Shown here: positions 1 to 64,000 of the stretch, piece by piece
Layout of the letters: every line of letters starts with the position of its first letter
How positions within the stretch are numbered: position 1 is the first letter of the stretch
NCBI RefSeq assembly: GCF_003568845.1
Contig: NZ_CP030127.1
Coordinates: 62,001-126,000 of the forward strand
DNA length: 64,000 bases
Direction: 5' to 3'
Origin: Indioceanicola profundi
GTDB lineage: Bacteria; Pseudomonadota; Alphaproteobacteria; Azospirillales; Azospirillaceae
Made by a program: the position numbers and the translations under genes
The notes under the pieces: model-generated
Databases searched by the model: none
Seen by the model: the letters and a program-made list of their open reading frames with translations, nothing else
What the model was told of the DNA's origin: nothing

Positions 1-653
1 ACGCCGAAGGCGGCGGCTTCCTGCTCCTTGGCTGTGGCCCAGCGGCTGCGCAACTCCGTCTGGCTGAGGTGGATTAGAGCGATCACCGGCACCGCCGTGG
101 CAAGGGCGACCAGCGACAGCACGGCGTCAAGCCGGGCAGTCACTGCAAGCACGCCGCAGAGCGAGATGCCCGCCACGACCAGCGGGATGATGCCGTAGAG
201 CGCCGTCCATTGCAGGGCCGGCGCGTCATGCTGAATCCGGCAGGCGGGGTCCTGGCTTCCCCTATCATGGGCAAGCACGGGCATGGACAGTCCACGCTCC
301 AGCAGTCGACCGCGGAAATCCAGCACCATGCGCTCCGCCACCTGATCGCGCAGCATCCAGTCGGCATAATGGTGCGCCGCGGCCAGCAGCGCCAAGACCG
401 TGCCGAGAATCAGGGACAGGGTGAGCAACATGCCGGCATCCGGCGTACCGGGAAGGAAAGCGGCGAGCCAGTCCGGCAACGCTTGCCCGCCCAGCGCATG
501 ATCCACAACCAGCTTGACCGGCAACGGCAGCAGAAGGGCGAGCGGCAGGCCGGCAAGGCCGGAGAGCAGAACCAGGAGGAGGTGGGAGCGATAGTCGCGC
601 GCCTCACGGAAGGCGCGGGCGTAGAGCTTGGCGGCCGAACGGGCGGTGGTCAT
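1..653 (-). CDS. ABC exporter, transmembrane domain (3' end missing)
   Basis: The reading frame starts at an ATG whose first base is 653 and runs off the left edge, giving about 217 residues without a stop. It begins directly with an ABC-type exporter membrane domain: a basic amphipathic start, a hydrophobic hairpin (about residues 24-48, LLLVLLSGLAGLPLALLLPL), a second helix around 75-95, then the loop motif with ER/LDFRGRLLERGLSMP typical of MsbA/HlyB-type half transporters, and two further helices near 150-195. There is no N-terminal C39 peptidase domain, so it would export without cleaving a leader. The nucleotide-binding domain must lie left of the window. It is the last visible gene of the minus-strand run that starts at the putative precursor (4885), so export of the modified peptide is the natural guess. 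Substrate is inferred from context only. Confidence 0.85.
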   Translation of the reverse strand, partial: MTTARSAAKLYARAFREARDYRSHLLLVLLSGLAGLPLALLLPLPVKLVVDHALGGQALPDWLAAFLPGTPDAGMLLTLSLILGTVLALLAAAHHYADWMLRDQVAERMVLDFRGRLLERGLSMPVLAHDRGSQDPACRIQHDAPALQWTALYGIIPLVVAGISLCGVLAVTARLDAVLSLVALATAVPVIALIHLSQTELRSRWATAKEQEAAAFG

Positions 654-726
654 GGTTAAGGCACTGGTCCGGAGCTGGCGCCATGCCGGCTCTCTTGCAG
701 GCAGAGCCTGATTGAATAAGGTTAAC

Positions 727-745
727 GCCCCCTTTCGGGGGGGGC
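727..745 (-). terminator. GC hairpin after the SH3/SPOR gene
   Basis: A perfect stem of GCCCCC and GGGGGC around a four-base loop lies between the stop of the SH3/SPOR gene and the ABC gene. There is no real U-tract on the minus strand, so it may attenuate or stabilise rather than terminate. Confidence 0.35.
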
Positions 746-762
746 TGCCTACTCCATTCGGA

Positions 763-1542
763 TCAGCGCACATCCACCGCTATCGGCCAGCAATCCTGGC
801 CGCGGCGGGCCAACAGGGTGCAGACCTCCTCGACCCGCATGCGATTGAACGGCCCGGCAGCAAGCTCGATGGCCATGTCCCGCGTGGTTGCTCGCCGGAA
901 GAGATAGGGGGCCAAGTCGGCCAACTCGGGCAAGTACTGTTGGATTTCGGCCCAGCGTGCCTGGGCTTCCGCCGGGGTAGCGAAGCGGCCCAGCCGCGCG
1001 GCGAAGAAGCCGGGCACACCTGGGGACAGGCCATCCAACGGACCATAGGTGCCAAGGATTGGTACCAGCTGGTCCGCCGGCACCTCGCGGGCTCGGGAAC
1101 CGTCCAGGCTGGCCTTCCCGTTCACCACCCGGACCACATCCACGACCTCTCCTGCAGCGTCGAGCTGACCGTTGAGGCCGAGTTTGGCCGCACCGGTCCG
1201 TCCCTGTGCGATCACGGCCGCGCGGTACAGGATCGGGCGTTCCCGGTCGATCGGAGCCAGGGAAGCGGCGCTTACATAGCCCAGCTCCCGCCCGTTGACC
1301 GCGATCCAGGCCATGCCGGTTCCGCGGGGATAGCCCAGCACCGTCACGGTGCGCCCTGCCTCCAGCTCCATCACCTTCGCGGCTCCTGCCGACGGGGTGG
1401 ACATGATCTGCAGCGGTCCGGCCGCGATGGCCTCCCCAGGATCGACGGCATACTGGGCCGTGCCGGGCCGCGGCATCAGGGCTGTGAGAAGGCCGGCCGT
1501 GAGGATGGCCAGCGCGGTCCTGTGCCGGGTAGTTCCCGTCAT
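763..1542 (-). CDS. Secreted SH3b and SPOR domain protein
   Basis: The frame is open from 1698, but the ATG at 1542 gives a clear signal peptide (basic n-region, TALAILTAGLLTALMPRPG, cleavage after TAQ), so that start is preferred; the protein is 259 residues. About residues 38-85 resemble a bacterial SH3 fold (GPLQIMSTPS...WIAVNGRELGYVS). The last 80 residues match the SPOR pattern: FFAARLGRFATPAEAQARW, then AIELAAGPFNRMRVEEVCTL and a terminal GQDCWPIAV. SPOR domains bind denuded peptidoglycan glycan strands, so the protein is probably periplasmic and wall-associated. It sits between the Crp-type regulator and the ABC exporter in the putative peptide cluster. A role in assembling an export channel across the envelope is only inference. 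Confidence 0.75.
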   Translation of the reverse strand: MTGTTRHRTALAILTAGLLTALMPRPGTAQYAVDPGEAIAAGPLQIMSTPSAGAAKVMELEAGRTVTVLGYPRGTGMAWIAVNGRELGYVSAASLAPIDRERPILYRAAVIAQGRTGAAKLGLNGQLDAAGEVVDVVRVVNGKASLDGSRAREVPADQLVPILGTYGPLDGLSPGVPGFFAARLGRFATPAEAQARWAEIQQYLPELADLAPYLFRRATTRDMAIELAAGPFNRMRVEEVCTLLARRGQDCWPIAVDVR

Positions 1543-1762
1543 AGCCGGGCGCGCTCCTTCTTCCGAACCGCTTATGTCAGGTGGGGTGGTTGGGGAGGGC
1601 GAGTTCGCCTGCGGAACGGACGGGCCGGGAGTACTGGGGAATCGGACCATGCTGGGCGGATTTGTCTGAGGCAGCAGCGGACGGCGTGATGACGCCATCT
1701 CGGAACGCTACCTCCTTTGGGCAGGCATGACCAGCCGCGATGCAGCCTGGGCCGTGGTGAAA

Positions 1763-2506
1763 TCAGCTTGCGATGCGCTCCAGGAACTCCTGGTCGTGCA
1801 CGACCATGTAGCCGTTGCGGTAGGAGATTGCACCGCTGGACTGGAAGCTGCGGATGGTCTTGTTCACGATTTCCCGGCTGACGCCAAGCATGTTCGCCAC
1901 ATCCTCCTGGGACAGGAATGTGGCGATCCGCACGCCGTCTTCCGTCTTCCGCCCGTAGGATTGCGCCAGCATCAGGATGCGCTTGGCAAGCCGGCGGGTG
2001 ACATTGAGGAAGACCGTGTCCTCGATAATGGAGCTGGTCCATCGAACGCGCTCGCAGAGCACGCCCATCAGGCGGATGCACAGATCCGGCCGTGCCTCTA
2101 GGAAAGGCAGGAAGTCAGAGCGGTCGACACGCAGCAGTTCGCAGGTTTCGGTCGCCACGACCGTCGCCGTACGCTCCCCGCCATCCAGCATGGCAATCTC
2201 CCCGAAGACGTCGCCTTCGCGGAGAATGTTAAGCAGCATCAGCTTGGCCTCGGCTGATTCTGTCTGCACTGCCAACTGGCCCCGCAGCACGGCATACATG
2301 CTGTCGCCTGGATCGCCCTTGGCAAAGATACGTGCCTCCGCACTGATCCTCTGCCTGCGGGCAAAGGCCAGGACGGCATCCATTTCCGCCGGCTGCAGGA
2401 TACCGAACAGCCGATTGCGGCGAAGCAGGGCAATGTCGATACTTGGGTCGGTCGGCAATTTGGCACAACTCCGGGGCGACGGACCCGATGGCTCGTCCCC
2501 CGGCAT
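1763..2506 (-). CDS. Crp/Fnr family transcription regulator
   Basis: This 247-residue protein has an N-terminal cyclic-nucleotide-binding beta-barrel (GDSMYAVLRGQLAVQ, then GDVFGEIAMLDGGERTATV, which carries the conserved GE phosphate-binding region followed by R) and a C-terminal winged helix (FLSQEDVANMLGVSREIVNK, with a recognition helix like that of Crp). It lacks the N-terminal cysteine cluster of FNR, so cAMP or another nucleotide is a more likely ligand than an iron-sulphur cluster. It lies 76 bp downstream of tfuA in the same direction. A perfect CRP-consensus palindrome lies in front of the precursor gene (4957-4974), which makes this its likely regulator. The neighbouring nucleotide cyclase (5394-8444) could supply the ligand. 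The link is inferred. Confidence 0.9.
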   Translation of the reverse strand: MPGDEPSGPSPRSCAKLPTDPSIDIALLRRNRLFGILQPAEMDAVLAFARRQRISAEARIFAKGDPGDSMYAVLRGQLAVQTESAEAKLMLLNILREGDVFGEIAMLDGGERTATVVATETCELLRVDRSDFLPFLEARPDLCIRLMGVLCERVRWTSSIIEDTVFLNVTRRLAKRILMLAQSYGRKTEDGVRIATFLSQEDVANMLGVSREIVNKTIRSFQSSGAISYRNGYMVVHDQEFLERIAS

Positions 2507-2582
2507 TGATCATGGTCCATGAGGCCCGTTGCAAGCCCTTTGATCGGGCATCGGGTTCCATGTGGGACAGGGCGGAGCGGAG

Positions 2583-3323
2583 TCAGCCGGCCTGCAGTAC
2601 TGGGCGGGATACCTTCTCCCACATGGTCGTGCGTTCGAACGGGAAGATGGGCTGGGCGGGCATCCAGGTTCCAGCCAGTGCGGCCCGCATCGTCCTCAAC
2701 ATGGCAACTGCATCCTCGCGCTTCTGGTCGGCGCGGCCTGTGGGCAGCCACGACCGGAATGCCGCGATCTCGCGCGATGAAAGGCCCTGTTCCTCCGCGA
2801 TCCTGAGAACGCGCGCATAGGTCCGCTCCTTATAGGGGAGGTCCTTCGCTCCCTCCTCCAGGGCGCGGCGTACCGGTTCCGTGATCACGCGGGCGGCGAA
2901 GGCGTCGGACAGGGTGCGGCGGATATTCACCATCGCCTCCGACAGGATCGGGAACCCGATCTCCGCCGGGCCATGGGTGACCGCCACCTCGTCGTCATCC
3001 TCCAGGCGCCCGTCCACATAGGCCTCGAAGATCGCGCCGACGCCTTCCATCCCGAAGGGATGCAGCTCCGCCGCCCGGAGCGCGCCCATGCTGGATGCGC
3101 CGAACACCCGGATGCCCTCCTTCATGGCGAAGAGGATTTCCTTGTGCCAGACGGACGGCACATTCTCGAAGTAGCCGTCGATGATACCGATCGCCTTCGG
3201 CTTCTCCAGCACTGCCTTCAGCACGTCGCCCTGTGCCACGGGCATGCGATAGTCCGCATCCAGGATGGCGGCGGCATCGGCTTTGGCCAGCGTGGGGCCC
3301 AGGAAGATAATGGCGTCATGCAT
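2583..3323 (-). CDS. tfuA: TfuA-like core protein (YcaO partner)
   Basis: This 246-residue protein shows the TfuA core: IIFLGPTL near the start, IGIIDGYFENVPSVWHKEI at about residues 45-63, and GIRVFGASSMGALRAAEL followed by GMEGVGAIFEAY. TfuA proteins are known partners of YcaO enzymes. In methanogens and thioamitide pathways the YcaO/TfuA pair installs backbone thioamides, with TfuA thought to deliver sulphur. Here it starts 39 bp after the YcaO stop, in the same operon. It is full length with no obvious defects. The specific reaction is an inference from the pairing. Confidence 0.92.
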   Translation of the reverse strand: MHDAIIFLGPTLAKADAAAILDADYRMPVAQGDVLKAVLEKPKAIGIIDGYFENVPSVWHKEILFAMKEGIRVFGASSMGALRAAELHPFGMEGVGAIFEAYVDGRLEDDDEVAVTHGPAEIGFPILSEAMVNIRRTLSDAFAARVITEPVRRALEEGAKDLPYKERTYARVLRIAEEQGLSSREIAAFRSWLPTGRADQKREDAVAMLRTMRAALAGTWMPAQPIFPFERTTMWEKVSRPVLQAG

Positions 3324-3362
3324 GATGCACCTCGATAGCGGACGACTGGGGGCAGGAGCGGA

Positions 3363-4595
3363 TCAGATGCCTTTGGCGGCGCGGGCGCGGCGGCCGAGGG
3401 CGTAGCCGGGATGATCGACCCCCTCCAGTCCGGGGACGATCACGCGGACCACCGGGATGTTGAATTCCGGCCGGCTGAGGTCGACGACGATCACGTCGTC
3501 GATGCCGACACGGGCCAAGCGGTTTGCCAGCTCATCCAGGTCTTGGCGCAGGGACAGCCCAGTCCAGTTGGGGATCGCATTGAAGTCGCGCGTCGGCGCT
3601 TCGTCCCGTAGCCGGGCCAGCCAGCGGCCCTGCTCTTCGCCCGAAAGGAAGCGCTCATAATCCTCGCGTCGGATATCGTCGCGGGTGCCGGCGATGAAAG
3701 TGAGACGGCTCTGGGCCGCTTCCGTCAAGGCGCGGGCGAGGGCGATTTCACGCACCAGACTGGCGCCGCAGCCGATCGCCGGGCGGATGGTGGCGGCGTG
3801 ATCGCCATTGGCCTGGACGATGCGGCAGAGGAAGACAGGAACGCCGATATTGGAGGTGATGTCCCAGACGCCGACCTCAACGCCGGCGCGGTGGAACCGG
3901 GCAATCAGGTCGCGGCAGATGGGATCCGCGACGGTTTCCAGGTCGAGACGCGTCTGCTCCTGCTCTTCATCGCTCTTCAGATGCCAGAGCGTCAGGGCAT
4001 CGCGCTCGATCACCTCGCTGAGGCCGTGGATCACCGCCTCGAGAACGTGGTTGCCGGACGCGAGACCGTTGGAGGAGGCCTGGAAGCCGCCATGTCCCGT
4101 CGGAAGCGGAACAGTATAGTTGGTGTGCACCATCTCGAACGGGACCCAAATTCCCCGCTGGTGCGCGAGGCTCCTGCCCTCTACCCAGAGCGTTTGGGCG
4201 TAGGGTGTCCAGTTGCTGTCCACGTAGCGGGGCAGCTTGTCCGGGTCCACCATATGGTGGCTGTAGCAGAGATCTTCGAAGGCACCGAATTTGAGCGGCA
4301 GGGTGACCCGCTCCGCATGCCAGCTCTCGACGGATTCCATCAGGGCAGAAGCTTTGGCAGCGGCCAGCGTGACGCCTTTACCCTGGCTGACGGCGAGCGC
4401 CCGGCTGTTGGGCCGGTTGCACATGACCACCGGGATGCCGATCGTATCGAGCCCGGTGACATTGGCCAGCCGCGTAATCCCGAAGACAGGCAGGAGCGGC
4501 TTCAGACGGGCCACCGTCTGTTCGGCCGGAACAATCCGGCGCCAGGCGGTGCTGGTTAGCGCGCGGTCGAGATCGCCGACAAGCGCCTGTTCCAT
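3363..4595 (-). CDS. ycaO: YcaO-family peptide cyclodehydratase/thioamide synthase
   Basis: The 410-residue protein has the YcaO ATP-binding signature: SQGKGVTLAAAKASALMESVE (about residues 70-90), then NHVLEAVIHGLSEVIERDA (about 180-200) and ARALTEAAQSR (about 285-295). YcaO enzymes phosphorylate a peptide backbone amide to make azolines, macroamidines or, with TfuA, thioamides. The C-terminus ends in a basic stretch (RRARAAKGI) rather than the PxPxP tail of azoline-forming cyclodehydratases, which favours the thioamide or amidine type. The gene follows the 64-residue putative precursor after a 95-bp spacer with two tandem hairpins, and precedes tfuA. No E1-like (cyclodehydratase C) partner or flavin dehydrogenase is visible, which also argues against azole formation. 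Confidence 0.93.
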   Translation of the reverse strand: MEQALVGDLDRALTSTAWRRIVPAEQTVARLKPLLPVFGITRLANVTGLDTIGIPVVMCNRPNSRALAVSQGKGVTLAAAKASALMESVESWHAERVTLPLKFGAFEDLCYSHHMVDPDKLPRYVDSNWTPYAQTLWVEGRSLAHQRGIWVPFEMVHTNYTVPLPTGHGGFQASSNGLASGNHVLEAVIHGLSEVIERDALTLWHLKSDEEQEQTRLDLETVADPICRDLIARFHRAGVEVGVWDITSNIGVPVFLCRIVQANGDHAATIRPAIGCGASLVREIALARALTEAAQSRLTFIAGTRDDIRREDYERFLSGEEQGRWLARLRDEAPTRDFNAIPNWTGLSLRQDLDELANRLARVGIDDVIVVDLSRPEFNIPVVRVIVPGLEGVDHPGYALGRRARAAKGI

Positions 4596-4636
4596 TAGAC
4601 TTATCTCCCAGAGAAATATGTGGGCTTGACATATTT

Positions 4637-4680
4637 CCCCACGCCATAGTGGGGTGCGGCGGGCATGGAAGCCCGCCGCA
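4637..4680 (-). promoter_or_regulatory. Two adjacent hairpins between precursor and ycaO
   Basis: Read on the minus strand, a perfect 10-bp stem (4655-4664 with 4671-4680, six-base loop) is followed without a gap by a perfect 6-bp stem (4637-4642 with 4649-4654). No U-tract follows. Such stems after a small precursor gene commonly protect its mRNA or partly terminate transcription, so that substrate outnumbers enzyme. That role is inferred here. Confidence 0.6.
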
Positions 4681-4690
4681 ATCCAGGGAC

Positions 4691-4885
4691 TTAGACGGGA
4701 ATGTACTGGAACCCGCCGGCAAGGAGGTCGGTCGCGGCCGTTTCAGGGGCTTGCTGGACCTGCTCAGCGGGGGACGGTGCGTCTGCAACCGTGGCAGCGA
4801 CTGCGGCGGGTACGCCGAGGGTCGTCACCAGGGCGGCGCCAAGGGTATAGAGACGGCCATCGGCGGCGCGGATCTTCATGCTCAT
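4691..4885 (-). CDS. 64-residue secreted-type small protein, putative RiPP precursor
   Basis: The ATG at 4885 is preceded by a good Shine-Dalgarno (AGGAGC), giving 64 residues. Residues 4-11 are basic, 12-31 form a hydrophobic signal-like segment ending AVAA, and 32-53 are rich in Ala, Pro, Gln and Glu. The C-terminus is LLAGGFQYIPV. A Gly-Gly pair at 57-58 precedes the six residues FQYIPV, which contain no Cys, Ser or Thr. Position (first gene, small, directly before ycaO and tfuA) suggests a RiPP precursor. The absence of heterocyclisable residues in the tail would fit backbone thioamidation or amidine formation rather than azole formation. The alternative is an ordinary exported small protein processed by signal peptidase near residue 30. 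I do not recognise a named family. Confidence 0.65.
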   Translation of the reverse strand: MSMKIRAADGRLYTLGAALVTTLGVPAAVAATVADAPSPAEQVQQAPETAATDLLAGGFQYIPV

Positions 4886-4916
4886 GATCTCAAGCTCCTG
4901 TGCTGAGTGGTGGCTG

Positions 4917-4990
4917 GTGTGCGCATACCACCGTACGCGCAGCACGGCGCGACATCGTGTGAAGTACTTCACACAGCGTTCTGCGCACAC
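4917..4990. repeat. Outer inverted repeat flanking the CRP-type palindrome
   Basis: GTGTGCGCA at 4917-4925 is the exact reverse complement of TGCGCACAC at 4982-4990. The pair brackets the 18-bp palindrome at 4957-4974, with the left arm between that palindrome and the precursor start. It may be a second operator, for example for the divergently encoded ribbon-helix-helix protein. Confidence 0.55.
4957..4974. promoter_or_regulatory. Perfect CRP-consensus palindrome
   Basis: GTGTGAAGTACTTCACAC is a perfect 18-bp palindrome and contains TGTGA-N6-TCACA, the consensus of CRP-type regulators. It sits in the 156-bp divergent region between the precursor gene (minus) and the ribbon-helix-helix gene (plus). 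A Crp/Fnr protein is encoded in the same cluster. Confidence 0.8.
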
Positions 4991-5041
4991 TCCTGTACGC
5001 TTCAGCCGAGTTTCGATTGCAGCCCTGACAGGAGACCCGCC

Positions 5042-5404
5042 ATGAACGGTTCGGACAATGAGAACGAGAAGAAGACGGAAGTCTATGTTCCGAGCCCGCT
5101 CGAAGTGGACGGGCAGCTGATCTCCCACAATGTGTGGGTCGAGGGGCATCGGACCAGTGTCCGGCTGGAAGCGGTGATGTGGAAGGCCTTGAATGAGATC
5201 AGCGGCCGGGAAAGCCTGAATGTCCACCAACTGATCACGTTGATTGCCCGTCGTCGGCATCCCAACGCATCTTTGACGGCCACGGTCCGGGCCTTCCTGG
5301 TGGCGTATTACCGGGCGATCGTGATGCTGCGTGATGAAGGAAAGCTCACGGATGAAAATATGAGCCTGATCGAAATACTCGAACGGGCGATGTTCAGGGC
5401 GTGA
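5042..5404 (+). CDS. Ribbon-helix-helix domain protein
   Basis: The start at 5042 has a good ribosome-binding site (AGGAGA, 8 nt upstream), giving 120 residues. The core HRTSVRLEAVMWKALNEIS followed by SLNVHQLITLIARRR and LTATVRAFLVAYYR matches the RHH_4 family, small DNA-binding or associated proteins common in Alphaproteobacteria. About 20 acidic and polar residues precede it. The gene diverges from the precursor across the operator region, so it may control that promoter or its own. Its 3' end overlaps the convergent cyclase gene by 11 bp. Function beyond the fold is inferred. Confidence 0.85.
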   Translation: MNGSDNENEKKTEVYVPSPLEVDGQLISHNVWVEGHRTSVRLEAVMWKALNEISGRESLNVHQLITLIARRRHPNASLTATVRAFLVAYYRAIVMLRDEGKLTDENMSLIEILERAMFRA

Positions 5405-8400
5405 TCGACAGTTTCTCCGGAATCTGTTCCACCCGCGGCAGGCCTGACAGCCCATATTGGCGGGCCTGCTCTTTCGCCCTGGCATAGTAGGCGTCCCGGT
5501 CGGTGCCCGTGGAGCAGGAGGACAGAAGCATCAGCAGGCTGATGGTCCTGGGCACGTTGCCGCAGGACTCCGACAGGGCCAGCGCCTGACGCGCCAGCGA
5601 TACTGCCTCCGACCGTTCCCCAGTCTGATAGTATCCGGCGGCCTTGTAATAAAGAACACGGGCAAGATAGAGAGGCGCGTTTCTTTTCTCGGCAAACCTC
5701 AAGGCATCATTGATCAGGTCGAAGCCAGCCTTTTTCTGCTTTCGCCGAATTTTGCAGAATCCAAGCCGCGCCAGGATGATTGGCATCGGAACATGGAAGC
5801 CCGTTATATCGACAAGGGCCTTTGCCTCCTCGCAGAGGCGTTCCGCCTCCGGATAAGCGCCGACCAGCACCAGAGCTTCGCTGCTAAACAGCCGGCAAAG
5901 TACCCTGTCAGACAGGCTGGAGCTGGAATCCCCTTCCGCGATGGCCTGATCGATATGGACCCGCCAAGTGGGATCACCTTTCAGGGCCTTGGCTACGGCA
6001 AGCTTGGCCTGGATGACCGGTTCCGCCCTGAGGATCATGTAGCGGCCGTGTTCCTGAAGGCCTTTTGCTGAAATCCTCGCCGCCCGCTCCAGAAGTTTCA
6101 GCGCAGCATCGACCCGGCCTCGCTCCAGCAGCGGCCCCGTGACCAGATCCATCAGTTCGAAATGCGGTTCGCCGGACTCCTCGATTTTTGCGGATTTGGT
6201 CAAAGCCTGCTGGCCAAGCTCGATCGACCTGTCGAGCCGGCCATAGACCCATTCGAACGAACACTGCATGAGAAGAGCGGCGATTTCACGCCTCAGATCC
6301 TGAGCCCTGACCGCCAGAACCGCCGCGTCCGAAAGCAGCTTGTCGGCGGCATGGATACGGCCCAGCGCCATGAAGGCACGGGCGGTCGTGAGACGAAGGT
6401 CGATCCTTTTCTCCGGATCGGTAATGGAGCCGTGGTCCAGCAGTTCAGCGCGCAGCGCGGTGTTGAGCGCAACCGCCGCTTCCGATGCACGGGACTGCTG
6501 AAGAGCGGCCGAGCCGGCCGAAATCCCGGCTTCGACGGCCTTGCTCCACCATTCCGCCCGGAACGCATGCTCGGCCAGGGCCCCCAGGCGGTTGTGCATG
6601 TCTACGAACGCGGGATTCGCGTCCAAGGTACGGGCGAGTGCCGTGTGAAGCGCCTTCCGGTCCTTCCGGGTCAGGGTTGCATAGGCGGCTTCCTGTAGAA
6701 GCGCATGACGGAAGGTGTATTCGAGGCGCGGCAGAAGGCGGGTCGGATCGATCAGGCCGCGGATTGCGATATCGGCCAGCAGTTCCGTCACATCCTGTAG
6801 CGACCGGCCAACGGCAGCAGCAAGAAGGCCGGCATCGAACGTCTTTCCAATCACGGCTGCCGCCAGCAGGAGCTCCCGTTGCGGCCTGGCCAGGGAGTCG
6901 ATGCGCGATGTGAGCAGCGCCTGGACCGTTTCCGGCAGCCGCCCCATCCCGTCCCTGCCCAATTGATCGTCACCGGCCGTTCCGACCAGAATGCCATCCG
7001 CCCGCAAGGCACGGACGCATTCTGTGAGAAAATACGGGTTACCCTGCGCCCGTGCGGAGATCGATGCCTTCAGTTCATCAAGTTCCGGGCGGCTCCCGAC
7101 AAGCATTTCCAGCAACCGCTGCACGGCAGGCGGTTCCATGGCATCAAGCCTATGAACCATAGTATGAGGCAGATCGGTCTGCTCGGACCGGCTTGTCGCC
7201 AGGATCAACAGGGAAGTCTGTGCCACTATTCCCGCGATACGGTTGAGGATGACGCAGTCGTCGGACCCTGCCCAGTGCAAATCCTCGATCAGAAGCATCA
7301 GCGGTTCGTCAGCCGCTGCCGCGCCCAGCATTTCGCCCACACCCTCGGCGGACAGGTTCAGCAGTCCTTGCGGGTCTCTGCCTGGACGTCTCTGCGCGGG
7401 GAGAAGCATGTCGGCCATGGCTTCGGCACGGTTTGTCGAAATGCCGCCAGCCACAAGCATCGTCACCAGGATGGACCGATCCTCCGGAATGTCGCGCTCG
7501 AATACCGTTTCGACCAATTCGGTCAGCGCGTCCGGCGCGCCCACGGGACGGACGCTGTGCATCTGCCATTCCATCACGCGCAGGCCGCGCCGCTGGGCAA
7601 TAGAGACAAGGCGTTGGGCCATGTGGGTCTTGCCGATCCCAGGGGGACCCGACAGGATGATGGTCCGCCCCCTGCCTACCCAGGTCACGTCGATCGCCGT
7701 CGTGAGGAGAGAGACTTCGGCGTCGCGCCCGACCAGAGGAGTTTCATCGTCCGGGCGTCGGCGACGGCTGAACGTTCCCAGAATCGAATGGGTGCGCACC
7801 ACATCCCCAGGCGACAGGCTGATCTCGCCGCAGGGCTCCAGATGGACCCAGGCGCGGGCCAGGGCGGCCGTGCTGTCCGCCACGCGCACACTGTTGGCGG
7901 GCGCCGACTGCTGCAGCTTGGCGGCGGCATGAACCGTTCGGCCGACTGCCGGCGGGCGGGTGCTGCCCGACATGGCGGACGCATCCCACAGGATTTCACC
8001 CGAGCAGACGCCGACGCGGACGGCACAGTTCATACGTGAGTCGCGCCGCGACGAGCGTACGATGGCATCCGCAGCCAGACAGGCCCGAACACCATGATCC
8101 TCCACCGCGTCGGGGGCTCCGAACACGGCGAGGATGCCATCTCCCATGGTCTGGCACAGCGTGCCGCCGAAGCGGCGGACCTGATGTTCCAGCAGATCAA
8201 GAATTCCGGAGAGCTGGTCACTGGCATCCTCCGGATCGGCGGTGGCAACCATCCGGGTCGATCCGACAATGTCGGCAAACAGCACCGTCACCACGCGCCG
8301 GTCCGGCTTCATGGCCGCGGATCTGGCCGCCATCTGTTCATGGGCCGGGGCGGACAGGGGCAAAAAGGACGATCCCGGTGCAGAAACGGCTGCACCGGCG

Positions 8401-8444
8401 GATGCGCTGGCGGCGTCCGCTATTGATCCTCTGCCCTGAGACAT
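5394..8444 (-). CDS. Class III adenylate/guanylate cyclase with AAA ATPase and TPR repeats
   Basis: The 1016-residue protein has three parts. Residues 50-220 are a class III cyclase domain with both metal aspartates (D58 in LFADIVGST, D102 in MGDGILAVFG). The usual purine-selecting lysine position reads Gln (CQTMGDG), as in many cyclase-AAA proteins. Residues 235-470 are an AAA/NACHT-like ATPase with P-loop GPPGIGKT (266-273) and Walker B LMLLIEDLHW (382-391). The remainder is helical TPR-like repeats. It is expected to be a cytosolic signal-integrating cyclase. It lies tail to tail with the ribbon-helix-helix gene, and a Crp-type regulator with a CRP consensus site is close by, so cAMP production for that regulator is a reasonable guess. 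Nucleotide specificity cannot be read from sequence. Confidence 0.9.
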   Translation of the reverse strand: MSQGRGSIADAASASAGAAVSAPGSSFLPLSAPAHEQMAARSAAMKPDRRVVTVLFADIVGSTRMVATADPEDASDQLSGILDLLEHQVRRFGGTLCQTMGDGILAVFGAPDAVEDHGVRACLAADAIVRSSRRDSRMNCAVRVGVCSGEILWDASAMSGSTRPPAVGRTVHAAAKLQQSAPANSVRVADSTAALARAWVHLEPCGEISLSPGDVVRTHSILGTFSRRRRPDDETPLVGRDAEVSLLTTAIDVTWVGRGRTIILSGPPGIGKTHMAQRLVSIAQRRGLRVMEWQMHSVRPVGAPDALTELVETVFERDIPEDRSILVTMLVAGGISTNRAEAMADMLLPAQRRPGRDPQGLLNLSAEGVGEMLGAAAADEPLMLLIEDLHWAGSDDCVILNRIAGIVAQTSLLILATSRSEQTDLPHTMVHRLDAMEPPAVQRLLEMLVGSRPELDELKASISARAQGNPYFLTECVRALRADGILVGTAGDDQLGRDGMGRLPETVQALLTSRIDSLARPQRELLLAAAVIGKTFDAGLLAAAVGRSLQDVTELLADIAIRGLIDPTRLLPRLEYTFRHALLQEAAYATLTRKDRKALHTALARTLDANPAFVDMHNRLGALAEHAFRAEWWSKAVEAGISAGSAALQQSRASEAAVALNTALRAELLDHGSITDPEKRIDLRLTTARAFMALGRIHAADKLLSDAAVLAVRAQDLRREIAALLMQCSFEWVYGRLDRSIELGQQALTKSAKIEESGEPHFELMDLVTGPLLERGRVDAALKLLERAARISAKGLQEHGRYMILRAEPVIQAKLAVAKALKGDPTWRVHIDQAIAEGDSSSSLSDRVLCRLFSSEALVLVGAYPEAERLCEEAKALVDITGFHVPMPIILARLGFCKIRRKQKKAGFDLINDALRFAEKRNAPLYLARVLYYKAAGYYQTGERSEAVSLARQALALSESCGNVPRTISLLMLLSSCSTGTDRDAYYARAKEQARQYGLSGLPRVEQIPEKLSITP

Positions 8445-8779
8445 ATGCCCCTACGCGATTGACGCTCGCTCGTCTGTTGCAGGCCCACATATACCGGAAC
8501 GCAACGACAGGCCCGCACAACCAAACAGACGAGGTACATACGATAGCACCCCCCGATCGGGCTGTGAATACGTGGTTCATCCGCCTTCGGCCTCCCGGAA
8601 GTCCAGCGGGCCAAGCTTGCCGCTGAGACCCGGGGGCTATGCAGATTTGTGCCCGGTAAATTGTGCCGCATGGGTGGGCTCTGGAGCTCGAAAGCAGCGG
8701 GTTTTCAGCTTCGGACTTCTTTGGCACGGCGGTTGCTTATCGAAAGGGCAGAACAAGCTTGCACACAGGAGCCTGCCCC
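8445..8779. other. Divergent intergenic region between cyclase and flgE
   Basis: A 335-bp non-coding stretch. The flgE-proximal part holds a sigma-54 promoter (8722-8737). I saw no further gene or clear operator in the remainder. Confidence 0.6.
8722..8737 (+). promoter_or_regulatory. Sigma-54 promoter for flgE
   Basis: TGGCAC at 8722-8727, a 5-bp spacer and TTGCT at 8733-8737 match the -24/-12 consensus fully, 42 bp upstream of the flgE start. Sigma-54 control of hook genes is known in Alphaproteobacteria such as Caulobacter. Confidence 0.88.
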
Positions 8780-11176
8780 ATGACCGTTTTTGGTGCCCTT
8801 ACGACGGCCGTAACCGGCCTTGGCGCGCAGTCCCGCGCGCTTGGTCACATCTCCGACAACATCGCCAACTCGCAGACGGTCGGCTACAAGCGCGTCGACA
8901 CGTCCTTCCAGACGCTAGTGACGCAGTCGAACTCCTCCCTGCACAGCCCCGGCGGCGTCCGTGCGAAGCCGCTTTACACCAATGCCGCGCAGGGGCCGAT
9001 TACCCAGACGCAGACCACGACCAACATGGCCATCTCCGGGTCCGGCTTCTTCCAGGTCAGTCGCGGCGAGGTGGTGGGCGGCAATGTCAATTTCCAAAGC
9101 CAGAGCTTCTTCACCCGAGCTGGCGATTTCCAGCTCGACCGCAACGGTTATCTGGTGAATAGCGCAGGCTATTATCTGAACGGTTGGGGCCTGCGTCCGG
9201 GGAGCAGCACTGTCGACCGCAACGTCGTGCAGCCGATCCGGGTCCAGCAGCTCATCGACAATCCGACGCCGACGCAGAACATCAACCTGTCCGCCAATCT
9301 GCCCCTGACCCCGGCTAACGGCGCCACCCTGCCCGCGACTTCGGTGCCCATCATCGATTTGAACGGTGAGACGCGCAACGTGAACATGACCTGGCGCAAG
9401 CAGGGCACGAACCTGTGGCGCTTGTCCGTCGATGCGCCGGGCAGCAGCACCCAGCCCACGGCCGGAACCCTGCCGGGCCAGCCGCAGTCCTTCGGGACGC
9501 CGGTCCAGCTCATTCCGAATACGACGCCACAGCGGCAGGTGAGCTTCGTGGAGTTGGACGCCGGCGCTCCGACAAGTGGCGAAGACTATAAGATCACCCT
9601 GAACGGAAAGACCTTCACCTATCGGGCGCAGTCCTTCGACACGACAGAATCCGTCATGGGGCAGCTGCTGAACCAGATCAACGCCAGCGGCGACTTCACG
9701 GATTATGCCTTCAGCATCCAGGACTTTGGCGCAGTCCCCGGGAGCAACGACCGCGTGGGTCTGGTGATCACCGGCCCGAAGACGGGGAGTTCGTTCAATC
9801 TGGCGGCCACGACCAGCGGATCGCAGGTGTTCACGGCGTACCAGAGCCCGAACAACACGCCCAGTTCGGCGAAGCGCGAGACCACGATCCCGGCCGGTGC
9901 GCCCACGCCCGGCGACAACTATGATCTGACCATCGCGGGCACCCTGTTCCGGTATACGGCCGTGACCGGCGATACGAGCGAAACGGTCGCAACCCGTCTG
10001 GCGAACCTCGCGAACACGAAATTCGCGAACGATCCCGCCTTTGAAGGGTACAGCATCGAACTCGACGATGCCGACACGACAACGTCTGACACTGCGGTCG
10101 ACATCATCGTAACCGGGCCGAATAATGGGTCCGCGTTCACGACCACCTTCGACATTGCCGGCGCAGCCCAAGGCGTGACCCCGACCGCGGGTGTCGCGGA
10201 CAATACGGTAAGCGCTGCGACCTCGGCGCCGCTCGGGATTCCGCTGGCGGCCGGGGTCCCGGGGCAGAAGCAGCAGGTCTTCCTGCCGGTCACAGGCACT
10301 GTCGGCGACGTCGGGGATGTGTTCACCATTCCGTTCAGCGACACCGGTGAGGTGGTGAGCTACACGACGGACGGCACCGAGCCCGATCTGGAGACCATCG
10401 CGACCCGCTTGGCCGCCCTGGTGAACGAAAATAGCAGCGCGCCTTATTCCGCGCAGGTGAGTGGCGCCGGGCTGATCCTGACACGCAAGACCTTCACCAA
10501 TCCGACGGCAATAAACTCCGGCGTGGGTGAGCCCGTCACCGTCGACGGACGGACACCGGCGCACATCGAGGTACGGTTCGGCGAGGGGGGCATATTGGAG
10601 AGCCTAACCTCCGCCAATGTCGGTGAGGGCAATGCTACCGTCTCACCGATCCAGAACAGCGGCGACGATGCATTCATCACCTTCACGGTGGATTTCGGAA
10701 ACGGCGCGCAGGAAATTCGCCTGAACCTCGGCGACTTCAAGGATGCGAACAACGGCCTGACGCAGTACGCCGGCACCGCTTATGAGGAGTTCAGCCTGAA
10801 CCAGGACGGCTTTACCCGCGGCGCGTTCCGGGACCTCTCCATCATGGGGTCCGGCGAGGTGGTCGCCAACTACGACAATGGCCGGAGCCGGGTGCTGGCG
10901 CAGATCCCGCTGTTCCAGGTCGGCAACCCGGAAGCGCTGCAGAAGGTCGACGGCAACGCCTATGTCAACACGGTGGAGAGCGGCAATGTCCGCGCCACGG
11001 CCGCCGGCGAAGGCGGGGCAGGCAACTTCGTCACCAGTTCGATCGAGGGATCGAACGTCGACCTCGCGGACGAGTTCACGAAGCTGATCATCACCCAGCG
11101 GGCCTATTCCGGCAATACCCGGGTGGTCACCGCATCGAACGAGATGCTTCAGGAAGCCTTGTCCATGGGACGCTGA
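8780..11176 (+). CDS. flgE: Flagellar hook protein FlgE, enlarged
   Basis: The start MTVFGALTTAVTGL at 8780 follows an AGGAG site, and 798 residues result, against about 400 in enterobacteria and about 590 in Caulobacter. The N-terminus has the rod/hook signature (ISDNIANSQTVGYKRVDTSF) and a G-x-G-F-F-Q-V motif. The C-terminus has the matching hook coiled-coil region ending EFTKLIITQRAYSGNTRVV. About residues 262-574 hold three related modules (see the repeat entry), which account for most of the extra length and would form the outer hook surface. Transcription is expected from the sigma-54 promoter just upstream. Its 3' side is closed by a strong hairpin. Confidence 0.96.
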   Translation: MTVFGALTTAVTGLGAQSRALGHISDNIANSQTVGYKRVDTSFQTLVTQSNSSLHSPGGVRAKPLYTNAAQGPITQTQTTTNMAISGSGFFQVSRGEVVGGNVNFQSQSFFTRAGDFQLDRNGYLVNSAGYYLNGWGLRPGSSTVDRNVVQPIRVQQLIDNPTPTQNINLSANLPLTPANGATLPATSVPIIDLNGETRNVNMTWRKQGTNLWRLSVDAPGSSTQPTAGTLPGQPQSFGTPVQLIPNTTPQRQVSFVELDAGAPTSGEDYKITLNGKTFTYRAQSFDTTESVMGQLLNQINASGDFTDYAFSIQDFGAVPGSNDRVGLVITGPKTGSSFNLAATTSGSQVFTAYQSPNNTPSSAKRETTIPAGAPTPGDNYDLTIAGTLFRYTAVTGDTSETVATRLANLANTKFANDPAFEGYSIELDDADTTTSDTAVDIIVTGPNNGSAFTTTFDIAGAAQGVTPTAGVADNTVSAATSAPLGIPLAAGVPGQKQQVFLPVTGTVGDVGDVFTIPFSDTGEVVSYTTDGTEPDLETIATRLAALVNENSSAPYSAQVSGAGLILTRKTFTNPTAINSGVGEPVTVDGRTPAHIEVRFGEGGILESLTSANVGEGNATVSPIQNSGDDAFITFTVDFGNGAQEIRLNLGDFKDANNGLTQYAGTAYEEFSLNQDGFTRGAFRDLSIMGSGEVVANYDNGRSRVLAQIPLFQVGNPEALQKVDGNAYVNTVESGNVRATAAGEGGAGNFVTSSIEGSNVDLADEFTKLIITQRAYSGNTRVVTASNEMLQEALSMGR
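9563..10500 (+). repeat. Three related modules inside FlgE
   Basis: Modules start at about 9563 (residue 262), 9896 (373) and 10295 (506). Each has a G-D/E-x-Y/F-x-(L/I)-T/P opening strand, an aromatic (F/V)-x-Y, an acidic D-T/L-E-(S/T) turn, and an amphipathic helix of the VATRLANLAN type. The first two also share ITGPKTGSSF/VTGPNNGSAF. The copies are divergent at DNA level, so the duplication is old. Confidence 0.75.
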
Positions 11177-11209
11177 TCGGGCGCAGACATCAGCAAAAGG
11201 CTGAAACGA

Positions 11210-11240
11210 AACGGCCGCCGGAAAAAGTCCGGCGGCCGTT
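11210..11240. terminator. Bidirectional hairpin between flgE and the convergent methyltransferase gene
   Basis: A perfect 13-bp stem (AACGGCCGCCGGA with its complement) encloses a 5-base loop. Its place between two convergent genes and the A-rich loop suggest termination in both directions, although the flanking T-run is short. Confidence 0.7.
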
Positions 11241-11296
11241 CGCATTCTGTCGGTTCAGAGCGGCTGGGGACTGCGGGTCTGGTACGGCGGATAGCT

Positions 11297-12676
11297 TCAG
11301 TCAGGCCGCCGGGCGATGACGAACAGGCCGGGGATGGAGTGATCGCCGTCGCGGCGCAGTTCCTCCTCCAGGATCTCTTCCACGACGAGGTCCGTGGCAT
11401 CCATGCACCGCTCCAGATAGGTGCGGGAATGGGCGTACCGGCCACTGGGGCTGAGCGACCAATCGGCGCCGGCCGCATTGGCCTCCAAGGCGAGGATGAG
11501 CCGCCCGCCAGCAACCATCCGCTCCCTGGCGAGGCGGACGATCTCGGCCAGATCTCCGGTGTAGATCAGGCTATCGGCTGCGACGATCAGGTCATAATGC
11601 CCGTCATGCGTGCTCAGGAACTCCTGGATGTCTGTTTCCGCCAGGTCGGTATAGATGCCCTTCTCCCGCGCCTGGACGAGCATGGCTGCGGAGATGTCGA
11701 CGCCGACCAGCGCATCGGACTTCTCGAAGACCATGGCGCCGATCAGGCCGGACCCGCATCCCAGATCAAGAGTACGGCCGATCCGGTTCGGATAGAGCTG
11801 GTCTACCAGCCGCCCGACCACCCCGGCCCCACGATAGCGAAGGCCGAACAATGCGAAGCTGTCGTAATTTCCGGCGCGTTGATTATAGAGGTTGCGTACG
11901 AAGTCCAGAGGAGCCGCCGCGGTGTTGGCGCCGCGGGCGGCATCGGAAAGATGCTCGAGAGTCCTGTCGCCCGGGCTCAGAAGGGCGGCATGGTCGTACG
12001 CGATCTCCGCCTCCTTCTGCTTGCCGAGCCGGGTGCAGGCGTTTGCAAGGTTCAGCAGCACTTCGGCAGAGCTGGCGCCGTTGGCCATGGCGTCCCGGCA
12101 GACATTCTCCGCTTCCTGGAAGCGTCCAAGTGCCAGCAGGGCGGAGGACAGGTGCTGGGCGACCTTCTGATTGGCCGGATCGAAGCTCTGCGCCTCGCGC
12201 AGAACGTCGATCGCCTCCTCACGGTGGCGGCCAGCCACCAAAGCAGCGCCCACCTGCCCCAGAAGCTCGGCAAGACGCTCCTGCTCGGGTGTGAGAACCA
12301 TCTCCCCCAGGCCAGCGGCATAGGCGGTGGTGGCGTTGGTGAAGATACGGGCAGCCTCATCCGGGCGACCGGCCCGCATAAGACGCTGACCGAATCCTTC
12401 AAGCAGGTCGATATCGGACGGTTGCGCCATCAGCGCAGCCGCAACGGCATCCAGCGCGGCGTCGCGAAGGCCGCGGCGCTCGGCCTGTAGAGTAGTCCGC
12501 AGGATCGCGCCGGACTGGATGACCCCGGTGTCGATTGCCTGCATCAGATGCTCAATGGCACCCGCCGCATCGCCTTCCGTGGCCAGGGCCTCCGCGGCGC
12601 GGTAATAGGTGCGCGCATGATCGGCGTCCATGGCCGACGTGGGAGCGCGGCTTTCGGAAGGCAGGAGAGTGCTCAT
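11297..12676 (-). CDS. TPR-repeat SAM-dependent methyltransferase
   Basis: About residues 15-230 are TPR-like repeats (for example YYRAAEALATEGDAAGAIEHL). The C-terminal half is a class I methyltransferase with motif I LDLGCGSGLIGAMVFE, motif II VGVDISAAML, and DLIVAADSLIYTGDL. The upstream gene's stop lies at 12679-12681; an alternative GTG start at 12682 would give a GTGA overlap, but the ATG at 12676 is taken here. It is the last gene of a flaF-DUF1217-methyltransferase run, so it is probably co-expressed with flagellin export/assembly genes. Methylation of flagellin or of its glycan is plausible but unproven. Confidence 0.85.
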   Translation of the reverse strand: MSTLLPSESRAPTSAMDADHARTYYRAAEALATEGDAAGAIEHLMQAIDTGVIQSGAILRTTLQAERRGLRDAALDAVAAALMAQPSDIDLLEGFGQRLMRAGRPDEAARIFTNATTAYAAGLGEMVLTPEQERLAELLGQVGAALVAGRHREEAIDVLREAQSFDPANQKVAQHLSSALLALGRFQEAENVCRDAMANGASSAEVLLNLANACTRLGKQKEAEIAYDHAALLSPGDRTLEHLSDAARGANTAAAPLDFVRNLYNQRAGNYDSFALFGLRYRGAGVVGRLVDQLYPNRIGRTLDLGCGSGLIGAMVFEKSDALVGVDISAAMLVQAREKGIYTDLAETDIQEFLSTHDGHYDLIVAADSLIYTGDLAEIVRLARERMVAGGRLILALEANAAGADWSLSPSGRYAHSRTYLERCMDATDLVVEEILEEELRRDGDHSIPGLFVIARRPD

Positions 12677-12678
12677 CG

Positions 12679-13440
12679 TCACACGAGGAAATTGAGGTTG
12701 CTGGAGCGTCCGAACATGGCGAGAAGATAGCTGTCCTGCCCGCCCAAACCGCTGCTCTGTGCGATCTTCTGGTCATTATAGACCAGATATTTCTGAAGAA
12801 ATTTCTCCAGGAACTGCGGGTTCTTGAAATCGCTGAGGTTGACGCGGCTCTTGATCGCCTCGGCCTGGCTCTCCACCGGCTGGATGGCAATCTCCTTCGG
12901 AAGGCCAAGCGCGGTCAGCATGACCTCGCGCAGCTTGGGGTCCCCCAGCACGCCATATTCGGAAGTCACAGAGCCGATCTTGTCACGGAAGTACCGGGCC
13001 AGCGGAACACCGGGATTCTGATCGCCCAGCGACTGCTCATAGCGGACCTTGACGAAGTCATTGACGATCTCGTCCGTGACGAAGGAAAGCTTCAGGCGGT
13101 CGACGCCGCGGCTGTGGAACTGCAGCTTACCGGCAAGCCTCGCGAAACGGTCGTCGGTCAGCTTGTGCATCAAGGCTTCCGGGTCGAACGAATTCTGGTC
13201 CAGAATCCGGCGAACCTTGCCGCGATAGGGAATGTCGCTGGCCAGATTCCCTGATTCCAGCACGAAGCGGTAAACCCGGTCGTTCTGATAGAAATCGTCG
13301 AGCGTCTTGACGTTCTTCAGGGCACCCTTGAAGCGCTCGACTTCCTGCTTGATGTCGGCCCGGTCGCGGAATCGCTGCAGGCCGGTCGTGCCGGCCTGGT
13401 CTGCGAGCTTGAATGCCGCGATCCCGGTTAAAACCGTCAT
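12679..13440 (-). CDS. DUF1217 flagellar-associated protein
   Basis: The 253-residue protein matches the DUF1217 pattern: KQEVERFKGALKNVKTLDDF, VYRFVLESGNLASD, and near the C-terminus SDFKNPQFLEKFLQKYLVYND. Members are found almost only in flagellar loci of Alphaproteobacteria, and a role in flagellum assembly or rotation has been proposed. It starts 11 bp after the flaF stop and is followed by the TPR methyltransferase with near-zero spacing. No signal peptide is seen. Confidence 0.88.
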   Translation of the reverse strand: MTVLTGIAAFKLADQAGTTGLQRFRDRADIKQEVERFKGALKNVKTLDDFYQNDRVYRFVLESGNLASDIPYRGKVRRILDQNSFDPEALMHKLTDDRFARLAGKLQFHSRGVDRLKLSFVTDEIVNDFVKVRYEQSLGDQNPGVPLARYFRDKIGSVTSEYGVLGDPKLREVMLTALGLPKEIAIQPVESQAEAIKSRVNLSDFKNPQFLEKFLQKYLVYNDQKIAQSSGLGGQDSYLLAMFGRSSNLNFLV

Positions 13441-13451
13441 TGCCCCCTCTA

Positions 13452-13799
13452 TCAGGCAGCATTCCCCTCGAGGCCGGCCAGGATGTTCTGGTTGAGGCCG
13501 ATCAGGAATGCGAGATCCACATCGTTGTAGTCGTTGCTGTCGATCTCCCGGACGATGGAGAGGCCGACGATGGCGAGACTGCGCCGGAGTTCCAGAGGGA
13601 GCGCATTGCCCTCCCCGGAGAGATCGGCCAGCAGGGTCGTCCAGAGAACGCGCGTTGCGGTGACCGCTTTGATCCTGTCGCTCAGACTGGAGCTTGCCTG
13701 CGCATGCTTCAGGCCGAACACGACACGGCGGAAAATGTTGGCTTCCGCATGGCGTGGCGACGCATGCATGACTTTCTGGTAGGCGCCCGCACCGGACAT
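13452..13799 (-). CDS. flaF: Flagellar biosynthesis regulator FlaF
   Basis: The 115-residue sequence fits FlaF: YQKVMHASPRHAEANIFRRV at the start, LWTTLLADLSGEGNALPLELRRSLAIVGLSIV in the middle and a final DVDLAFLIGLNQNILAGL. In Caulobacter FlaF is needed for flagellin secretion and works against FlbT, which destabilises flagellin mRNA. Here flaF sits directly downstream of the flagellin gene behind its terminator, and flbT lies 5.6 kb away. The start has an upstream AGGGTGAAG. Confidence 0.93.
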   Translation of the reverse strand: MSGAGAYQKVMHASPRHAEANIFRRVVFGLKHAQASSSLSDRIKAVTATRVLWTTLLADLSGEGNALPLELRRSLAIVGLSIVREIDSNDYNDVDLAFLIGLNQNILAGLEGNAA

Positions 13800-13896
13800 C
13801 TGCGCTTCACCCTGTGACGAACGATCCGGACTGCCGGACCCGATGCTGAACTATCACCAACGAATCCCAATAAAGTATGAAAAGTCGCGGAAGTAC

Positions 13897-13931
13897 AAAA
13901 AGGAGGTGCGGCGGGGGATGCCCGCCGCACC
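13897..13931 (-). terminator. Rho-independent terminator of the flagellin gene
   Basis: On the minus strand, an 11-bp GC stem (13905-13915 with 13921-13931) is followed by TCC and five T residues, just after the flagellin stop at 13939. This is the expected layout for a highly expressed single gene. Confidence 0.85.
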
Positions 13932-13938
13932 GAGCCGC

Positions 13939-14766
13939 TTAGCGGAACAGACCCAGCAGGATCTGCGGAGCCTGGTTCGCAATGCCCAGCGTCTGCGACG
14001 CGAGCTGCTGACGAGTCTGCAAGGACTGCAGATTCGCGCTCTCCTTCGCCAGATCCGCGTCCACGATGGCGCCAAGGCCGCGGGTGATGGCGTCCGACAG
14101 GTCCGTATTGAACTTCACGAGGTTGTTGACGCGACGGTCGTCAGCCGCGATGACGTTCAGGGCCTTGTCGAGAGTCTGGCTGATCGTATTGAAGCTACCA
14201 CCAGCGCTGTTGAACGAGACGAACCTGGCCGCGGCCGTGGTGCCCTTCAGGCCGGTCAGAACGGCCAGGAAGTCAGCGCCCGCCAGATTCTGTGAGCGGA
14301 TGGTAACCGTGTCAGCCTGGAGGTTGGCGATCACGGTGACATGGTCGCCAGTGAGCAGGTTCTTACCATCGAACTCCGCATCGCGGATGAACGTGGAAAT
14401 ATCGTCCACCAGCGAGTCGAACTGCTCACCATACTGAACGCGCTGGGTATCATCCAGACCGCCGCTGGCGAGGCTCGTAATGACCTTCTTGAGCTCGCGC
14501 ATCGAGGACTGGATGCTCTCGCCGGCGGCAACCGCGGTGGAAGTGACGCCGCGGCCGACAGACAGACGCTCGTTCACGGCCGAAAGGCCGCTGAGGTCGG
14601 TCCGCAGGCCCTGGGCCACCGCAAACGCAGCACCGTCGTCGAACGCGTTGGCAACGCGCAGGCCGGTCGAAACACGGTTCTGCACGGTCTGCAGGGACTC
14701 GTTGACGCGGTTAAGGCCCTGCAGGGCCACCATTGCGCCGTAGTTGGTATTGATCGAGTTGGTCAT
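13939..14766 (-). CDS. fliC: Flagellin
   Basis: The 275-residue protein has the flagellin N-terminal D0/D1 signature (NTNYGAMVALQGLNRVNESL, then NRVSTGLRVANAFDDGAAFAVAQGL) and the C-terminal part (AIVDADLAKESANLQSLQTRQQLASQTL, ending QILLGLFR). The central domain is very short, as in alphaproteobacterial flagellins. Surface D1 Ser/Thr residues are plausible glycosylation sites for the neighbouring transferases. It is transcribed alone, with a strong terminator. I found no sigma-54 consensus upstream, but an inverted repeat lies at 14824-14843. The locus could encode lateral rather than polar flagella; that cannot be told here. Confidence 0.95.
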   Translation of the reverse strand: MTNSINTNYGAMVALQGLNRVNESLQTVQNRVSTGLRVANAFDDGAAFAVAQGLRTDLSGLSAVNERLSVGRGVTSTAVAAGESIQSSMRELKKVITSLASGGLDDTQRVQYGEQFDSLVDDISTFIRDAEFDGKNLLTGDHVTVIANLQADTVTIRSQNLAGADFLAVLTGLKGTTAAARFVSFNSAGGSFNTISQTLDKALNVIAADDRRVNNLVKFNTDLSDAITRGLGAIVDADLAKESANLQSLQTRQQLASQTLGIANQAPQILLGLFR

Positions 14767-14823
14767 GGATCAGTCCTCATTTTAAGGAATGGGTGTGCTT
14801 TTTCACCCTGACAGGATAGGCTT

Positions 14824-14843
14824 ATACCCATCCACTTGGGTAT
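14824..14843. repeat. Inverted repeat upstream of flagellin and the OGT-like gene
   Basis: ATACCCA and TGGGTAT are separated by six bases in the short divergent region between flagellin and the glycosyltransferase gene. A regulator site for flagellin is possible. A TTGGGTAT half also occurs upstream of the flaG-like gene (near 23021). Confidence 0.4.
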
Positions 14844-14892
14844 GGCAAGCGCAGATTTACCCAATCGATATGATAGATACCGGGCCAGGGAC

Positions 14893-17634
14893 ATGATGAC
14901 AGAGTCAAAGGGCAGTCTTCTGGAAAAGATCGAGCGGCTGGAAAGCGGCGGATCGTATGCAGAAGCCCTGAAAGCTCTTGAAGAGGCGGACTGGTCGGAT
15001 GATCCCGATCTTTGGCTGGCCCGGTGTAGCCTTCTGGCGTCCATGAAGTCATCCGCGACGGAGGGCGCCTATCTTGACGCCATTGCCCGCTGGCCCGGCC
15101 ATGCGGAGTTCGCGTTCAATTTTGGCAACTGGCTGCTGCGTGCGAATCGGGTGGAGGAGGCGCTGGGCCAGTATCGGGAAGCCGTGCGTCGAAGCCCCGA
15201 CCACACCAAGGCCATTCTGAATCTTGGCATGGCGGCCGCCGTGACGGAGCGCTGGGCGGATGCCGAGCCGGCATTGCAGCGCGCTGTTTCCCTGTTCCCG
15301 GACGTGCCCCAGGTGCGGCTGATGCTGGCCCGCACCCATGTCGGGCTGGGACGGCCGGAACTGGCCGCCAAGGTCTATGAGCAGTATCTCTGGAACAACC
15401 CCAACGATGCGGCGGTGCTGCTGGAGGTGGGGCAGCTTCTGCAGACCTATTCCAACTTCAGCATGGCGCTGAAGCTGATCGCGCGGGCCATTCCCCATGC
15501 CACGCCCTGGCAGCGCTCGCTCCTCCACGGTTTGATGGCGCGTCTGTACGGCGACAACGGGCAGCCGCGCCGGGCGGTGGAGAGCATCCGCGAGTCCCTG
15601 GCATTCGCGCCGGACAATGCGCAGCTTCATCTCGCATCGCTGATGATGCTGCACTACGCCATGCACGACGATCCAAGCGAGATCATGCGGGCAGTGAGGG
15701 AATTCGGGGAGCGGCATTCCGTCTACCGCCCGCGCCAGCACAAGGTGGTTCCGGATACGGAACGACGTCTGCGAGTGGGCTTGTTCTCCGGGAGCTTCCG
15801 CCGCCATCCGGTGGGTTACCTGACCCTGCGCGCCTTCGAGGCGCTGGACCCGGCCCGGTACGAGCTGGTCGGACTGGCGGCCGCCAATGATACTGACGAC
15901 TACAACAAGCGGTACCGGGCATGCTGCGCCGAATGGCACGATGTCGGAAAGCTGTCAGAGCGTGAGTTGGCCGACTTCATCGCCGACCAGCGTATCGACA
16001 TCCTGTTCGAGATGGCGGGCAGCGGGCGCGGCAGCAAGCTTCTGGCAATGGCGTACAAACCGGCGCCCGTCATTATAAAATGGGTCGGGAACCAGTACGG
16101 CTCCAGCGGGCTGCCGGAGATCGACTATTACCTGTCCGACGCCGTCGAGTCGCCGCCGGGCTATGACGAGGATTTCGCGGAAGAGCTGATTCGCATGCCG
16201 GACGGCTATGTGGTCTATGATCCGCCGGACTACGCGCCCGAAGTCGGCCCTCTGCCAGCACTGGCCAACGGCTATGTGACCTTCGGGTCCTTCAACAATG
16301 CCAACAAGCTGAATGATTTCAGCGTCGAACTCTGGGCCCGGGTGCTGCGGGAGGTGCCGCGCAGCCGACTTGTGTTGAAAAGCTACTCCTTCAACGACGC
16401 TGCCATCATCCGGGCGATGCAGGCACGCTTCGCGACCCACGGGGTGGAGCCGGGCCGACTGGAGTGCCAGCCTTTCTCCCCTCACAAGGAGTTGCTGGCG
16501 CAGTACAACAGCATCGATATCGGGCTCGACCCCCATCCCTATGCCGGGGGACTGACCACCTGCGAGTCCCTGTGGATGGGCGTTCCGGTCCTGACCCTGC
16601 CCGGCCGGACCTTCGCCAGCCGCCATTCCGCTACGCATCTGAGCAATGTCGGACTGGCGGACTGGATGACCGACAGCAGCGATGCCTTTGTCGCGAAGGC
16701 GAAGGCGTGGGCTGGCGATCTGGAGCGGCTGGCTTCCCTCCGCGCGGGGTTGCGCGATGCGGTGGCGCGTTCTCCGCTCGTCGATGCCCCGCGGTTCGCC
16801 CGCAATCTGGATCGGGCGATGCAGGACGCATGGCGGCGGTGGTGCGCCGAGCGGACCATGGATGGCACGCCGGAGGCGCCCACATGGAACCGCCAGGACC
16901 TGCTGCCTTTGTCGGCGGTTCTGGAAGCCGACGCTCCTCCGGCTCCCCTGGCGGCGCTGCAGGCTAAGGCGGATGGAATGGCGGCGGAGCCGGCTGTCGT
17001 GGCCGCTGGCGCGCGGAAATCGCGTCAGACGACCATGCCCCTGGCGACGCTGGCCGTGCTGAAGGAGGAGATCGCCGCGAGCAGGCCCAGGACCATTGTG
17101 GAATTCGGCAGCGGTCTCAGCACTGCCGTTCTGGCGGCTGCGCAGGCGGCGGCGCGGCCCGGCGAGGACGTGGTGTACATCTCCATCGAGCAGTCGGTGG
17201 ATTGGGCCGGTCAGACGCGGCAGTTGCTGAACACCGTTGGAGTCAGGCACGCGGATTTGCATGTGGTGCCGCTGGACGGCGTGTCGGTGCACCACGTCAC
17301 CTCCAGCAGCTATGGCCTGTATCCGGCCCTGGCGGCTCGTATTCTTCGCGGACGTGCGCCTGACATGATCATCGTCGACGGGCCGCAGACCGGACCCGAT
17401 AATTCTGAAAGCCGGTTCGCCACGGTCCCGCTTCTGCGCGGTCTGCTTCAACCGGGCACTGAGGTCTTCATGACCGAGGGGCTGGAACAGGCGGGCGCGC
17501 AGGCTGCTGACGAGTGGGCGCAGCTGAACTATCTGGAGGTGGCCGGCGTGCTTCCCGTCGACCGTGGGCTTGTCTATGCGCGGGCCGTGCAGCCTCGCCC
17601 GCCCCGCCGACGCGGAAAGGCAGCCGGGTCGTGA
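14893..17634 (+). CDS. TPR protein with OGT-type glycosyltransferase and C-terminal methyltransferase-like domain
   Basis: From ATG 14893 the protein is 913 residues (ATG 14842 and TTG 14836 are in frame; no start has a convincing ribosome site). About residues 15-250 are TPR repeats (for example HAEFAFNFGNWLLRANRVEEA). About 270-610 match the family-41 O-GlcNAc transferase C-terminal fold: YVTFGSFNNANKLNDFSVELW, then IDIGLDPHPYAGGLTTCESL and GVPVLTLPGRTFASRHSATH, the latter holding UDP-sugar contacts. From about 690 a Rossmann-like domain (TIVEFGSGLSTAVLAAAQ, DMIIVDGPQTG) resembles methyltransferases. Placed divergently from flagellin, it is a strong candidate for flagellin O-glycosylation. 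The three-part fusion is unusual. Confidence 0.88.
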   Translation: MMTESKGSLLEKIERLESGGSYAEALKALEEADWSDDPDLWLARCSLLASMKSSATEGAYLDAIARWPGHAEFAFNFGNWLLRANRVEEALGQYREAVRRSPDHTKAILNLGMAAAVTERWADAEPALQRAVSLFPDVPQVRLMLARTHVGLGRPELAAKVYEQYLWNNPNDAAVLLEVGQLLQTYSNFSMALKLIARAIPHATPWQRSLLHGLMARLYGDNGQPRRAVESIRESLAFAPDNAQLHLASLMMLHYAMHDDPSEIMRAVREFGERHSVYRPRQHKVVPDTERRLRVGLFSGSFRRHPVGYLTLRAFEALDPARYELVGLAAANDTDDYNKRYRACCAEWHDVGKLSERELADFIADQRIDILFEMAGSGRGSKLLAMAYKPAPVIIKWVGNQYGSSGLPEIDYYLSDAVESPPGYDEDFAEELIRMPDGYVVYDPPDYAPEVGPLPALANGYVTFGSFNNANKLNDFSVELWARVLREVPRSRLVLKSYSFNDAAIIRAMQARFATHGVEPGRLECQPFSPHKELLAQYNSIDIGLDPHPYAGGLTTCESLWMGVPVLTLPGRTFASRHSATHLSNVGLADWMTDSSDAFVAKAKAWAGDLERLASLRAGLRDAVARSPLVDAPRFARNLDRAMQDAWRRWCAERTMDGTPEAPTWNRQDLLPLSAVLEADAPPAPLAALQAKADGMAAEPAVVAAGARKSRQTTMPLATLAVLKEEIAASRPRTIVEFGSGLSTAVLAAAQAAARPGEDVVYISIEQSVDWAGQTRQLLNTVGVRHADLHVVPLDGVSVHHVTSSSYGLYPALAARILRGRAPDMIIVDGPQTGPDNSESRFATVPLLRGLLQPGTEVFMTEGLEQAGAQAADEWAQLNYLEVAGVLPVDRGLVYARAVQPRPPRRRGKAAGS

Positions 17635-19004
17635 ACGCGTCCCCGCCCCTTCCCCCGGAAGTCGAGATGGCCCGGCTTGCCGCCAGGGCGCAGAAGACCC
17701 CGGACGATCCCGTGCTGTTGGAAGCGCTGGGTCGGGCCTGTCTGCGTGCCAAGCGGATACCGGCGGCGCTGACGGTGCTGGCGCGCGCGGTACAGCTGGA
17801 ACCCGACAACGCCGAGCGCCTACGCAGGATCGCCGGCATCCATCTGGATATTGGTCAAGAGGTGCTGGCCATCGATCTGTTCGCCCGCGCCGCCGCCGCC
17901 CGGTCGTCCGACGCCGAGGGATGGTGCGCATTGGGGGATGCGCTGTTGAATGCCCGCGAGCCGGTCCGGGCGGAGGAAGCGTTCGCTCGGGCGGCCAGTA
18001 TGGCGGAGGCCTTGCCCCGGCCGCGCCTGGGGCTGGCGCGTGCGGCACTGATGCAGGAGCGGTTGGCGGATGCGGTGCGCCTGGCCGAGGAAGTCATCGC
18101 ACGGGACCGGAAATCCGCCGCAGCCTATCTCGTCCGCGGCACCGCGCGCCTTCGGCTTCGCGAGGTGGCGGATGCCGTTCTGGACCTTGAACGTTGCATC
18201 CTTCTGGACCCCGACGCAGCGGACGCGCACCACAATCTGGTTGCGCCGCTGCTGTCCATCGGGCGTCTGGAGGATGCAGCGCGTCATGGCCGGCGGGCAC
18301 TGGAGCTGAAGGATCGGAGCGTCTGCCGCGGCTCCCGGATCTGGACGCCGGCACCATACCGGGATACGGGCGTGAGGGTGGTCAGCTTCAGCCTGTGGGG
18401 GGAGGATCGGCGTTATATCACCGGCGCCATCGCGAATGCCCAGGCCGTGCCCCGGTTCTATCCGGGCTGGGAAGCCTGGTTTCACGTTGACGAAGCGATG
18501 CCCCGCGAGGTGCTGCACGAGCTGGCCGGAACCGGGGCCAGGATCATCCCGATGCGAAGGACCATCGCGACGGAGGGGCTGTTCTGGCGCTTCTTGCCGG
18601 CATCGGACCCGGGGGTCGCGCTCATGGTCGCCCGCGATTGCGACAGCCTGCCCTCATGGCGGGAGGCGGCCGCTGTTCGCCAGTGGGAGGAGAGTGGTCG
18701 CGCCATGCACGTCATGCGGGACCATATCGCCCATTGCGAGTTGGTGCTGGCCGGGATGTGGGGCGTGAGGGGCGGCGTCATCGCCGATATCGGTGCCCTT
18801 TACCGGCCCTATATCGGCGCCGGGCGGCCCCGTTGGGCCGACCAGGATTTTCTGGCCGAACGGGTCTGGCCGGTTCTGAAGGACAGCGCCATCATCCACG
18901 ACAGCGCCTATCCCCTTTTCGACGCCCTGCCCTTTCCCGAGGTTGAGGACCCGTCGGTTCCCGGCGGGCACATCGGCGCGAAGCTCGACCTGACGGCGGC
19001 ATAG
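17631..19004 (+). CDS. TPR protein with glycosyltransferase-like C-terminal half
   Basis: A GTG start at 17631 overlaps the previous stop (GTGA), so the two are translationally coupled; the product is 457 residues. About residues 10-220 are TPR repeats (LLEALGRACLRAKRIPAALTV, and PDAADAHHNLVAPLLSIGRL). The C-terminal half (from about 240) has VRVVSFSLWGEDRRYITGAI, YPGWEAWFHVD, and LMVARDCDSLPSWRE, where the DCDS resembles a DxD-like sugar-nucleotide site, then WADQDFLAERVWP. This pattern is seen in uncharacterised glycosyltransferase-like proteins. Its partner and position suggest flagellin or cell-surface glycan work. The reaction is unknown. Confidence 0.75.
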   Translation: MNASPPLPPEVEMARLAARAQKTPDDPVLLEALGRACLRAKRIPAALTVLARAVQLEPDNAERLRRIAGIHLDIGQEVLAIDLFARAAAARSSDAEGWCALGDALLNAREPVRAEEAFARAASMAEALPRPRLGLARAALMQERLADAVRLAEEVIARDRKSAAAYLVRGTARLRLREVADAVLDLERCILLDPDAADAHHNLVAPLLSIGRLEDAARHGRRALELKDRSVCRGSRIWTPAPYRDTGVRVVSFSLWGEDRRYITGAIANAQAVPRFYPGWEAWFHVDEAMPREVLHELAGTGARIIPMRRTIATEGLFWRFLPASDPGVALMVARDCDSLPSWREAAAVRQWEESGRAMHVMRDHIAHCELVLAGMWGVRGGVIADIGALYRPYIGAGRPRWADQDFLAERVWPVLKDSAIIHDSAYPLFDALPFPEVEDPSVPGGHIGAKLDLTAA

Positions 19005-19018
19005 AAAACCGCGCTGCC

Positions 19019-19447
19019 TCAGCGCTCCTGCGGTTGGGGCAGATCGACGAGCGCGTCTGTGGCTTTCAGCACCGAATCCTCATACTGGATCAGTTCCCGT
19101 GCAGCCTGAAGCGCCGCATAGAATTCTCCACGCTCCACCATCTCCCGCATTGCGCCGATGCTGGCCTTGACGGAGGGGTTGCTCGTCGCCTCACGGAACT
19201 GGTCCGTGTAGTCGTGGAAGAACTGCATCATCTGCGGCTGCTCCTCCACGTCGGAGATGTAGACGTTCTGGAGGCTGAAATAGATTCGCCGGGCCGGGGT
19301 ATTCGCCTCCTCCGGACGCATGATCTGCCGGTCCACCATGAAGCTGGTGCGGTTCATCAGCACGATTTCCGCCTTGGTCTCGGCGCGGATCAGCGCACCG
19401 TTGATGATCATGCGTTCGCCTGCGGCAAGGCGGATCTTAAGAGCCAT
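19019..19447 (-). CDS. flbT: Flagellin mRNA regulator FlbT
   Basis: The 142-residue protein has typical FlbT features: LKIRLAAGERMIINGALIR at the N-terminus, then NRTSFMVDRQIMRPEEA and RRIYFSLQNVYI. In Caulobacter FlbT binds the 5' untranslated region of flagellin mRNA and promotes its decay, coupling flagellin synthesis to hook completion. It is convergent with the TPR glycosyltransferase gene with only 14 bp between stops. Its start overlaps the 3' end of a possible upstream small gene. Confidence 0.93.
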   Translation of the reverse strand: MALKIRLAAGERMIINGALIRAETKAEIVLMNRTSFMVDRQIMRPEEANTPARRIYFSLQNVYISDVEEQPQMMQFFHDYTDQFREATSNPSVKASIGAMREMVERGEFYAALQAARELIQYEDSVLKATDALVDLPQPQER

Positions 19448-19659
19448 CTGGTCGGATCCCCGATTTCAAACCGTTCAATGCGCATGGGGCGCAGGCTGTA
19501 ATCGCCGCGCCGGCCGGAGCGCAGTGTGACAGAGACAAAGGGTTTCGGGGAAGTGGACAACTGAAGCACGATTGCAGGTCCGCTCAGATGCGGCCTGACG
19601 TGATCCTGTGCTGACCGGGCCGGCATCTCGGATCGGAAGTAATCCGCATCCGCCCCCAT
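19408..19659 (-). CDS. Possible small protein overlapping flbT
   Basis: An 83-residue open frame ends 40 bp inside flbT. It has a plausible Arg-rich, beta-prone middle (PFVSVTLRSGRRGDYSL) and third-codon GC of roughly two thirds by eye, lower than the flanking flagellar genes. No domain was recognised. It could be a real gene coupled to flbT or a chance open frame, and support is weak. Confidence 0.35.
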   Translation of the reverse strand: MGADADYFRSEMPARSAQDHVRPHLSGPAIVLQLSTSPKPFVSVTLRSGRRGDYSLRPMRIERFEIGDPTRWLLRSALPQANA

Positions 19660-19713
19660 GACCTGCAGGTTCGCATCGGCGCCGGAAGGTGGACCGGCGC
19701 CGATAAGGATAGA

Positions 19714-20043
19714 TCAGCGAGTCACGGTTGTCGTGCTCGTCGTCGTCGAGGTGCCCGGCGTCGTGACGGTAGGCACATCCTCATCATCTGCCCCCGTCGC
19801 AGCGACGGCGAGCGCACCCGCCGCTATGGCAGCGAACCCGATATAGGGCAGCGCGGACAGGGCTCCGGACGCGAACTGGGACGCGCCGGCAGGACCGGCG
19901 GCCGTGCCCGTCCCGGCGCCGGCGCCGCCGCCGCCAGTAGTCTGTGCCTGCGCGACCTGAATTCCGGCCGGCTCTGCCTGAACCGGCGCATTGGCCAGGA
20001 GCATGGCAATGGTTGCTCCGACGGTGACGATCCTGTTCCGCAT
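19714..20043 (-). CDS. Small secreted or membrane protein with Gly/Ala and Thr-rich tail
   Basis: Starting at ATG 20043, the 109-residue product has a signal peptide (RNRIVTVGATIAMLLANAPVQA), a QAQTTGGGGAGAGTGT low-complexity region, a hydrophobic stretch (ALPYIGFAAIAAGALAVAAT) that could span the membrane, an acidic DDEDVP and a tail of Thr/Val repeats. The composition resembles small exported proteins found near surface-polysaccharide genes, but I recognise no family. It is co-directional with flbT, 55 bp upstream of the possible small gene. Confidence 0.65.
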   Translation of the reverse strand: MRNRIVTVGATIAMLLANAPVQAEPAGIQVAQAQTTGGGGAGAGTGTAAGPAGASQFASGALSALPYIGFAAIAAGALAVAATGADDEDVPTVTTPGTSTTTSTTTVTR

Positions 20044-20363
20044 CGCTTTCCCCCTTATGTCAAGCCGGCCTGTTCGCAGCAGCCGACGGCACCGCAACAC
20101 TTGAAGTCAGAAGTTAGCGACCCCCCAGGTCGCATCCCCATACGGGCAAACGGGTAGGGATTCAGCCATTCGGGGTAGAGGGCGGGCAGGCCGTACCCGC
20201 TGGTTGCCGAGATCGGCCCTGAGCCGGTCCAGGCGGCAGAAATTGCCGCCCAGGGGTAAGATGTGCCCGCCGCAAGCCCCTGAAACCTCAGCAGATCCGG
20301 GGAATCCGCTTGGCCCGGACCTTGCATCCCGATCATCCGTCGTCGTGAACGGGAACTGCTTCG
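20044..20363. other. Intergenic region upstream of flgK
   Basis: A 320-bp gap between the divergent small secreted protein and flgK. The only element I can support is the sigma-54 promoter at 20311-20326. Confidence 0.6.
20311..20326 (+). promoter_or_regulatory. Sigma-54 promoter for flgKL
   Basis: TGGCCC at 20311-20316, a 5-bp spacer, and TTGCA at 20322-20326 give a -24/-12 element with one mismatch in the -24 box, 37 bp upstream of the flgK start. Confidence 0.78.
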
Positions 20364-21902
20364 ATGTCCCTGGACATATCGCTACATACGGCCATGAGCG
20401 GCCTTCGCATCGCGCAGCGTTCGCTGGCGACGACGGCGCAGAACATCGCCAATGTCGATACGCCGGGCTATTCCCGCAAGATATCCACGCAGCAGTCGCT
20501 GGCTCCGGGCGGAGTCGGCGCCGGGGTGCTCGCCGGTACGGTCCGGCGCCTGTACGACCAGTCACTGCAGACGGAACTTCATAGGCGCACTGGGGATTTG
20601 GCCGCATTGCAGGTGCGCAACAGCTATCTGCGCCGCATCGAGGAGGTCCAGGGAGCGCCGGATGCCGGGATCAACATCTCGGCCCGCCTGACCGCCGTGC
20701 GCGACGCCTTCGTGCAGTTGGGCACTACGCCGGATGACTCCATCCTCCAGACCAACGCTCTCATGGCCGCCGACGACTTCGCGCGGACCATGAACGACGT
20801 GTCCAGGACGATCCTGGCGACCCGCAATGCCGCCCAGAACGAACTGACCGAGGGTCTGGCCAACATCAACAGCCTGTTGAAGCGCATCGAGCAGCTGGAT
20901 GCCCAGATCACGCTGGACATCCAACGTGCGGGCGGCGCCACGGACCTGGAGGACAAGCGGGACGCCGCCGTTGCCGAGCTGTCGGAACTGGTGGGGATCA
21001 GGACCTTGCGGAGGTCAGACGGGTCCCTGCTCATTTCCACCACCAACGGTCTGACCCTGTTCGACCGCGTGCCGCAGACCCTGGAGTTCCAGGGGGCTCA
21101 GCTCGACCATACTTCCTACTACCGGGCATCCCCGCCTGGAACCGTGACCCCGATCACGATCGGATCGGGCGCGGAAAAGCGGGATGTGACGTCCACCCTG
21201 ACCGGAGGTCGTATCGGCGGCCTGCTGTCGTTGCGGGATACGGAGCTGCCGCGGATGCAGGCCGAGCTGGACGAGCTGGCCTATCAGATGGCGGCCCGGT
21301 TCCAGGCCAACGGCATGACGCTGTATACCAAGGCCGACGGCATCACGGTCCCCGGCAATCTTCCGTCGGCCCACACCGGCTTCGCGGCGGAGATTCGGGT
21401 CGCGCAGGCAATGATCGACGATCCGCGGCTGATCGCCCTGGGAGACGCCGGCCTGTCGATCCTGCCGGCGCCGTCCGGCAGCGTCCAGGACCCGCCCTTC
21501 CCGCTTGCCCTTGGCTCGGCCCAGGTGCAGCGGATCATCAACCAGGTCTTTGAAAGCTCGACCGGGTCCAGCGTCACGCCCCACCGGGCGTTCGCGACGG
21601 GTGGGCTCGGCCCCGACCCGATGGCGAACTTGACGACGACGTTGCCGGCCATGGCGAAGCTCACCGACTATGCAGCGCAGCTCGTCGCCAAACATTCCGG
21701 CGAGCGCGGGCGCGTCGGCGCCGAGGAGGAGCAGGCCGGCGGCGTGCTCCAGTCCCTGCAGGAACGCTACCAGGATGCCACCGGCGTCAATCTGGACGAC
21801 GAGATGGCGTACCTGCAGATCCTCCAGCGCAGCTATGCCGCATCCGCCCAGGTGCTCCGCAGCATCGATCGCATGACGAATGACCTGTTCAACGCCGCCT
21901 GA
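20364..21902 (+). CDS. flgK: Flagellar hook-associated protein FlgK (HAP1)
   Basis: The 512-residue protein begins with the rod/hook family signature (LHTAMSGLRIAQRSLATTAQNIANVDTPGYSRK) and ends with the matching helical region (NLDDEMAYLQILQRSYAASAQVL). FlgK joins the hook to the filament together with FlgL, encoded 18 bp downstream. Length is normal for the family. Transcription is expected from the sigma-54 promoter upstream, so hook-filament junction proteins share the timing of the hook gene. Confidence 0.95.
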   Translation: MSLDISLHTAMSGLRIAQRSLATTAQNIANVDTPGYSRKISTQQSLAPGGVGAGVLAGTVRRLYDQSLQTELHRRTGDLAALQVRNSYLRRIEEVQGAPDAGINISARLTAVRDAFVQLGTTPDDSILQTNALMAADDFARTMNDVSRTILATRNAAQNELTEGLANINSLLKRIEQLDAQITLDIQRAGGATDLEDKRDAAVAELSELVGIRTLRRSDGSLLISTTNGLTLFDRVPQTLEFQGAQLDHTSYYRASPPGTVTPITIGSGAEKRDVTSTLTGGRIGGLLSLRDTELPRMQAELDELAYQMAARFQANGMTLYTKADGITVPGNLPSAHTGFAAEIRVAQAMIDDPRLIALGDAGLSILPAPSGSVQDPPFPLALGSAQVQRIINQVFESSTGSSVTPHRAFATGGLGPDPMANLTTTLPAMAKLTDYAAQLVAKHSGERGRVGAEEEQAGGVLQSLQERYQDATGVNLDDEMAYLQILQRSYAASAQVLRSIDRMTNDLFNAA

Positions 21903-21920
21903 GGTTCCGAGGAGTAAGCC

Positions 21921-22958
21921 ATGACCGTATCGACGCTCAGCCAGTATCAGCGCCTCATGCACAGCAGCAACCTGTTGCGTCAGCGGCAGCTCGACCTGGA
22001 ACAGCAGATCGGCACGGGCCTGAAGGCGCCGGTCTATAGCGGCCTCGGCACGGATGCCGTTCGATCCCTCGATATTCGCTCCAAACTGTCGGAAATCGAA
22101 ACCTATCAAAGCAACATCGCCCAGGTTCGCACCCGTACGGGCGTAATGGACACGGCGATGGTCCAGATTTCAGAGATAGCGCGCAATCTTCAGAAGGAAA
22201 TGATCCGTCTGGATGACAGCAGCAACAGCAATCCGGAAGTCGTCACCGATATGGCGCGGCAGGCGCTACGTGACATCGGCCAGTTGCTGAATACGCAGGT
22301 GGACGGACGCTACCTGTTCGGCGGAAGCAGCAGCACGACGCCGCCGGTCAACACGGAGAATGACCTTGCCGACAGGGCCAAGGGCCTGTTCGACCAGACG
22401 GTGCCGACGACACTCACCGCCCAGGAGGTGCTGGATGGGATCTTCGCCGAGGTGTTTTCACCCGGCTCCTCCTACTCGGACCCGGTCACGAACCCAAACG
22501 GGCTTTTCAACGGCCCCCTGGCGGAGGGCGATTACAAGGTCACGACCAGGGTCGATTCGGGCTTTGATATCAGCTACGGCATCAAGGCGGATGCGGAGGC
22601 ATTCCGCCAGGTCATCTACGGCATCGCCGCCATCGCATCTGTGGAGTACCCGGCGGATGCCGCTGGCCAGACGCGGTATCTGGAGGTCGTGCGCGGTGCG
22701 CGCCAGGCGCTCGACACCGGCGCTTCCAAGCTGGATCAGGAAGTCGGCATGCTGGGTTCGCTGCGGAGCCGGATGGAGACCATCTCGAAGAAGCACGAAA
22801 GCGTGGAGACCCTGCTGCGCGGTAGTCTGATCAATGCCGAGGATGCCGACATTGCCGAGGCCGTGACCAAGCTGAAGCTTATCGAGACCCAGATGCAGGC
22901 CACCTACTCGATGATCGGCAACCAGTCCCGCTTCTCCCTGGTGGACTTCCTGACCTGA
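21921..22958 (+). CDS. flgL: Flagellar hook-associated protein FlgL (HAP3)
   Basis: The 345-residue protein has a flagellin-like N-terminus (LSQYQRLMHSSNLLRQRQLDLEQQIGTG) and the FlgL-typical LLNTQVDGRYLFGGS motif near residues 118-132. The C-terminal helix (AEAVTKLKLIETQMQATYSM) matches the flagellin D0 region. It follows flgK in one operon with a GAGGAG site before its ATG. Confidence 0.94.
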   Translation: MTVSTLSQYQRLMHSSNLLRQRQLDLEQQIGTGLKAPVYSGLGTDAVRSLDIRSKLSEIETYQSNIAQVRTRTGVMDTAMVQISEIARNLQKEMIRLDDSSNSNPEVVTDMARQALRDIGQLLNTQVDGRYLFGGSSSTTPPVNTENDLADRAKGLFDQTVPTTLTAQEVLDGIFAEVFSPGSSYSDPVTNPNGLFNGPLAEGDYKVTTRVDSGFDISYGIKADAEAFRQVIYGIAAIASVEYPADAAGQTRYLEVVRGARQALDTGASKLDQEVGMLGSLRSRMETISKKHESVETLLRGSLINAEDADIAEAVTKLKLIETQMQATYSMIGNQSRFSLVDFLT

Positions 22959-23003
22959 CCGAAAGGATCGCGTGCGGGCTCCGGCGCGGATGTTAAGGAA
23001 TGA

Positions 23004-23031
23004 TTGACACTCCTTTCTATTTGGGTATGTT
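23004..23031 (+). promoter_or_regulatory. Candidate sigma-70 promoter of the flaG-like gene
   Basis: TTGACA (23004-23009), a 16-bp spacer and TATGTT (23026-23031) lie just upstream of the ATG at 23049. The short distance would give a leader of about ten bases. Confidence 0.45.
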
Positions 23032-23048
23032 GGTCTCGGGAGAGTACC

Positions 23049-23444
23049 ATGAACCCTGTGGACGCCGTCTCCTCTGTGCCGCGCTATACCACCCCGACAC
23101 CGAGCCGTGTCGGGACGGACCGGGATTCCAACTCTTCCGAACCTGTCGCTCCCGCCATTTCCGTCGCCGGCTATGTCAGCCCTCGCGTCCGGTTCGATCG
23201 CGAAACCGAACTGCTGGTGATCGAAATACGCGATATCCAGAACGGCGAGGTCGAGCAGTCCTATCCGCCCAAGAGCACGGTGGAAGCCTACAAGCGGGCC
23301 GCACGGACGGGCTCGCCAGGGCTGGGAGTGCCGGCGGATATGTATCGAACCGGCGAACAGTCGGGCACGGCAGAGCCGGAAGCGCCGACTTCGACGCCTG
23401 CGCCATCCTCCACTTCCCCGCAAACGCCAAAGCAGGCGGAATAG
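23049..23444 (+). CDS. FlaG-like flagellar protein
   Basis: From ATG 23049 the product has 131 residues. The N-terminal 45 residues are Pro/Ser/Thr rich. The middle (VRFDRETELLVIEIRDIQNGEVEQSYPP) fits the FlaG fold, in which a short beta-sheet domain with a QIPP-like motif is conserved. The tail is low complexity (Pro, Ser, Thr). FlaG proteins influence filament length. The disordered tails are atypical, so the family call is moderate. Confidence 0.65.
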   Translation: MNPVDAVSSVPRYTTPTPSRVGTDRDSNSSEPVAPAISVAGYVSPRVRFDRETELLVIEIRDIQNGEVEQSYPPKSTVEAYKRAARTGSPGLGVPADMYRTGEQSGTAEPEAPTSTPAPSSTSPQTPKQAE

Positions 23445-23565
23445 CCGCTGCTCCGCATGCCGGCCTGAAGGCCGCCTGTATGGAGCGGCAACGCCTGCTT
23501 AACCATTCGTGCCGGATAGATGCTGCATCGCTCCGGCGCCAACTCCGCCGTTCGAGGGGAGCAGC

Positions 23566-25260
23566 ATGATTGACCAGGCAGACGCCGTGCAGGCCGGGTC
23601 CGACGGGTTTCAGCTGGAGCTGAAGCGGGTGGCCGCGGGCGGAGCGGTGGACATCCCCGCGCTGTTTCCCTGGCTCACGGCTCCGACGGTATCGGAGCGT
23701 GCCGCCGCGAATCGCAGGATCGGCGAAGCGCTGCTGCAATCCGGCCGTGGGCGGGATGCGACGCTTTATTACGAGCGCGCCTGGCGGCTGGAAGGCCCGC
23801 CAGTTGGGTGCGAGTTCCAGCTTCCCGACCTTCTGTTCCAGGCCAAGCGGCCGCGTGACGCTCTGGACTGCCTGCGCGAGGTGGCGTTCGACGCGGCCCG
23901 CAATGGACGCCTGGACGTCCTTAGCCGTGCGGTGGTGTTCTTTCAGCAATATTCGACCCATGGCGACAGGCCGCAGCAGGACCACATCGTGTCCCGCATG
24001 GCGGCGGAAGCCTTCCAGGCGGCGGCTGGCGATCCGCCGCCCGCAACGCCGCTCGACGGGCGCATCTTCCGGGTCGGCTATGTGCTGTATTGCGAGCAGG
24101 ACCCGAAGAGCACCTTGCCGCCGATCTATCCGAACTATGCCCGCCATCATGATCCGAAGCGGGTGGAAGCACGGTTCTATTCGTTCCTGACCCGCGAAGA
24201 GGTGCTGAAGACCAATCCGGGCTTTGAGCGGATAGAGGCGGAACTGGCGGCCAGGGGGCAGGTGCTGACCTATGTCGGAGACACATCCGGCCCCTATAGC
24301 CGGGCCGCATCGGTCGCCGCCGCCATGCGCAAAGACGGCATTGATGCGGCCCTCCTGAACTACGGGCTCTACAACAACTTCATCCTGGCCTGTCTTCGTC
24401 CAGCACCTCTGGTCGCCACGATCGATTTCGGCGATCCGCAGCAATACACAGCCATTCCCATGGATGTGAACTTTACCCGGTTCGAGCACTTCAAGATGGA
24501 GTCCATGTGCCGGGCGGAGGAGCTGGGCCTGTATTTCCCTCGCGCCGTGCCCGACCGGTCGGAAGCTTATGCGCGGGCGGAGCTCGGCTTCCCAGAGGAC
24601 CAGCCGGTCGTCATCTGCTGCGGCGCCACCTACAAATTCGCCAATCCCCGTTTCTGGGGAACGATCATCATGGCGCAGGGGATCGAGCGCAGGGGATTCT
24701 ACGTCTTCGTCGGCATCACCGAGGAGGATCTGCCCGACGGCGTGAAAGACAAGCTCGACCTGTCGCGCTGCCGGTTCCTGGGCTTCCGAACGGACTTCAG
24801 CCGCATCCTTCCGGCCGCCGACATCCTGCTGGACACCTTCCCCATGGGCGGCGGGCACACGCTGCTGGAAGCGATGGCGCACGGCATCCCTTGTGTGATG
24901 CTGGCACATGACTTCAAGCGGCTGTTCGACAAACGCTACAATTACTTCCCATACGCGACCCTGCCTTACATCAAGGACCTGACCGTACCTGCGGAACGGT
25001 TGGACCAGGTCGCCCTGACCTTGATCAACCTGATCCGCTCGCCTGACGAGCGCGCCCGCTTTGGGCAGGCCGGACGCAGCATGTATGCGGAAGCCATGGA
25101 CGGTCCGGCCTTCATGCGCCGGCTGGAAGGCATGCTGATGGGCGAATATGACGCGATCCGGCAGGCCCGTGATGCCGAGACTGGCGGAGCGGCAGCGGAT
25201 ATGCTACGAAAGAAAGGCGTGGATACCGCAAACAGTGGTAATGCCATAGCAGAAACATAG
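23566..25260 (+). CDS. SPINDLY/OGT-like glycosyltransferase
   Basis: From ATG 23566 (GAGGGGAGC site) the protein has 564 residues. The N-terminal third is helical and TPR-like (LLQSGRGRDATLYYERAWRL). The C-terminal half has GT-B features: QPVVICCGATYKFANPRFW, then CRFLGFRTDFSRILPAADILLDTFPMGGGHTLLEAMAHG, where the last segment is the nucleotide-sugar-binding EAMAHGIPCV pattern. It lies between flaG and the tailoring operon, which starts 13 bp after its stop, so the glycosyltransferase may be co-transcribed with that operon. Flagellin or surface glycan modification is inferred. Confidence 0.82.
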   Translation: MIDQADAVQAGSDGFQLELKRVAAGGAVDIPALFPWLTAPTVSERAAANRRIGEALLQSGRGRDATLYYERAWRLEGPPVGCEFQLPDLLFQAKRPRDALDCLREVAFDAARNGRLDVLSRAVVFFQQYSTHGDRPQQDHIVSRMAAEAFQAAAGDPPPATPLDGRIFRVGYVLYCEQDPKSTLPPIYPNYARHHDPKRVEARFYSFLTREEVLKTNPGFERIEAELAARGQVLTYVGDTSGPYSRAASVAAAMRKDGIDAALLNYGLYNNFILACLRPAPLVATIDFGDPQQYTAIPMDVNFTRFEHFKMESMCRAEELGLYFPRAVPDRSEAYARAELGFPEDQPVVICCGATYKFANPRFWGTIIMAQGIERRGFYVFVGITEEDLPDGVKDKLDLSRCRFLGFRTDFSRILPAADILLDTFPMGGGHTLLEAMAHGIPCVMLAHDFKRLFDKRYNYFPYATLPYIKDLTVPAERLDQVALTLINLIRSPDERARFGQAGRSMYAEAMDGPAFMRRLEGMLMGEYDAIRQARDAETGGAAADMLRKKGVDTANSGNAIAET

Positions 25261-25273
25261 ACGAGTGTACGCC

Positions 25274-26062
25274 ATGCGAACCAAAATGGTTTCTGAGGCG
25301 TCGCAGATGGGTCTATCTGTCCCGGCCCTTGCGGACGCGGTTCCTACCGAACTCTGGCTCGATGCTCTCGAGGCGGAGGCGCTTGCCCACCCGGCCTCAA
25401 ACCATCGGCTGCTCCGCCGGATCGCCGCGGGCGATTTCGCCGATATGCCGGAGGTACTGCGCACCATCGCGCTGCAGTACGGCCAGTACAGTCGGCACTT
25501 CATCAGCTATGTCGAGGGCGTGATCGCACAGCTCTCGAACCCCCGGCACGCGGACGCCCTTCGGCATAATCTGGAGGAGGAGCTGGGATTGCTGCCGGAT
25601 GGAAGCCAGGGCAAGCCGCACCGGGAAATCTATCAGGATTATCTCCATGCCATCGGCGTGGATGCCGATTACAGCCGTAGCCAGCCCCCCATTGCGGAGG
25701 GGCCGTCCTGGGCAACCGCATTCCGCAGCCTGTGCGCCGACCAGGGCGCTGCGGCGGGCATCGGGGCGCTGGGCCTGGGCACCGAATTGATCGTCGCCCA
25801 GATTTACGGCTTCTTCCTCACGGCTCTGGAGCGTCACACCTCGCTCACCGAGGAGGACCGGCTGTTCTTCAGTCTGCACGCCGTATGCGATGTGGAGCAT
25901 TCGGCGACCCTGCGCGGCATCGCCCACGATCTGGTGGAGAGCGAGCCTGCCGCTCGCAGCGAGGTCGAGCGTGGGATGCGCGCGGCATTGGCCCTGCGGG
26001 CTGAGTTCTGGACGGCGCTGGAAGGACATCTGGACCAACGCCTTGGGGCGAAGGCCGCCTGA
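25274..26062 (+). CDS. Heme-oxygenase-like diiron oxidase family protein
   Basis: The 262-residue all-helical protein carries the ligand pattern of heme-oxygenase-like diiron enzymes: E101/E102 in HNLEEELG, H116 in KPHREIY, E171 in GTELIVAQ, then H202, D206 and H209 in LHAVCDVEHS. Known members (UndA, SznF, BesC types) use O2 to break C-C bonds or oxidise nitrogen in amino-acid-like or fatty-acid substrates. It is the first gene of a five-gene operon, with the next start overlapping by one base (TGATG). GTG 25265 is an alternative start. Substrate is unknown. Confidence 0.8.
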   Translation: MRTKMVSEASQMGLSVPALADAVPTELWLDALEAEALAHPASNHRLLRRIAAGDFADMPEVLRTIALQYGQYSRHFISYVEGVIAQLSNPRHADALRHNLEEELGLLPDGSQGKPHREIYQDYLHAIGVDADYSRSQPPIAEGPSWATAFRSLCADQGAAAGIGALGLGTELIVAQIYGFFLTALERHTSLTEEDRLFFSLHAVCDVEHSATLRGIAHDLVESEPAARSEVERGMRAALALRAEFWTALEGHLDQRLGAKAA

Positions 26063-26820
26063 TGTCCGAACGTTCCGCCGATCCGGCGCGGCTCTATGAT
26101 GGGAATGCGGGGCTCTGGCGTCGCACCGGCCCGAGCAGCCTGTCCGACTTTACCGGCCGTCCGCCCGTGCTGGAGCTGTGCGGCGGCGTTGCCGGGCTGG
26201 ATGTGCTGGATGTCGGTTGCGGCGAGGGGTACGTCGCGCGGGAGATCAGGCGGCGGGGTGCGGCCCGCGTCGTGGGCTTCGACCTGTCCGCCCAGATGAT
26301 CGAGCAGGCAAGAGCCACCGAGGCCGCCGAGCCGCTGGGGATATCCTATCATCATCTACCGGCGACGGAGCTGGACGGGCGTTTCGGCGCGTTCGACCTG
26401 GCCATTGCCGTCTTTGTCTTCAACTATGTCGCCATCGCCGACATGACGGAAATCATGGGGCGGGTGCGGCGGGTTCTGAAGCCCGGCGGCGCCTTCGTCT
26501 TCTCGGTCCCGCATCCGTCCCAGCACTTCGTCCATGATGGCCGCCCGCCCTTCTTCTTCGAGGGCTCCATTGGCTATTTCAGCGGCCGGGACCAGCGGCT
26601 TCCTGGGCAGATCCACTGCCGCAACGGGCGCGTGCTGCCGGTACAGTCCGTGCACAAGGTCTTCCAAGATTATTTCGACGGGCTTGCGGCGGCTGGTTTC
26701 ACCAGCATGCCTACTGTCCGTGAGCTTACGGTTCGGCCGGAGCATCTGGAGATAGACCCGGATTTCTTCGGACCGGTGAAGGATGTGCCGCTCCATGTCG
26801 CCTTCCGCGTCACTGCCTGA
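26062..26820 (+). CDS. Class I SAM-dependent methyltransferase
   Basis: The 252-residue protein has motif I LDVLDVGCGEGYVAREI (about residues 48-64), acidic loop VGFDLSAQMIEQA, and post-motif VLKPGGAFVFSVPHPSQHF. This is the methyltransferase-11/UbiE-like fold. It is coupled to the diiron gene upstream and overlaps the ATP-grasp gene downstream. Small-molecule O- or N-methylation is the usual role of such enzymes, and the substrate is unknown. Confidence 0.88.
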   Translation: MSERSADPARLYDGNAGLWRRTGPSSLSDFTGRPPVLELCGGVAGLDVLDVGCGEGYVAREIRRRGAARVVGFDLSAQMIEQARATEAAEPLGISYHHLPATELDGRFGAFDLAIAVFVFNYVAIADMTEIMGRVRRVLKPGGAFVFSVPHPSQHFVHDGRPPFFFEGSIGYFSGRDQRLPGQIHCRNGRVLPVQSVHKVFQDYFDGLAAAGFTSMPTVRELTVRPEHLEIDPDFFGPVKDVPLHVAFRVTA

Positions 26821-28141
26821 AACCGGCGGTTCCACTGCCGTCATCCTGCGCAGCAACGACATCTGTCATCTTGGTATCGTCCGGGCCCTGAAGGCAGCCG
26901 GTGTCCGCACGGTCGCGGCGGTGTTCGACTATCCCGGAGCGCCCGATTGGCTGTCGGACGCCACCGCGGCGGCTGACCGGACCGTACGCATACCTAATCC
27001 CGGCGCGGATGAGGCCGGGGCCGTTGCCGCGCTGGAGCAATTGGGGATTGAGGAGGGTGCGGACGGTCGCCGGCCCATGCTGTGGGCGTCTTCCGATACC
27101 GGGCTGGTCCTGTTCGGCCGCAACGAGGAGCGGCTTGGAAAGCGGTTCCGGTTCCTGGGCGAAGAGCCCGATGGAAGGGTGCCCTGGCGAACCCTGGACA
27201 AGGGCCGTACCGCCGCCATCCTGGACGCTGCCGGGGTCGGCCAGCCGCTGACCCTTGCCTGTTCGACGTCTGGTGAGATACCGGCGGTCGCGGCCGCCAT
27301 GCGCTATCCATGTGTCTACAAGCCCGCCGTGAAGGACCTGACCCAGAGCTTCTACCGGGGCCATGGCGGGTTGAAGGCGGTCACATGTGCCGATGCCCGC
27401 GAATTGAGTGAGCGGTTGCCGGCTGAAATCGCGGCGGGCCACCGGCTGGTTGTGCAGGAGCTGGTGGAATATGAGGGCGTGGAAGCCGAGGTGCCGTTCT
27501 ACGCCTATGTGGACCGCTGCCACCGCATCCGCATGGCCCTGACCGCCTGCAAAGAGCGGGTGGAACCGCCGGGCTTCGGCACCGCCACGGTGCTGCGCAT
27601 CACATGGCATCCAGAGCTGCTGGAGGCGGCGCAGACCATCGCGACGGCCCTGGCCTGGCACGGCCCGCTGATGATCGAGTTCACGCGCGATATGCGCACC
27701 GGTGCGTGGCAGGTGATCGAGATCAATGGCAGACCCTGGCTTCTGAACGACTTCTACCGTCGAGCCGGCTTCGACTTCGTCGGCATGATCTATCGGGAGC
27801 ATGAATTGCCAGATGGCCTGATGGTCCCCTCCCCTGCCCTTCTGGCGCGCCGCCCGGTCATGGTGGACATGCCGGCAGAGCTTGCGGCCATGCGCCGGCA
27901 TGGGGAGGCGGTTGATCAGCCCGTAATGGACCGCAGGCTCGCCGGGATCGGCGGTGATATCTATTTCAGCTACGACGACCCGGACGATCCCGGTCCGGGA
28001 CGGGCCTGCCGACAGGCTATAAAGCAGCGGTACGGCGTGATCTATCCGCCCTCGTTTGACGATATGGGCGTCGCCGCGGACGCAGGCGGAAATAACAATC
28101 AACCCGGTTTGGATCAGCCCTTGCGGCGGGAGATGGTGTGA
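26795..28141 (+). CDS. ATP-grasp ligase
   Basis: From ATG 26795 the product is 448 residues (ATG 26783 is also in frame). The N-terminal domain (STAVILRSNDICHLGIVRAL) and central lid (YPCVYKPAVKDL, VVQELVEYEG) are followed by the metal-binding segment MIEFTRDMRTGAWQVIEINGRPW, typical of ATP-grasp carboxylate-amine or carboxylate-thiol ligases. Such enzymes join a carboxylate to an amine through an acyl-phosphate. The gene sits in the middle of the operon, overlapping the methyltransferase by 26 bp and the oxygenase by one base. It suggests that the pathway makes an amide or peptide bond. Confidence 0.87.
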   Translation: MSPSASLPETGGSTAVILRSNDICHLGIVRALKAAGVRTVAAVFDYPGAPDWLSDATAAADRTVRIPNPGADEAGAVAALEQLGIEEGADGRRPMLWASSDTGLVLFGRNEERLGKRFRFLGEEPDGRVPWRTLDKGRTAAILDAAGVGQPLTLACSTSGEIPAVAAAMRYPCVYKPAVKDLTQSFYRGHGGLKAVTCADARELSERLPAEIAAGHRLVVQELVEYEGVEAEVPFYAYVDRCHRIRMALTACKERVEPPGFGTATVLRITWHPELLEAAQTIATALAWHGPLMIEFTRDMRTGAWQVIEINGRPWLLNDFYRRAGFDFVGMIYREHELPDGLMVPSPALLARRPVMVDMPAELAAMRRHGEAVDQPVMDRRLAGIGGDIYFSYDDPDDPGPGRACRQAIKQRYGVIYPPSFDDMGVAADAGGNNNQPGLDQPLRREMV

Positions 28142-28980
28142 TGACGGTCGATACGGCGGCGCTGTTGGACGGGGCCACGCTGAGGGTCTCCGGCCTTGCG
28201 GCACTGGACCCGGCAGAGGTGCGCCGGATCATGGTCAAATACAGCTTCTGCCGCATCCGCGGCCTGTTCGGTGCCGCGGAAATCCGCGCCGGGCTGGAAA
28301 GCCTGCGCCGGGGCTTCGACCCGTCCTTGGACAACCCTGTTATCGGGGAAGCGCCAGGCGCTGTGATGAAGAATTTCCAGAAGCTGGCCATCGGTGGGAC
28401 GATGCAGAGCTGGGCGTACCGGCCGCGCTTCATCCGCATCCTCTACAATCCCCTGTGGGAGGCGGATATCTACGGGTTGCACGGGCTTTTCCGCAAGCTG
28501 GCGGCATTGCGGAACCGGCTGCAAGGCCATCCCGAGGGCTATGCCATCGACACCGTCGACGGCGGCATGTGGACGGCGGCCCGGGTGCAACATTACCCGG
28601 CGGGCGGCGGCTTCCTGATCCCCCATCGTGACACTGTGATCAGCAAGGTGAACAGCGATGCGGGGATCGAGCAGTTCTACCAGATACTCCTCCCCCTGAC
28701 CCAGAAAGGCGTGGATTTCGAGCGTGGCGGCGGCTTCGTCGAGCTGGAGGATGGCGAGGGTCAGCGTGTCTACATCGAGGACAATATCGAGGCCGGGGAT
28801 GTGGTCATGTATGACGGCCGCACCGTTCACGGCGTCGCCGACATCGACCCCCATAAACGCGTGAATTTGCAGACAATGGACGGGCGGGTCGTCATGTTCG
28901 CCTCCCTCTACAAGGATATGTCGGGAGACAGCCGGCTTTATGCCGAGTACGACCATATGGAACGGGAGGCGAAGGCATGA
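28141..28980 (+). CDS. Fe(II)/2-oxoglutarate-dependent oxygenase
   Basis: The ATG at 28141 overlaps the ATP-grasp stop (TGATG); a GTG at 28138 is possible. The 279-residue protein has the double-stranded beta-helix iron triad H162 and D164 (in LIPHRDTV) with H230 (in DGRTVHGV), and R240 (in PHKRVN) as the likely 2-oxoglutarate-binding residue. These enzymes hydroxylate or otherwise oxidise unactivated carbons. It is coupled to the TylF-like gene by an ATGA overlap. The substrate is unknown. Confidence 0.85.
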   Translation: MTVDTAALLDGATLRVSGLAALDPAEVRRIMVKYSFCRIRGLFGAAEIRAGLESLRRGFDPSLDNPVIGEAPGAVMKNFQKLAIGGTMQSWAYRPRFIRILYNPLWEADIYGLHGLFRKLAALRNRLQGHPEGYAIDTVDGGMWTAARVQHYPAGGGFLIPHRDTVISKVNSDAGIEQFYQILLPLTQKGVDFERGGGFVELEDGEGQRVYIEDNIEAGDVVMYDGRTVHGVADIDPHKRVNLQTMDGRVVMFASLYKDMSGDSRLYAEYDHMEREAKA

Positions 28981-29762
28981 GCGCCGGCGATCAGAAGCCC
29001 AGCGGCGGCGTGGCCGCGCGTGTGGACACCCGAAGCGACGATTACCGCTCAGCCGAGCGCGAGCTTTACGGCATGTTGGACAGCATCTCGCTTCCCCGTG
29101 AGGAGATTTGCGAGAACCTGATGCTGTTCACGACCCCACAGCAGCTTCGCCGTCAGCTTTTCCTGTACGAAATTTATAAGAAAATCCTGGATGTGCCGGG
29201 CAGTATCATGCAGTTCGGCGTCCGCTGGGGGCGGGAGCTTGCCCTGTTCGAGGCGCTGCGCACCACATTCGAGCCATTCAATCACAGCCGCAGGGTCACT
29301 GGCTTCGACACGTTCGAGGGCTATGTGGGGCTGGATGCGAAGGACGGCCCGTCGCAGCAGATGAAGGCCGGCAATCTGGCCACCACGGCTGGCTATGACG
29401 CAGAGCTGGAACAACTGCTCCGCACTCGTGAGGCACTGAGTCCCATTCCCCACGTCAAAAAGTTCGATCTGGTGAAGGGAGACGTGGAGCAGACCCTGCC
29501 GGCCTATCTGGCGGAAAATCCGCATACTGTAGTGGCACTGGCCCATCTGGACCTGAATCTCTACCGCCCCACCCGCTTCGCACTGGAAACAATCCGGCCC
29601 CATCTCACCAAGGGCAGCATTGTCATCGTGGATGAGGTCAATCTGAAGACCATTCCAGGAGAGACGCGGGCGCTGATGGAGGTCTTCGGCCTCAACAACA
29701 TCCGTCTCCGCCGCGACCCGATGGTCGGCCCGACCTGGCCGGCCTACTTCGTGATCGAGTAA
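28977..29762 (+). CDS. TylF/MycF-like methyltransferase
   Basis: The 261-residue protein has the TylF-type pattern: LRRQLFLYEIYKKILDVPG, then IMQFGVRWGRELALFEALR (motif I region), VTGFDTFEGY (the FDTFEGF-like acidic loop), and HLDLNLYRPTRFALETI with VDEVN metal-binding aspartate/glutamate. TylF and MycF methylate sugar hydroxyls of macrolides, and relatives occur in surface-glycan loci. Here it ends the operon, which would fit methylation of a sugar unit. Some homologues are annotated with misleading carnitine-related names. The aminotransferase gene lies convergent 26 bp away. Confidence 0.83.
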   Translation: MSAGDQKPSGGVAARVDTRSDDYRSAERELYGMLDSISLPREEICENLMLFTTPQQLRRQLFLYEIYKKILDVPGSIMQFGVRWGRELALFEALRTTFEPFNHSRRVTGFDTFEGYVGLDAKDGPSQQMKAGNLATTAGYDAELEQLLRTREALSPIPHVKKFDLVKGDVEQTLPAYLAENPHTVVALAHLDLNLYRPTRFALETIRPHLTKGSIVIVDEVNLKTIPGETRALMEVFGLNNIRLRRDPMVGPTWPAYFVIE

Positions 29763-29790
29763 CCGGCACAGCCGGCCGGAAACGGTTTTT
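29762..29790 (+). terminator. Weak terminator after the tailoring operon
   Basis: A short CCGGC/GCCGG stem and a GGAAACGG loop are followed by five T residues at 29786-29790, overlapping the convergent aminotransferase stop. Confidence 0.4.
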
Positions 29791-30943
29791 ACGCCAGGGC
29801 TTTCATGGCCGCATCCAGCACACGCTGGATATCCACGCCGGGCCACATTGGCAGGCGGATCAGGCAGTTCTCGGCATGGCGGGTCACGGGGCAATCGCCA
29901 TTTGCCCGCCCCAGCCTTCTGCCGGCCGGCGTATCGTGCAGGGCGACATAATGGCGGAACACCTTGATCCGTGCCTCCGCCATTGACGCGGTGAACCGAT
30001 CGGCCCTATCCATGTCGGTGAAGCGTAAGAAGAAGATATGGCCGTTGTGGCCAATTCCGGGACCCAGTTGCGGAAGCTCAAACCGGCCGGAGCCGGATAG
30101 CGGCGCAAGCTCACGCATATAGGTGTCCCAAAGGTCGCGGCGTGCTGCGGTTACACGCTCGACATCCTCCAACTGCACGGACAACATGCCGGCCTGAAGC
30201 TCGCTCGGCAGGAAGGAGGAGCCGAGGTCGATCCAGGTGTACTTATCGATCTCTCCTCGCACCCAGCGCTTTCGGTTCGTGCCCTTCTCCCATAGCACCT
30301 CTGCCCGCTCCACCAGTTCCGGGTCGTTGATGATCAGCGCGCCGCCCTCCCCGCAGTGGATGTTCTTGGTGGCATGGAAGGAAACGGCCGCGAGATCGCC
30401 GAAGGTGCCAAGAGGTCGGCCATAGAAGTCTGCCCCGATGCTCTGGGCGGCATCCTCGATCAGTCTCAAGCCATGGGCGCCGGCGATCGCCTTCAGCTCG
30501 TCTATCGCGCAGGGGGCGCCAGCATAGTGTACGACGCAGATGGCCTTAGTCCTGGGCGTGATTGCCGCCTCCACCTGCACCGGATCAATGGTCATGTCCT
30601 CCGGCCGGGCATCCGCAAAGACCGGTACGGCTCCTCGAAGTGCGAACGCGGAGGCGCTGCTGACGAAAGTGAAGGAAGGTACGATCACCTCGTCGCCTGG
30701 ACGAAGATCCAGCAGCAGGGCCGACATCTCCAGTGCCGCTGTACAAGAAAGAGTCAGGAGAACCGGCGCATCATTGTGCATGCGGCTGAGCATGTCCTGA
30801 CACCGCCGCGTGGCAGTTCCGCCGCCATGCATCGTGCCGGTCAGGACCTCGGCAAGTGCCGCAGGCTCCCGCCCAGTCAGATAGGGTCGGTGGAACTCAA
30901 CAGCGTCGGAAAGGCTGCCGACGGTGCGGCTGTCCGGGATCAT
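29789..30943 (-). CDS. WecE-type sugar aminotransferase (DegT/DnrJ/EryC1 family)
   Basis: The 384-residue PLP enzyme has GDEVIVPSFTFVSSASAFALRG, the LIEDAAQSIGADFYGRPLG region, and SFHATKNIHCGEGGALI with the PLP lysine. The segment EKGTNRKRWVRGEIDKYTW, followed by GSSFLPSELQAG, is the mark of the dTDP-4-amino-4,6-dideoxygalactose aminotransferase (WecE/RffA) branch. Product is therefore likely an amino-dideoxy sugar nucleotide. It is convergent to the tailoring operon rather than part of it. It would supply an amino sugar for a glycan, which fits the flagellar glycosylation island. No other sugar-nucleotide genes are in view. Confidence 0.9.
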   Translation of the reverse strand: MIPDSRTVGSLSDAVEFHRPYLTGREPAALAEVLTGTMHGGGTATRRCQDMLSRMHNDAPVLLTLSCTAALEMSALLLDLRPGDEVIVPSFTFVSSASAFALRGAVPVFADARPEDMTIDPVQVEAAITPRTKAICVVHYAGAPCAIDELKAIAGAHGLRLIEDAAQSIGADFYGRPLGTFGDLAAVSFHATKNIHCGEGGALIINDPELVERAEVLWEKGTNRKRWVRGEIDKYTWIDLGSSFLPSELQAGMLSVQLEDVERVTAARRDLWDTYMRELAPLSGSGRFELPQLGPGIGHNGHIFFLRFTDMDRADRFTASMAEARIKVFRHYVALHDTPAGRRLGRANGDCPVTRHAENCLIRLPMWPGVDIQRVLDAAMKALA

Positions 30944-31251
30944 GAAATCTGCCCGATCGTTCGGAGCAATACCAAGGGATATTAAGGCCGGTGAAGCGTT
31001 AACGAAAGCTCTATCGAAAGAGACCGATTCCGGCAGGCAAAACAGGAACGCCGTTCCGGATGGACCTATTGATCAGGCGAACCTGCCTAGCTTGGTCAGG
31101 CAATGAGCACGGGATTTCGGTGGCAATGCGGCTGAACATCGGCCACTTGCGTGGAGGCGGCAATATTATCCGGCGTCGGATAATGCGCCGTAACCAGTCC
31201 CGCCGCTCTCTGTTGGGGCCTGAACCAACATGTGGACAAAGGAGCCAAGGC
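30944..31251. other. Intergenic region with a parS-like site
   Basis: A 308-bp gap between the divergent aminotransferase and zinc-finger genes. It contains the parS-like site at 31166-31183. I saw nothing else that I can support. Confidence 0.6.
31166..31183. promoter_or_regulatory. parS-like site 1
   Basis: TTATCCGGCGTCGGATAA is an 18-bp near-palindrome with one symmetric mismatch. It shares the TATCCGnCGTCGGATA core with three other sites around parAB. Confidence 0.78.
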
Positions 31252-31467
31252 ATGAATGGTAGAGACCAGCAGGGCCGCTCCAATCCAGGCGGCGGAACGG
31301 AACCGATGAAGCCCGGCAGCGAAGCCCCAGCAGGAACCGTTGGAACAGGCGACGCCGTTTGTCCGGCCTGCAAGGGCACCGGGGTGATTTCGAGGAGTGA
31401 GGGCGGCTCTCGTTGTCCAAACTGTGCCGGTACTGGCGTGGTGACAGAAGGAATTGGCGGGGCATAA
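31252..31467 (+). CDS. 71-residue DnaJ-type zinc-finger miniprotein
   Basis: Starting at ATG 31252 with a GGAGCC ribosome site, the product has a Gly/Pro/Ser-rich first half and then two CxxCxGxG motifs (CPACKGTGVIS and CPNCAGTGVVT), spaced as in the DnaJ zinc-binding region. No J domain is present. It could be a small zinc-binding chaperone-like or metal-sensing protein carried beside the partition genes. Small proteins of this kind are common and uncharacterised. Confidence 0.72.
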   Translation: MNGRDQQGRSNPGGGTEPMKPGSEAPAGTVGTGDAVCPACKGTGVISRSEGGSRCPNCAGTGVVTEGIGGA

Positions 31468-31622
31468 CGCTAGTGCGCTGGTCCGCGGGTATCCGGCCCT
31501 AGCTTGATGGAGACGAGCAGTTTCTGCAGATGCCCAATCTAAGCCGGGTAGGATGTTGCGTCCTGCCCGGCGCCTGTCTTGTCACAGGAAGCTTTGAGTC
31601 CTGGTGCGGCGAGGCCGTGCAG

Positions 31623-32327
31623 ATGGCCAGCAACTACGCTAGGCTAGAGTTCGGTTTGAACAATCTCCTGCCAATATCCTGCATGCCGCCCAGAAAGTTC
31701 CCGCCCGACATGGTGTCCAGTTCAGATGGCTCGGCGGCCGTTCCGAAACGGCACCGTCGGCGCGATAATCCCGCACAGTTCGACCTGTTCGAGATGCCGG
31801 AGGCAACGGCTGTCATGCTGACCTTCTCTGGGCGGACGGTCGACCTTGAAAACCCTGATCTCTCCGCGTTTGACATCACGGACATAGCGCGCCCTCTTGC
31901 GTACCAGTGTCGTTTCGTGGGCAATACCATTGCCTTTTATAGCGTGGCACAGCATTCAGTGCTCGCAAGCTACTTGGCACCCAAGGGATTCGAATACGAT
32001 GCCTTGATGCATGATGCCGAGGAAGCGTTCACAGGCGATTGGCCGACGCCCTGGAAGGTGCGGATTGGCAGGGCAGCGATTGAGGAAGCTGTCGCTCCAT
32101 TGAAGCGCGAGATCGCCGAACGGTTCGGAACTCGCTATCCCCAACCCAAGGAAGTCAAGCTGGCGGACCAGCGTGCGCTGGCAACGGAGCTACGGGATCT
32201 CTGCGCACCCCATCGGGTAAACTGGAAGGACCTGCCCAGTCCGGCAGTAGAGCCGATCCAAGCGCTTGCGCCGGAGGATGCGCTTCGATCCTTTCTTCAG
32301 CGCTATCGCGAGCTGCGCAAAAGCTGA
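31623..32327 (+). CDS. HD-domain phosphohydrolase (YfbR-like)
   Basis: The open frame extends to 31530, but the start is uncertain: ATG 31623 has a GAGG site eight bases upstream, while 31683 and 31710 have none; the 31623 form is 234 residues. The conserved region begins at LTFSGRTVDLENPDL and includes IARPLAYQCRFVG, FYSVAQHSVLAS with a metal-binding His, and LMHDAEEAFTGDWPTPWK with the HD pair. YfbR-like enzymes dephosphorylate nucleotides. Copies are frequent on alphaproteobacterial plasmids, and this one lies just upstream of parA with a parS-like site after its stop. Confidence 0.78.
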   Translation: MASNYARLEFGLNNLLPISCMPPRKFPPDMVSSSDGSAAVPKRHRRRDNPAQFDLFEMPEATAVMLTFSGRTVDLENPDLSAFDITDIARPLAYQCRFVGNTIAFYSVAQHSVLASYLAPKGFEYDALMHDAEEAFTGDWPTPWKVRIGRAAIEEAVAPLKREIAERFGTRYPQPKEVKLADQRALATELRDLCAPHRVNWKDLPSPAVEPIQALAPEDALRSFLQRYRELRKS

Positions 32328-32329
32328 CT

Positions 32330-32343
32330 ATCCGACGTCGGAT
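32330..32343. promoter_or_regulatory. parS-like site 2
   Basis: ATCCGACGTCGGAT is a perfect 14-bp palindrome immediately after the HD hydrolase gene and about 100 bp upstream of parA. Confidence 0.82.
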
Positions 32344-32387
32344 GCAGTCTGAATGCACGGCGGCAACTGGTTCCAGAGCGCAGGCAT

Positions 32388-32419
32388 CTGGTTGACGAAC
32401 GCCGTCAACCAGCTATAAA
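32388..32419 (+). promoter_or_regulatory. parAB promoter with overlapping operator palindrome
   Basis: A perfect 10-bp inverted repeat (CTGGTTGACG, five bases, CGTCAACCAG; 32388-32412) covers a -35 box TTGACG (32392-32397). The -10 TATAAA lies at 32414-32419 with a 16-bp spacer. The N-terminal HTH of ParA is the natural candidate to bind here and repress its own operon. Confidence 0.72.
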
Positions 32420-32442
32420 TTGCGCCTGGGGGGGCATCACCG

Positions 32443-33396
32443 ATGATTGGACAGGAACTACGTACCTTCCGGGAAGAACGGCTGAAGCTCAGTCAATCGG
32501 ACTTCGCGGCATGGCTCAATGCACGGCTGTCGCGCCGTTATGACAAGGCCCGGATCAGCCGGTGGGAGTCCGGACGGGAGCCTATTCCAGAACCCGTATC
32601 CCGTCACCTGAAGGAGAGGCGCATGGGCGTCACGATCGCAATCGCCAACCAGAAGGGTGGCGTCGGAAAAACCACAACAGCTGTCAACCTGGCTTCGGCT
32701 TTGGCGGAAATCGGCCGCAAAGTCTTGGTCGTGGACGCCGATCCCCAGGCGAGTGCAACGGCCGCCGTTGGGCTGGACGCCTTCGAGTATGAGCAGCGTC
32801 AGGCGACGCTCTACCATGTGCTCTTTGGCAAGGTGGACGTCTCCCAGGCGCTGATCCAGATCGAGTCCGCGCGCTTTGACCTTCTTCCATCCGGCATTTC
32901 GCTGGCGGAAGGTGAGATGCGTATCCGCAATGAGGCGGGGGGTGAACTGGTGCTCCGCGAAGCTCTCCAGCCGCTGCACGACGTCTATGATTTCATTCTG
33001 ATCGACACTCCCCCGAATCTCGGCCCCATGACGGCGAACGGCCTTGCCGCCGCGCACAAGGTGCTGATCCCGGTCAAGACGGCGTTCCTGGACATGCTTG
33101 GAATTCCGCTGCTGCTGGAAACTGTTGGGAAGCTTCAGCGCAGGCTCAATCCCAGCCTGACAGTCGTCGGTATCCTTCCCACGCTTCACGACCCGCGTCT
33201 CAGCGTGAACCGGCAGGTTCTGGAGGAGCTGCATGAGCGGCTTGGTGCGCGGACGCGGATTTTCCCGCCAGTCCACCGCGCCACCGGATTCGACCAAGCT
33301 TCCTATAATGGCGAGGTGGCGCTGAAAGTGCTGCCGACGGATCATCCCGTGAATTCGTACCGCACTGTGGCTAAGGAGCTGGCCAATGAAGCTTAA
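32443..33396 (+). CDS. parA: ParA partition ATPase with N-terminal HTH
   Basis: The 317-residue protein starts with an XRE-like helix-turn-helix region (about residues 3-58: [20 protein letters not shown] ... [12 protein letters not shown]) followed by a complete ParA ATPase: deviant Walker A KGGVGKTT (71-78), VDADPQAS, and [11 protein letters not shown]-bearing ParA proteins of plasmid type Ia both move DNA and repress their own operon. The gene overlaps parB by 11 bp. An internal ATG at 32623 (residue 61) has a strong AAGGAG site 6 bases upstream, so a short ParA without the HTH may also be made. Confidence 0.94.
32611..32625 (+). promoter_or_regulatory. Internal ribosome site and start within parA
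   Basis: AAGGAG at 32611-32616 lies six bases before an in-frame ATG at 32623, exactly at the junction between the HTH and ATPase domains. Confidence 0.5.
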
Positions 33397-34243
33397 GCGC
33401 CGGGAGACCTTTGGAACCGCGATCGACCGGGTGGCCAAGGACCCGCTCTTCGGTACCTCTGCCGACTTTCCCCGTCTGCTTGAACTCGATGTCGGGCAGC
33501 TCCAACCCCGTGCCGATCAGCCTCGTCGGCATTTCGATCCATCGGCTTTGGAAGAACTGGCCGCCAGCATGGCGCGGGTGCGGCTGATCCACCCAATCCT
33601 GGTGAGGGAGCGGGAGGACGCGCCAGGCGTCTTCGAGATCGTTTCGGGCGAGCGGCGCTGGCGTGCGGCACAGATGCTGGGATGGTCCACCATCTTCGCC
33701 ATTGTCACGACGGGCGATGTGGATGAGATCGCCCTGATCGAGAACCTGCAACGTCAGGATCTGAATGCGCTTGAGGAGGCCAACGGCCTCCAGCGGCTTC
33801 TGGACAAGCACGGCTACACGCAGGAAGAACTCGGTGCCGCCGTCGGAAAGAGCCAGGGCCAGGTCAGTGCGTTGCTCCGCCTGCGGACGCTTCACCCGAC
33901 GATCCAGACCGAGTATCCGACATCGGATAAGCAGGTTGCCCGTTCATTGCTGATCGAGCTTGCAACGATCGACGATCCGGACCGGCAGCTTGCCCTCTGG
34001 CAGCGCGCCAAGGACGGTACCCTGACCGTGCGTGCGTTGCGTCAGGAGAAGGCGGGTCATGCTATTCCAACGCCGAGCGTGCCTCGCGAGAAAGGTGGCG
34101 CCAAGGTTCTGATTTCCGGGCTGGATCGGGTGGTGAAGGAATTGGAGCGGGTCAAGTCGGCCCAGGGTACGCTCGATACTTCCAGCCGAAGCCAGCTGCG
34201 GGACATGGCAGCCCGCATTTCTACCCTGCTGGACGAGATATAA
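33386..34243 (+). CDS. parB: ParB partition protein
   Basis: The 285-residue protein has the ParB/Srx core: [20 protein letters not shown], then [28 protein letters not shown], and [27 protein letters not shown], which carries the CTP-binding ENLQR region, followed by HTH ([21 protein letters not shown]). It should bind the four parS-like palindromes at 31166-34266, one of which is inside its own gene (33914-33929). It is co-transcribed with parA. The GERRW and ENLQR motifs suggest it is a CTPase clamp. Confidence 0.94.
33914..33929. promoter_or_regulatory. parS-like site 3, inside parB
   Basis: TATCCGACATCGGATA differs from the perfect palindrome by one central base. It lies within the parB coding sequence. 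Confidence 0.75.
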
Positions 34244-34248
34244 TCCGC

Positions 34249-34266
34249 CTATCCGACGTCGGATAG
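34249..34266. promoter_or_regulatory. parS-like site 4
   Basis: CTATCCGACGTCGGATAG is a perfect 18-bp palindrome in the 29-bp space between the convergent parB and RHE_PE00001-type genes. It is the best match of the four. Confidence 0.85.
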
Positions 34267-34272
34267 CCTGCG

Positions 34273-35406
34273 TCAGGCCGGGGTGGCCTGCCATACCCAA
34301 TGGCTGCCCCGCTTACTGATCTCTTGAATGTGGCCGGCCGCTTTCAACTCTTCCAGCATGTTCAGAATGCCTTGCTTGGTGGTGCCGATGAGGGATGCTG
34401 CTTCGGTACTGCCGATAGCCGGCCGCTCAATCATGACCTGGGCGAGGCGGGGCAGGCGGCTGGAACTTCGGCGGCCGAGGCTTGCCTGCATCAACCGGTC
34501 ATGCTGACGCGTCAATTCTGACAATAAGTCCAGGCCACGCCGGGCTGCTCTATCCACGCCGCGCAGCCACGCCTCCTCCCAGCCAAGCCGCCAGGGGGCG
34601 AAGTCTCCGGCATGCCCAAGAAAGCCGGCCGACACCGGCAGGCTCAATCCATCCAGCACGCCCATACGCCAGGGCCAAGCAACGGCAAGTACGCGGCCAA
34701 CACAGCCGCCCACGCTGTCCGCCAAGCCTTCCTCATGCCAGAGGGTTACGATCTCTGCGCCGACCAGCAGAGGAGAGCGGCTGCGCCATGCCTCAATGCG
34801 CTCCGGCATGAATATCCTGGCCAAGCCTTCCGCCGCCGTCTGTCGCTCCGCCCGTTGTTCGCGCAGCCAGCCGGGCAAGGCCCCCATCCGATCACCCGTG
34901 CGCCGACCGATAACCCCAGCCAGTCGTGTCAGCCGTCGCGGCGTCCAGAAGGACCGGGGGCTCCGCCGTGCCGCTAGACGAAGGATGTCCAGGATTTGCA
35001 GCCCGGCGGAAAGGGCAGGGGAGGGCGCGCCCTCGTGACCCAGACCACACTCCCATGCGAGCAGATCGCCAGCATCCAGCAGATGGCCGTCCAGCCGCGC
35101 CGATGCTGCCGCCTCCAGCAACATCATTCGCGCCTCCCACCCAATACGCACCGGTTCCGGTGCCGCCCGTAGACGTCCGTCGAGGCGGCCTACGGAAATC
35201 CCGGCCTCGATCGCCACTTCAGCGCTCACGGCGCTCGATTCCTTGCCGCGCTGTAGCCTTCCTTTCGAAGCCGGCGCCGCGAACAGATCCTCATCCGACA
35301 CAATGGCCAAGTCCGGCGAAGGGCAATCTAGAATCGGATCCTCATCCTCCTCATCCCACCTGCGTTCCGGTAAGATGTCTTCATGGGAAGAGAAGCGGAT
35401 TCTCAT
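34273..35406 (-). CDS. RHE_PE00001-family (DUF1612/HTH) plasmid protein
   Basis: The 377-residue protein has the pattern of the RHE_PE00001 family seen next to plasmid partition and replication genes in Rhizobiales: EARMMLLEAAASARLDGHLLDAGDLLAWE in the middle and a C-terminal winged helix (AIGSTEAASLIGTTKQGILNMLEELKAAGHIQEIS). The helix-turn-helix suggests DNA binding. It is convergent with parAB. Its exact role is unknown, and plasmid maintenance or regulation is the common assumption. Confidence 0.72.
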   Translation of the reverse strand: MRIRFSSHEDILPERRWDEEDEDPILDCPSPDLAIVSDEDLFAAPASKGRLQRGKESSAVSAEVAIEAGISVGRLDGRLRAAPEPVRIGWEARMMLLEAAASARLDGHLLDAGDLLAWECGLGHEGAPSPALSAGLQILDILRLAARRSPRSFWTPRRLTRLAGVIGRRTGDRMGALPGWLREQRAERQTAAEGLARIFMPERIEAWRSRSPLLVGAEIVTLWHEEGLADSVGGCVGRVLAVAWPWRMGVLDGLSLPVSAGFLGHAGDFAPWRLGWEEAWLRGVDRAARRGLDLLSELTRQHDRLMQASLGRRSSSRLPRLAQVMIERPAIGSTEAASLIGTTKQGILNMLEELKAAGHIQEISKRGSHWVWQATPA

Positions 35407-35670
35407 TGTGGTCCATCAGAAAAATATGGCGGAGCGAACGTCTTGGAATCTCACGGGGAGAGAGGCCAATCGTCAAGCGAAATGCAGCTTAGCTGGTGTA
35501 TGGGCTCTGGCACAAAGTTTAATGCTGGCTGTAAGGCCTGTACGGAGCCCGCAGTCTCAGGCCGCGGCATTGGGCAGGGTAGCGATAAGGACGGCCTGAC
35601 CAGGCATGTTGTTTGCGGAAATGGATGCGGCTTGGCGGCCGTCCGGCTTCATTGCGGTCGCGGGTATGGG

Positions 35671-36150
35671 CTACTCGTTATTTGAGCTCACCTTGTACTG
35701 CTGATCCGTAACCTGCTCCATCCAGTCGACGACTTCGCCCTCGACATGCTCCTGGATGGCGATATGGGCCATGCTGTTGGTGGCGGTGGCACCATGCCAA
35801 TGCTTCACCCCGGGCGGAATCCAGACGACGTCTCCGGGCCGGATTTCTTGCCGCTCGCCTTCCCATTGCTGGACCCAGCCCGTCCCCGCGGTCACGATCA
35901 GGGTCTGGCCGGCGGGGTGGGCGTGCCAAGCGGTGCGTGCGCCGGGCGCGAAGCTGACATTGGCCCCGGCGGCTCGGGTGTGCTCCGTTGCCTGGAACAA
36001 CGGGTTCACGATCACGACGCCGGTGAAGCTGGCTGCGGGGCCGCTGGCGGAGGGGCGTGTACCGTTCCGCGTGACCTCGATGCCCTGCGCCAGGGCGGGC
36101 GCGCCGGCCAGAAGCGTTCCCGACAATATGGCTGCTGCAAGCGTTTTCAT
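35671..36150 (-). CDS. Secreted cupin protein
   Basis: From ATG 36150 the product is 159 residues with a signal peptide ([22 protein letters not shown]). The cupin core has the metal motif in [22 protein letters not shown] and a second motif in [21 protein letters not shown]. Similar small cupins are often annotated as carboxymuconolactone- or mandelonitrile-lyase-like, but function is not fixed by sequence. It follows the MFS and LysR genes in the same direction. Confidence 0.82.
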
Positions 36151-36307
36151 AACCTTCTCCCGATAGGGTCGCGAGTGTGGGGTGGCGCTGAGCGTATCCT
36201 CGATCGACCCAGGCCACGAATTCGGAGCGGGGTGTCGGCGGCGGGCCGGACGTTGGCCCCATGGGAAACCAGCCACAGCCGGGACTGCGGCCCATGCTGC
36301 CCGCGCC

Positions 36308-37501
36308 TCATCCCTTCACGGCTGCGCGGGCCGCCAGGTAAGCGACGAGCCCGGAGATGCAGAGGATCATGGCACTGGCCGAGAAAGCCGCTTGGTGGCC
36401 GCCCATGTCGTACAGAACGCCGCCGAACGCAGCGCCCGCCGTGATCGCCAACTGGATGGCGGCCACCATGAGCCCTCCGCCGGCCTCGGCGTCGTCGGGC
36501 ATCGCCTTGGTCAGCCAGGTCCACCATGCGACGGGCGCTGCGGTGCCGATCAGCCCCCAGCCCGCGAGCAGGATGCCCGTCGGAACAGGAAAGGCGCCCA
36601 ATACGATGAGAGCAACCGCGATCAACGCCATTGCAATCGGTGTTGCGACCAGCACGCCGTAAAGGCTCTTCCGCAAGACGAAGCCGATGAGATAGGTGCC
36701 CAACAGCCCGGCACCGCCGATAACGAGCAGGATCAGCGAGAGCGTGGAGACGTCCAGGCGGGTGACGCTCTCCAGGAACGGTCTCAGATAGGTGAACAGG
36801 GCAAACTGCCCCATGAATAGGAGCGTGACCGCAGCCATGCCATACTTTGCCTGCGGCCGTCCCAGGACTTTGAAGACATTCGTTGTCCTGGTACTGCGGT
36901 CGGAGGGCATCGCGGGAAGGCTCGTGAACAGCCAGACAAGCGTGATCGCGGCGAGCGGAACAACACTGAAGAAGGCTCCGCGCCAGCCGATATACTGGCC
37001 GAGAAAGCTGCCCAGGGGCACTGCGATGGTCGTGGCCAGCGCGTTTCCGCCATTCAGGAGCGCCAAGGCGCGTGGCACCTGGTCGTCCGGCACCAACCGC
37101 ATGACGGTTGCCGTGGACATCGACCAGAAGCCGCCGATGACGACGCCGATGAGGGCGCGCCCGGCCATGAGCACCGTGAAGTTCGGCGCAAAAGTAACGA
37201 TGAGCCCCGAGGCGATCATCAGCAGCGCAAGCGCCAAGAGAACCCTGCGGCGGTCGATGCCCCTCGTCACCGACGAGATGAGAAGGCTCGTCATAACAGC
37301 AAAAATGCCTGACACCGATATTACCTGGCCGGCTCCGCCTTCCGTCAGGTGAAGGTCGGCTGCGATCGGCGTCAGAAGGCTGACCGGCATGAACTCGGAA
37401 GCGATCAGTGTCGAGACGCAAAGGGTGAGGGCGAAAACGGCTCCCCATCCTGCGGTCTGCGAGGAGGTGGTGCCGGCCGGATCGGCGGCTTGGAATGTCA
37501 T
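36308..37501 (-). CDS. MFS transporter, DHA1-type efflux pump
   Basis: Starting at ATG 37501, the 397-residue protein shows twelve predicted membrane helices and the family-2.A.1.2 pattern near the N-terminus ([19 protein letters not shown], then [15 protein letters not shown], and [15 protein letters not shown]). Such pumps export drugs, sugars or nucleosides. A LysR gene lies 167 bp upstream in the same direction and a secreted cupin follows. Substrate is unknown. Confidence 0.87.
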
Positions 37502-37668
37502 CGATAGCTCGATCGGCTCATGGCGCCGGCAACATGCTTCGGCTCCGGACAGGGCGGACGAGGTGTCCGCAGCCATGAGATAGCAAGGAGGACCTGGGCG
37601 GAGCAGGCGGTCCTGGCTTGATGGATCAATGTGCGGAATTCAACGATCCATAGCCGGATGCCCGATGT

Positions 37669-38577
37669 TCAAAGCCCCAGCGGCCGGATCTCGCGCACGA
37701 GATCGATGAACAGACGCAGCGCCGCGGGCACTTGGCGCCGGCTCGAATAGTAGATGTGGAAACCCGGCCCGAGCGGCGCCCATTCATCCAGAACGCTGAC
37801 GAGGGCGCCTTCCAACAGCGCTTGGCGCACCATCGGCTCGCAGACATACATCAGCCCCGAGCCCGCCTTCACGGCTGTCAGCGCGACCTGTCCCTGGTCG
37901 ACGATGAGCGCCCCAGGCACGCTGACGTCCAGTCGCTCCTCGCCGCGTTCGAATTCCCATCGATAAATACGGTCGTCGCCAATGCGGATGCGGATACAGC
38001 GATATGACCGAAGCTCATCGGGATGGGTTGGCGCGCCGAACCGCTCGACATAAGCTGGAGCCGCAACAACGAGCCAACGGATATCGGCCGACAGGCGTTG
38101 GGCGATCATGTCCTCAGGCACGGTGCCGCCATAGCGGATGCCGGCATCGTACCCGCCGTCGATCACATCGATCATGCGGTTGCTGACGGAGACCTCAAGC
38201 TCCACGTCGGGATAGCGATCGAGAAAGGTGGACAGGACAGGGGCGACCAGATGGTCGGCGGCCTCGGTCGGAACGCTCAGCCGGATTCGTCCCATCGGGG
38301 CGTCGCGGAAGCGGTTGAGGACGTCGACCGCATGTCCGATCTCGTCAAATGGTTTGAGGATCGCAGACTGGAGCGCCTCGCCGGCCGCGGTCAGCGTCAC
38401 GCTGCGGCTGGTGCGGTTCAGCAGGCGGACGCCAAGACGCTCCTCCAAGCCGCGGAGCGCGTGGCTCAGCGCTGAGGCGCTGATCCCGAGTTCGAGCCCG
38501 GCCCGACGGAAGTTCCGATGCTTGGCGATCTCAAGGAAGTAGGAAAGGTCGGCGAAGTCCGATCGGCGAAACTGCAT
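37669..38577 (-). CDS. LysR-family regulator
   Basis: The 302-residue protein has the LysR HTH (FADLSYFLEIAKHRNFRRAGLELGISASALSHALRGLEERLG) and a periplasmic-binding-like effector domain (RIRLSVPTEAADHLVAPVLS). It lies upstream of and in the same direction as the MFS gene, so it may control it. The effector is unknown. Confidence 0.92.
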   Translation of the reverse strand: MQFRRSDFADLSYFLEIAKHRNFRRAGLELGISASALSHALRGLEERLGVRLLNRTSRSVTLTAAGEALQSAILKPFDEIGHAVDVLNRFRDAPMGRIRLSVPTEAADHLVAPVLSTFLDRYPDVELEVSVSNRMIDVIDGGYDAGIRYGGTVPEDMIAQRLSADIRWLVVAAPAYVERFGAPTHPDELRSYRCIRIRIGDDRIYRWEFERGEERLDVSVPGALIVDQGQVALTAVKAGSGLMYVCEPMVRQALLEGALVSVLDEWAPLGPGFHIYYSSRRQVPAALRLFIDLVREIRPLGL

Positions 38578-38711
38578 CGGGCCACGGCTCCATGGCTGGG
38601 AAGATTGTCGAAACCGGGCTGCCAGAGGTTAGGCGACCGCATTGCGCCAACAAGGGCCTTGACGATCCAGCCCCGCACCCGCCGGGTTCACCTCCGCTTT
38701 TTCGGGCGAGA

Positions 38712-39197
38712 CTACTCCACCTCCAACTCAATCCTAGCTGTAATCGCCCCTGGTTGGCGGAGCGCCTCCACACCTGCCTCGATGCGGCCCAAGGGGATCA
38801 GGCCCGCCGAGTAGTGAAAATCATGATAGAATACGGCCAGATTGCCCCATGGGCTGTAGAATGTGATGTCTCCAGCTGAAGGAGCGTAGCCAGCCGGTGC
38901 ACCGTCGCGGGTCAGTCTGTGAGGCAGGTTACTTATCTTTTCGGTGCTGCCGTAATCCTCCAGCGTCAGGGTCAGCGGCAACATGGCGGCGAATTCCCGG
39001 GCCGCCTTGCTGTCATTCAAGGTTCCAGTGAGAACGGCGTCCGCCAGGATAATCCGGATCTCGGTGGCCATGATTGGGGTCTCGTCGGGCATGATGCGCG
39101 CGGGCTGCGGCCGCGGAGGGCTTTGGGACCCTGCCTCGAAGCCGAGGCCAGCGATGACCAGGATGGGGACGGTTACAATGGAAAGACGTTTTGGCAT
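38712..39197 (-). CDS. Secreted cyclophilin-like domain protein
   Basis: From ATG 39197 the product is 161 residues with a signal peptide (LSIVTVPILVIAGLGFEAGS). The remainder has a cyclophilin-like fold pattern: DAVLTGTLNDSKAAREFAAMLP, then LTLEDYGSTEKISNLP, DITFYSPWGNLAVFYHDFHYS. Members of this family are uncharacterised and do not show the classic peptidyl-prolyl isomerase catalytic set. It lies just downstream of the frameshifted reductase-like gene. Confidence 0.78.
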   Translation of the reverse strand: MPKRLSIVTVPILVIAGLGFEAGSQSPPRPQPARIMPDETPIMATEIRIILADAVLTGTLNDSKAAREFAAMLPLTLTLEDYGSTEKISNLPHRLTRDGAPAGYAPSAGDITFYSPWGNLAVFYHDFHYSAGLIPLGRIEAGVEALRQPGAITARIELEVE

Positions 39198-39279
39198 TCG
39201 CCTCCATACGCCTCGATGGCTGGAACATCCCGCATCCTTCACGATGCGTTGAACCGGGCTCATCGGTCCGCTCTCCACG

Positions 39280-39965
39280 TCAGGCGTTATCGACACGGTA
39301 TCTCAGCCAGACGGCGCCCTCCTCCATGACTTGGCTACCCAAGAGGTGCATGGCCTGGACCGGCGCGTGCTTGCCGGCGTCGGCCGGAGTGGAGTCGAAC
39401 ACGCTCGGCGCGCCCGCCGCGCCGTCGACCAGGCGATCAGGCTGATCTCGTCGACAAGGCCGGCGCGCAGGAAGGCCCCGTTGGCTATACCGCCGCCTTC
39501 GAGAAGCAGGCGCTCCACCCCGACCTCCTGGTTGAAGGCCTCCAACGCGCGGCGCAGGTCCAGGCTGGTCTCGCCGGCGACGACGTAGGAGACGCCATCC
39601 GACCGGAGTCCGGCGAGATGGGCGTCCGGAACCTGCTCGGTAAGAACAACGACGATCAGGTCGCCGCCGATATCCGACCGTCCCCAGGCGATCTTCCCCT
39701 GCGCATCGAGCACCACGGCATAGCTTGGCGCATCGCGTGTGGAAAACCAAGGCTCGCGCGGGAAGGTGATATCGGCGACGGCCGGATAGCTCCCGGCCTT
39801 CGCGAACTCCTGACCGGTCACGCGGCCGACCAGCCAAGCCTGACCGCCAAGCTCCTGGTGCAGGCGCTCGAACAGATCGGTCTCCAGGCCATGCGGACGC
39901 CAGCGGCTTGGCAGAATCCGGCCATCGATGCTCGATCCCATATGGCAGATGATGTGCGGCTTCAA
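39280..39965 (-). pseudogene. Dihydrofolate-reductase-like (RibD C-terminal) gene with a frameshift
   Basis: The ATG at 39965 opens a frame with the RibD/DHFR-like pattern (KPHIICHMGSSIDGRILPS, GQAWLVGRVT, VERLLLEGGGIANGAFLRAGLVDEISLI). Near 39440 the frame turns into an Arg-rich unrelated tail, while the family's expected continuation (LVDGAAGAPSVFDSTPADAG ... AVWLRYRVDN) appears in the adjacent frame to a stop at 39280. One lost base in a C-rich run (ATCGCCTGGTC) would explain it. It may be a broken gene or a sequencing error. The intact protein would be about 228 residues. Confidence 0.78.
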
Positions 39966-40385
39966 GTTTCACTCCCAGTGCTTGCCGTGAAAGCCGCGCT
40001 CTTGGCGAAAATCCGGTGCAGATTGCTTCTTCTGGTCTCAAGCCTCCCGGCTTTGTTGGCGAGGCTCCGACGTGGCATACTGTCAACCTCTTGAAGGTAG
40101 TTGCGCGATGCCGGCGAGATGAGCCGGCTTTGTCATTATGGGGCGGTGAGCCGATTTCATCGCTGTAGCCAGCCTGACTGTGCCCTTACCTCAGCCTTCT
40201 GTACCCCGTTGCCTATGTCCGGGCGGACGTTGATCCGGACGGGATCGCTTCGGCCCTAATCTTTCGGAGTACGGCATTGAGGGGGCATGGCATCGGGATG
40301 TTAATGCCGTTAATGTCCAGCCCGGCCTCGGACGCTGCCGTTGACTGGTTCGTACCCGTGTACCTCAGCCACAACAGAGTTGCCC
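39966..40385. other. 420-bp intergenic region
   Basis: Between the reductase-like gene and the acyl-CoA dehydrogenase I see no convincing gene, hairpin or consensus promoter. A short GTTAATG direct repeat occurs near 40300. Confidence 0.5.
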
Positions 40386-41555
40386 ATGCTAGCCCAGGCT
40401 GGTGATCCTAACACGCTCGAACGCCTGCGGGGGATTGCCGCCGATATTGGCCGGTCCGTACTGGCTGCGGATGCCGTGGAGATCGATCAGGCCGGTCGCT
40501 GGCCGGAACGTGGTTTGCGCGCCCTTGCTGATGCAGGATTGATGGGCCTGCATATTCCAAAGCGCCTGGGCGGACAGGAACAGGGTCTGATCGCGCTCGC
40601 CGTCATTACGGAGGAGTTGGGACGACATTGCAGCTCGACAGCCATGTGCTTCGGCATGCACAGCGTTGCTGCAAAGGTCTTGTCGGCAAAGGCCACTCCG
40701 TACCATGAGGAGCATTTCCTCCGGCCGATCGCGCTGGGTCGCCATATCACGTCGCTGTCCTTGAGCGAGTCCGGGACAGGCGTGCACTTCTTCCTACCGC
40801 GGGCCCAATTCTATCAGGACGGCGACAGTCTCGTGCTGGAGGGCAGCAAGAGCTTTGTGACGAGCGGTGGCCAAGCTGACTCCTACGTGATGTCAGCGGT
40901 TGCGCCGGGCCAGGAACTCGATCCCGGCACCTTCACCTGTTTTGCCGTTGAAGCTGGCACGCCCGGCCTTGAGTGGCAGCAGGACTGGCAAGGGTTCGGC
41001 ATGCGGGGCAACAGCTCGCGTGGCGTGCGGCTCAACAGCGTTCGCATTCCTCGAGAGAACCTGCTTGGCGCACAAGGCGATGAGATCTGGTACGTGTTCG
41101 AGGTTGTCGCACCGTATTTCATCATCGCGATGGCGGGCGTATACCTTGGCATCGCACAAGCAGCGTTGGACGCAGCGACCGCCCACCTCAAGGAGCGCCA
41201 GCACACACATACGGGCGGAACGCTCAGCGAAGTTCCTGTCCTGGCAAACCAAGTCGCTGAAATGTGGATCGCGGTTCAGCGGACGCGCCAGCTTATCCAC
41301 CACGCCGCTCGTTCGGGAGATGCCGGTGATGCGCAGACGGCGCTCGCGTTGTTCGCGTCAAAGGCCGATGTCGCGGACATGGTGACCTTTGTTACGCAGC
41401 AAGCCATGATGCTGAGCGGCGGTAAGGGGTATGGGCAGAACAGCCACATCGCCCGGCTGATGCGCGATGCCCAAGCGGCACATGTCATGGCGCCGACCAC
41501 GCAGCTTCTCAAGACTTGGCTGGGCCGGTCGTTGCTCAACCTTCCACTGCTATAA
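40386..41555 (+). CDS. Acyl-CoA dehydrogenase family protein
   Basis: From ATG 40386 the product is 389 residues. It has LGGQEQGLIALAVITEELGRHCSS, SLSLSESGTGVHFFL (the FAD/substrate loop), WQGFGMRGNSSRGVRLNSVRIP, and a C-terminal helix bundle with MMLSGGKGYGQNSHIARLMRDAQ. This is the acyl-CoA dehydrogenase fold. A catalytic glutamate cannot be placed with certainty. The next gene, an HWE histidine kinase, starts 12 bp after its stop, which is an unusual neighbour. Confidence 0.88.
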   Translation: MLAQAGDPNTLERLRGIAADIGRSVLAADAVEIDQAGRWPERGLRALADAGLMGLHIPKRLGGQEQGLIALAVITEELGRHCSSTAMCFGMHSVAAKVLSAKATPYHEEHFLRPIALGRHITSLSLSESGTGVHFFLPRAQFYQDGDSLVLEGSKSFVTSGGQADSYVMSAVAPGQELDPGTFTCFAVEAGTPGLEWQQDWQGFGMRGNSSRGVRLNSVRIPRENLLGAQGDEIWYVFEVVAPYFIIAMAGVYLGIAQAALDAATAHLKERQHTHTGGTLSEVPVLANQVAEMWIAVQRTRQLIHHAARSGDAGDAQTALALFASKADVADMVTFVTQQAMMLSGGKGYGQNSHIARLMRDAQAAHVMAPTTQLLKTWLGRSLLNLPLL

Positions 41556-41567
41556 GGGGCGAATTGG

Positions 41568-43424
41568 ATGAGTGCTCCGGTCACGTACCGGATTGTTCTT
41601 GTTGGCACGCGGGAGGATCTCGCGCGTGTTCGCACGGCAGTGGACTCCATACCGACGCATTTCGATGTTGAATTCTTTGAGCGCCCCGCCGAGGGAATGG
41701 TTCCATCCGCTGACATCGTCGCCTCATCCCCAGATATCATTGTCATCGGTGCATCACAGCAAGGTCCCCTGCCGCTGGCCCGTCAGATGCGGACAGCCTG
41801 TCCCACGTCGCAGATCGTCTTCCTCCTCGCGCCTGAGCGGCTTGAGCGCTTCCGGTTGAGCCTGCCCTTCGTCCCGAACCTCGCGTCTGCATGGACCGCG
41901 AGCATGACGGCTGACGCTTCAAGTCTGGGCGCCTTGCTCACTGAGGCGGCCCACGCCGCCCGCGAGCGCGCCGCGACGTCGATCGTGTTGGGGCGGATCA
42001 ATCAGAAGCTGGCGCTCGCAGCCAGGGGCTCAACCGAGCAGGTCAGGCGCTCGCAGTGGGCGCTCTCCGAGCGTTACCTTGCGACAGTTCTCACGCAGTC
42101 ACCCGATGCTTTCATTGCCCTTGGGAAGGATGGCGCGGTCATTGCGCACAACGACGCGGCCGCACGCCTGTTCGGTGATGGGTTGGAAATGGCGCAGGCC
42201 AGCTCGGTGACAGCTCTCTTCCCGGAAGAGGAGCATGCAAAGATTAGAGAAGCAGTTGCGCGTGCCTGGAGTGGCGAGGTCCAGGCGCATATCGATGCTT
42301 GTGTGATGGCCAAGGACGAAACCTGCATCTATGTCGAGCTTTCGCTGGCCACCGTCAACGATGAAACCGGCGTGGCGGCCGGCGTCTCCATCATCGCCCG
42401 GGATGTTACGGAGCGCCAGCGCACGCAGGACCGCCTGCGCGAAGCGGAACGCAGGCTGAATGCTGTCCTTGATAACGCCTCGGTATCTGTCTTCCTCATG
42501 GATGAGCGTCAGCACTGTATTTACATGAATGCCGCAGCCGAGAGGCTGACCGGCTACAGCTTCGCGGAGATGCACGGCCGGCCATTGCATGATGTGATCC
42601 ATCATACCCGGCCCGACGGCACGCATTATCCTATAGAGGAGTGCCCGATCGACCGTGCCTTTCCGGAAAACAACAACATGCAAGGCGAGGACGTGTTCGT
42701 TCATAAGAACGGCCATTTCTATCCTGTCGCCTTTACGGCCAGTCCTGTTCGCGATGACGCTTCCCACACGATCGGGACCATCATCGAGGTGCAGGACATC
42801 ACTGAACGCAAGCGGGCCGAGGCACGCCAGAAGCTACTTATCAACGAGCTGAATCATCGGGTGAAGAACACGCTGGCTGTGGTGCAGGGGTTGGCTCACC
42901 AGTCCTTTCGAGATGGCGCTCCCATAGCGCAGGCGCGCAAATCGTTCGAGGCGCGGCTCGGGGCCCTTTCCGTGGCGCACAACCTGCTGACGCGGCAGAA
43001 CTGGGAGTCGGCACTGCTCGGCGATACCGTCGCGGCTGCGGTGAATGGGACGGCCGGAGGCAACGCGGATCGGGTGACTCTGCTCGGACCGGATATATTG
43101 CTGGCACCGCAGACAGCGGTTTCGGTCGGTATGGCTGTGCATGAACTTTGCACAAACGCCATCAAGTATGGCGCTCTATCAAACGCCAAAGGTCAGGTTT
43201 CTGTTCGGTGGGAGGTGCAGAACAATGACAGCGGCAGGCGCCTGCGGTTGGAGTGGACGGAGAGCGGTGGTCCGCCTGTCGAACCGCCAGCCCGTCGCGG
43301 ATTTGGATCGCGCATGATCGAGCGCGGCTTGGCTGCTGAGTTGTCCGGCGAGGTGCGGCTGAACTTCCGCAAGGAAGGCGTCGTATGCACCATTGACGCG
43401 CCTCTCCCTCAGCCACTGAGGTAA
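41568..43424 (+). CDS. HWE-family histidine kinase with two PAS domains
   Basis: The 618-residue protein has an N-terminal receiver-like segment without a clear phosphoacceptor (about 1-140: YRIVLVGTREDLARVRTAVD), PAS domains at about 175-290 and 300-415 (each ending DVTERQRT and DITERKRA), then an HWE kinase domain with phosphoacceptor H430 in NELNHRVKNTLAVVQGLAHQ and an ATP-binding part (VHELCTNAIKYGALS). No transmembrane helix is seen, so it is a cytosolic sensor. A single-domain response regulator follows 3 bp downstream. HWE kinases often act in light or general stress signalling. Confidence 0.92.
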   Translation: MSAPVTYRIVLVGTREDLARVRTAVDSIPTHFDVEFFERPAEGMVPSADIVASSPDIIVIGASQQGPLPLARQMRTACPTSQIVFLLAPERLERFRLSLPFVPNLASAWTASMTADASSLGALLTEAAHAARERAATSIVLGRINQKLALAARGSTEQVRRSQWALSERYLATVLTQSPDAFIALGKDGAVIAHNDAAARLFGDGLEMAQASSVTALFPEEEHAKIREAVARAWSGEVQAHIDACVMAKDETCIYVELSLATVNDETGVAAGVSIIARDVTERQRTQDRLREAERRLNAVLDNASVSVFLMDERQHCIYMNAAAERLTGYSFAEMHGRPLHDVIHHTRPDGTHYPIEECPIDRAFPENNNMQGEDVFVHKNGHFYPVAFTASPVRDDASHTIGTIIEVQDITERKRAEARQKLLINELNHRVKNTLAVVQGLAHQSFRDGAPIAQARKSFEARLGALSVAHNLLTRQNWESALLGDTVAAAVNGTAGGNADRVTLLGPDILLAPQTAVSVGMAVHELCTNAIKYGALSNAKGQVSVRWEVQNNDSGRRLRLEWTESGGPPVEPPARRGFGSRMIERGLAAELSGEVRLNFRKEGVVCTIDAPLPQPLR

Positions 43425-43427
43425 CCG

Positions 43428-43799
43428 ATGCTGGCAGGCAAACGGGTGCTGATCGTCGAAGATGAGCCCGTCATTGGCTTTGTGCTCGAGGATATGCTGG
43501 ATGCCATCGGATGCAAGCCGGTTGGGATCGCTACGCGTGTTGAACAGGCGCTGGAGATCGTTGCGGCGCGGGAGATCGATGCAGCCATTCTGGACGTCAA
43601 CATTCACGGTCAGCGCAGTTATAGCGTGGCCGATGCGCTCGTCGCACAGGGCGTTCCCTTTATCTTTGCGACTGGATATGACGGCACTGAGCATCCGAGC
43701 CGATATCGGCAGGTGCTTACCTTGGCCAAACCTTACAGCATTGATGACGTGCAGCGTGCCCTGACAACTGTAACGGCCGGGACTGACGCTGGCCGGTGA
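43428..43799 (+). CDS. Single-domain response regulator
   Basis: The 123-residue receiver domain has acidic E11/D12 (VLIVEDEPVIGFVL), phosphoacceptor D56 (AAILDVNIHG) and the lysine in LTLAKPYSI. There is no output domain. It is the likely partner of the HWE kinase immediately upstream (3-bp gap), passing phosphate on or acting as a phosphate sink. Confidence 0.92.
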   Translation: MLAGKRVLIVEDEPVIGFVLEDMLDAIGCKPVGIATRVEQALEIVAAREIDAAILDVNIHGQRSYSVADALVAQGVPFIFATGYDGTEHPSRYRQVLTLAKPYSIDDVQRALTTVTAGTDAGR

Positions 43800-44114
43800 A
43801 GAGCGGCCCAGCCGGCGCATCTGCTGTCGACCCGATCTCTCCAATGCGGACCACAAAATCTGAAGATCGCCCGAAAAGGAAGCCGACCGGGCGGCTACCG
43901 AAGTCTCCTACCAGAGGGTCTTTCCCTTCGAGTACAAAGCACCGGACCATTGGGGTGTAGACCGGCGCAGGATAGCGGGATACGGCGATGCCCGCATCGG
44001 ACAGGCGCTGCCCTTGATCGGCGTCCAAATTCAGCTTCGCCTGCACCTAGGTAGACCGGTATGCTTCCGCTCGAGGCCATTGCAATATAAAACGATCGTT
44101 TTACATTGTACTTC
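43800..44114. other. 315-bp region before the TetR gene
   Basis: The TetR operator palindrome lies at its right end (44088-44103). An open minus-strand frame of about 109 residues covers much of it and runs into the response regulator gene. It has no recognised domain and I do not call it as a gene. Confidence 0.5.
44088..44103. promoter_or_regulatory. Operator palindrome in front of the TetR-type gene
   Basis: TAAAACGATCGTTTTA is a perfect 16-bp palindrome ending 11 bases before the TetR-family ATG at 44115. This fits an autoregulatory operator that also controls the overlapping MFS gene. Confidence 0.85.
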
Positions 44115-44663
44115 ATGGACAAGCGCACCGACATGATCGCGGGGGCGGCTCTCGCGTTCGAGGCCGAAGGCTTTCGAGGCATCGGCATCGACGGGATTCT
44201 TGCCCCCTCCGGAGCATCGACCCGCACGCTCTACAAGCACTTCGGCTCTCGCGACGGGCTGGTGCTCGCAGTGCTGGAGGAACGGCACCGCGCCTTCATG
44301 GCGCGACTAGAGGGGAGAAGTGAAGTAGCCGATCCCGTCGGCGAACTCTTCGACACGCTGGAGCGATGGCTGATCGAGCATGGAGCACGAGGCTGCATGC
44401 TGCTGCGCGCCCGCAGCGAATATGCCAACGCAAACGAGGACGTCGTCGCCCTTGTCCGGAGGCAGAAGGAGGAATTTGAAGGCGAGATCGCCAGGCGCGT
44501 TCAGACGGTGCTAGGCCGCGCCGATGCCGAGCTATCGACGCAAGTCTGGCTTCTTTTCGAGGGAGCGACGGCGGCGGCGAGCGTTTCCGACTTGTCGGTC
44601 GTCGGTGTGGCCAAACGTGCTGCGGCCATTCTGCTGACGGCAGCACAAGGCCGATCACAATGA
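44115..44663 (+). CDS. TetR-family repressor
   Basis: The 182-residue protein starts at ATG 44115 with a TetR HTH (MIAGAALAFEAEGFRGIGIDGILAPSGASTRTLYKHFGSRDGLV) and an all-helical ligand domain. It overlaps the downstream MFS gene by four bases (ATGA), and a perfect palindrome lies just upstream. Together these suggest a self-regulated repressor/exporter pair responding to an exported compound. Confidence 0.93.
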   Translation: MDKRTDMIAGAALAFEAEGFRGIGIDGILAPSGASTRTLYKHFGSRDGLVLAVLEERHRAFMARLEGRSEVADPVGELFDTLERWLIEHGARGCMLLRARSEYANANEDVVALVRRQKEEFEGEIARRVQTVLGRADAELSTQVWLLFEGATAAASVSDLSVVGVAKRAAAILLTAAQGRSQ

Positions 44664-45919
44664 ACGGGCGGGGCAATTTTGTCGCGGCCGCCTTTGCACT
44701 CACGGCGCTGGCGTACGGCCTTGCGCGCTTCGCCTATGGGCTCCTGCTTCCCGATATCCGGGAAGATCTTTCCTTGAGCGCGACGGGGGCCGGTTGGATC
44801 GGGGGCAGCGCCTTCGCGGCCTATTGCTTCGGCATCATCCTCGCTTTTGTCGCCGGCGCCCGGCTCGGCGAGCGCCATACCGCAGTCTTGGCCAGCCTGA
44901 TGGCGACCTGCGGGCTGGCGCTCGCCGCCGTCGCGTCATCGGGCTGGTGTCTCGGACTGGCGATCGCGCTTGGTGGGCTTGGCACCGGGCTGACATCCCC
45001 ACCGCTTGCTGCGGCGGTGGAGCGATGCCTGGACAACGCGGCGCGGCCAAAGGCAAACGGGGCGATCAACGCCGGCACGGCGGCCGGAATTGTCTTTTCC
45101 GGTATCGCGGTCATGGTGTTCGCCGGTGGCTGGCGCGCGCTTTACATCGTCTTCGCGGTGATCGGCGCGATGGTGACGGTCTGGTTGTGGTTCGCCACAC
45201 CGGCAGTTGCCCGCGAGCGGGCATCGGGTGAGCTGTCTCTCAAACACCTGACGCGTAAGGGTGTTTGGGAGCTATGTGCTGGCGCGTTCCTGATGGGTGC
45301 CGCCAGCACCGCGATCTGGACCTTCGGGGCCAACATCATGCGCGACGATCTCGGGTTTGCCGATGGTCGCATCGCGCTTGCCTGGATTGTTCTGGGCAGC
45401 GCCGGCATTTTCGGCGCGGGGACAGGCATTCTCACAGTCCGCTTCGGGATCGGGCCGGTCCATCGTTTTGCGGTATTCGCGATGGTCCTGGCCCTGATCG
45501 GGCTTGCTGCCGCGAGCCTCGCTCCAATGATCGCCTTCGCTGTCATGGGGCTGTTCGGCGTGGCCTACATCGTATCGAGCGGTGCTTTTCTTTTATGGGG
45601 AATCGCACTGTGTCCCGATCGCCCGGATTTCGGCCTCGGGCTCCCATTTTTGATGATCGCGCTCGGGCAGACCGCAGGGGCTCCCCTGTTCGGATCCGTT
45701 TTCGACCTGGCTGGCAGCGCGACGGCGCTTCTCTCCTCCGCCATGGTGATGGCAAGTGCTGCGATCTGGACCGAAAGCGTGACCTCGATATACGGGAAAG
45801 GGGGCGCGCCGCAGCGGGAAGCTGCGTCTTCTTGCGAGGCGTCTAGACCGTCGGGTTTCTCCGCAACGCCGCGCGAGACGCCTTCGGGTGGGCGCCATTA
45901 TGGTGATCGGATGGACTGA
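44660..45919 (+). CDS. MFS transporter, YbfB/YjiJ-like
   Basis: The 419-residue protein has twelve hydrophobic helices and the YbfB/YjiJ-like start (LTALAYGLARFAYGLLLPDIRED, then LSATGAGWIGGSAFAAY). It is coupled to the TetR gene by an ATGA overlap, a classic efflux pair. The last 40 residues form a polar, low-complexity tail. Substrate is unknown. Confidence 0.88.
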   Translation: MNGRGNFVAAAFALTALAYGLARFAYGLLLPDIREDLSLSATGAGWIGGSAFAAYCFGIILAFVAGARLGERHTAVLASLMATCGLALAAVASSGWCLGLAIALGGLGTGLTSPPLAAAVERCLDNAARPKANGAINAGTAAGIVFSGIAVMVFAGGWRALYIVFAVIGAMVTVWLWFATPAVARERASGELSLKHLTRKGVWELCAGAFLMGAASTAIWTFGANIMRDDLGFADGRIALAWIVLGSAGIFGAGTGILTVRFGIGPVHRFAVFAMVLALIGLAAASLAPMIAFAVMGLFGVAYIVSSGAFLLWGIALCPDRPDFGLGLPFLMIALGQTAGAPLFGSVFDLAGSATALLSSAMVMASAAIWTESVTSIYGKGGAPQREAASSCEASRPSGFSATPRETPSGGRHYGDRMD

Positions 45920-45934
45920 CCTTGAGGCCCTCTC

Positions 45935-46090
45935 TTGCTGAACGATCCTCGTAGACCCGAGAACCGCGAGCCGGAGATCGAGAAATATCCACGGGATGTC
46001 CGGTTCCTCATTCTGACAGGAGCCGCGATTATCCCGTGGGTCATGATCGGGTACGGTGCCGCCCTGGCTTCAAAACGGTCCCGGAGATAG
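45935..46090 (+). CDS. Possible 51-residue membrane protein, TTG start
   Basis: A TTG at 45935 has GAGG seven bases upstream and opens a 51-residue frame to TAG at 46088-46090. It has a charged N-terminus (RRPENREPEIEKYPRDVR), one hydrophobic helix (FLILTGAAIIPWVMIGYGAAL) and a basic end (SKRSRR). The layout of a single-pass miniprotein is convincing, but the unusual start and small size keep confidence low. Confidence 0.42.
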   Translation: MLNDPRRPENREPEIEKYPRDVRFLILTGAAIIPWVMIGYGAALASKRSRR

Positions 46091-46333
46091 GGGCCGAGCC
46101 CGCAAGGTCCTCAGCCTCGGCCCAAGCCGCCGTGGTCTATGGGGCTGGTCCGGCGGCATTGTCACGGCAATTTCGGCGGCAGTCCGTTCACTAGGTAGCT
46201 GGTTGGACACCACCGATCTTGAACGTCCGTCATCAGTTCCATCCGCCGTCATCCAACACCCGATCCGGCCGGTTTTGCGGTTCAGGTTGAGCTACGACAC
46301 AGGCCATGGACGAGAAGCTCTCTGCACGCCGGC
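46091..46333. other. Intergenic stretch before the AraC-type gene
   Basis: 243 bp downstream of both the miniprotein and the convergent AraC-type gene. I see nothing to support here. Confidence 0.45.
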
Positions 46334-47245
46334 TCAGTTCGCGTGACCCTGCCACGCCGCCGAAAGCATCCGTGTCATAGCGGCTTTCATGTCTCTGGCC
46401 GGCGGCAGTCCGAACATACGGCCATATTCGCGCGTGAACTGCGGAACGCTTTCGTAACCCACCGCGTAGGCGGCGTTACTGATCATTGCGCCATCCGCCA
46501 GCATCATCCGGCGCGCCTCAATCAGTCTGAGCTGCTTTTGAAACTGAAGCGGGGTCAGAGAGGTGATCGCCCGGAAATGCTCATGGAACGACGACACGCT
46601 CATACCCGCAGCCTCGGCCAGTTGCTTCACCCTGAGCGGTTCGGCGAAGTTCGCGCGAATGAGCGCCACTGCGCGGGCAATCCGTTGCGCATGGCTGTCA
46701 GCAACGCCGAGGCTACGGATCGCTCCCCCGTGTCGACCCGAGAGCAGCCAGAAATGCAATTCGCGAAGCAGCTGCGCCTGCAGGATCGGCACCGAGGCAG
46801 GCCGGTCAAGCAGTCGCATCAGGCGCAACGCGGCATCGGCTGCTTCGATTTCTGTTGGATTGACGCGAACCGCCGCGCCGGTAGCGACAGGGAGGGCGCC
46901 CATTTCTACGACAAGCGCCTCGATCACGGCGGGATCGAGGTCCAGGACGAGCGAGAAATAGGGAACAGCGATGCTGGCGCGTGTGATCTGGCTGACCGTC
47001 GGGACGTCTGCGGTGATCAGAAGGGAATCGCCGGCACCGAAGTCGAAGCTATCGCTTCCCATGGCAACCCGCTTGCTGCCCTGGAGCACCAGGGCGACCA
47101 GCGGCTTGCAGATGGCGTATTGCATCAAGCTGGGAGCAGTCTCGCGAATAACCCTGAGTCCGGGGATCGGCGTTTGAGCAACCCCGTTCTCGTCGGCATG
47201 TGCTTCCGCATAGCGGCGGACGGCATCAAGCAAAGCGTCGGTCAT
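46334..47245 (-). CDS. AraC-family regulator
   Basis: The 303-residue protein has an N-terminal AraC-type cupin arm (LMQYAICKPLVALVLQGSKRV, GAGDSLLITADVPTVSQI) and two HTH motifs at the C-terminus (VKQLAEAAGMSVSSFHEHFRAITSLTPLQFQKQLRL, then ISNAAYAVGYESVPQFTREYGRMFG). It diverges from the SDR gene at 47389 over a 143-bp promoter region, so it probably controls that SDR. Confidence 0.93.
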   Translation of the reverse strand: MTDALLDAVRRYAEAHADENGVAQTPIPGLRVIRETAPSLMQYAICKPLVALVLQGSKRVAMGSDSFDFGAGDSLLITADVPTVSQITRASIAVPYFSLVLDLDPAVIEALVVEMGALPVATGAAVRVNPTEIEAADAALRLMRLLDRPASVPILQAQLLRELHFWLLSGRHGGAIRSLGVADSHAQRIARAVALIRANFAEPLRVKQLAEAAGMSVSSFHEHFRAITSLTPLQFQKQLRLIEARRMMLADGAMISNAAYAVGYESVPQFTREYGRMFGLPPARDMKAAMTRMLSAAWQGHAN

Positions 47246-47388
47246 GCACAGACACTAATCCGCATTGTTTGACGTCGCAACGCCTGGCGGAGGATCAGGC
47301 AAGAATGGCCTAGGATCCGGCAACATGGATCGGAGTTGGTCGACGATAGTGGGGTGAACGCAATGCTCACCTCCAAAGGAGTCATCTA

Positions 47389-48144
47389 ATGACCACCATT
47401 TCGATCGTTACCGGCGGCAGCCGTGGCCTCGGCCGCAACACCGCCGTCAGCATCGCCCGCCGTGGCGGCGACGTCATTCTCACCTATCGCAGCGGCAGCG
47501 ACGATGCGAATGCCGTCGTCGCCGAGATTGAGAGGATGGGGCGCAAGGCGGTCGCCCTTCAGCTCGATGTTGGCGCCGTCTCCACCTTCCCAGCTTTTGT
47601 CGAGAGCGTCCGTGCGGCGCTGCGGTCCAGCTGGGCTCGGGACAGCTTCGACCATCTCGTCAATAATGCCGGGCATGGCGAAATGGCCGCCCTTGCAGAT
47701 ACAACCGAAGCGCAGTTCGACAGCCTGTTTGATGTCCATGTCAAAGGCGTGTTCTTCCTGACCCAGGCTCTTCTGCCTCTCCTTGCCGACGGCGGTCGCA
47801 TCGTGAACTTCTCGTCGGGCCTGACGCGTATCTCCTATCCGGGCTTCTCGGCCTATTCCGCCGCCAAGGGGGCAATCGAAATCCTGACGCTCTACATGGC
47901 CAAGGAACTAGGTAGCCGCGGCATCACCGCAAATACGATAGCGCCGGGCGCGATCGAGACCGACTTCCTGGGCGGCGCCGTACGCGATACGCCCGCCTAT
48001 AATGAAGCGTTCGCCGCCATGACAGCGCTTGGCCGCGTCGGTCTCCCCGACGACATCGGCCCGGCAGTCGCGAACCTGCTCAGTCCGGACAACCGGTGGA
48101 TCACCGCACAGCGGATCGAAGTGTCGGGTGGCCAGAACATCTGA
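47389..48144 (+). CDS. Short-chain dehydrogenase/reductase
   Basis: The 251-residue protein, with a strong AAAGGAG site, has the NAD(P)-binding TGGSRGLGRNTAVSIAR, the NNAGHG segment, and the catalytic pair YSAAKGA with the serine in NFSSGLTR. It is divergent from the AraC gene and is likely its target. Substrate is unknown; homologous pairs are often induced by electrophiles or aldehydes. Confidence 0.9.
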   Translation: MTTISIVTGGSRGLGRNTAVSIARRGGDVILTYRSGSDDANAVVAEIERMGRKAVALQLDVGAVSTFPAFVESVRAALRSSWARDSFDHLVNNAGHGEMAALADTTEAQFDSLFDVHVKGVFFLTQALLPLLADGGRIVNFSSGLTRISYPGFSAYSAAKGAIEILTLYMAKELGSRGITANTIAPGAIETDFLGGAVRDTPAYNEAFAAMTALGRVGLPDDIGPAVANLLSPDNRWITAQRIEVSGGQNI

Positions 48145-48573
48145 TCGCAGAGGGCGCACGAAGCCGTTGCGTCATAGCGCGGGGCCTTGAGGAGATGGGC
48201 GGAGGAGCAACATCCGCGATCAGGTCATCCCCTCCGCCTGGATGATCCTGCAGAACGCCATGGCCTCCCCCGGGAAGTCACCGGCCCACTGCCAAGCTCC
48301 GCTGGACTACAGCCCGCTGGACCTGCATACGCCCCGTTTTCAGCTGGGCTTAAAGGGCTTTTCATGCCTTGGCCGATTATCCCGGCCTCCATGAATGCCA
48401 AGCTCTGGGGAACCCGGGACGCTTCCGGGAGATCGCCAGGAGACAGCAACTTGGCGAATGGAACCCCTTGTCCTGGCATCTAGCTGGGCAGGGGCGAGGC
48501 AACGATTGCCCGTACCGTCATTGGGGACCGGCGTACGGGCGTATCCACCCCGGTCCCCCAGGAGACGGACCTC
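48145..48573. other. 429-bp region between two SDR genes
   Basis: No gene or clear regulatory element is supported. A short stretch near 48212-48280 reads like protein in one frame (QVIPSAWMILQNAMASPG) but is not followed by a credible gene. Confidence 0.4.
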
Positions 48574-49335
48574 ATGAGCCGCATCCGACCAACCATCGAC
48601 GAGGTAAAAGGCAAGGTCGCCATCGTGACTGGCGCTGCCAGCGGCATCGGCCGCGCCACGGCCGAGCTGCTGCACGCCCGCGGCGCCTATGTCGTCGCCG
48701 AGGATATCGATCCCGCCGTCAGCGAGCTGGCACGCGATGGGCTGGTGCCTCTGATCGCCGATATCACCAAGGACGGTAGCGCCGAACGCGCTGTATCCAC
48801 GGCCTTGGACCGCTTCGGAAAGCTGGACCTGCTGGTGAACAATGCCGGCCGCATTCTCTACAAGCCGCTGGTCGAGATGACCCGGGAGGACTGGAACTGG
48901 CAGATGGAGACGAACGTCACTGGCGCCTTCCTGCATTCCCGCGAGGCCATGAAGGCCATGATCCCGAACAGGTCCGGCGCCATCGTCAACATCGCCTCAT
49001 ACGCCTCCTATTTTGCCTTCCCCGGCATCTCTGCCTATACCGCATCCAAGGGCGCGCTGGCCCAGCTCACCCGCACCCAGGCACTGGAAGCCATCGAGCA
49101 CGGAATACGGGTCAACGCCATCGGCGTCAGCGATGTCGTCACCAACCTGCTGAACCACTTCATGGAGGATGGCCGCGGCTTCCTGGCTGAGCACGGGAAG
49201 AATGCCCCGATCAAGCGGGCCGCCGACCCGGTGGAGATCGCGGAGATCGTCGCCTTTCTAGCTTCCGACCGGGCCAGCTTCATGGTCGGCTCCGTGGTGA
49301 TGGCTGACGGCGGCATGAGCGTGGCGATCGGCTGA
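48574..49335 (+). CDS. Short-chain dehydrogenase/reductase
   Basis: The 253-residue protein has TGAASGIGRATAELL, NNAGRI, and YTASKGALAQL with the catalytic Tyr-x3-Lys. It runs convergent to the LtnD-like gene of the catabolic operon (107 bp between stops), so it may act in the same pathway. Substrate is unknown. Confidence 0.9.
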   Translation: MSRIRPTIDEVKGKVAIVTGAASGIGRATAELLHARGAYVVAEDIDPAVSELARDGLVPLIADITKDGSAERAVSTALDRFGKLDLLVNNAGRILYKPLVEMTREDWNWQMETNVTGAFLHSREAMKAMIPNRSGAIVNIASYASYFAFPGISAYTASKGALAQLTRTQALEAIEHGIRVNAIGVSDVVTNLLNHFMEDGRGFLAEHGKNAPIKRAADPVEIAEIVAFLASDRASFMVGSVVMADGGMSVAIG

Positions 49336-49442
49336 CCGATTCGCGTGGCCCCTGGGTCAGTCCCGGGGGCAAGCGCTGTCATGGTCCTGAGCCGGAAAAC
49401 CGGTCCTTGGGGATGGCGTGCAGGCCCTGGGGCCTGCCATGT

Positions 49443-50327
49443 TCAAGCGCTCGCGCTTCCGTTCATTGCCATATATGTCCGGATGACCTGACTGTCGTCG
49501 GCAGCGCCCTCGCCGCGGCCGGACGTGGCAAGGAAGAGCTGATGCGCAACGGCGGCCAGCGGAAGCGCAACCTTGGCGCTCCGGCCGGCTTCCAGCACGA
49601 TGCCGAGATCCTTCACGAAAATATCGACGGCGCTGGTGATGTCGGGATTGCTCTCGAGCATGCGCGGGCCGCGGTCCTTCAGCATCCAGCTCGATGCGGA
49701 CGACCCGCTCATGATTTCCAGCAGGATGTTCAGATCGACCCCTGTCTTGGCGGCCAGGGCGAAGGCTTCCGCCACCACGGCGATGTGAACGCCGCAGAGC
49801 AGTTGGTTGACGGTCTTGACGGTGGCGCCCTGTCCCGGCCGTTCCCCCACATGATAGAGCTTGTCGCCCATGGCCTCGAGCACCGGCCGGACCATCTCGA
49901 AGGTGGGCCGGGGGGTGGCCGCCATGATGGTGAGCGTACCATTGACGGCTCCCGCCATTCCGCCGGAGACGGGGGCATCGACGAAGCGTCGGCCCGCTCC
50001 CTCCACCTCCTGGGCAATGTCCACCACATCGCCGGGCTGACAGGTGGCCATCAGGATCACGGTGCCGCCCGGAGCAAGCGCGGACAGTGCTCCGTCCGCG
50101 ACCAGCGCTGTCTTTGCCTGGGCGGCATTCACGACCATCAACACCAGAACGTCCGCACCATGCGCCGCTTCGCCAACGCTGGCGGCGCCGGTTCCGCCGA
50201 GCCCTTCAAATTTGCTGACGCTCTCGGCGCGGAGGTCGAAGCCCCGGACGTTGAACCCCTTCCTGAGCAGGTTGCCCGCCATCGGCATGCCCATGGACCC
50301 AAGCCCGATAAAGCCAATCTGTGTCAT
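49443..50327 (-). CDS. LtnD-like beta-hydroxyacid dehydrogenase
   Basis: From ATG 50327 the product is 294 residues. It has the NAD-binding IGFIGLGSMGMPMAGNLL, the substrate motif FVDAPVSGGMAGAVNGTLTIM, and the catalytic lysine in GATVKTVNQLLCG. The pattern MVVNAAQAKTAL suggests the L-threonate dehydrogenase (LtnD) branch rather than 3-hydroxyisobutyrate dehydrogenase. It is the last gene of a transporter/transketolase operon, which fits oxidation of a sugar acid. No threonate-specific kinase or aldolase is near, so the exact substrate is open. Confidence 0.82.
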   Translation of the reverse strand: MTQIGFIGLGSMGMPMAGNLLRKGFNVRGFDLRAESVSKFEGLGGTGAASVGEAAHGADVLVLMVVNAAQAKTALVADGALSALAPGGTVILMATCQPGDVVDIAQEVEGAGRRFVDAPVSGGMAGAVNGTLTIMAATPRPTFEMVRPVLEAMGDKLYHVGERPGQGATVKTVNQLLCGVHIAVVAEAFALAAKTGVDLNILLEIMSGSSASSWMLKDRGPRMLESNPDITSAVDIFVKDLGIVLEAGRSAKVALPLAAVAHQLFLATSGRGEGAADDSQVIRTYMAMNGSASA

Positions 50328-50355
50328 GCGAGGGCTCCTTTTCCGATCCTGTTCA

Positions 50356-51615
50356 TCAGTAGAGAATGGCGGCCGGGACATACGACACCAGGGCCAGAAC
50401 CCCGATGGCGACCAGGTAGAATGGCCAGAGTTCGCGGACGACAGCACCGATGGGCTCACGCGAGATCGCGGCCGCGATGAACAGGGTGGTGCCGATTGGC
50501 GGGGTGAAGAGGCCGATGCTGAGATTCACCGCCATCATGATGCCGAGCTGGATAGGGTCCAACCCGATGGCCTTGCCCACGGCGACGAAGGTGGGGCCAA
50601 GCAACAGGATGGCCGCCGGAAGATCGAGGAACATACCGACCACCAGCATGATCACATTCATGGCCAGGATGATCAGCCAGGGCTCCTGCAGAACGGTCTC
50701 GGCGTACGCCACCACGGCGTTGGGGATCGCATCCGCGATCAGCACATAGCCGACGAGGTTGGAGGCGGCGATGACCAGCATCACGACGCCCGTGGTCACG
50801 ACGGTGCCCACCAGCGCCGCATAGATGCGCCGCACCGTCAGGTCACGGTAGATCAGCAGGCTCACCACCAGGGCATATGCCACGGCGATGACGCTGACTT
50901 CGGTCGGCGTGGCAATGCCGAGGCGGAGAAGGACCAGGATGAAGACCGGCATCAGCAGGGCCGGGAGCGCTGTCAGAAACGCCTTGAGGATCTCGAGCGG
51001 ACCCAACCGATCCTGCAGCAGCGGGAAATTGCGTACCCGCCCGCTGACATAACAGACGATCATCATGCCGGCGGCGAGCAGAAGGCCCGGCAATATGCCG
51101 GCCAGGAACAGCGACGCGATCGAGGCATTCGAAATGGTCGCATAGATGATCAACGGGATCGAGGGCGGGATCAGGCCGGCAATGACCGCGGCGGAAGCCG
51201 TGGTGGCGGCACCGAAGGCGCCCGGATAGCCCTCGCGCTTCTGCCAGGGAATGAGCATCGTGCCGAGTGCCGAAGCCTCGGCGACGGCGGAGCCCGACAC
51301 GCCGCCGAAGATGGTAGAGCCGACGACCGTAACCTGGGTCAGCCCACCGGGATAGCGCCCGACCAGGGCGGCGGCGAAATGCACCAGCTTCTGGCCCAGC
51401 GTCCCGCTCATCATCAGGGCGCCGGACAGGATGAAGAAGGGAATGGCAAGCAGGGGGAAGCTCTGGGTCGGCTGGAACAGCTTGACGACGGAGATCACGG
51501 CCGACACCTCTCCCATCGTCAGGACGGCGATGCCGGCGCTGATGACAAGGGCGTAACCGACCGGGAATGACAGCAACAGCAGAACTGCAAAAACCGCGAT
51601 CATCACGAGTGTCAT
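50356..51615 (-). CDS. dctM: TRAP transporter large permease (DctM)
   Basis: The 419-residue integral membrane protein shows many hydrophobic helices and the DctM pattern (FPLLAIPFFILSGALM, then SGSAVAEASALGTMLIPWQKREGYP and GLIPPSIPLIIYA). It overlaps dctQ by four bases. With DctQ and DctP it forms a sodium-coupled importer, usually for carboxylates or sugar acids. Confidence 0.95.
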   Translation of the reverse strand: MTLVMIAVFAVLLLLSFPVGYALVISAGIAVLTMGEVSAVISVVKLFQPTQSFPLLAIPFFILSGALMMSGTLGQKLVHFAAALVGRYPGGLTQVTVVGSTIFGGVSGSAVAEASALGTMLIPWQKREGYPGAFGAATTASAAVIAGLIPPSIPLIIYATISNASIASLFLAGILPGLLLAAGMMIVCYVSGRVRNFPLLQDRLGPLEILKAFLTALPALLMPVFILVLLRLGIATPTEVSVIAVAYALVVSLLIYRDLTVRRIYAALVGTVVTTGVVMLVIAASNLVGYVLIADAIPNAVVAYAETVLQEPWLIILAMNVIMLVVGMFLDLPAAILLLGPTFVAVGKAIGLDPIQLGIMMAVNLSIGLFTPPIGTTLFIAAAISREPIGAVVRELWPFYLVAIGVLALVSYVPAAILY

Positions 51616-52175
51616 AGTTCTTCCTCCGCTGCGTGGGCACGGACCAGCCGCGGGTCCTCCGCCAGGAGAAGCCGGCCGAAGGTGGTCACTGCCGTCAGGC
51701 CGATGCCGACGAAACCTGCGATGAGTGCAAGATAGGCCCAGCTCGACGGGACACGGGTCACCGGGAAGTACTCGGTGCTGGTGACCTCAAGGACGTCCAG
51801 GCCGATATAGGCCAGATAGAAGAATACGGCTCCGACCACCACCTGCATGGCGAGCAGCAGCAGCCGGGCGGGACCACGCCCTATCATGTCCAGCAGCAAG
51901 GAGACGGAAATGTGCGCCCCGTGCTGGGCCGCGAGCACCACCCCGCCCATGACCAGCCAGGGGAAGAGGAGGTTCGGCATCTCGGAGGGCCAGCCCAGCC
52001 CTTGTGTCGTGAGATAGCGGACCACGACCTCCGCGCCCAAGGACAGGAAAAGGGCAACCAGGGCTGCGATGGCAATGAAGCCGGCCGCGACGCTGATTGC
52101 TGTATCGACCGTCTGGATGAGGGTCGCGGGAAAGCCCGCTGTCCCCATCTCCTGCTCATGCACGCCTTCCATCAT
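51612..52175 (-). CDS. dctQ: TRAP transporter small permease (DctQ)
   Basis: The 187-residue protein has four hydrophobic helices and the DctQ motif with the conserved W/P region (GLGWPSEMPNLLFPWLVMGGVVLAA). It overlaps dctP upstream and dctM downstream by four bases each. Confidence 0.9.
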   Translation of the reverse strand: MMEGVHEQEMGTAGFPATLIQTVDTAISVAAGFIAIAALVALFLSLGAEVVVRYLTTQGLGWPSEMPNLLFPWLVMGGVVLAAQHGAHISVSLLLDMIGRGPARLLLLAMQVVVGAVFFYLAYIGLDVLEVTSTEYFPVTRVPSSWAYLALIAGFVGIGLTAVTTFGRLLLAEDPRLVRAHAAEEEL

Positions 52176-53152
52176 GATTTAGCCGCGGCTGCGGCCTCCC
52201 TGATCACCAGATCGACCAGCATCGGGAACTCCTGCCGCCATCTCTCGTAAAGCGCCTGCGTCCTGGCGGCGAAGGGGGCAGGATCAATGGTGTTGAACTG
52301 GATGCCGGCCTCCTCCATCGCAACGCGCAGCTCGGTGTCGGCTTTCAGCGACTGTGCCCGGTTCAACTGTCCCGCTTCCTTCGCCGCATCGAGGATCGCC
52401 TGCTGATCGGCCGTCGACAGCTTGTCGAACATGGCCTTGCTGGCGAGCAGGGGGGTGGATTCATATTTGTGGCCAGTGAGGGAGATGAACTTCTGCACCT
52501 CATGCAGCTTGGAGGAATAGATGTTCATGAGCGGGTTCTCCTGCCCGTCCACGACACCCTGCTGCAGGGCAATGTAGAGTTCGGAGAAGGGCAGGGGCGT
52601 CGGGTTGGCGCCCAGCGCCTGGAAGATTTCCACGGTGATCGGGTCCGCGGGGGTGCGGATCTTCACGCCGGCCAGATCCTCTGGCGTGCGGATCGGACGC
52701 ACATTGTTGCTGGCATGCCGGATGCCGTTGTCCCAGAGCGCCAGCAGGACCAGACCCCTTTGCGCGGCATATTTGCGGAGCTCGTCGCCGAACGGGCCGT
52801 CCATCACTTTCCACGCTTGCGGAAGGTCCTGGAACAGAAAGGGAAGGCCGAGAACCGCGAATTGCGGGACGACGTTGGAGGTGGCGCCCTGCGAGTTGGC
52901 GCTGAAGGCCAGGACGCCGAGACGCATGCTGGTCAGGGCTTCCACATCGTCCGCGTACTGGGAACTGCCGCCGACGACCACCTTGATGCGGCCATTGGTC
53001 TTTTTCTCCACCAACTCCGCGAACCTCAGGGACGCCTCGGCTTTGGGGTTTCCAGGCGCTGCATTGTGGGCCAGGCGCAGAACCTGCTGACCCCAGGCCG
53101 GCAAGGCGATAAGGGCCGCCCCCATGGCCAGGGCCGCAATAAGCTTCTTCAC
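52172..53152 (-). CDS. dctP: TRAP transporter substrate-binding protein (DctP)
   Basis: The 326-residue periplasmic protein has a signal peptide (KKLIAALAMGAALIALPAWG), then the DctP fold: LRLAHNAAPGNPKAEASLRFAELV, LAFSANSQGATSNVVPQFAV, and the conserved arginine loop KIRTPADPITVEIFQALGAN. It should capture the organic acid that the operon degrades. Confidence 0.94.
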   Translation of the reverse strand: MKKLIAALAMGAALIALPAWGQQVLRLAHNAAPGNPKAEASLRFAELVEKKTNGRIKVVVGGSSQYADDVEALTSMRLGVLAFSANSQGATSNVVPQFAVLGLPFLFQDLPQAWKVMDGPFGDELRKYAAQRGLVLLALWDNGIRHASNNVRPIRTPEDLAGVKIRTPADPITVEIFQALGANPTPLPFSELYIALQQGVVDGQENPLMNIYSSKLHEVQKFISLTGHKYESTPLLASKAMFDKLSTADQQAILDAAKEAGQLNRAQSLKADTELRVAMEEAGIQFNTIDPAPFAARTQALYERWRQEFPMLVDLVIREAAAAAKS

Positions 53153-53284
53153 CGTTTCCTCCGTTTATTTGCAGTCGGAACCGCGCGTCGTTTATCCCGC
53201 TCTTCTTTGCTTGTTGTTCCGATGGTTCGGTCAGGGCAAAGGACCTGCATGGAAGTCCTTTGCCTTCGGTTCGATAGCCTTTCC

Positions 53285-54289
53285 TCAGAGCCAGCCCTTG
53301 ATGGTCTTGGACATGGCGTCGGTGGAGATGCCGTAATGGTCGTGCAGGGTCGGCAGCGCGCCGGCGAGCAGGAACTCGTCCGGCAGGCCGATCTGGCGGA
53401 AGATCGGGGTGACGCCGGAGCGCAGCAGCAGGCCCGCCACCGCCTCGCCCAGCCCGCCGATCACCGTGTGGTTCTCGGCCACCACCACCATGCGTCCGCT
53501 GCGGGAAGCTTCCCGGAGGATGGTCTCGGCATCCAGCGGCTTGATGGTCGGAACGTGCAGCACGGCCACCCCGACCTTGTCGGCCTCCAGCGCCGCCGCA
53601 ACCTCCAGCGCACGCATGGTCATGATGCCGGAGGAGATGACCAGCACGTCGGCGCCGTCGCGCAGCAGCTTCGCCTTGCCCAGCTCGAACTTGTAGTCAT
53701 ACTCGTCCAGGACCAGGGGCACCTTGCCTCGCAGCAGGCGCATATAGACTGGTCCCTGGTGCGCCGCCATGGCGGGCACCACCTGCTCGATCTCATGCGC
53801 GTCGCAGGGATCGATCACGGTCATGTTCGGCATGGCGCGGAACAGCGCCAGATCCTCCGCCGCCTGATGGCTCGGCCCGTAGCCGGAGGTCAGTCCCGGC
53901 AGGGCGCAAGCGATTTTGACGTTGAGGTCTTCCTCGGCGATGGTCTGGTGGATGAAGTCGTAGGCGCGGCGGGAGGCGAAGACCGCATAGGTGGTCGCGA
54001 AAGGCACCATGCCCTCATGCGCCATGCCGGCCGCCGCCCCCATGAGGAGCTGCTCGGCCATGCCCATCTGGTAGTAACGGTCGGGAAAGGCCTGGCCGAA
54101 GATGTGCAGGTCGGTGTACTTGCCGAGATCGGCTGTCATGCCGATGATGTCAGGCCGGCTCCGGGCCAGCTCGACCAGCGCGTGACCGAAGGGCGCCGGC
54201 TTGGTGCGCTGGCCTTCCCCCGCGATCGAGGCGATCATGGCGGAGGTCTTGAGGCGCGTTTTGGTGGGGGCGGGGGCAACAGGCTTCAT
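53285..54289 (-). CDS. Transketolase, C-terminal subunit
   Basis: The start at ATG 54289 overlaps the N-terminal subunit stop by one base (TAATG); the product has 334 residues. It has TADLGKYTDLHIFGQAFPDRYYQMGMAEQ, a pyrimidine-binding loop, VFASRRAYDF, and the transketolase C-terminal fold near the end. Together with the next gene it forms a split transketolase that transfers two-carbon units with thiamine diphosphate. Such split forms recur in sugar and sulfo-sugar catabolic operons. Confidence 0.92.
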   Translation of the reverse strand: MKPVAPAPTKTRLKTSAMIASIAGEGQRTKPAPFGHALVELARSRPDIIGMTADLGKYTDLHIFGQAFPDRYYQMGMAEQLLMGAAAGMAHEGMVPFATTYAVFASRRAYDFIHQTIAEEDLNVKIACALPGLTSGYGPSHQAAEDLALFRAMPNMTVIDPCDAHEIEQVVPAMAAHQGPVYMRLLRGKVPLVLDEYDYKFELGKAKLLRDGADVLVISSGIMTMRALEVAAALEADKVGVAVLHVPTIKPLDAETILREASRSGRMVVVAENHTVIGGLGEAVAGLLLRSGVTPIFRQIGLPDEFLLAGALPTLHDHYGISTDAMSKTIKGWL

Positions 54290-55134
54290 TATGCTTTCCT
54301 CCCGGCTTCCAGGGCCTCCAGGGCCATTTGCCATTCATGCTCATCCACGCGGATGAAGTGGTTCTTCTCACGCGCTTCCAGGAACGGCACGCCGCAGCCC
54401 ATGCGGGTGTCGCACACGATCATGCGCGGCTTCGGTTCCGTGTGTGAGGTCGCCGCGTCGAATGCCGCGACCACGGCGTCCAAGTCGTTGCCGTCCACGC
54501 GCTGGACGAACCAGCCGAAGGCCTCCAGCTTGTCGACCAGGGGTTCGAAGGCCATCACCTGGGTGGACGGGCCGTCGGCCTGCTGGTTGTTGACGTCGAC
54601 GATGCCGATCAGATTGTCGAGCTTCCAATGGGATGCCGACATGATGGCTTCCCACACGGACCCTTCATCCAGCTCGCCGTCGGAGAACAGGGTGAAGACC
54701 CGGCAGGAGGAACCCTTGCGCTTCAGGCCCAGGGCCCGGCCCACGGCGATGGACAGGCCGAGGCCCAACGACCCGCCCGACATCTCCATGCCCGGCGTAT
54801 AGGCGGCCATGCCCGACATCGGTAGGCGGCTGCCGTCGCTGCCATAGGTCTCCAGCTCGTCTTCCGGAACGATGCCGGCCTCGATCAGCGCCGCATAGAG
54901 CGCGATGGCGTAGTGCCCGTTGGACAGCAGGAAGCGGTCGCGCCCTTCCCACTCCGGGTCCTCGGGACGGTAGGTCATGGCGTGGAAATAGGCGGTGGCC
55001 AGCACATCGGCGATATCCAGCGCTTGGCCGATATAGCCCTGGCCCTGGACCTCGCCCATCAGCAACGCGTTGCGGCGGATGCGGTAGGCGCGTTCGGCAA
55101 GGCTTACGTTGTGACCCAATGGTTCGGTCTGCAT
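54289..55134 (-). CDS. Transketolase, N-terminal subunit
   Basis: From ATG 55134 the product is 281 residues with the thiamine diphosphate motif in FSDGELDEGSVWEAIMSASH, ending in a DVNNQQADG; the first glycine of the GDG motif is a serine here. The region GHYAIALYAALIEAG fits the substrate site. The partner gene overlaps by one base. Confidence 0.92.
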   Translation of the reverse strand: MQTEPLGHNVSLAERAYRIRRNALLMGEVQGQGYIGQALDIADVLATAYFHAMTYRPEDPEWEGRDRFLLSNGHYAIALYAALIEAGIVPEDELETYGSDGSRLPMSGMAAYTPGMEMSGGSLGLGLSIAVGRALGLKRKGSSCRVFTLFSDGELDEGSVWEAIMSASHWKLDNLIGIVDVNNQQADGPSTQVMAFEPLVDKLEAFGWFVQRVDGNDLDAVVAAFDAATSHTEPKPRMIVCDTRMGCGVPFLEAREKNHFIRVDEHEWQMALEALEAGRKA

Positions 55135-55216
55135 GGTGTTCTCCAGCATTGCAGGAGGCAGGGCGCTGCACGACGTCGTGTAAGGACGGGGGAGCGGCTG
55201 ATCGGCCCGGCAGGGC

Positions 55217-55966
55217 TCAGTGGATCAGCATCCCGCCATTGACGTCGATGGTGGCGCCGGTGATGTAGGAGGACAGGTCCGACGCCAGGAACAGGCAGGC
55301 CCTGGCGATATCCTCGGCATTGCCGAGCCGGCTCAGCGGGATGCCCTTGATGATCTCGGCCTTCAGCTCGTCGGTGAGCTTGTCGCCGGTGATGTCGGTC
55401 TGGATCAGGCCCGGCGTGATCGAATTGACGCGGACATTGTCCGGCCCCAGTTCACGGGCCATGGCCTTGGCAAGGCCCAAGGCGCCCGCCTTCGCCGCGC
55501 TGTAGTGCGGGCCGCCGAAGATGCCGCCGCCCCGCTGGGCGGACACGGACGACATGCAGATGATGGAGCCGGAGCGCTGCTTGCGCATGTGCGGCACGGC
55601 GGCTTGGCTCATATAGAGGGTGCCGCGCAGGTTCACGTCGAGCACGGCATCGTAGTTCCGCGGCCCGATATCCATGAGCTTCAGCGGCTGGGTGATGCCG
55701 GCATTGTTGACCAGCACGTCGATCCGCCCGAACTCGGCTACGACCTGCTCGATCGCCGCAGTGCAGGCATCCTTGTCGGTCACGTCGCAGGCGATGCCAC
55801 GATGCGCCTCGCCCAATTCGGACGCGGCGGCCTGGGCCTGCTCGGCATCCAGATCAAGGATGATGGCGCGGCCGCCATGCAGAGCGAACAGCTTGGCCGT
55901 TGCCCGCCCAATACCGCGCCGCGACGCCGCCCCGGTGACGACGCAGACCTTGTCCGCAAGCAGCAT
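55217..55966 (-). CDS. Short-chain dehydrogenase/reductase (FabG-like)
   Basis: The 249-residue protein has TGAASRRGIGRATAKL, NNAGITQPL, and SSVSAQRGGG ... YSAAKAGALGLAKAM with the Ser-Tyr-Lys triad. It is the first gene of the catabolic operon and diverges from the LysR gene at 56155. It probably oxidises a polyol or sugar-acid hydroxyl. Confidence 0.92.
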   Translation of the reverse strand: MLLADKVCVVTGAASRRGIGRATAKLFALHGGRAIILDLDAEQAQAAASELGEAHRGIACDVTDKDACTAAIEQVVAEFGRIDVLVNNAGITQPLKLMDIGPRNYDAVLDVNLRGTLYMSQAAVPHMRKQRSGSIICMSSVSAQRGGGIFGGPHYSAAKAGALGLAKAMARELGPDNVRVNSITPGLIQTDITGDKLTDELKAEIIKGIPLSRLGNAEDIARACLFLASDLSSYITGATIDVNGGMLIH

Positions 55967-56154
55967 TTCCTACCTCACAGTGTATTATTGTGGCCAGCGA
56001 CAGAAGCGTGCCGATTGCCCGGCGGAGTGCCTCTAGTCTTCGCGGCGGCGTGGGATACTTTGTTTCTCCACCGCCTTGTTCGCTGAACTGAGCTTATTTT
56101 CTTGAGGTGAGCCGCTCAAATGAATAATATCAGCTTTGCATGAGATAGTTTCAT

Positions 56155-57105
56155 GTGAGGCGGGCGGTGCAAAACAAGGTCTCCATCAAATCAATTCAAG
56201 CGTTTGAAGCCGCCGCCCGGCTCGGCTCCTTCGCACTTGCAGCAGAAGAACTGCTCGTTACGCCTTCAGCGGTAAGCCATCAGATAAAACTGCTGGAAGA
56301 CCAGCTCGGCGTCGCTCTTTTCCATCGGGTGCATCGGGCCGTGGTCCTCACCGAGGGCGGTCGGGACTACGCGATGGAAGTCATCGCGGCCTTCGCCCGT
56401 ATTGCCGATGCCACGCGCAACGTGGCCGCTGCCGGGTCCAGCGCCGTCCTGACGGTTCATTCGACGCCCAGCTTCGCGTCACAGTGGCTGATGCGGCGTC
56501 TGGCGCAGTTCGGGGAAACGCAGCCGGACCTGGATATCCGCCTGCATGCATCCCTGGCTCCGGCGGAGCTGAATAAGGGGATCGTGGACATCGACATCCG
56601 CTACAATCCTGGCCCGCCGCCGGCCGGCGCCGTGATGGTGCCCTTTCCGGACGATGTCATCGTGCCGATGTGCGCGCCGGCGCTGGCCAGGGGGTTGAAG
56701 CCGATCCGGCAACCGGCCGACCTTGCCCAACATACCTTGATCCACTCCGAGGTTACGATCGTGGGCTGGCGCGACTGGGCGAAGCGTCATCGCAAGGTGC
56801 GGCTGGATTTGGAGCGGGGACCGCGCTTCGACCGTTCCTTCATGGCCATCAGCGCCGCCGTGGATGGGCTGGGCGTCTGTCTGGACAGCCTCCTGTTGGC
56901 AGAGCAGGAACTCCGAACGGGAAAGCTGATCATTCCCTTTGCCGATGAGTTCATGCGGGTGCAGGGGCACGGATTCGTGACGCTGCGCTCCAGGATGGAC
57001 CTGCCCAAGATCAGGATTTTTCGTGAATGGCTGTTCGAGGAGTTAGCCGAAACCACGAAGTGGGCTGAAGGTTTTATCGAAAAGGCCGCCGGCACTTGGC
57101 GATGA
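56155..57105 (+). CDS. LysR-family regulator (GcvA-like)
   Basis: The GTG at 56155 is the first start in the frame (GTG 56167 is another); the product is 316 residues. The N-terminal HTH (IKSIQAFEAAARLGSFALAAEELLVTPSAVSHQIKLLEDQLG) and the effector domain (SAVLTVHSTPSFASQWLMRRL) are of the GcvA/AmpR type. It is divergent from the SDR-led operon over 188 bp and so is the likely regulator of the catabolic genes. Confidence 0.9.
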   Translation: MRRAVQNKVSIKSIQAFEAAARLGSFALAAEELLVTPSAVSHQIKLLEDQLGVALFHRVHRAVVLTEGGRDYAMEVIAAFARIADATRNVAAAGSSAVLTVHSTPSFASQWLMRRLAQFGETQPDLDIRLHASLAPAELNKGIVDIDIRYNPGPPPAGAVMVPFPDDVIVPMCAPALARGLKPIRQPADLAQHTLIHSEVTIVGWRDWAKRHRKVRLDLERGPRFDRSFMAISAAVDGLGVCLDSLLLAEQELRTGKLIIPFADEFMRVQGHGFVTLRSRMDLPKIRIFREWLFEELAETTKWAEGFIEKAAGTWR

Positions 57106-57387
57106 ACGTTCAGCCAATCGTCGGCAGAGCGGCAGCGCCGCACTGAGGTTCACTCCAAGGAAGGCGCGAAGAGCCTGGGAGATTGAGGATCAGTTGCGGC
57201 ATGTATGCGGACTGGCCAGGCCGAATCCCGTGCTTTGAAGATGCAGAGCAGCACGACGAATAACGGGACCGACAGCATGGTCCAGGAAACCGGCCGCCAG
57301 AGAACTCCCTTCCCGAACAGCGCCTTCGCACTGGCCCTTGGACGGTGAGGTCTTGATAAGAACCGGCCGGCTCCCTTCCCGATTGGT

Positions 57388-59391
57388 TCAGAGACGGTAG
57401 CGCAGGCTGCCAAGCACCGTGCGGCCCTGGTCGCGGTAGCAGTAGCCGGACGCGCAGGTCACCGGCTCGGAATCGAACAGGTTGGTGGCGTTCAGCTGAA
57501 GGCGGAGCCCCTCGACTCCAGGCACCTCGTAATGGACGACAGCATCGACAAATGCGCGGTCGTCGTTTCGGACCGTGTTGAGGTCGTTGCCATAGCTTCT
57601 ACCGAAATAGCGGATGCCTCCGCCCAGCCCGAAGCCGGTGTCGGGCACCATGTAGTCCGCCCTTATGGAACCGCTGTGCTTGGGCGTAGCGGACAGCGTG
57701 TTTCCGACGGTTCCGGCAGCACCCTCACGGATCTCCATGTCGGTATAGGCATAGGCGGCCGAGGGGTCCAACCCTTCCAGAAGCCGGACCGAGGCCTCCA
57801 GCTCCACGCCCCGGGAGCGGAGATCGAGCTGAACCTGCCGGTTGATGCCGGTGGAGGCATCGAACACCACACCGTCCTTTTGCACGATGTTGAATACGCC
57901 CACCGTGAAAAGCGCGCGGCCGCCGGCGGGCTGGAACTTGATGCCTGCTTCTACCTGCTCGGCCGTCGTCGGTTCGGCTGGCGCGCCGTCGAGGAGCAGG
58001 CCAATGTTGGGTTCGAAGGAGGAGGACCAGTTCACATACGGAACGAGCCCTATATCCAGGTCATAGGTGATGCCGACACGGCCGGAAAGTGCATTGTCAT
58101 TCTGCTCGATTTCGGCCGCCAGCGGCTGCCGGGTTCGGGCGTCCAGCCAGTCATGACGGATGCCGGCCACGACTCCGAGCCGGCCAGCCTCGATCTGGTC
58201 CTGCGCATAGAGACCGGTCTGGTCGAAGGTCTGGCGAACTGTGGGCGTCAGCGCCGGTGTCGGTACCGGGCCGGTGGCAGGCACGCCGCCGAACCCCTCG
58301 GCCGACCGGTAGGCGACGCGGTTATAGTCGAAGCCGATCAGGAGGTCATGGGAGATGAACCCTGTGTCGAACTCGGCATGGGCCTGATTGTCGATATTAA
58401 GGCTATGGTGACGGTCGCGCGCGACCCCGGACCCGCGGGTAATCGGCGTCGTGGTGGGATCGGTCACGTAAGCGTATTGAAGCTCCGCATCCACCTCGGC
58501 ATAGCGGAGGTTCTGGCGCAGCGTGAGGCCGTTTGCGAAGCGGTGCTCCGCCTCGTAACCCGCCCGCCATTGCTCATGGTCGAAATCGTTGAAGCGCGGA
58601 TCGCCGGAGGGAATGTCGGTGATGCCGTTCGCGTCGTTATAGTAGGCGGCACTCGCCCCCGTCTTCGACGTCATGTATTCGCCAAGCAGCGTGACGTTGG
58701 TATTGTCGCCGGGGCTGAAGCTCACTGCCGGGGCGATGAAGGCGCGGTTGTCGGGATAGCCGGGCAGGTGCGTGTCGCTGTCGCGGACGACACCAGTCAG
58801 CCGATAGGCCAATTTGCCGCTTGCATCCAGCGGACCTGAAACATCGGCATTGAGCTGATAGCGGTCATGGTTGCCGATGATGGCTTCGATTTCGGCAAAG
58901 GATGTGTCGGTCGGGCGCTTGCTGACCGTATTCACCAGACCGCCGGCGCCGCTGGCACCGTAGAGCACCGATGCCGGACCGCGCACCACCGTCAGGCTTT
59001 CCAGCCCATAGGGTTCGTTCCGGTAGAGACCTGACGGGCTGTTGAGTTGGCGCAGGCCGTCGCGGAAGACGCCCGTATAGGTCGCCTGGAAACCGCGGAT
59101 GAAGAAGGCGTCATAGCGCGTATCGAAACCATAGCTGCCGACATTGACCCCTGGCGTATAGCCGAGAGCCTCGTTCAAGGTCTGCGGCAGGCGGATTTCG
59201 AGCTCCTGTGCATCGATCACGGAGACGGACTGCGGAATTTCCACAATCGACCTGTCCGTCTTCGTGACGGCCGTGGTGCGGCCCGTGACGACGATTTCTT
59301 CCAGCACATCCGGACTGACAGGCCGAGCCAGGGCCGGAACTCCGGCCAGGCTGGTGCTGGCAAGGATCACGGCAAGGACCGATCGCGACAT
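57388..59391 (-). CDS. TonB-dependent siderophore receptor
   Basis: The 667-residue outer-membrane protein has a signal peptide (SVLAVILASTSLAGVPALA), a TonB box region (LEEIVVTG), a plug domain with IPQSVSVIDAQELEIRLPQTLNEALGYTPGVNVG and VRGPASVLYGASGAGGLVNTVSK, and a beta-barrel with the family's C-terminal YRDQGRTVLGSLRYRL. The ferric hydroxamate/FhuA-like branch is the best match. A Fur-like element lies just upstream (59433-59448). Confidence 0.94.
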   Translation of the reverse strand: MSRSVLAVILASTSLAGVPALARPVSPDVLEEIVVTGRTTAVTKTDRSIVEIPQSVSVIDAQELEIRLPQTLNEALGYTPGVNVGSYGFDTRYDAFFIRGFQATYTGVFRDGLRQLNSPSGLYRNEPYGLESLTVVRGPASVLYGASGAGGLVNTVSKRPTDTSFAEIEAIIGNHDRYQLNADVSGPLDASGKLAYRLTGVVRDSDTHLPGYPDNRAFIAPAVSFSPGDNTNVTLLGEYMTSKTGASAAYYNDANGITDIPSGDPRFNDFDHEQWRAGYEAEHRFANGLTLRQNLRYAEVDAELQYAYVTDPTTTPITRGSGVARDRHHSLNIDNQAHAEFDTGFISHDLLIGFDYNRVAYRSAEGFGGVPATGPVPTPALTPTVRQTFDQTGLYAQDQIEAGRLGVVAGIRHDWLDARTRQPLAAEIEQNDNALSGRVGITYDLDIGLVPYVNWSSSFEPNIGLLLDGAPAEPTTAEQVEAGIKFQPAGGRALFTVGVFNIVQKDGVVFDASTGINRQVQLDLRSRGVELEASVRLLEGLDPSAAYAYTDMEIREGAAGTVGNTLSATPKHSGSIRADYMVPDTGFGLGGGIRYFGRSYGNDLNTVRNDDRAFVDAVVHYEVPGVEGLRLQLNATNLFDSEPVTCASGYCYRDQGRTVLGSLRYRL

Positions 59392-59432
59392 TCAAACCCC
59401 CCTCGTTTCAGGAGGCGCCACCATATTGCTAC

Positions 59433-59448
59433 TGATAATGAGTCGCAA
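59433..59448. promoter_or_regulatory. Fur-like iron box for the receptor gene
   Basis: TGATAATGAGTCGCAA, flanked by ATTGC and GCAAT (59425-59449), lies about 40 bp upstream of the receptor start. GATAATG is the hallmark of a Fur box. Confidence 0.72.
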
Positions 59449-59626
59449 TAGCGTTGTTGTGAATGGGCGATAGCAGCCGGATGCTCCAGGCTTCCAGTGT
59501 TTCCAACATCGTCAATGCCAAGGACGCTGACCGGACAGGAGAACTGCCGATGCTCTGAAAAGATCGCCGGATATGGTGACCAGTGGCGCGGTCCCGCACC
59601 AGCCAGCCCGATAAACAGGCCGCTCT

Positions 59627-59642
59627 TGATAATGCCTCGCAT
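59627..59642. promoter_or_regulatory. Fur-like iron box for the sigma-factor gene
   Basis: TGATAATGCCTCGCAT is a second copy of the same motif, about 70 bp upstream of the sigma-factor start. The shared sequence suggests one regulator. Confidence 0.7.
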
Positions 59643-59709
59643 TTGCGTTACCCGAAAAGACAGGTGACCTGATGGCCGGGGGCTATAGGTGGGTGAAGCC
59701 GTCATTGGC

Positions 59710-60198
59710 ATGGATGTGGGCGCGCTCTATGCGGCGCATGGACCTTGGCTGCGCGGCTGGCTCCGTCGCCACACGCGCTGCTCGGATCGGGCGTCGGACC
59801 TTGCCCATGACACGTTCTGTCGGGTCCTGGAACGGCAGCCGCCGGATACGCCGGCGGAGCCGCGGGCGTTCCTGGCGACCGTGGCGCGACGCCTCCTGGT
59901 CGATGATATCCGCCGCCGGGAAATAGAGCGCGCCTATCTCGACGTCTGCGCCGCTTGGTCGGCGGAGGGCGACTGCCTGACGCCGGAGCGCATCGCGGAG
60001 GCGGTGGATCTGCTGACCGGGGTGCTGCGCCTTCTGGCGGACCTGCCGGCGATGACGCGGCGGGCCTTCCTGCTGCGCCGCCTGGATGGGCTCAGCCATG
60101 CCGAGGTGGCTACGGAGCTGGGGATTTCCGAGCGCACGGTGAAACGCCACATCGCCGCCGCCTATGCGCATTGCTACGCCCTGGCCTATCCGGATTGA
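59710..60198 (+). CDS. ECF sigma factor (FecI-like)
   Basis: Start MDVGALY at ATG 59710 is preferred, giving 162 residues (GTG 59689 is also open). Region 2 is RCSDRASDLAHDTFCRVLERQP and region 4 is LPAMTRRAFLLRRLDGLSHAEVATELGISERTVKRHIA. It overlaps the FecR gene by one base (TGATG). In the Fec model it is released by FecR when the outer-membrane receptor is loaded. Confidence 0.93.
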   Translation: MDVGALYAAHGPWLRGWLRRHTRCSDRASDLAHDTFCRVLERQPPDTPAEPRAFLATVARRLLVDDIRRREIERAYLDVCAAWSAEGDCLTPERIAEAVDLLTGVLRLLADLPAMTRRAFLLRRLDGLSHAEVATELGISERTVKRHIAAAYAHCYALAYPD

Positions 60199-61178
60199 TG
60201 CGGGACACGACCGAACAGAGGCCGACGGCTGCGATGGTGGCGCAGGCAGCGGAATGGGCCGCAATCCTGGATGACCAGCCGGTGCCGCAGGCCCGGCTTG
60301 ATGCCTGCGAGGCGTGGTGCCGTGAACATCCGCTGCACCGGCTGGCCCTTGATAGGATGTGTGGGCTGGACGTCCGCTTCGCCGGCCTGTCGGACCTGGA
60401 CCGCCGCGTCCTCCACTCCATGGCCGCCCGGCCGTCGCGGGTTCCCCGCACCCTGCGGCAGGGCTTGCTTGCCGTGCTGTGCTTGGTGACCGGCGCAGGG
60501 GCGTGGCTCGGATCGGAACTTCCGCAGTTCCGCCAGCTCTTTCCCGACGAGCGGACGGCGACTGGCGAGGTGCGGGCGCTGACTCTGGCCGATGGCTCCG
60601 GCCTGGTAATCGACACGGCGACGGCGCTGGATCTGGCCGATGACGGGCGTGAGGTGGAGCTGTTCGAGGGCCGTATTCTGGCGGAGGTCGCCCCGGACCC
60701 GGACCGGCCCTTCGTGGTCAGGACCGGAGACGGATCGGTGACGGCCCTCGGCACCGCCTTCACCGTCCATCGCGATCATGACCGGACCCTGGTCGCCGTA
60801 ATCGAGTCCCAGGTGCGCGCCTGCGCCATTGGGCAGTCGCAGACCGGCGCATGTCTTGAGCTTGGGCCCGGCGAGCGGGCGCGGATTGCGGATGGGCGCG
60901 TGATCCGGCTGGACCCGGTCGATCCGTCAGCCGCCGCGGCCTGGGCCGGCGGCTGGCTCGTTCCGGACGATCAGCCGCTGACCGAGGTGCTGGAGGAGTT
61001 GAACCGGTATCGTCGCCGACCTGTCCGCTACGACGCCCGGTCTCTCGCCCACATCCGCGTCACGGGCAGCTTCCCCCTGCGCGAGACGGACCGGGCGCTG
61101 GACGCAATAGCCGCCGCCCTGGATTTGAGGCTGGTGCCGCTGGGCGATGGTGCGCTGACGGTACTGCCACCGCCCTGA
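60198..61178 (+). CDS. FecR-like anti-sigma/signal protein
   Basis: The 326-residue protein has an N-terminal cytoplasmic anti-sigma region (AAEWAAILDDQPVPQARLDACEAW), one membrane helix (about residues 95-115, LLAVLCLVTGAGAWLG), and a periplasmic FecR domain (VRALTLADGSGLVIDTATAL, then VRTGDGSVTALGTAFTVHRD). It follows the sigma gene directly and precedes a receptor with an STN domain, completing a Fec-type surface signalling unit. Confidence 0.93.
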   Translation: MRDTTEQRPTAAMVAQAAEWAAILDDQPVPQARLDACEAWCREHPLHRLALDRMCGLDVRFAGLSDLDRRVLHSMAARPSRVPRTLRQGLLAVLCLVTGAGAWLGSELPQFRQLFPDERTATGEVRALTLADGSGLVIDTATALDLADDGREVELFEGRILAEVAPDPDRPFVVRTGDGSVTALGTAFTVHRDHDRTLVAVIESQVRACAIGQSQTGACLELGPGERARIADGRVIRLDPVDPSAAAAWAGGWLVPDDQPLTEVLEELNRYRRRPVRYDARSLAHIRVTGSFPLRETDRALDAIAAALDLRLVPLGDGALTVLPPP

Positions 61179-61223
61179 GCGGATGGGAGTATTTTCCTTG
61201 GCCTGATTTCCGATCTCGTTCGT

Positions 61224-61254
61224 CCCACCTGATGAACGCAGTCCAACAGGTGGG
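61224..61254 (+). promoter_or_regulatory. Hairpin over the receptor gene's ribosome site
   Basis: CCCACCTG (61224-61231) pairs exactly with CAGGTGGG (61247-61254), just before the ATG at 61258. The right arm contains the AGGTGG that would bind the ribosome, so the hairpin could limit translation of the receptor. Confidence 0.55.
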
Positions 61255-61257
61255 AAA

Positions 61258-63618
61258 ATGAGTACGGTTCGGAAGGGGGCAATGCGCGGGGTGGCCCGCC
61301 TCGCATTGATGGCGGTGATCGGTTGCGGCATGCTCCTGCCCCCGGCACAGGCGCAGACCGTCGCGGCTGAACAGCGGTTCGAAATTCCGGCTGGCCCGCT
61401 GGGCACCGCGCTGGCCCGGCTGGGCCAGCAGGCGGGCATCATCATCGCTGTCGATCCGGTCCTGGTCCGTGATCGCGGCACGCCGGGCCTGTCCGGAACC
61501 TACGCCCCTGCCGTAGCACTTGAGCTGCTGCTGGCCGACAGCGGCCTGCAGGCGCAGCCCGACGGGCAGGGCGGCTTCCGGGTCGTTGCCGCCCCACCTC
61601 CTGCTGCTGCGGCTCCCGCGCCGGTCCGCCCGGTCGCCGCGGTGGCGGCGGATGCCGCGCCGCCATTGGGGATCGAGGAGATCGTGGTCGTCGGCACGCT
61701 GACGGATGTGGCGATCGGTCCGGCGGAGATCGAGCGGCGGCAGGCGTTGGACCTGTCCGACCTGTTCCGCCGGGTGCCCTCCGTATCCGTCGGAGGGTCC
61801 GTCGGGATCGCGCAGAAGATCTATGTCCGCGGGCTGGAGGATTCGCTGCTCAACGTCACCGTGGATGGCGCGCCGCAGCGGGGCACCCTGTTCCACCATA
61901 TCGGCCGCGTCTCGATCGAGCCCGAGCTGCTGGAAAGCGTGGAAGTCCGGGCGGGCGCGGGTGAGGCGACCTCCGGCTTCGGGGCCATCGGCGGCGCCAT
62001 CCGGTTCAAGACCAAGGACGCCGACGACCTGCTGGAGGCCGGTCGGCGGGTGGGCGCCCTGGCCAAGGCCGGCTGGTTCAGCAATGACGGCCACAAGCTG
62101 AGCGGCACGCTCTTTGGCCGGCTGATCGGTGATTTCGGCGTTGTCGGCTCCTTCGTACATGTGGACCGCGACGACATGGAGGACGGCGCCAGGGACACGC
62201 TGCGCGGCACGGCTGCGGAGCAGCAACTGGCCTTCGTCAAGCTGGGCGGCCGGATCGCCGAAGACCACCGCCTGTCGCTCAGCTATGAGCACCGCGACGA
62301 GGAGGCTGCCTTCGGGCAGCGGCCCAACTGGCCCGTGCTGGAGGGCGAGCGGTTGTTCCCGGCCGAGGCGCAGCGCCGGACCGCCGTCCTGAACTATGCC
62401 GCCGACCTTGGCTTGGCGGAGGTCGAGGCGACCGGTTACTGGACCGAGTCCGAATTTACCCAGGACCGCTTTGACCGTTGGGGCCTGTACGGGGCGGAGA
62501 TCCGCAGCCAGGGCTTCGACCTGCGCGGCCGGACCCGACTGGCGGAGCATGCGGTGGTGGCCGGGGTGGAATACCGGGACGACCGCGTCGCCAGCGGCTA
62601 TCGCGGTGACCCGGCCGTGTGGGGCGATTGGGCATGGGACCCGGAAGTCGGGCGCTTCGTCGAAACAGGGGAAGTCCTCGGCCTCTATGCCCAGGACCAT
62701 TGGCAGGTCATGGAGCCGCTGCTGCTCAGCTTCGGCATCCGCTACGATGCCTACGACCTGTCCCAGGTCACCTATGGCGGCCAGACGGACAGCGACGGCC
62801 TCAGCCTGAATGCAGGCTTCACCTACGACCTGCCGGCCGGCTTCGCCCTCAATGCCGGCTATGCGGAGGCCTTCCGCGGCAAGGAGGTCGGGGACGCCTT
62901 CACCCTGGAGAAGCGGCCGGGCCGGATCAGCATCGCCCCGGGCCTGGAGCCGGAGCAGGTGGACAATTACGAGATCGGCCTGACCTATGGACGCAACGGA
63001 TTCAGCGCCTCCGCCGTCTACTATAATACCCGCATCAGCGACGTGATCCTGGACCAGTTGGGCAATGGTGCTCCGCCGCAGGACGCCGTCTATTACGAGA
63101 ATGTCGGCACCTACAGGACGGACGGGGTGGAGCTGCGCGCCGGCTATGTGGCGGGGCCGTTCTCGGTGGATGCTTATTTCAACCACTATGTCTCCAAGCT
63201 GAACGGCAACCGGGTGGAAGGGTACGAGCACATTGCGCTCGGCAATTCTGTTGGCGACAACTGGAACGTCACCGTCGGCTACAGCCCGCTTGTGGATCTG
63301 GAGCTGGAAGCGTCCGTCACGCGCTTTCACGACCTGAACGATATCGAGGTGCTGCAGCGTTCGGCGGAGATCGGCTGGATCGATGGGACGCGGCGCGTGG
63401 ACAAGCCGGGCTACACGGTCCTGGACCTGTTCGCCCGCTGGCAGCCGCTGGGCAACGACCGGCTGACGCTGCTTGCCGCTGTCTACAACCTGCTGGACAA
63501 GCGTTACCGTGCCCATTCCAGCGTGGCCGACTACAACGCCATTCCCGGCTGGGAGGGCATCGCGGGCGTTTACGAGCCTGGGCGCGACATCCGTCTGACC
63601 GCCGCGGTGCGGTTCTGA
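61258..63618 (+). CDS. TonB-dependent transducer with STN domain
   Basis: The 786-residue protein has a signal peptide (residues about 11-33), an STN signalling domain at about 40-110 (FEIPAGPLGTALARLGQQAG ... LELLLADSGLQ), then an Ala/Pro-rich linker, a TonB-box-like EEIVVVG, a plug (DLFRRVPSVSVGG, GAGEATSGFGAIGGAIRFK) and a beta-barrel ending TAAVRF. The STN domain, which contacts FecR, together with the sigma/FecR genes upstream, identifies it as the receptor of a Fec-type signalling unit. The ligand (siderophore or heme) is unknown. Confidence 0.94.
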   Translation: MSTVRKGAMRGVARLALMAVIGCGMLLPPAQAQTVAAEQRFEIPAGPLGTALARLGQQAGIIIAVDPVLVRDRGTPGLSGTYAPAVALELLLADSGLQAQPDGQGGFRVVAAPPPAAAAPAPVRPVAAVAADAAPPLGIEEIVVVGTLTDVAIGPAEIERRQALDLSDLFRRVPSVSVGGSVGIAQKIYVRGLEDSLLNVTVDGAPQRGTLFHHIGRVSIEPELLESVEVRAGAGEATSGFGAIGGAIRFKTKDADDLLEAGRRVGALAKAGWFSNDGHKLSGTLFGRLIGDFGVVGSFVHVDRDDMEDGARDTLRGTAAEQQLAFVKLGGRIAEDHRLSLSYEHRDEEAAFGQRPNWPVLEGERLFPAEAQRRTAVLNYAADLGLAEVEATGYWTESEFTQDRFDRWGLYGAEIRSQGFDLRGRTRLAEHAVVAGVEYRDDRVASGYRGDPAVWGDWAWDPEVGRFVETGEVLGLYAQDHWQVMEPLLLSFGIRYDAYDLSQVTYGGQTDSDGLSLNAGFTYDLPAGFALNAGYAEAFRGKEVGDAFTLEKRPGRISIAPGLEPEQVDNYEIGLTYGRNGFSASAVYYNTRISDVILDQLGNGAPPQDAVYYENVGTYRTDGVELRAGYVAGPFSVDAYFNHYVSKLNGNRVEGYEHIALGNSVGDNWNVTVGYSPLVDLELEASVTRFHDLNDIEVLQRSAEIGWIDGTRRVDKPGYTVLDLFARWQPLGNDRLTLLAAVYNLLDKRYRAHSSVADYNAIPGWEGIAGVYEPGRDIRLTAAVRF

Positions 63619-63620
63619 CC

Positions 63621-64000
63621 GTGCCGCCCGTGGACAGGCAGGGGCGGCGACCGGCCGACCGGCGTTGGCGCGCCACGTTGCGGGCGCTCCATCGCTGGTT
63701 CGGCTTGGCGTCTGCGCTATGGCTGACGCTTCTGGCGCTGACCGGGTCCGCCATCGTTTTCTATGACGAGTTGGACCGATGGCTGAACCCCGATCTGCAC
63801 ATGGTCCCGGCGGCTCCGGCCGGGGCCGCCCCGGTCGCGTCGGTGCTGCACCGGGCTGCCCATGACGTTCCGGGCTTCATGCCACGCTTCATCGACCTGC
63901 CCGACAGGTCGGGGGAAACGATCCGTATGGCCGGCTCCCTCCAGTTGCCCGAGGGTGACACGGGGCCGGCGGAGGTCTTCGCCGATCCGCGGGACGGTTC
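63621..64000 (+). CDS. PepSY-domain membrane protein (3' end missing)
   Basis: A GTG at 63621, two bases after the receptor stop, opens a frame that runs off the right edge. It reads WRATLRALHRWFGLASALWL, then a hydrophobic helix ending TGSAIVFYDELDRWLNP, which is the start of the PepSY-associated membrane protein family. These are often found with siderophore receptors and are thought to help with reductive iron release in the periplasm. Confidence 0.85.
   Translation, partial: MPPVDRQGRRPADRRWRATLRALHRWFGLASALWLTLLALTGSAIVFYDELDRWLNPDLHMVPAAPAGAAPVASVLHRAAHDVPGFMPRFIDLPDRSGETIRMAGSLQLPEGDTGPAEVFADPRDG

What the first reader, a model, noticed from the sequence alone, without database searches (positions are those of the whole stretch)
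25274..30943. Uncharacterised tailoring operon in the flagellar island
Five genes overlap by 1 to 26 bases: diiron heme-oxygenase-like enzyme, methyltransferase, ATP-grasp ligase, Fe(II)/2OG oxygenase and TylF-like methyltransferase. A WecE-type aminotransferase converges on them and an OGT-like transferase precedes them by 13 bp. The set could make an acylated, methylated amino sugar for flagellin, or a separate small molecule. I recognise no described pathway with this combination.
Basis: partly seen in the sequence, partly recalled or inferred. Interest (0 to 1): 0.88.

Follow-up and report, generated by a model that had tools for sequence, protein, structure and literature searches.

The report
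Oxidised amino-acid cap for surface sugars
Four unusual enzymes beside flagellar genes in a relative of Azospirillum also occur together in an ocean bacterium whose searched genome showed no flagellin, each time near sugar-making genes, and probably build an oxidised amino-acid cap that is fixed to an amino sugar on the flagellum or cell surface.

Summary
The five-gene operon is real: HDO diiron oxidase, methyltransferase, ATP-grasp, Fe(II)/2OG oxygenase and TylF methyltransferase. It follows flgK-flgL-ORF-glycosyltransferase on one strand, with a WecE aminotransferase converging. Four of the five genes form a portable core: all four (34-41% identity) lie within 6.5 kb in one single-cell SAR11 (Pelagibacteraceae) genome, in a polysaccharide-type island that also holds a WecE (46%). 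No flagellin was found in that genome. Strong matches are rare: 2OG in 1 of 82 genomes of the window's order, MT in 1 of 367 of the SAR11 order. GT, TylF and WecE relatives occur without the core in Azospirillaceae glycan islands. TylF (44%), WecE (45%) and other ATP-grasp proteins also lie in a flagellin-glycosylation island of Acetoanaerobium. Best reading: the core makes an oxidised, methylated amino acid (or similar acid) and the ATP-grasp couples it to the WecE-made amino sugar; the acceptor is perhaps flagellin here, a surface glycan in SAR11. Precedents: C. difficile type B and Shewanella flagellin modification, and HDO plus ATP-grasp clusters such as mangotoxin. I found no described HDO in a glycan locus. 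Substrate, product and acceptor are inferred.

The parts
23509..25260 (+). Glycosyltransferase with a Glyco_trans_1_4 domain (ATG alternative at 23566); candidate transferase of the capped sugar
   Evidence: scanned as 23524-25260 (28.4 bits, cut-off 27); two relatives above 100 bits lie in glycan-type islands of the same family
25274..26062 (+). HDO: haem-oxygenase-like diiron oxidase (alternative start GTG 25265); proposed ligands E106, H119, E174, H205, D209, H212 in the numbering from 25265
   Evidence: PF14518 87.3 bits; aligned with BesC and CADD sequences; SAR11 homologue 33.6% over 232 aa
26062..26820 (+). Class I SAM methyltransferase of the core
   Evidence: Methyltransf_25 82 bits; SAR11 homologue 41% over 249 aa
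26795..28141 (+). ATP-grasp carboxylate-amine ligase of the core (alternative start 26783, used for residue numbers)
   Evidence: K140, K180-P181, Q225-E226, D303, N315, R317 invariant in 7 sequences; 3 of 6 relatives scanned pass an ATP-grasp cut-off; SAR11 homologue 34% over 338 aa
28138..28980 (+). Fe(II)/2-oxoglutarate-type oxygenase of the core (ATG alternative at 28141)
   Evidence: H163-x-D165...H231...R250 in a 7-sequence alignment; relative L008 passes PF13640; SAR11 homologue 38% over 263 aa
28977..29762 (+). TylF-family methyltransferase; sugar layer
   Evidence: PF05711 26.8 bits; relatives 44-46% in two Azospirillum glycan clusters and the Acetoanaerobium flagellin island
29789..30943 (-). 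WecE-type sugar 4-aminotransferase, convergent; sugar layer
   Evidence: NF008687 466.2 bits, cut-off 375; SAR11 homologue 45.6% over 364 aa
20364..21902 (+). FlgK, start of the co-directional run
   Evidence: FlgK_D1 123.1 bits
21921..22958 (+). FlgL (flagellin-type N and C domains)
23049..23444 (+). 131-aa ORF (from ATG 23049) between flgL and the glycosyltransferase; a FlaG-like place only
   Evidence: ORF; no Pfam or NCBIfam hit for 23055-23444
13939..14766 (-). Flagellin (275 aa), possible acceptor
   Evidence: Flagellin_N 92.8 bits at G000:C2:76347-76754; flagellin models below their cut-offs
14836..17634 (+). TPR plus GT41 (OGT-type) glycosyltransferase beside flagellin
   Evidence: Glyco_transf_41 129.1 bits

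Best explanation
A glycan-tailoring locus in two layers. Sugar layer: RmlA and RmlB (elsewhere on the same contig) supply dTDP-4-keto-6-deoxyglucose; WecE aminates it to a 4-amino-4,6-dideoxyhexose; TylF O-methylates a sugar hydroxyl; the glycosyltransferase transfers the sugar. Acyl layer (HDO, MT, ATP-grasp, 2OG): the two iron oxygenases and the methyltransferase convert an amino acid or similar carboxylic acid into an oxidised, methylated building block, and the ATP-grasp ligase activates its carboxylate and joins it as an amide to the sugar's amine. The capped sugar goes onto flagellin in this genome and onto a surface polysaccharide in SAR11. Shown here: gene order, family membership, catalytic residues, recurrence of the four-gene core with a WecE in a second lineage, and presence of genes for the sugar precursor. 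Inferred: the substrate, the order of steps, the amide to the sugar, and flagellin as acceptor. My estimates: glycan tailoring about 0.75; amino-acid-type acyl cap given glycan about 0.65; flagellin as the acceptor here about 0.5. The confidence below covers the glycan and acyl-cap part.
For: Core shared with SAR11 AG-404-P01: HDO 33.6%, MT 41%, ATP-grasp 34%, 2OG 38% identity, contig 31609-38084. A WecE homologue of 45.6% lies on the same contig at 18640-19785, about 12 kb away, with exporter-, epimerase- and RmlABCD-like genes around (by eye). Both WecEs pass NF008687 (466.2 and 608.6, cut-off 375). Own genome: RmlA 408.5 (cut-off 360.65) and an intact RmlB 464.8 (cut-off 365.1). Remote ATP-grasp relatives lie in polysaccharide-type islands in 4 of 5 neighbourhoods, those of the five best non-own genome hits of 26. 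A Priestia relative lies between a GT4 and a kinase, with a PIG-L deacetylase before the GT4. Azospirillum L096: DegT-TylF-GT in a row. Azospirillaceae G036: GT (28%) divergent from a WecE relative (49.6%) without HDO, ATP-grasp or 2OG. Acetoanaerobium L095: flagellin, NeuB, TylF 44%, WecE 45%, FlaG and two ATP-grasp proteins. Papers: the C. difficile ATP-grasp CDR20291_0245 is needed for the peptidylamido sugar (PMC5207246, passages); the cap is taurine, alanine and glycine on a glycan that ends in Fuc3N (PMC5207245, abstract); Shewanella SfmE, an ATP-grasp protein, in a flagellin-modification operon (PMC3765264, passages).
Against: No substrate or product is known. The core was found in two genomes only, so its link with WecE rests on n=2, and WecE-type genes are common in glycan islands. 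The window's ATP-grasp has no BLAST relative in the Acetoanaerobium island: the ATP-grasp proteins there are another subfamily. One of five remote ATP-grasp neighbourhoods (L092) is not a glycan island, nor, as far as I can see, are those of Azospirillum brasilense (L054) and Halorussus (L057). HDO relatives on plasmids lie in other settings, e.g. L098 with carrier proteins and ketosynthases. The own contig also holds a polysaccharide-type island at 30-55 kb, so flagellin need not be the acceptor. No promoter or terminator signal above chance marks the unit.
Confidence: 0.5

Rival explanations
1. A freestanding small-molecule cluster, like the mangotoxin type: the ATP-grasp makes a dipeptide or amide, HDO and 2OG oxidise it, MT and TylF methylate it, and the product is released. 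Its place beside flagellar and sugar genes is incidental.
For: HDOs near ATP-grasp ligases are a known natural-product pattern: 1447 HDO sequences, at least 25 BGCs (PMC13185094, first of six parts and passages). Characterised HDOs act mainly on fatty or amino acids (PMC13108848, first of six parts). An MFS-type transporter lies 5 kb beyond WecE (36308-37576).
Against: In both genomes the core sits among glycan genes with a WecE. No exporter and no NRPS/PKS domain was hit among the seven genes 23509-30943. Only one ATP-grasp ligase and no recognised mboB- or mboE-like gene.
Confidence: 0.2
2. Glycan tailoring as in the best explanation, but the acceptor in this genome is LPS/EPS, not flagellin; the operon lies downstream of flgKL by chance of island arrangement.
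For: A polysaccharide-type island with RmlA, RmlB and, by eye, Gmd- and GmhA-like genes lies at C2 30-55 kb, upstream of the window. In SAR11 the core lies in such an island and no flagellin was found. GT and TylF relatives lie in non-flagellar glycan islands.
Against: The operon is co-directional with flgK-flgL: gaps of 18, 90, 64 and 13 bases with starts 21921, 23049, 23509 and 25274 (121 before GT if it starts at 23566). A GT41 protein lies beside flagellin. TylF, WecE and ATP-grasp genes occur in the Acetoanaerobium flagellin island.
Confidence: 0.25
3. No common pathway: HDO, MT, ATP-grasp and 2OG serve different ends and were brought together by island shuffling.
For: The gene order differs between the two genomes: one run in the window, two facing runs in SAR11.
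Against: All four recur within 6.5 kb of a 1.1-Mb genome, while strong matches to 2OG, ATP-grasp and MT are rare in the samples (HDO was not sampled this way). MT and ATP-grasp genes overlap in both genomes.
Confidence: 0.05

Closest known systems
Clostridioides difficile type B flagellin modification locus (peptidylamido-glycan)
   Same: ATP-grasp gene with a sugar aminotransferase gene near and co-transcribed with fliC; amino-acid-like cap on a glycan that ends in an amino sugar (PMC5207245 abstract; PMC5207246 passages)
   Different: There an FdtB-like protein (3-amino sugar), a FemAB-like protein and an ornithine-cyclodeaminase-like protein; no HDO, 2OG or TylF named in the passages read. 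Here a WecE (4-amino) type plus HDO, 2OG and two methyltransferases.
Shewanella oneidensis sfmABCDE flagellin modification operon
   Same: Methyltransferase and ATP-grasp gene in one operon; deletion alters flagellin mass; the outer moiety carries extra methyl groups (PMC3765264 passages)
   Different: Probably nonulosonic-acid based (NeuB domain), with a TPP enzyme and an ACP-reductase-like protein; no HDO, 2OG or WecE named in the passages read.
Mangotoxin (mbo) cluster
   Same: HDO with ATP-grasp ligase (PMC13185094, first part and passages)
   Different: Two ATP-grasp ligases, a redox partner MboB and an arginine deiminase MboE; tripeptide product.
BesC / CADD-PabS branch of HDOs
   Same: Closest solved sequences; same six metal ligands by my reading
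   Different: Scores 27.6 (BesC) and 45.3 (CADD family) against cut-offs 500 and 200; CADD's sacrificial Tyr27 and Lys152 align with L50 and F184 here.
SAR11 AG-404-P01 island (L006, L049)
   Same: Same four-gene core and a WecE on one contig, in a polysaccharide-type island
   Different: No TylF relative by BLAST in the parts compared, no flagellin found, core split into two facing runs, next to the rRNA operon.

Membership tests
HDO (haem-oxygenase-like diiron oxidases) | PF14518 score over cut-off | tested here: met
   87.3 bits vs 28.9
HDO (haem-oxygenase-like diiron oxidases) | 3 His / 3 carboxylate ligand set | tested here: met
   H119, E174, H205, D209, H212 align with BesC and CADD residues. 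E106 aligns with BesC's Glu; for CADD the printed gap shifts this Glu, and I place it by the N-L-x-x-E motif. All six identical in the SAR11 homologue. Which CADD/BesC residues are ligands is partly recalled
CADD / pABA synthase subtype | Sacrificial Tyr27 and Lys152 of CtCADD | tested here: not met
   aligned residues are L50 and F184, by counting along the alignment; roles
BesC | NCBIfam equivalog cut-off | tested here: not met
   27.6 vs 500
3H/4C N-oxygenase subtype | Extra Glu ligand from the auxiliary helix | not tested
   no SznF-type sequence was aligned
ATP-grasp superfamily | Pfam cut-off for the window protein itself | tested here: not met
   best is ATP-grasp_5, E 0.044, 13.6 vs 27.6; SAR11 homologue 23.7 vs 24 for Dala_Dala_lig_C
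ATP-grasp superfamily | Homology to proteins over an ATP-grasp cut-off, with conserved ATP/Mg residues | tested here: met
   BLAST relatives L055 (26.9 vs 19.8), L057 (21.6 vs 19.8) and L091 (36.8 vs 29.1) pass, 3 of 6 scanned; K180, Q225-E226, D303, N315, R317 invariant in 7; residue roles recalled
Fe(II)/2OG oxygenase | HxD...H facial triad and distal Arg | tested here: met
   H163, H231, R250 in 7 of 7; D165 in 6 of 7; roles recalled
Fe(II)/2OG oxygenase | Pfam cut-off | tested here: inconclusive
   window protein no hit; 1 of the 7 aligned proteins (L008) passes PF13640, 28.4 vs 27
WecE (dTDP-4-amino-4,6-dideoxygalactose transaminase) | NCBIfam equivalog cut-off NF008687 | tested here: met
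   466.2 vs 375; SAR11 608.6
WecE (dTDP-4-amino-4,6-dideoxygalactose transaminase) | TIGR02379 (ECA_wecE) cut-off | tested here: not met
   window 413.8 vs 434.85; the SAR11 one passes with 613
TylF/MycF O-methyltransferases | PF05711 cut-off | tested here: met
   26.8 vs 23
C. difficile type B-like amino-acid-capped flagellin glycan locus | ATP-grasp gene and sugar aminotransferase gene beside flagellar genes | tested here: met
C. difficile type B-like amino-acid-capped flagellin glycan locus | FdtB-like 3-aminotransferase, FemAB-like and cyclodeaminase-like genes | tested here: not met
   no such family among the seven genes 23509-30943; the aminotransferase is WecE-type
C. difficile type B-like amino-acid-capped flagellin glycan locus | Amino-acid-type cap on flagellin glycan | not testable with these tools
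   needs mass spectrometry
Mangotoxin-type HDO/ATP-grasp cluster | HDO plus ATP-grasp ligase | tested here: met
Mangotoxin-type HDO/ATP-grasp cluster | Two ligases, MboB redox partner, arginine deiminase | tested here: not met
   no such family hit among the seven window genes; no mbo sequence was aligned

The most novel reading that the evidence does not exclude
A portable four-enzyme cassette builds a noncanonical amino acid (desaturated, cyclised or C-C cleaved by the diiron HDO, further oxidised by a 2OG enzyme, methylated) and the ATP-grasp ligase pins it on a surface amino sugar. It would be the first HDO known to decorate a glycan, shared by a flagellar locus of an Azospirillum relative and a polysaccharide island of SAR11, where it could act in phage or grazer evasion.
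Probability: 0.35. Interest if true: 0.8.

Novelty: new variant of a known kind. Interest (0 to 1): 0.58.

Why it matters
HDOs are known from free metabolites, cofactors and peptides. If this holds, diiron C-H chemistry also decorates surface glycans, and the same cassette has moved between a flagellated Azospirillum relative and SAR11, among the most abundant ocean bacteria (recalled). It gives a testable route: one cassette, two acceptors, predicted mass shifts. It also separates what is rare (the four-gene core) from what is more widespread (GT, TylF, WecE).

Tried and rejected
AlphaFold models of the 2OG (pLDDT 33.5) and ATP-grasp (37.6) from two-row alignments were too poor to use, so no fold search was run. 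Viral scans: HDO and ATP-grasp none; MT one weak hit (L046, 24% identity), not followed; 2OG one phage contig with a lone relative in the 16.7 kb held. Phage records: none for the window's 2OG or the SAR11 one. Plasmid tblastn: 2OG none; ATP-grasp 54 records, all under 60% identity, and 18 for the SAR11 one; MT 11 at E 1e-10; HDO 2 and 5 for the SAR11 one; TylF 16. Of these plasmid hits I opened 8 neighbourhoods; none holds two core genes by BLAST (L054-L057, L095-L098, the latter with window proteins only). 2OG relatives at class level: L008 lies in a prophage-like stretch, L009 beside asparagine-synthase- and HslUV-like genes, L011 beside a radical-SAM-like gene (by eye). Of 79 loci compared by tblastn, those from other genomes held at most one core gene each (most are only 3-5 kb). 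HDO was not sampled in whole genomes. PDB search with the ATP-grasp profile: nothing up to E 0.1. Promoter- and terminator-like sites are at chance (1 against 1.8 and 4 against 5.0 expected). CADD-type pABA synthesis was rejected on Tyr27/Lys152. Recent foreign origin was not supported by composition: GC 0.606-0.659 for the five genes against 0.640 for the window. Gene names given 'by eye' come from reading translations, not from a family search.
Full report
OBSERVATION. The window is G000:C2:62001-126000 of a 5.37-Mb genome in four contigs. The operon is as described: HDO (25274-26062), MT (26062-26820), ATP-grasp (26795-28141), 2OG (28138-28980), TylF (28977-29762), each overlapping the next by 1 to 26 bases. 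It continues a one-direction run: flgK (20364), flgL (21921), a 131-aa ORF (ATG 23049), a glycosyltransferase (GTG 23509 or ATG 23566), with gaps of 18, 90, 64 (or 121) and 13 (or 4) bases. WecE (29789-30943) converges. Flagellin (13939-14766, minus) and a GT41-type TPR glycosyltransferase (14836-17634) lie about 8-11 kb upstream.

WHAT THE PROTEINS ARE. HDO passes PF14518. Five of its six proposed metal ligands align plainly with BesC and CADD; the sixth, E106, aligns with BesC, and with CADD by motif only. All six are identical in the SAR11 homologue. CADD's sacrificial Tyr27 and Lys152 (PMC13108848, passages) are not kept. The ATP-grasp protein passes no Pfam cut-off itself, but 3 of 6 relatives scanned do, and K140, K180-P181, Q225-E226, D303, N315 and R317 are invariant in 7 sequences. 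The 2OG protein likewise has no Pfam hit, but H163, H231 and R250 are invariant in 7 of 7 and D165 in 6 of 7, and one of the seven passes PF13640. TylF passes PF05711. WecE passes NF008687 but not TIGR02379.

THE CORE RECURS IN SAR11. One scan of genome contigs (one genome for each of 84,980 species) with the ATP-grasp protein, which finds close relatives only, returned one locus, L006, from a single-cell Pelagibacteraceae genome, AG-404-P01. It holds all four: HDO 33.6%, MT 41%, ATP-grasp 34% and 2OG 38% identity, at contig 31609-38084. MT and ATP-grasp overlap by 4 bases there; HDO and 2OG are adjacent. The locus follows a 16S-23S-5S rRNA operon and lies among a GT2, an LPG_synthase_TM protein and a further methyltransferase, with UDP-sugar-dehydrogenase- and RmlABCD-like genes by eye. 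A WecE homologue (45.6% to the window's; 608.6 bits vs 375) lies about 12 kb away on the same contig. No TylF relative was found by BLAST among eight L006 proteins or in L049 and L050. A flagellin search of that genome found none; it is a 1.1-Mb single-cell assembly and may be incomplete.

STRONG MATCHES ARE RARE. 2OG: 1 of 82 genomes of the window's order, the window's own; with a two-row profile 5 of 385 class genomes at E 1e-3, own 534 bits, the other four at most 68. ATP-grasp profile: 27 of 398 phylum genomes at 1e-3, own 860 bits, others at most 66. MT profile: 9 of 372 class genomes at 1e-20, own 490, others at most 90. Around SAR11: 2OG 2 of 53 of the family, one strong and one of 21.5 bits; ATP-grasp 1 of 247 at 1e-10 and MT 1 of 367 at 1e-25 of the order. 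The own and G821 scores are high by construction, as both built the profiles. Samples overlap between calls. HDO was not sampled this way.

THE SUGAR LAYER IS MORE WIDESPREAD. GT: 54 of 81 family genomes at E 1e-3, but only two besides the own above 100 bits (G036 190.6, G001 119.1). Both lie in glycan-type islands with DegT-family relatives and without HDO, ATP-grasp or 2OG; each has a partial methyltransferase match (G036: 40% over 109 aa to the window's MT; G001: 29% over 103 aa to the SAR11 one). In G036 the GT is divergent from a WecE relative of 49.6%. TylF: in Azospirillum argentinense it lies between a DegT aminotransferase and a glycosyltransferase with a Glyco_trans_1_4 domain; in Azospirillum TSA2s among GDP-mannose dehydratase and glycosyltransferases. 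In class genome G287 a weak 2OG relative (26%) stands directly before a TylF relative (37%) in a glycan-type island. I therefore read GT, TylF and WecE as the sugar layer, onto which the rare core was added.

FLAGELLAR PRECEDENT IN ANOTHER PHYLUM. Acetoanaerobium noterae (Clostridia) L095 has, in one direction, flgK- and flgL-like genes, flagellin, an MptE-like protein (Maf_flag10_N just below its cut-off, 23.1 vs 23.5), NeuB, TylF (44%), WecE (45%), two ATP-grasp proteins, FlaG and a FliD-like gene (flgK, flgL and FliD by eye). Its ATP-grasp proteins have no BLAST match to the window's. Published precedents: the ATP-grasp protein CDR20291_0245 of C. difficile is needed for the terminal peptidylamido sugar of flagellin, in a locus with an FdtB-like protein (PMC5207246, passages; PMC5207245, abstract); P. 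aeruginosa PAO1 flagellin carries N,N-dimethylthreonine (PMC11833859, abstract and opening); Shewanella SfmE (PMC3765264, passages).

ATP-GRASP CONTEXT. I read the neighbourhoods of the five best non-own genome hits of 26. Four (L089, L090, L091, L093) lie in polysaccharide-type islands and one (L092) does not (by eye). A Priestia plasmid relative (27%) follows a PIG-L deacetylase and a GT4 and precedes a kinase, a setting in which an amine may be exposed on a sugar. The Azospirillum brasilense (L054) and Halorussus (L057) relatives do not lie in an obvious glycan island. This supports, but does not prove, acylation of an amino sugar.

MECHANISM. RmlA (408.5 vs 360.65) and an intact RmlB (464.8 vs 365.1) on the same contig could feed WecE. 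The core would prepare an acid and the ATP-grasp would form the amide. HDO chemistry known so far covers desaturation, C-C cleavage, N-oxygenation, nitrile, azetidine and alkyne formation, mostly on amino or fatty acids and peptides (PMC13108848 and PMC13185094, first parts). I cannot choose among these from sequence.

KNOWN OR NEW. HDO next to ATP-grasp is a recognised pattern (at least 25 clusters; PMC13185094); the supplementary figure listing them was not seen, so this cluster may be among them. Amino-acid-capped flagellin glycans are known. I found no paper joining an HDO with a glycan or flagellar locus (searches; open-licence library only; one search listed 8 of 1,259 papers, so it is weak). 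Hence 'new variant of a known kind'.

LIMITS. Two instances of the core; no product; acceptor unproved; structure models unusable; many island gene names by eye.

Noticed in passing
window 2583-4595 (minus): TfuA-like protein (PF07812, 161 bits) directly after a YcaO cyclodehydratase (PF02624, 295 bits): a TfuA-YcaO pair, of a kind linked elsewhere to peptide thioamidation (recalled).
   Followed up: no
L012:7905-8693: A tailed-phage contig with an integrase-like gene (by eye) carries a 2OG relative (35% to the window's); no other core gene matched in the 16.7 kb held.
   Followed up: partly
L051:11493-12487 (G000:C2:53484-54481): A second rmlB copy in the same genome is split between two frames; an intact copy lies at C2:37755-38756.
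   Followed up: partly
L056:5842-7842: Pantoea agglomerans 38-kb plasmid: one CDS annotated ectB whose N-terminal third matches HDO (29% over 248 aa): an apparent HDO-aminotransferase fusion.
   Followed up: no
L052 (G000:C2:618001-638000): A second flagellar locus in the same genome with two Flagellin_N matches (by eye one flagellin, one FlgL), so perhaps two filament systems; only the window's lies by the operon.
   Followed up: no
L095:2113-30304: Acetoanaerobium noterae flagellar region with a long flagellin-glycosylation island (NeuB, TylF, WecE, two ATP-grasp proteins).
   Followed up: partly
L055:4998-9192: Priestia megaterium plasmid: PIG-L deacetylase, GT4, ATP-grasp and kinase in a row near spore-coat genes. 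ATP-grasp matches in 36 Priestia records.
   Followed up: no
L091:8071-10256, L054:9001-11020, L095:23499-26119: A metallophosphoesterase-like gene (by eye) lies beside or within 1 kb of the ATP-grasp gene in three unrelated loci; the window operon lacks it.
   Followed up: no
window 32443-34243 (plus): ParA- and ParB-like proteins (by eye) close after the WecE gene; may mark the replication/partition region of the 1.18-Mb contig.
   Followed up: no
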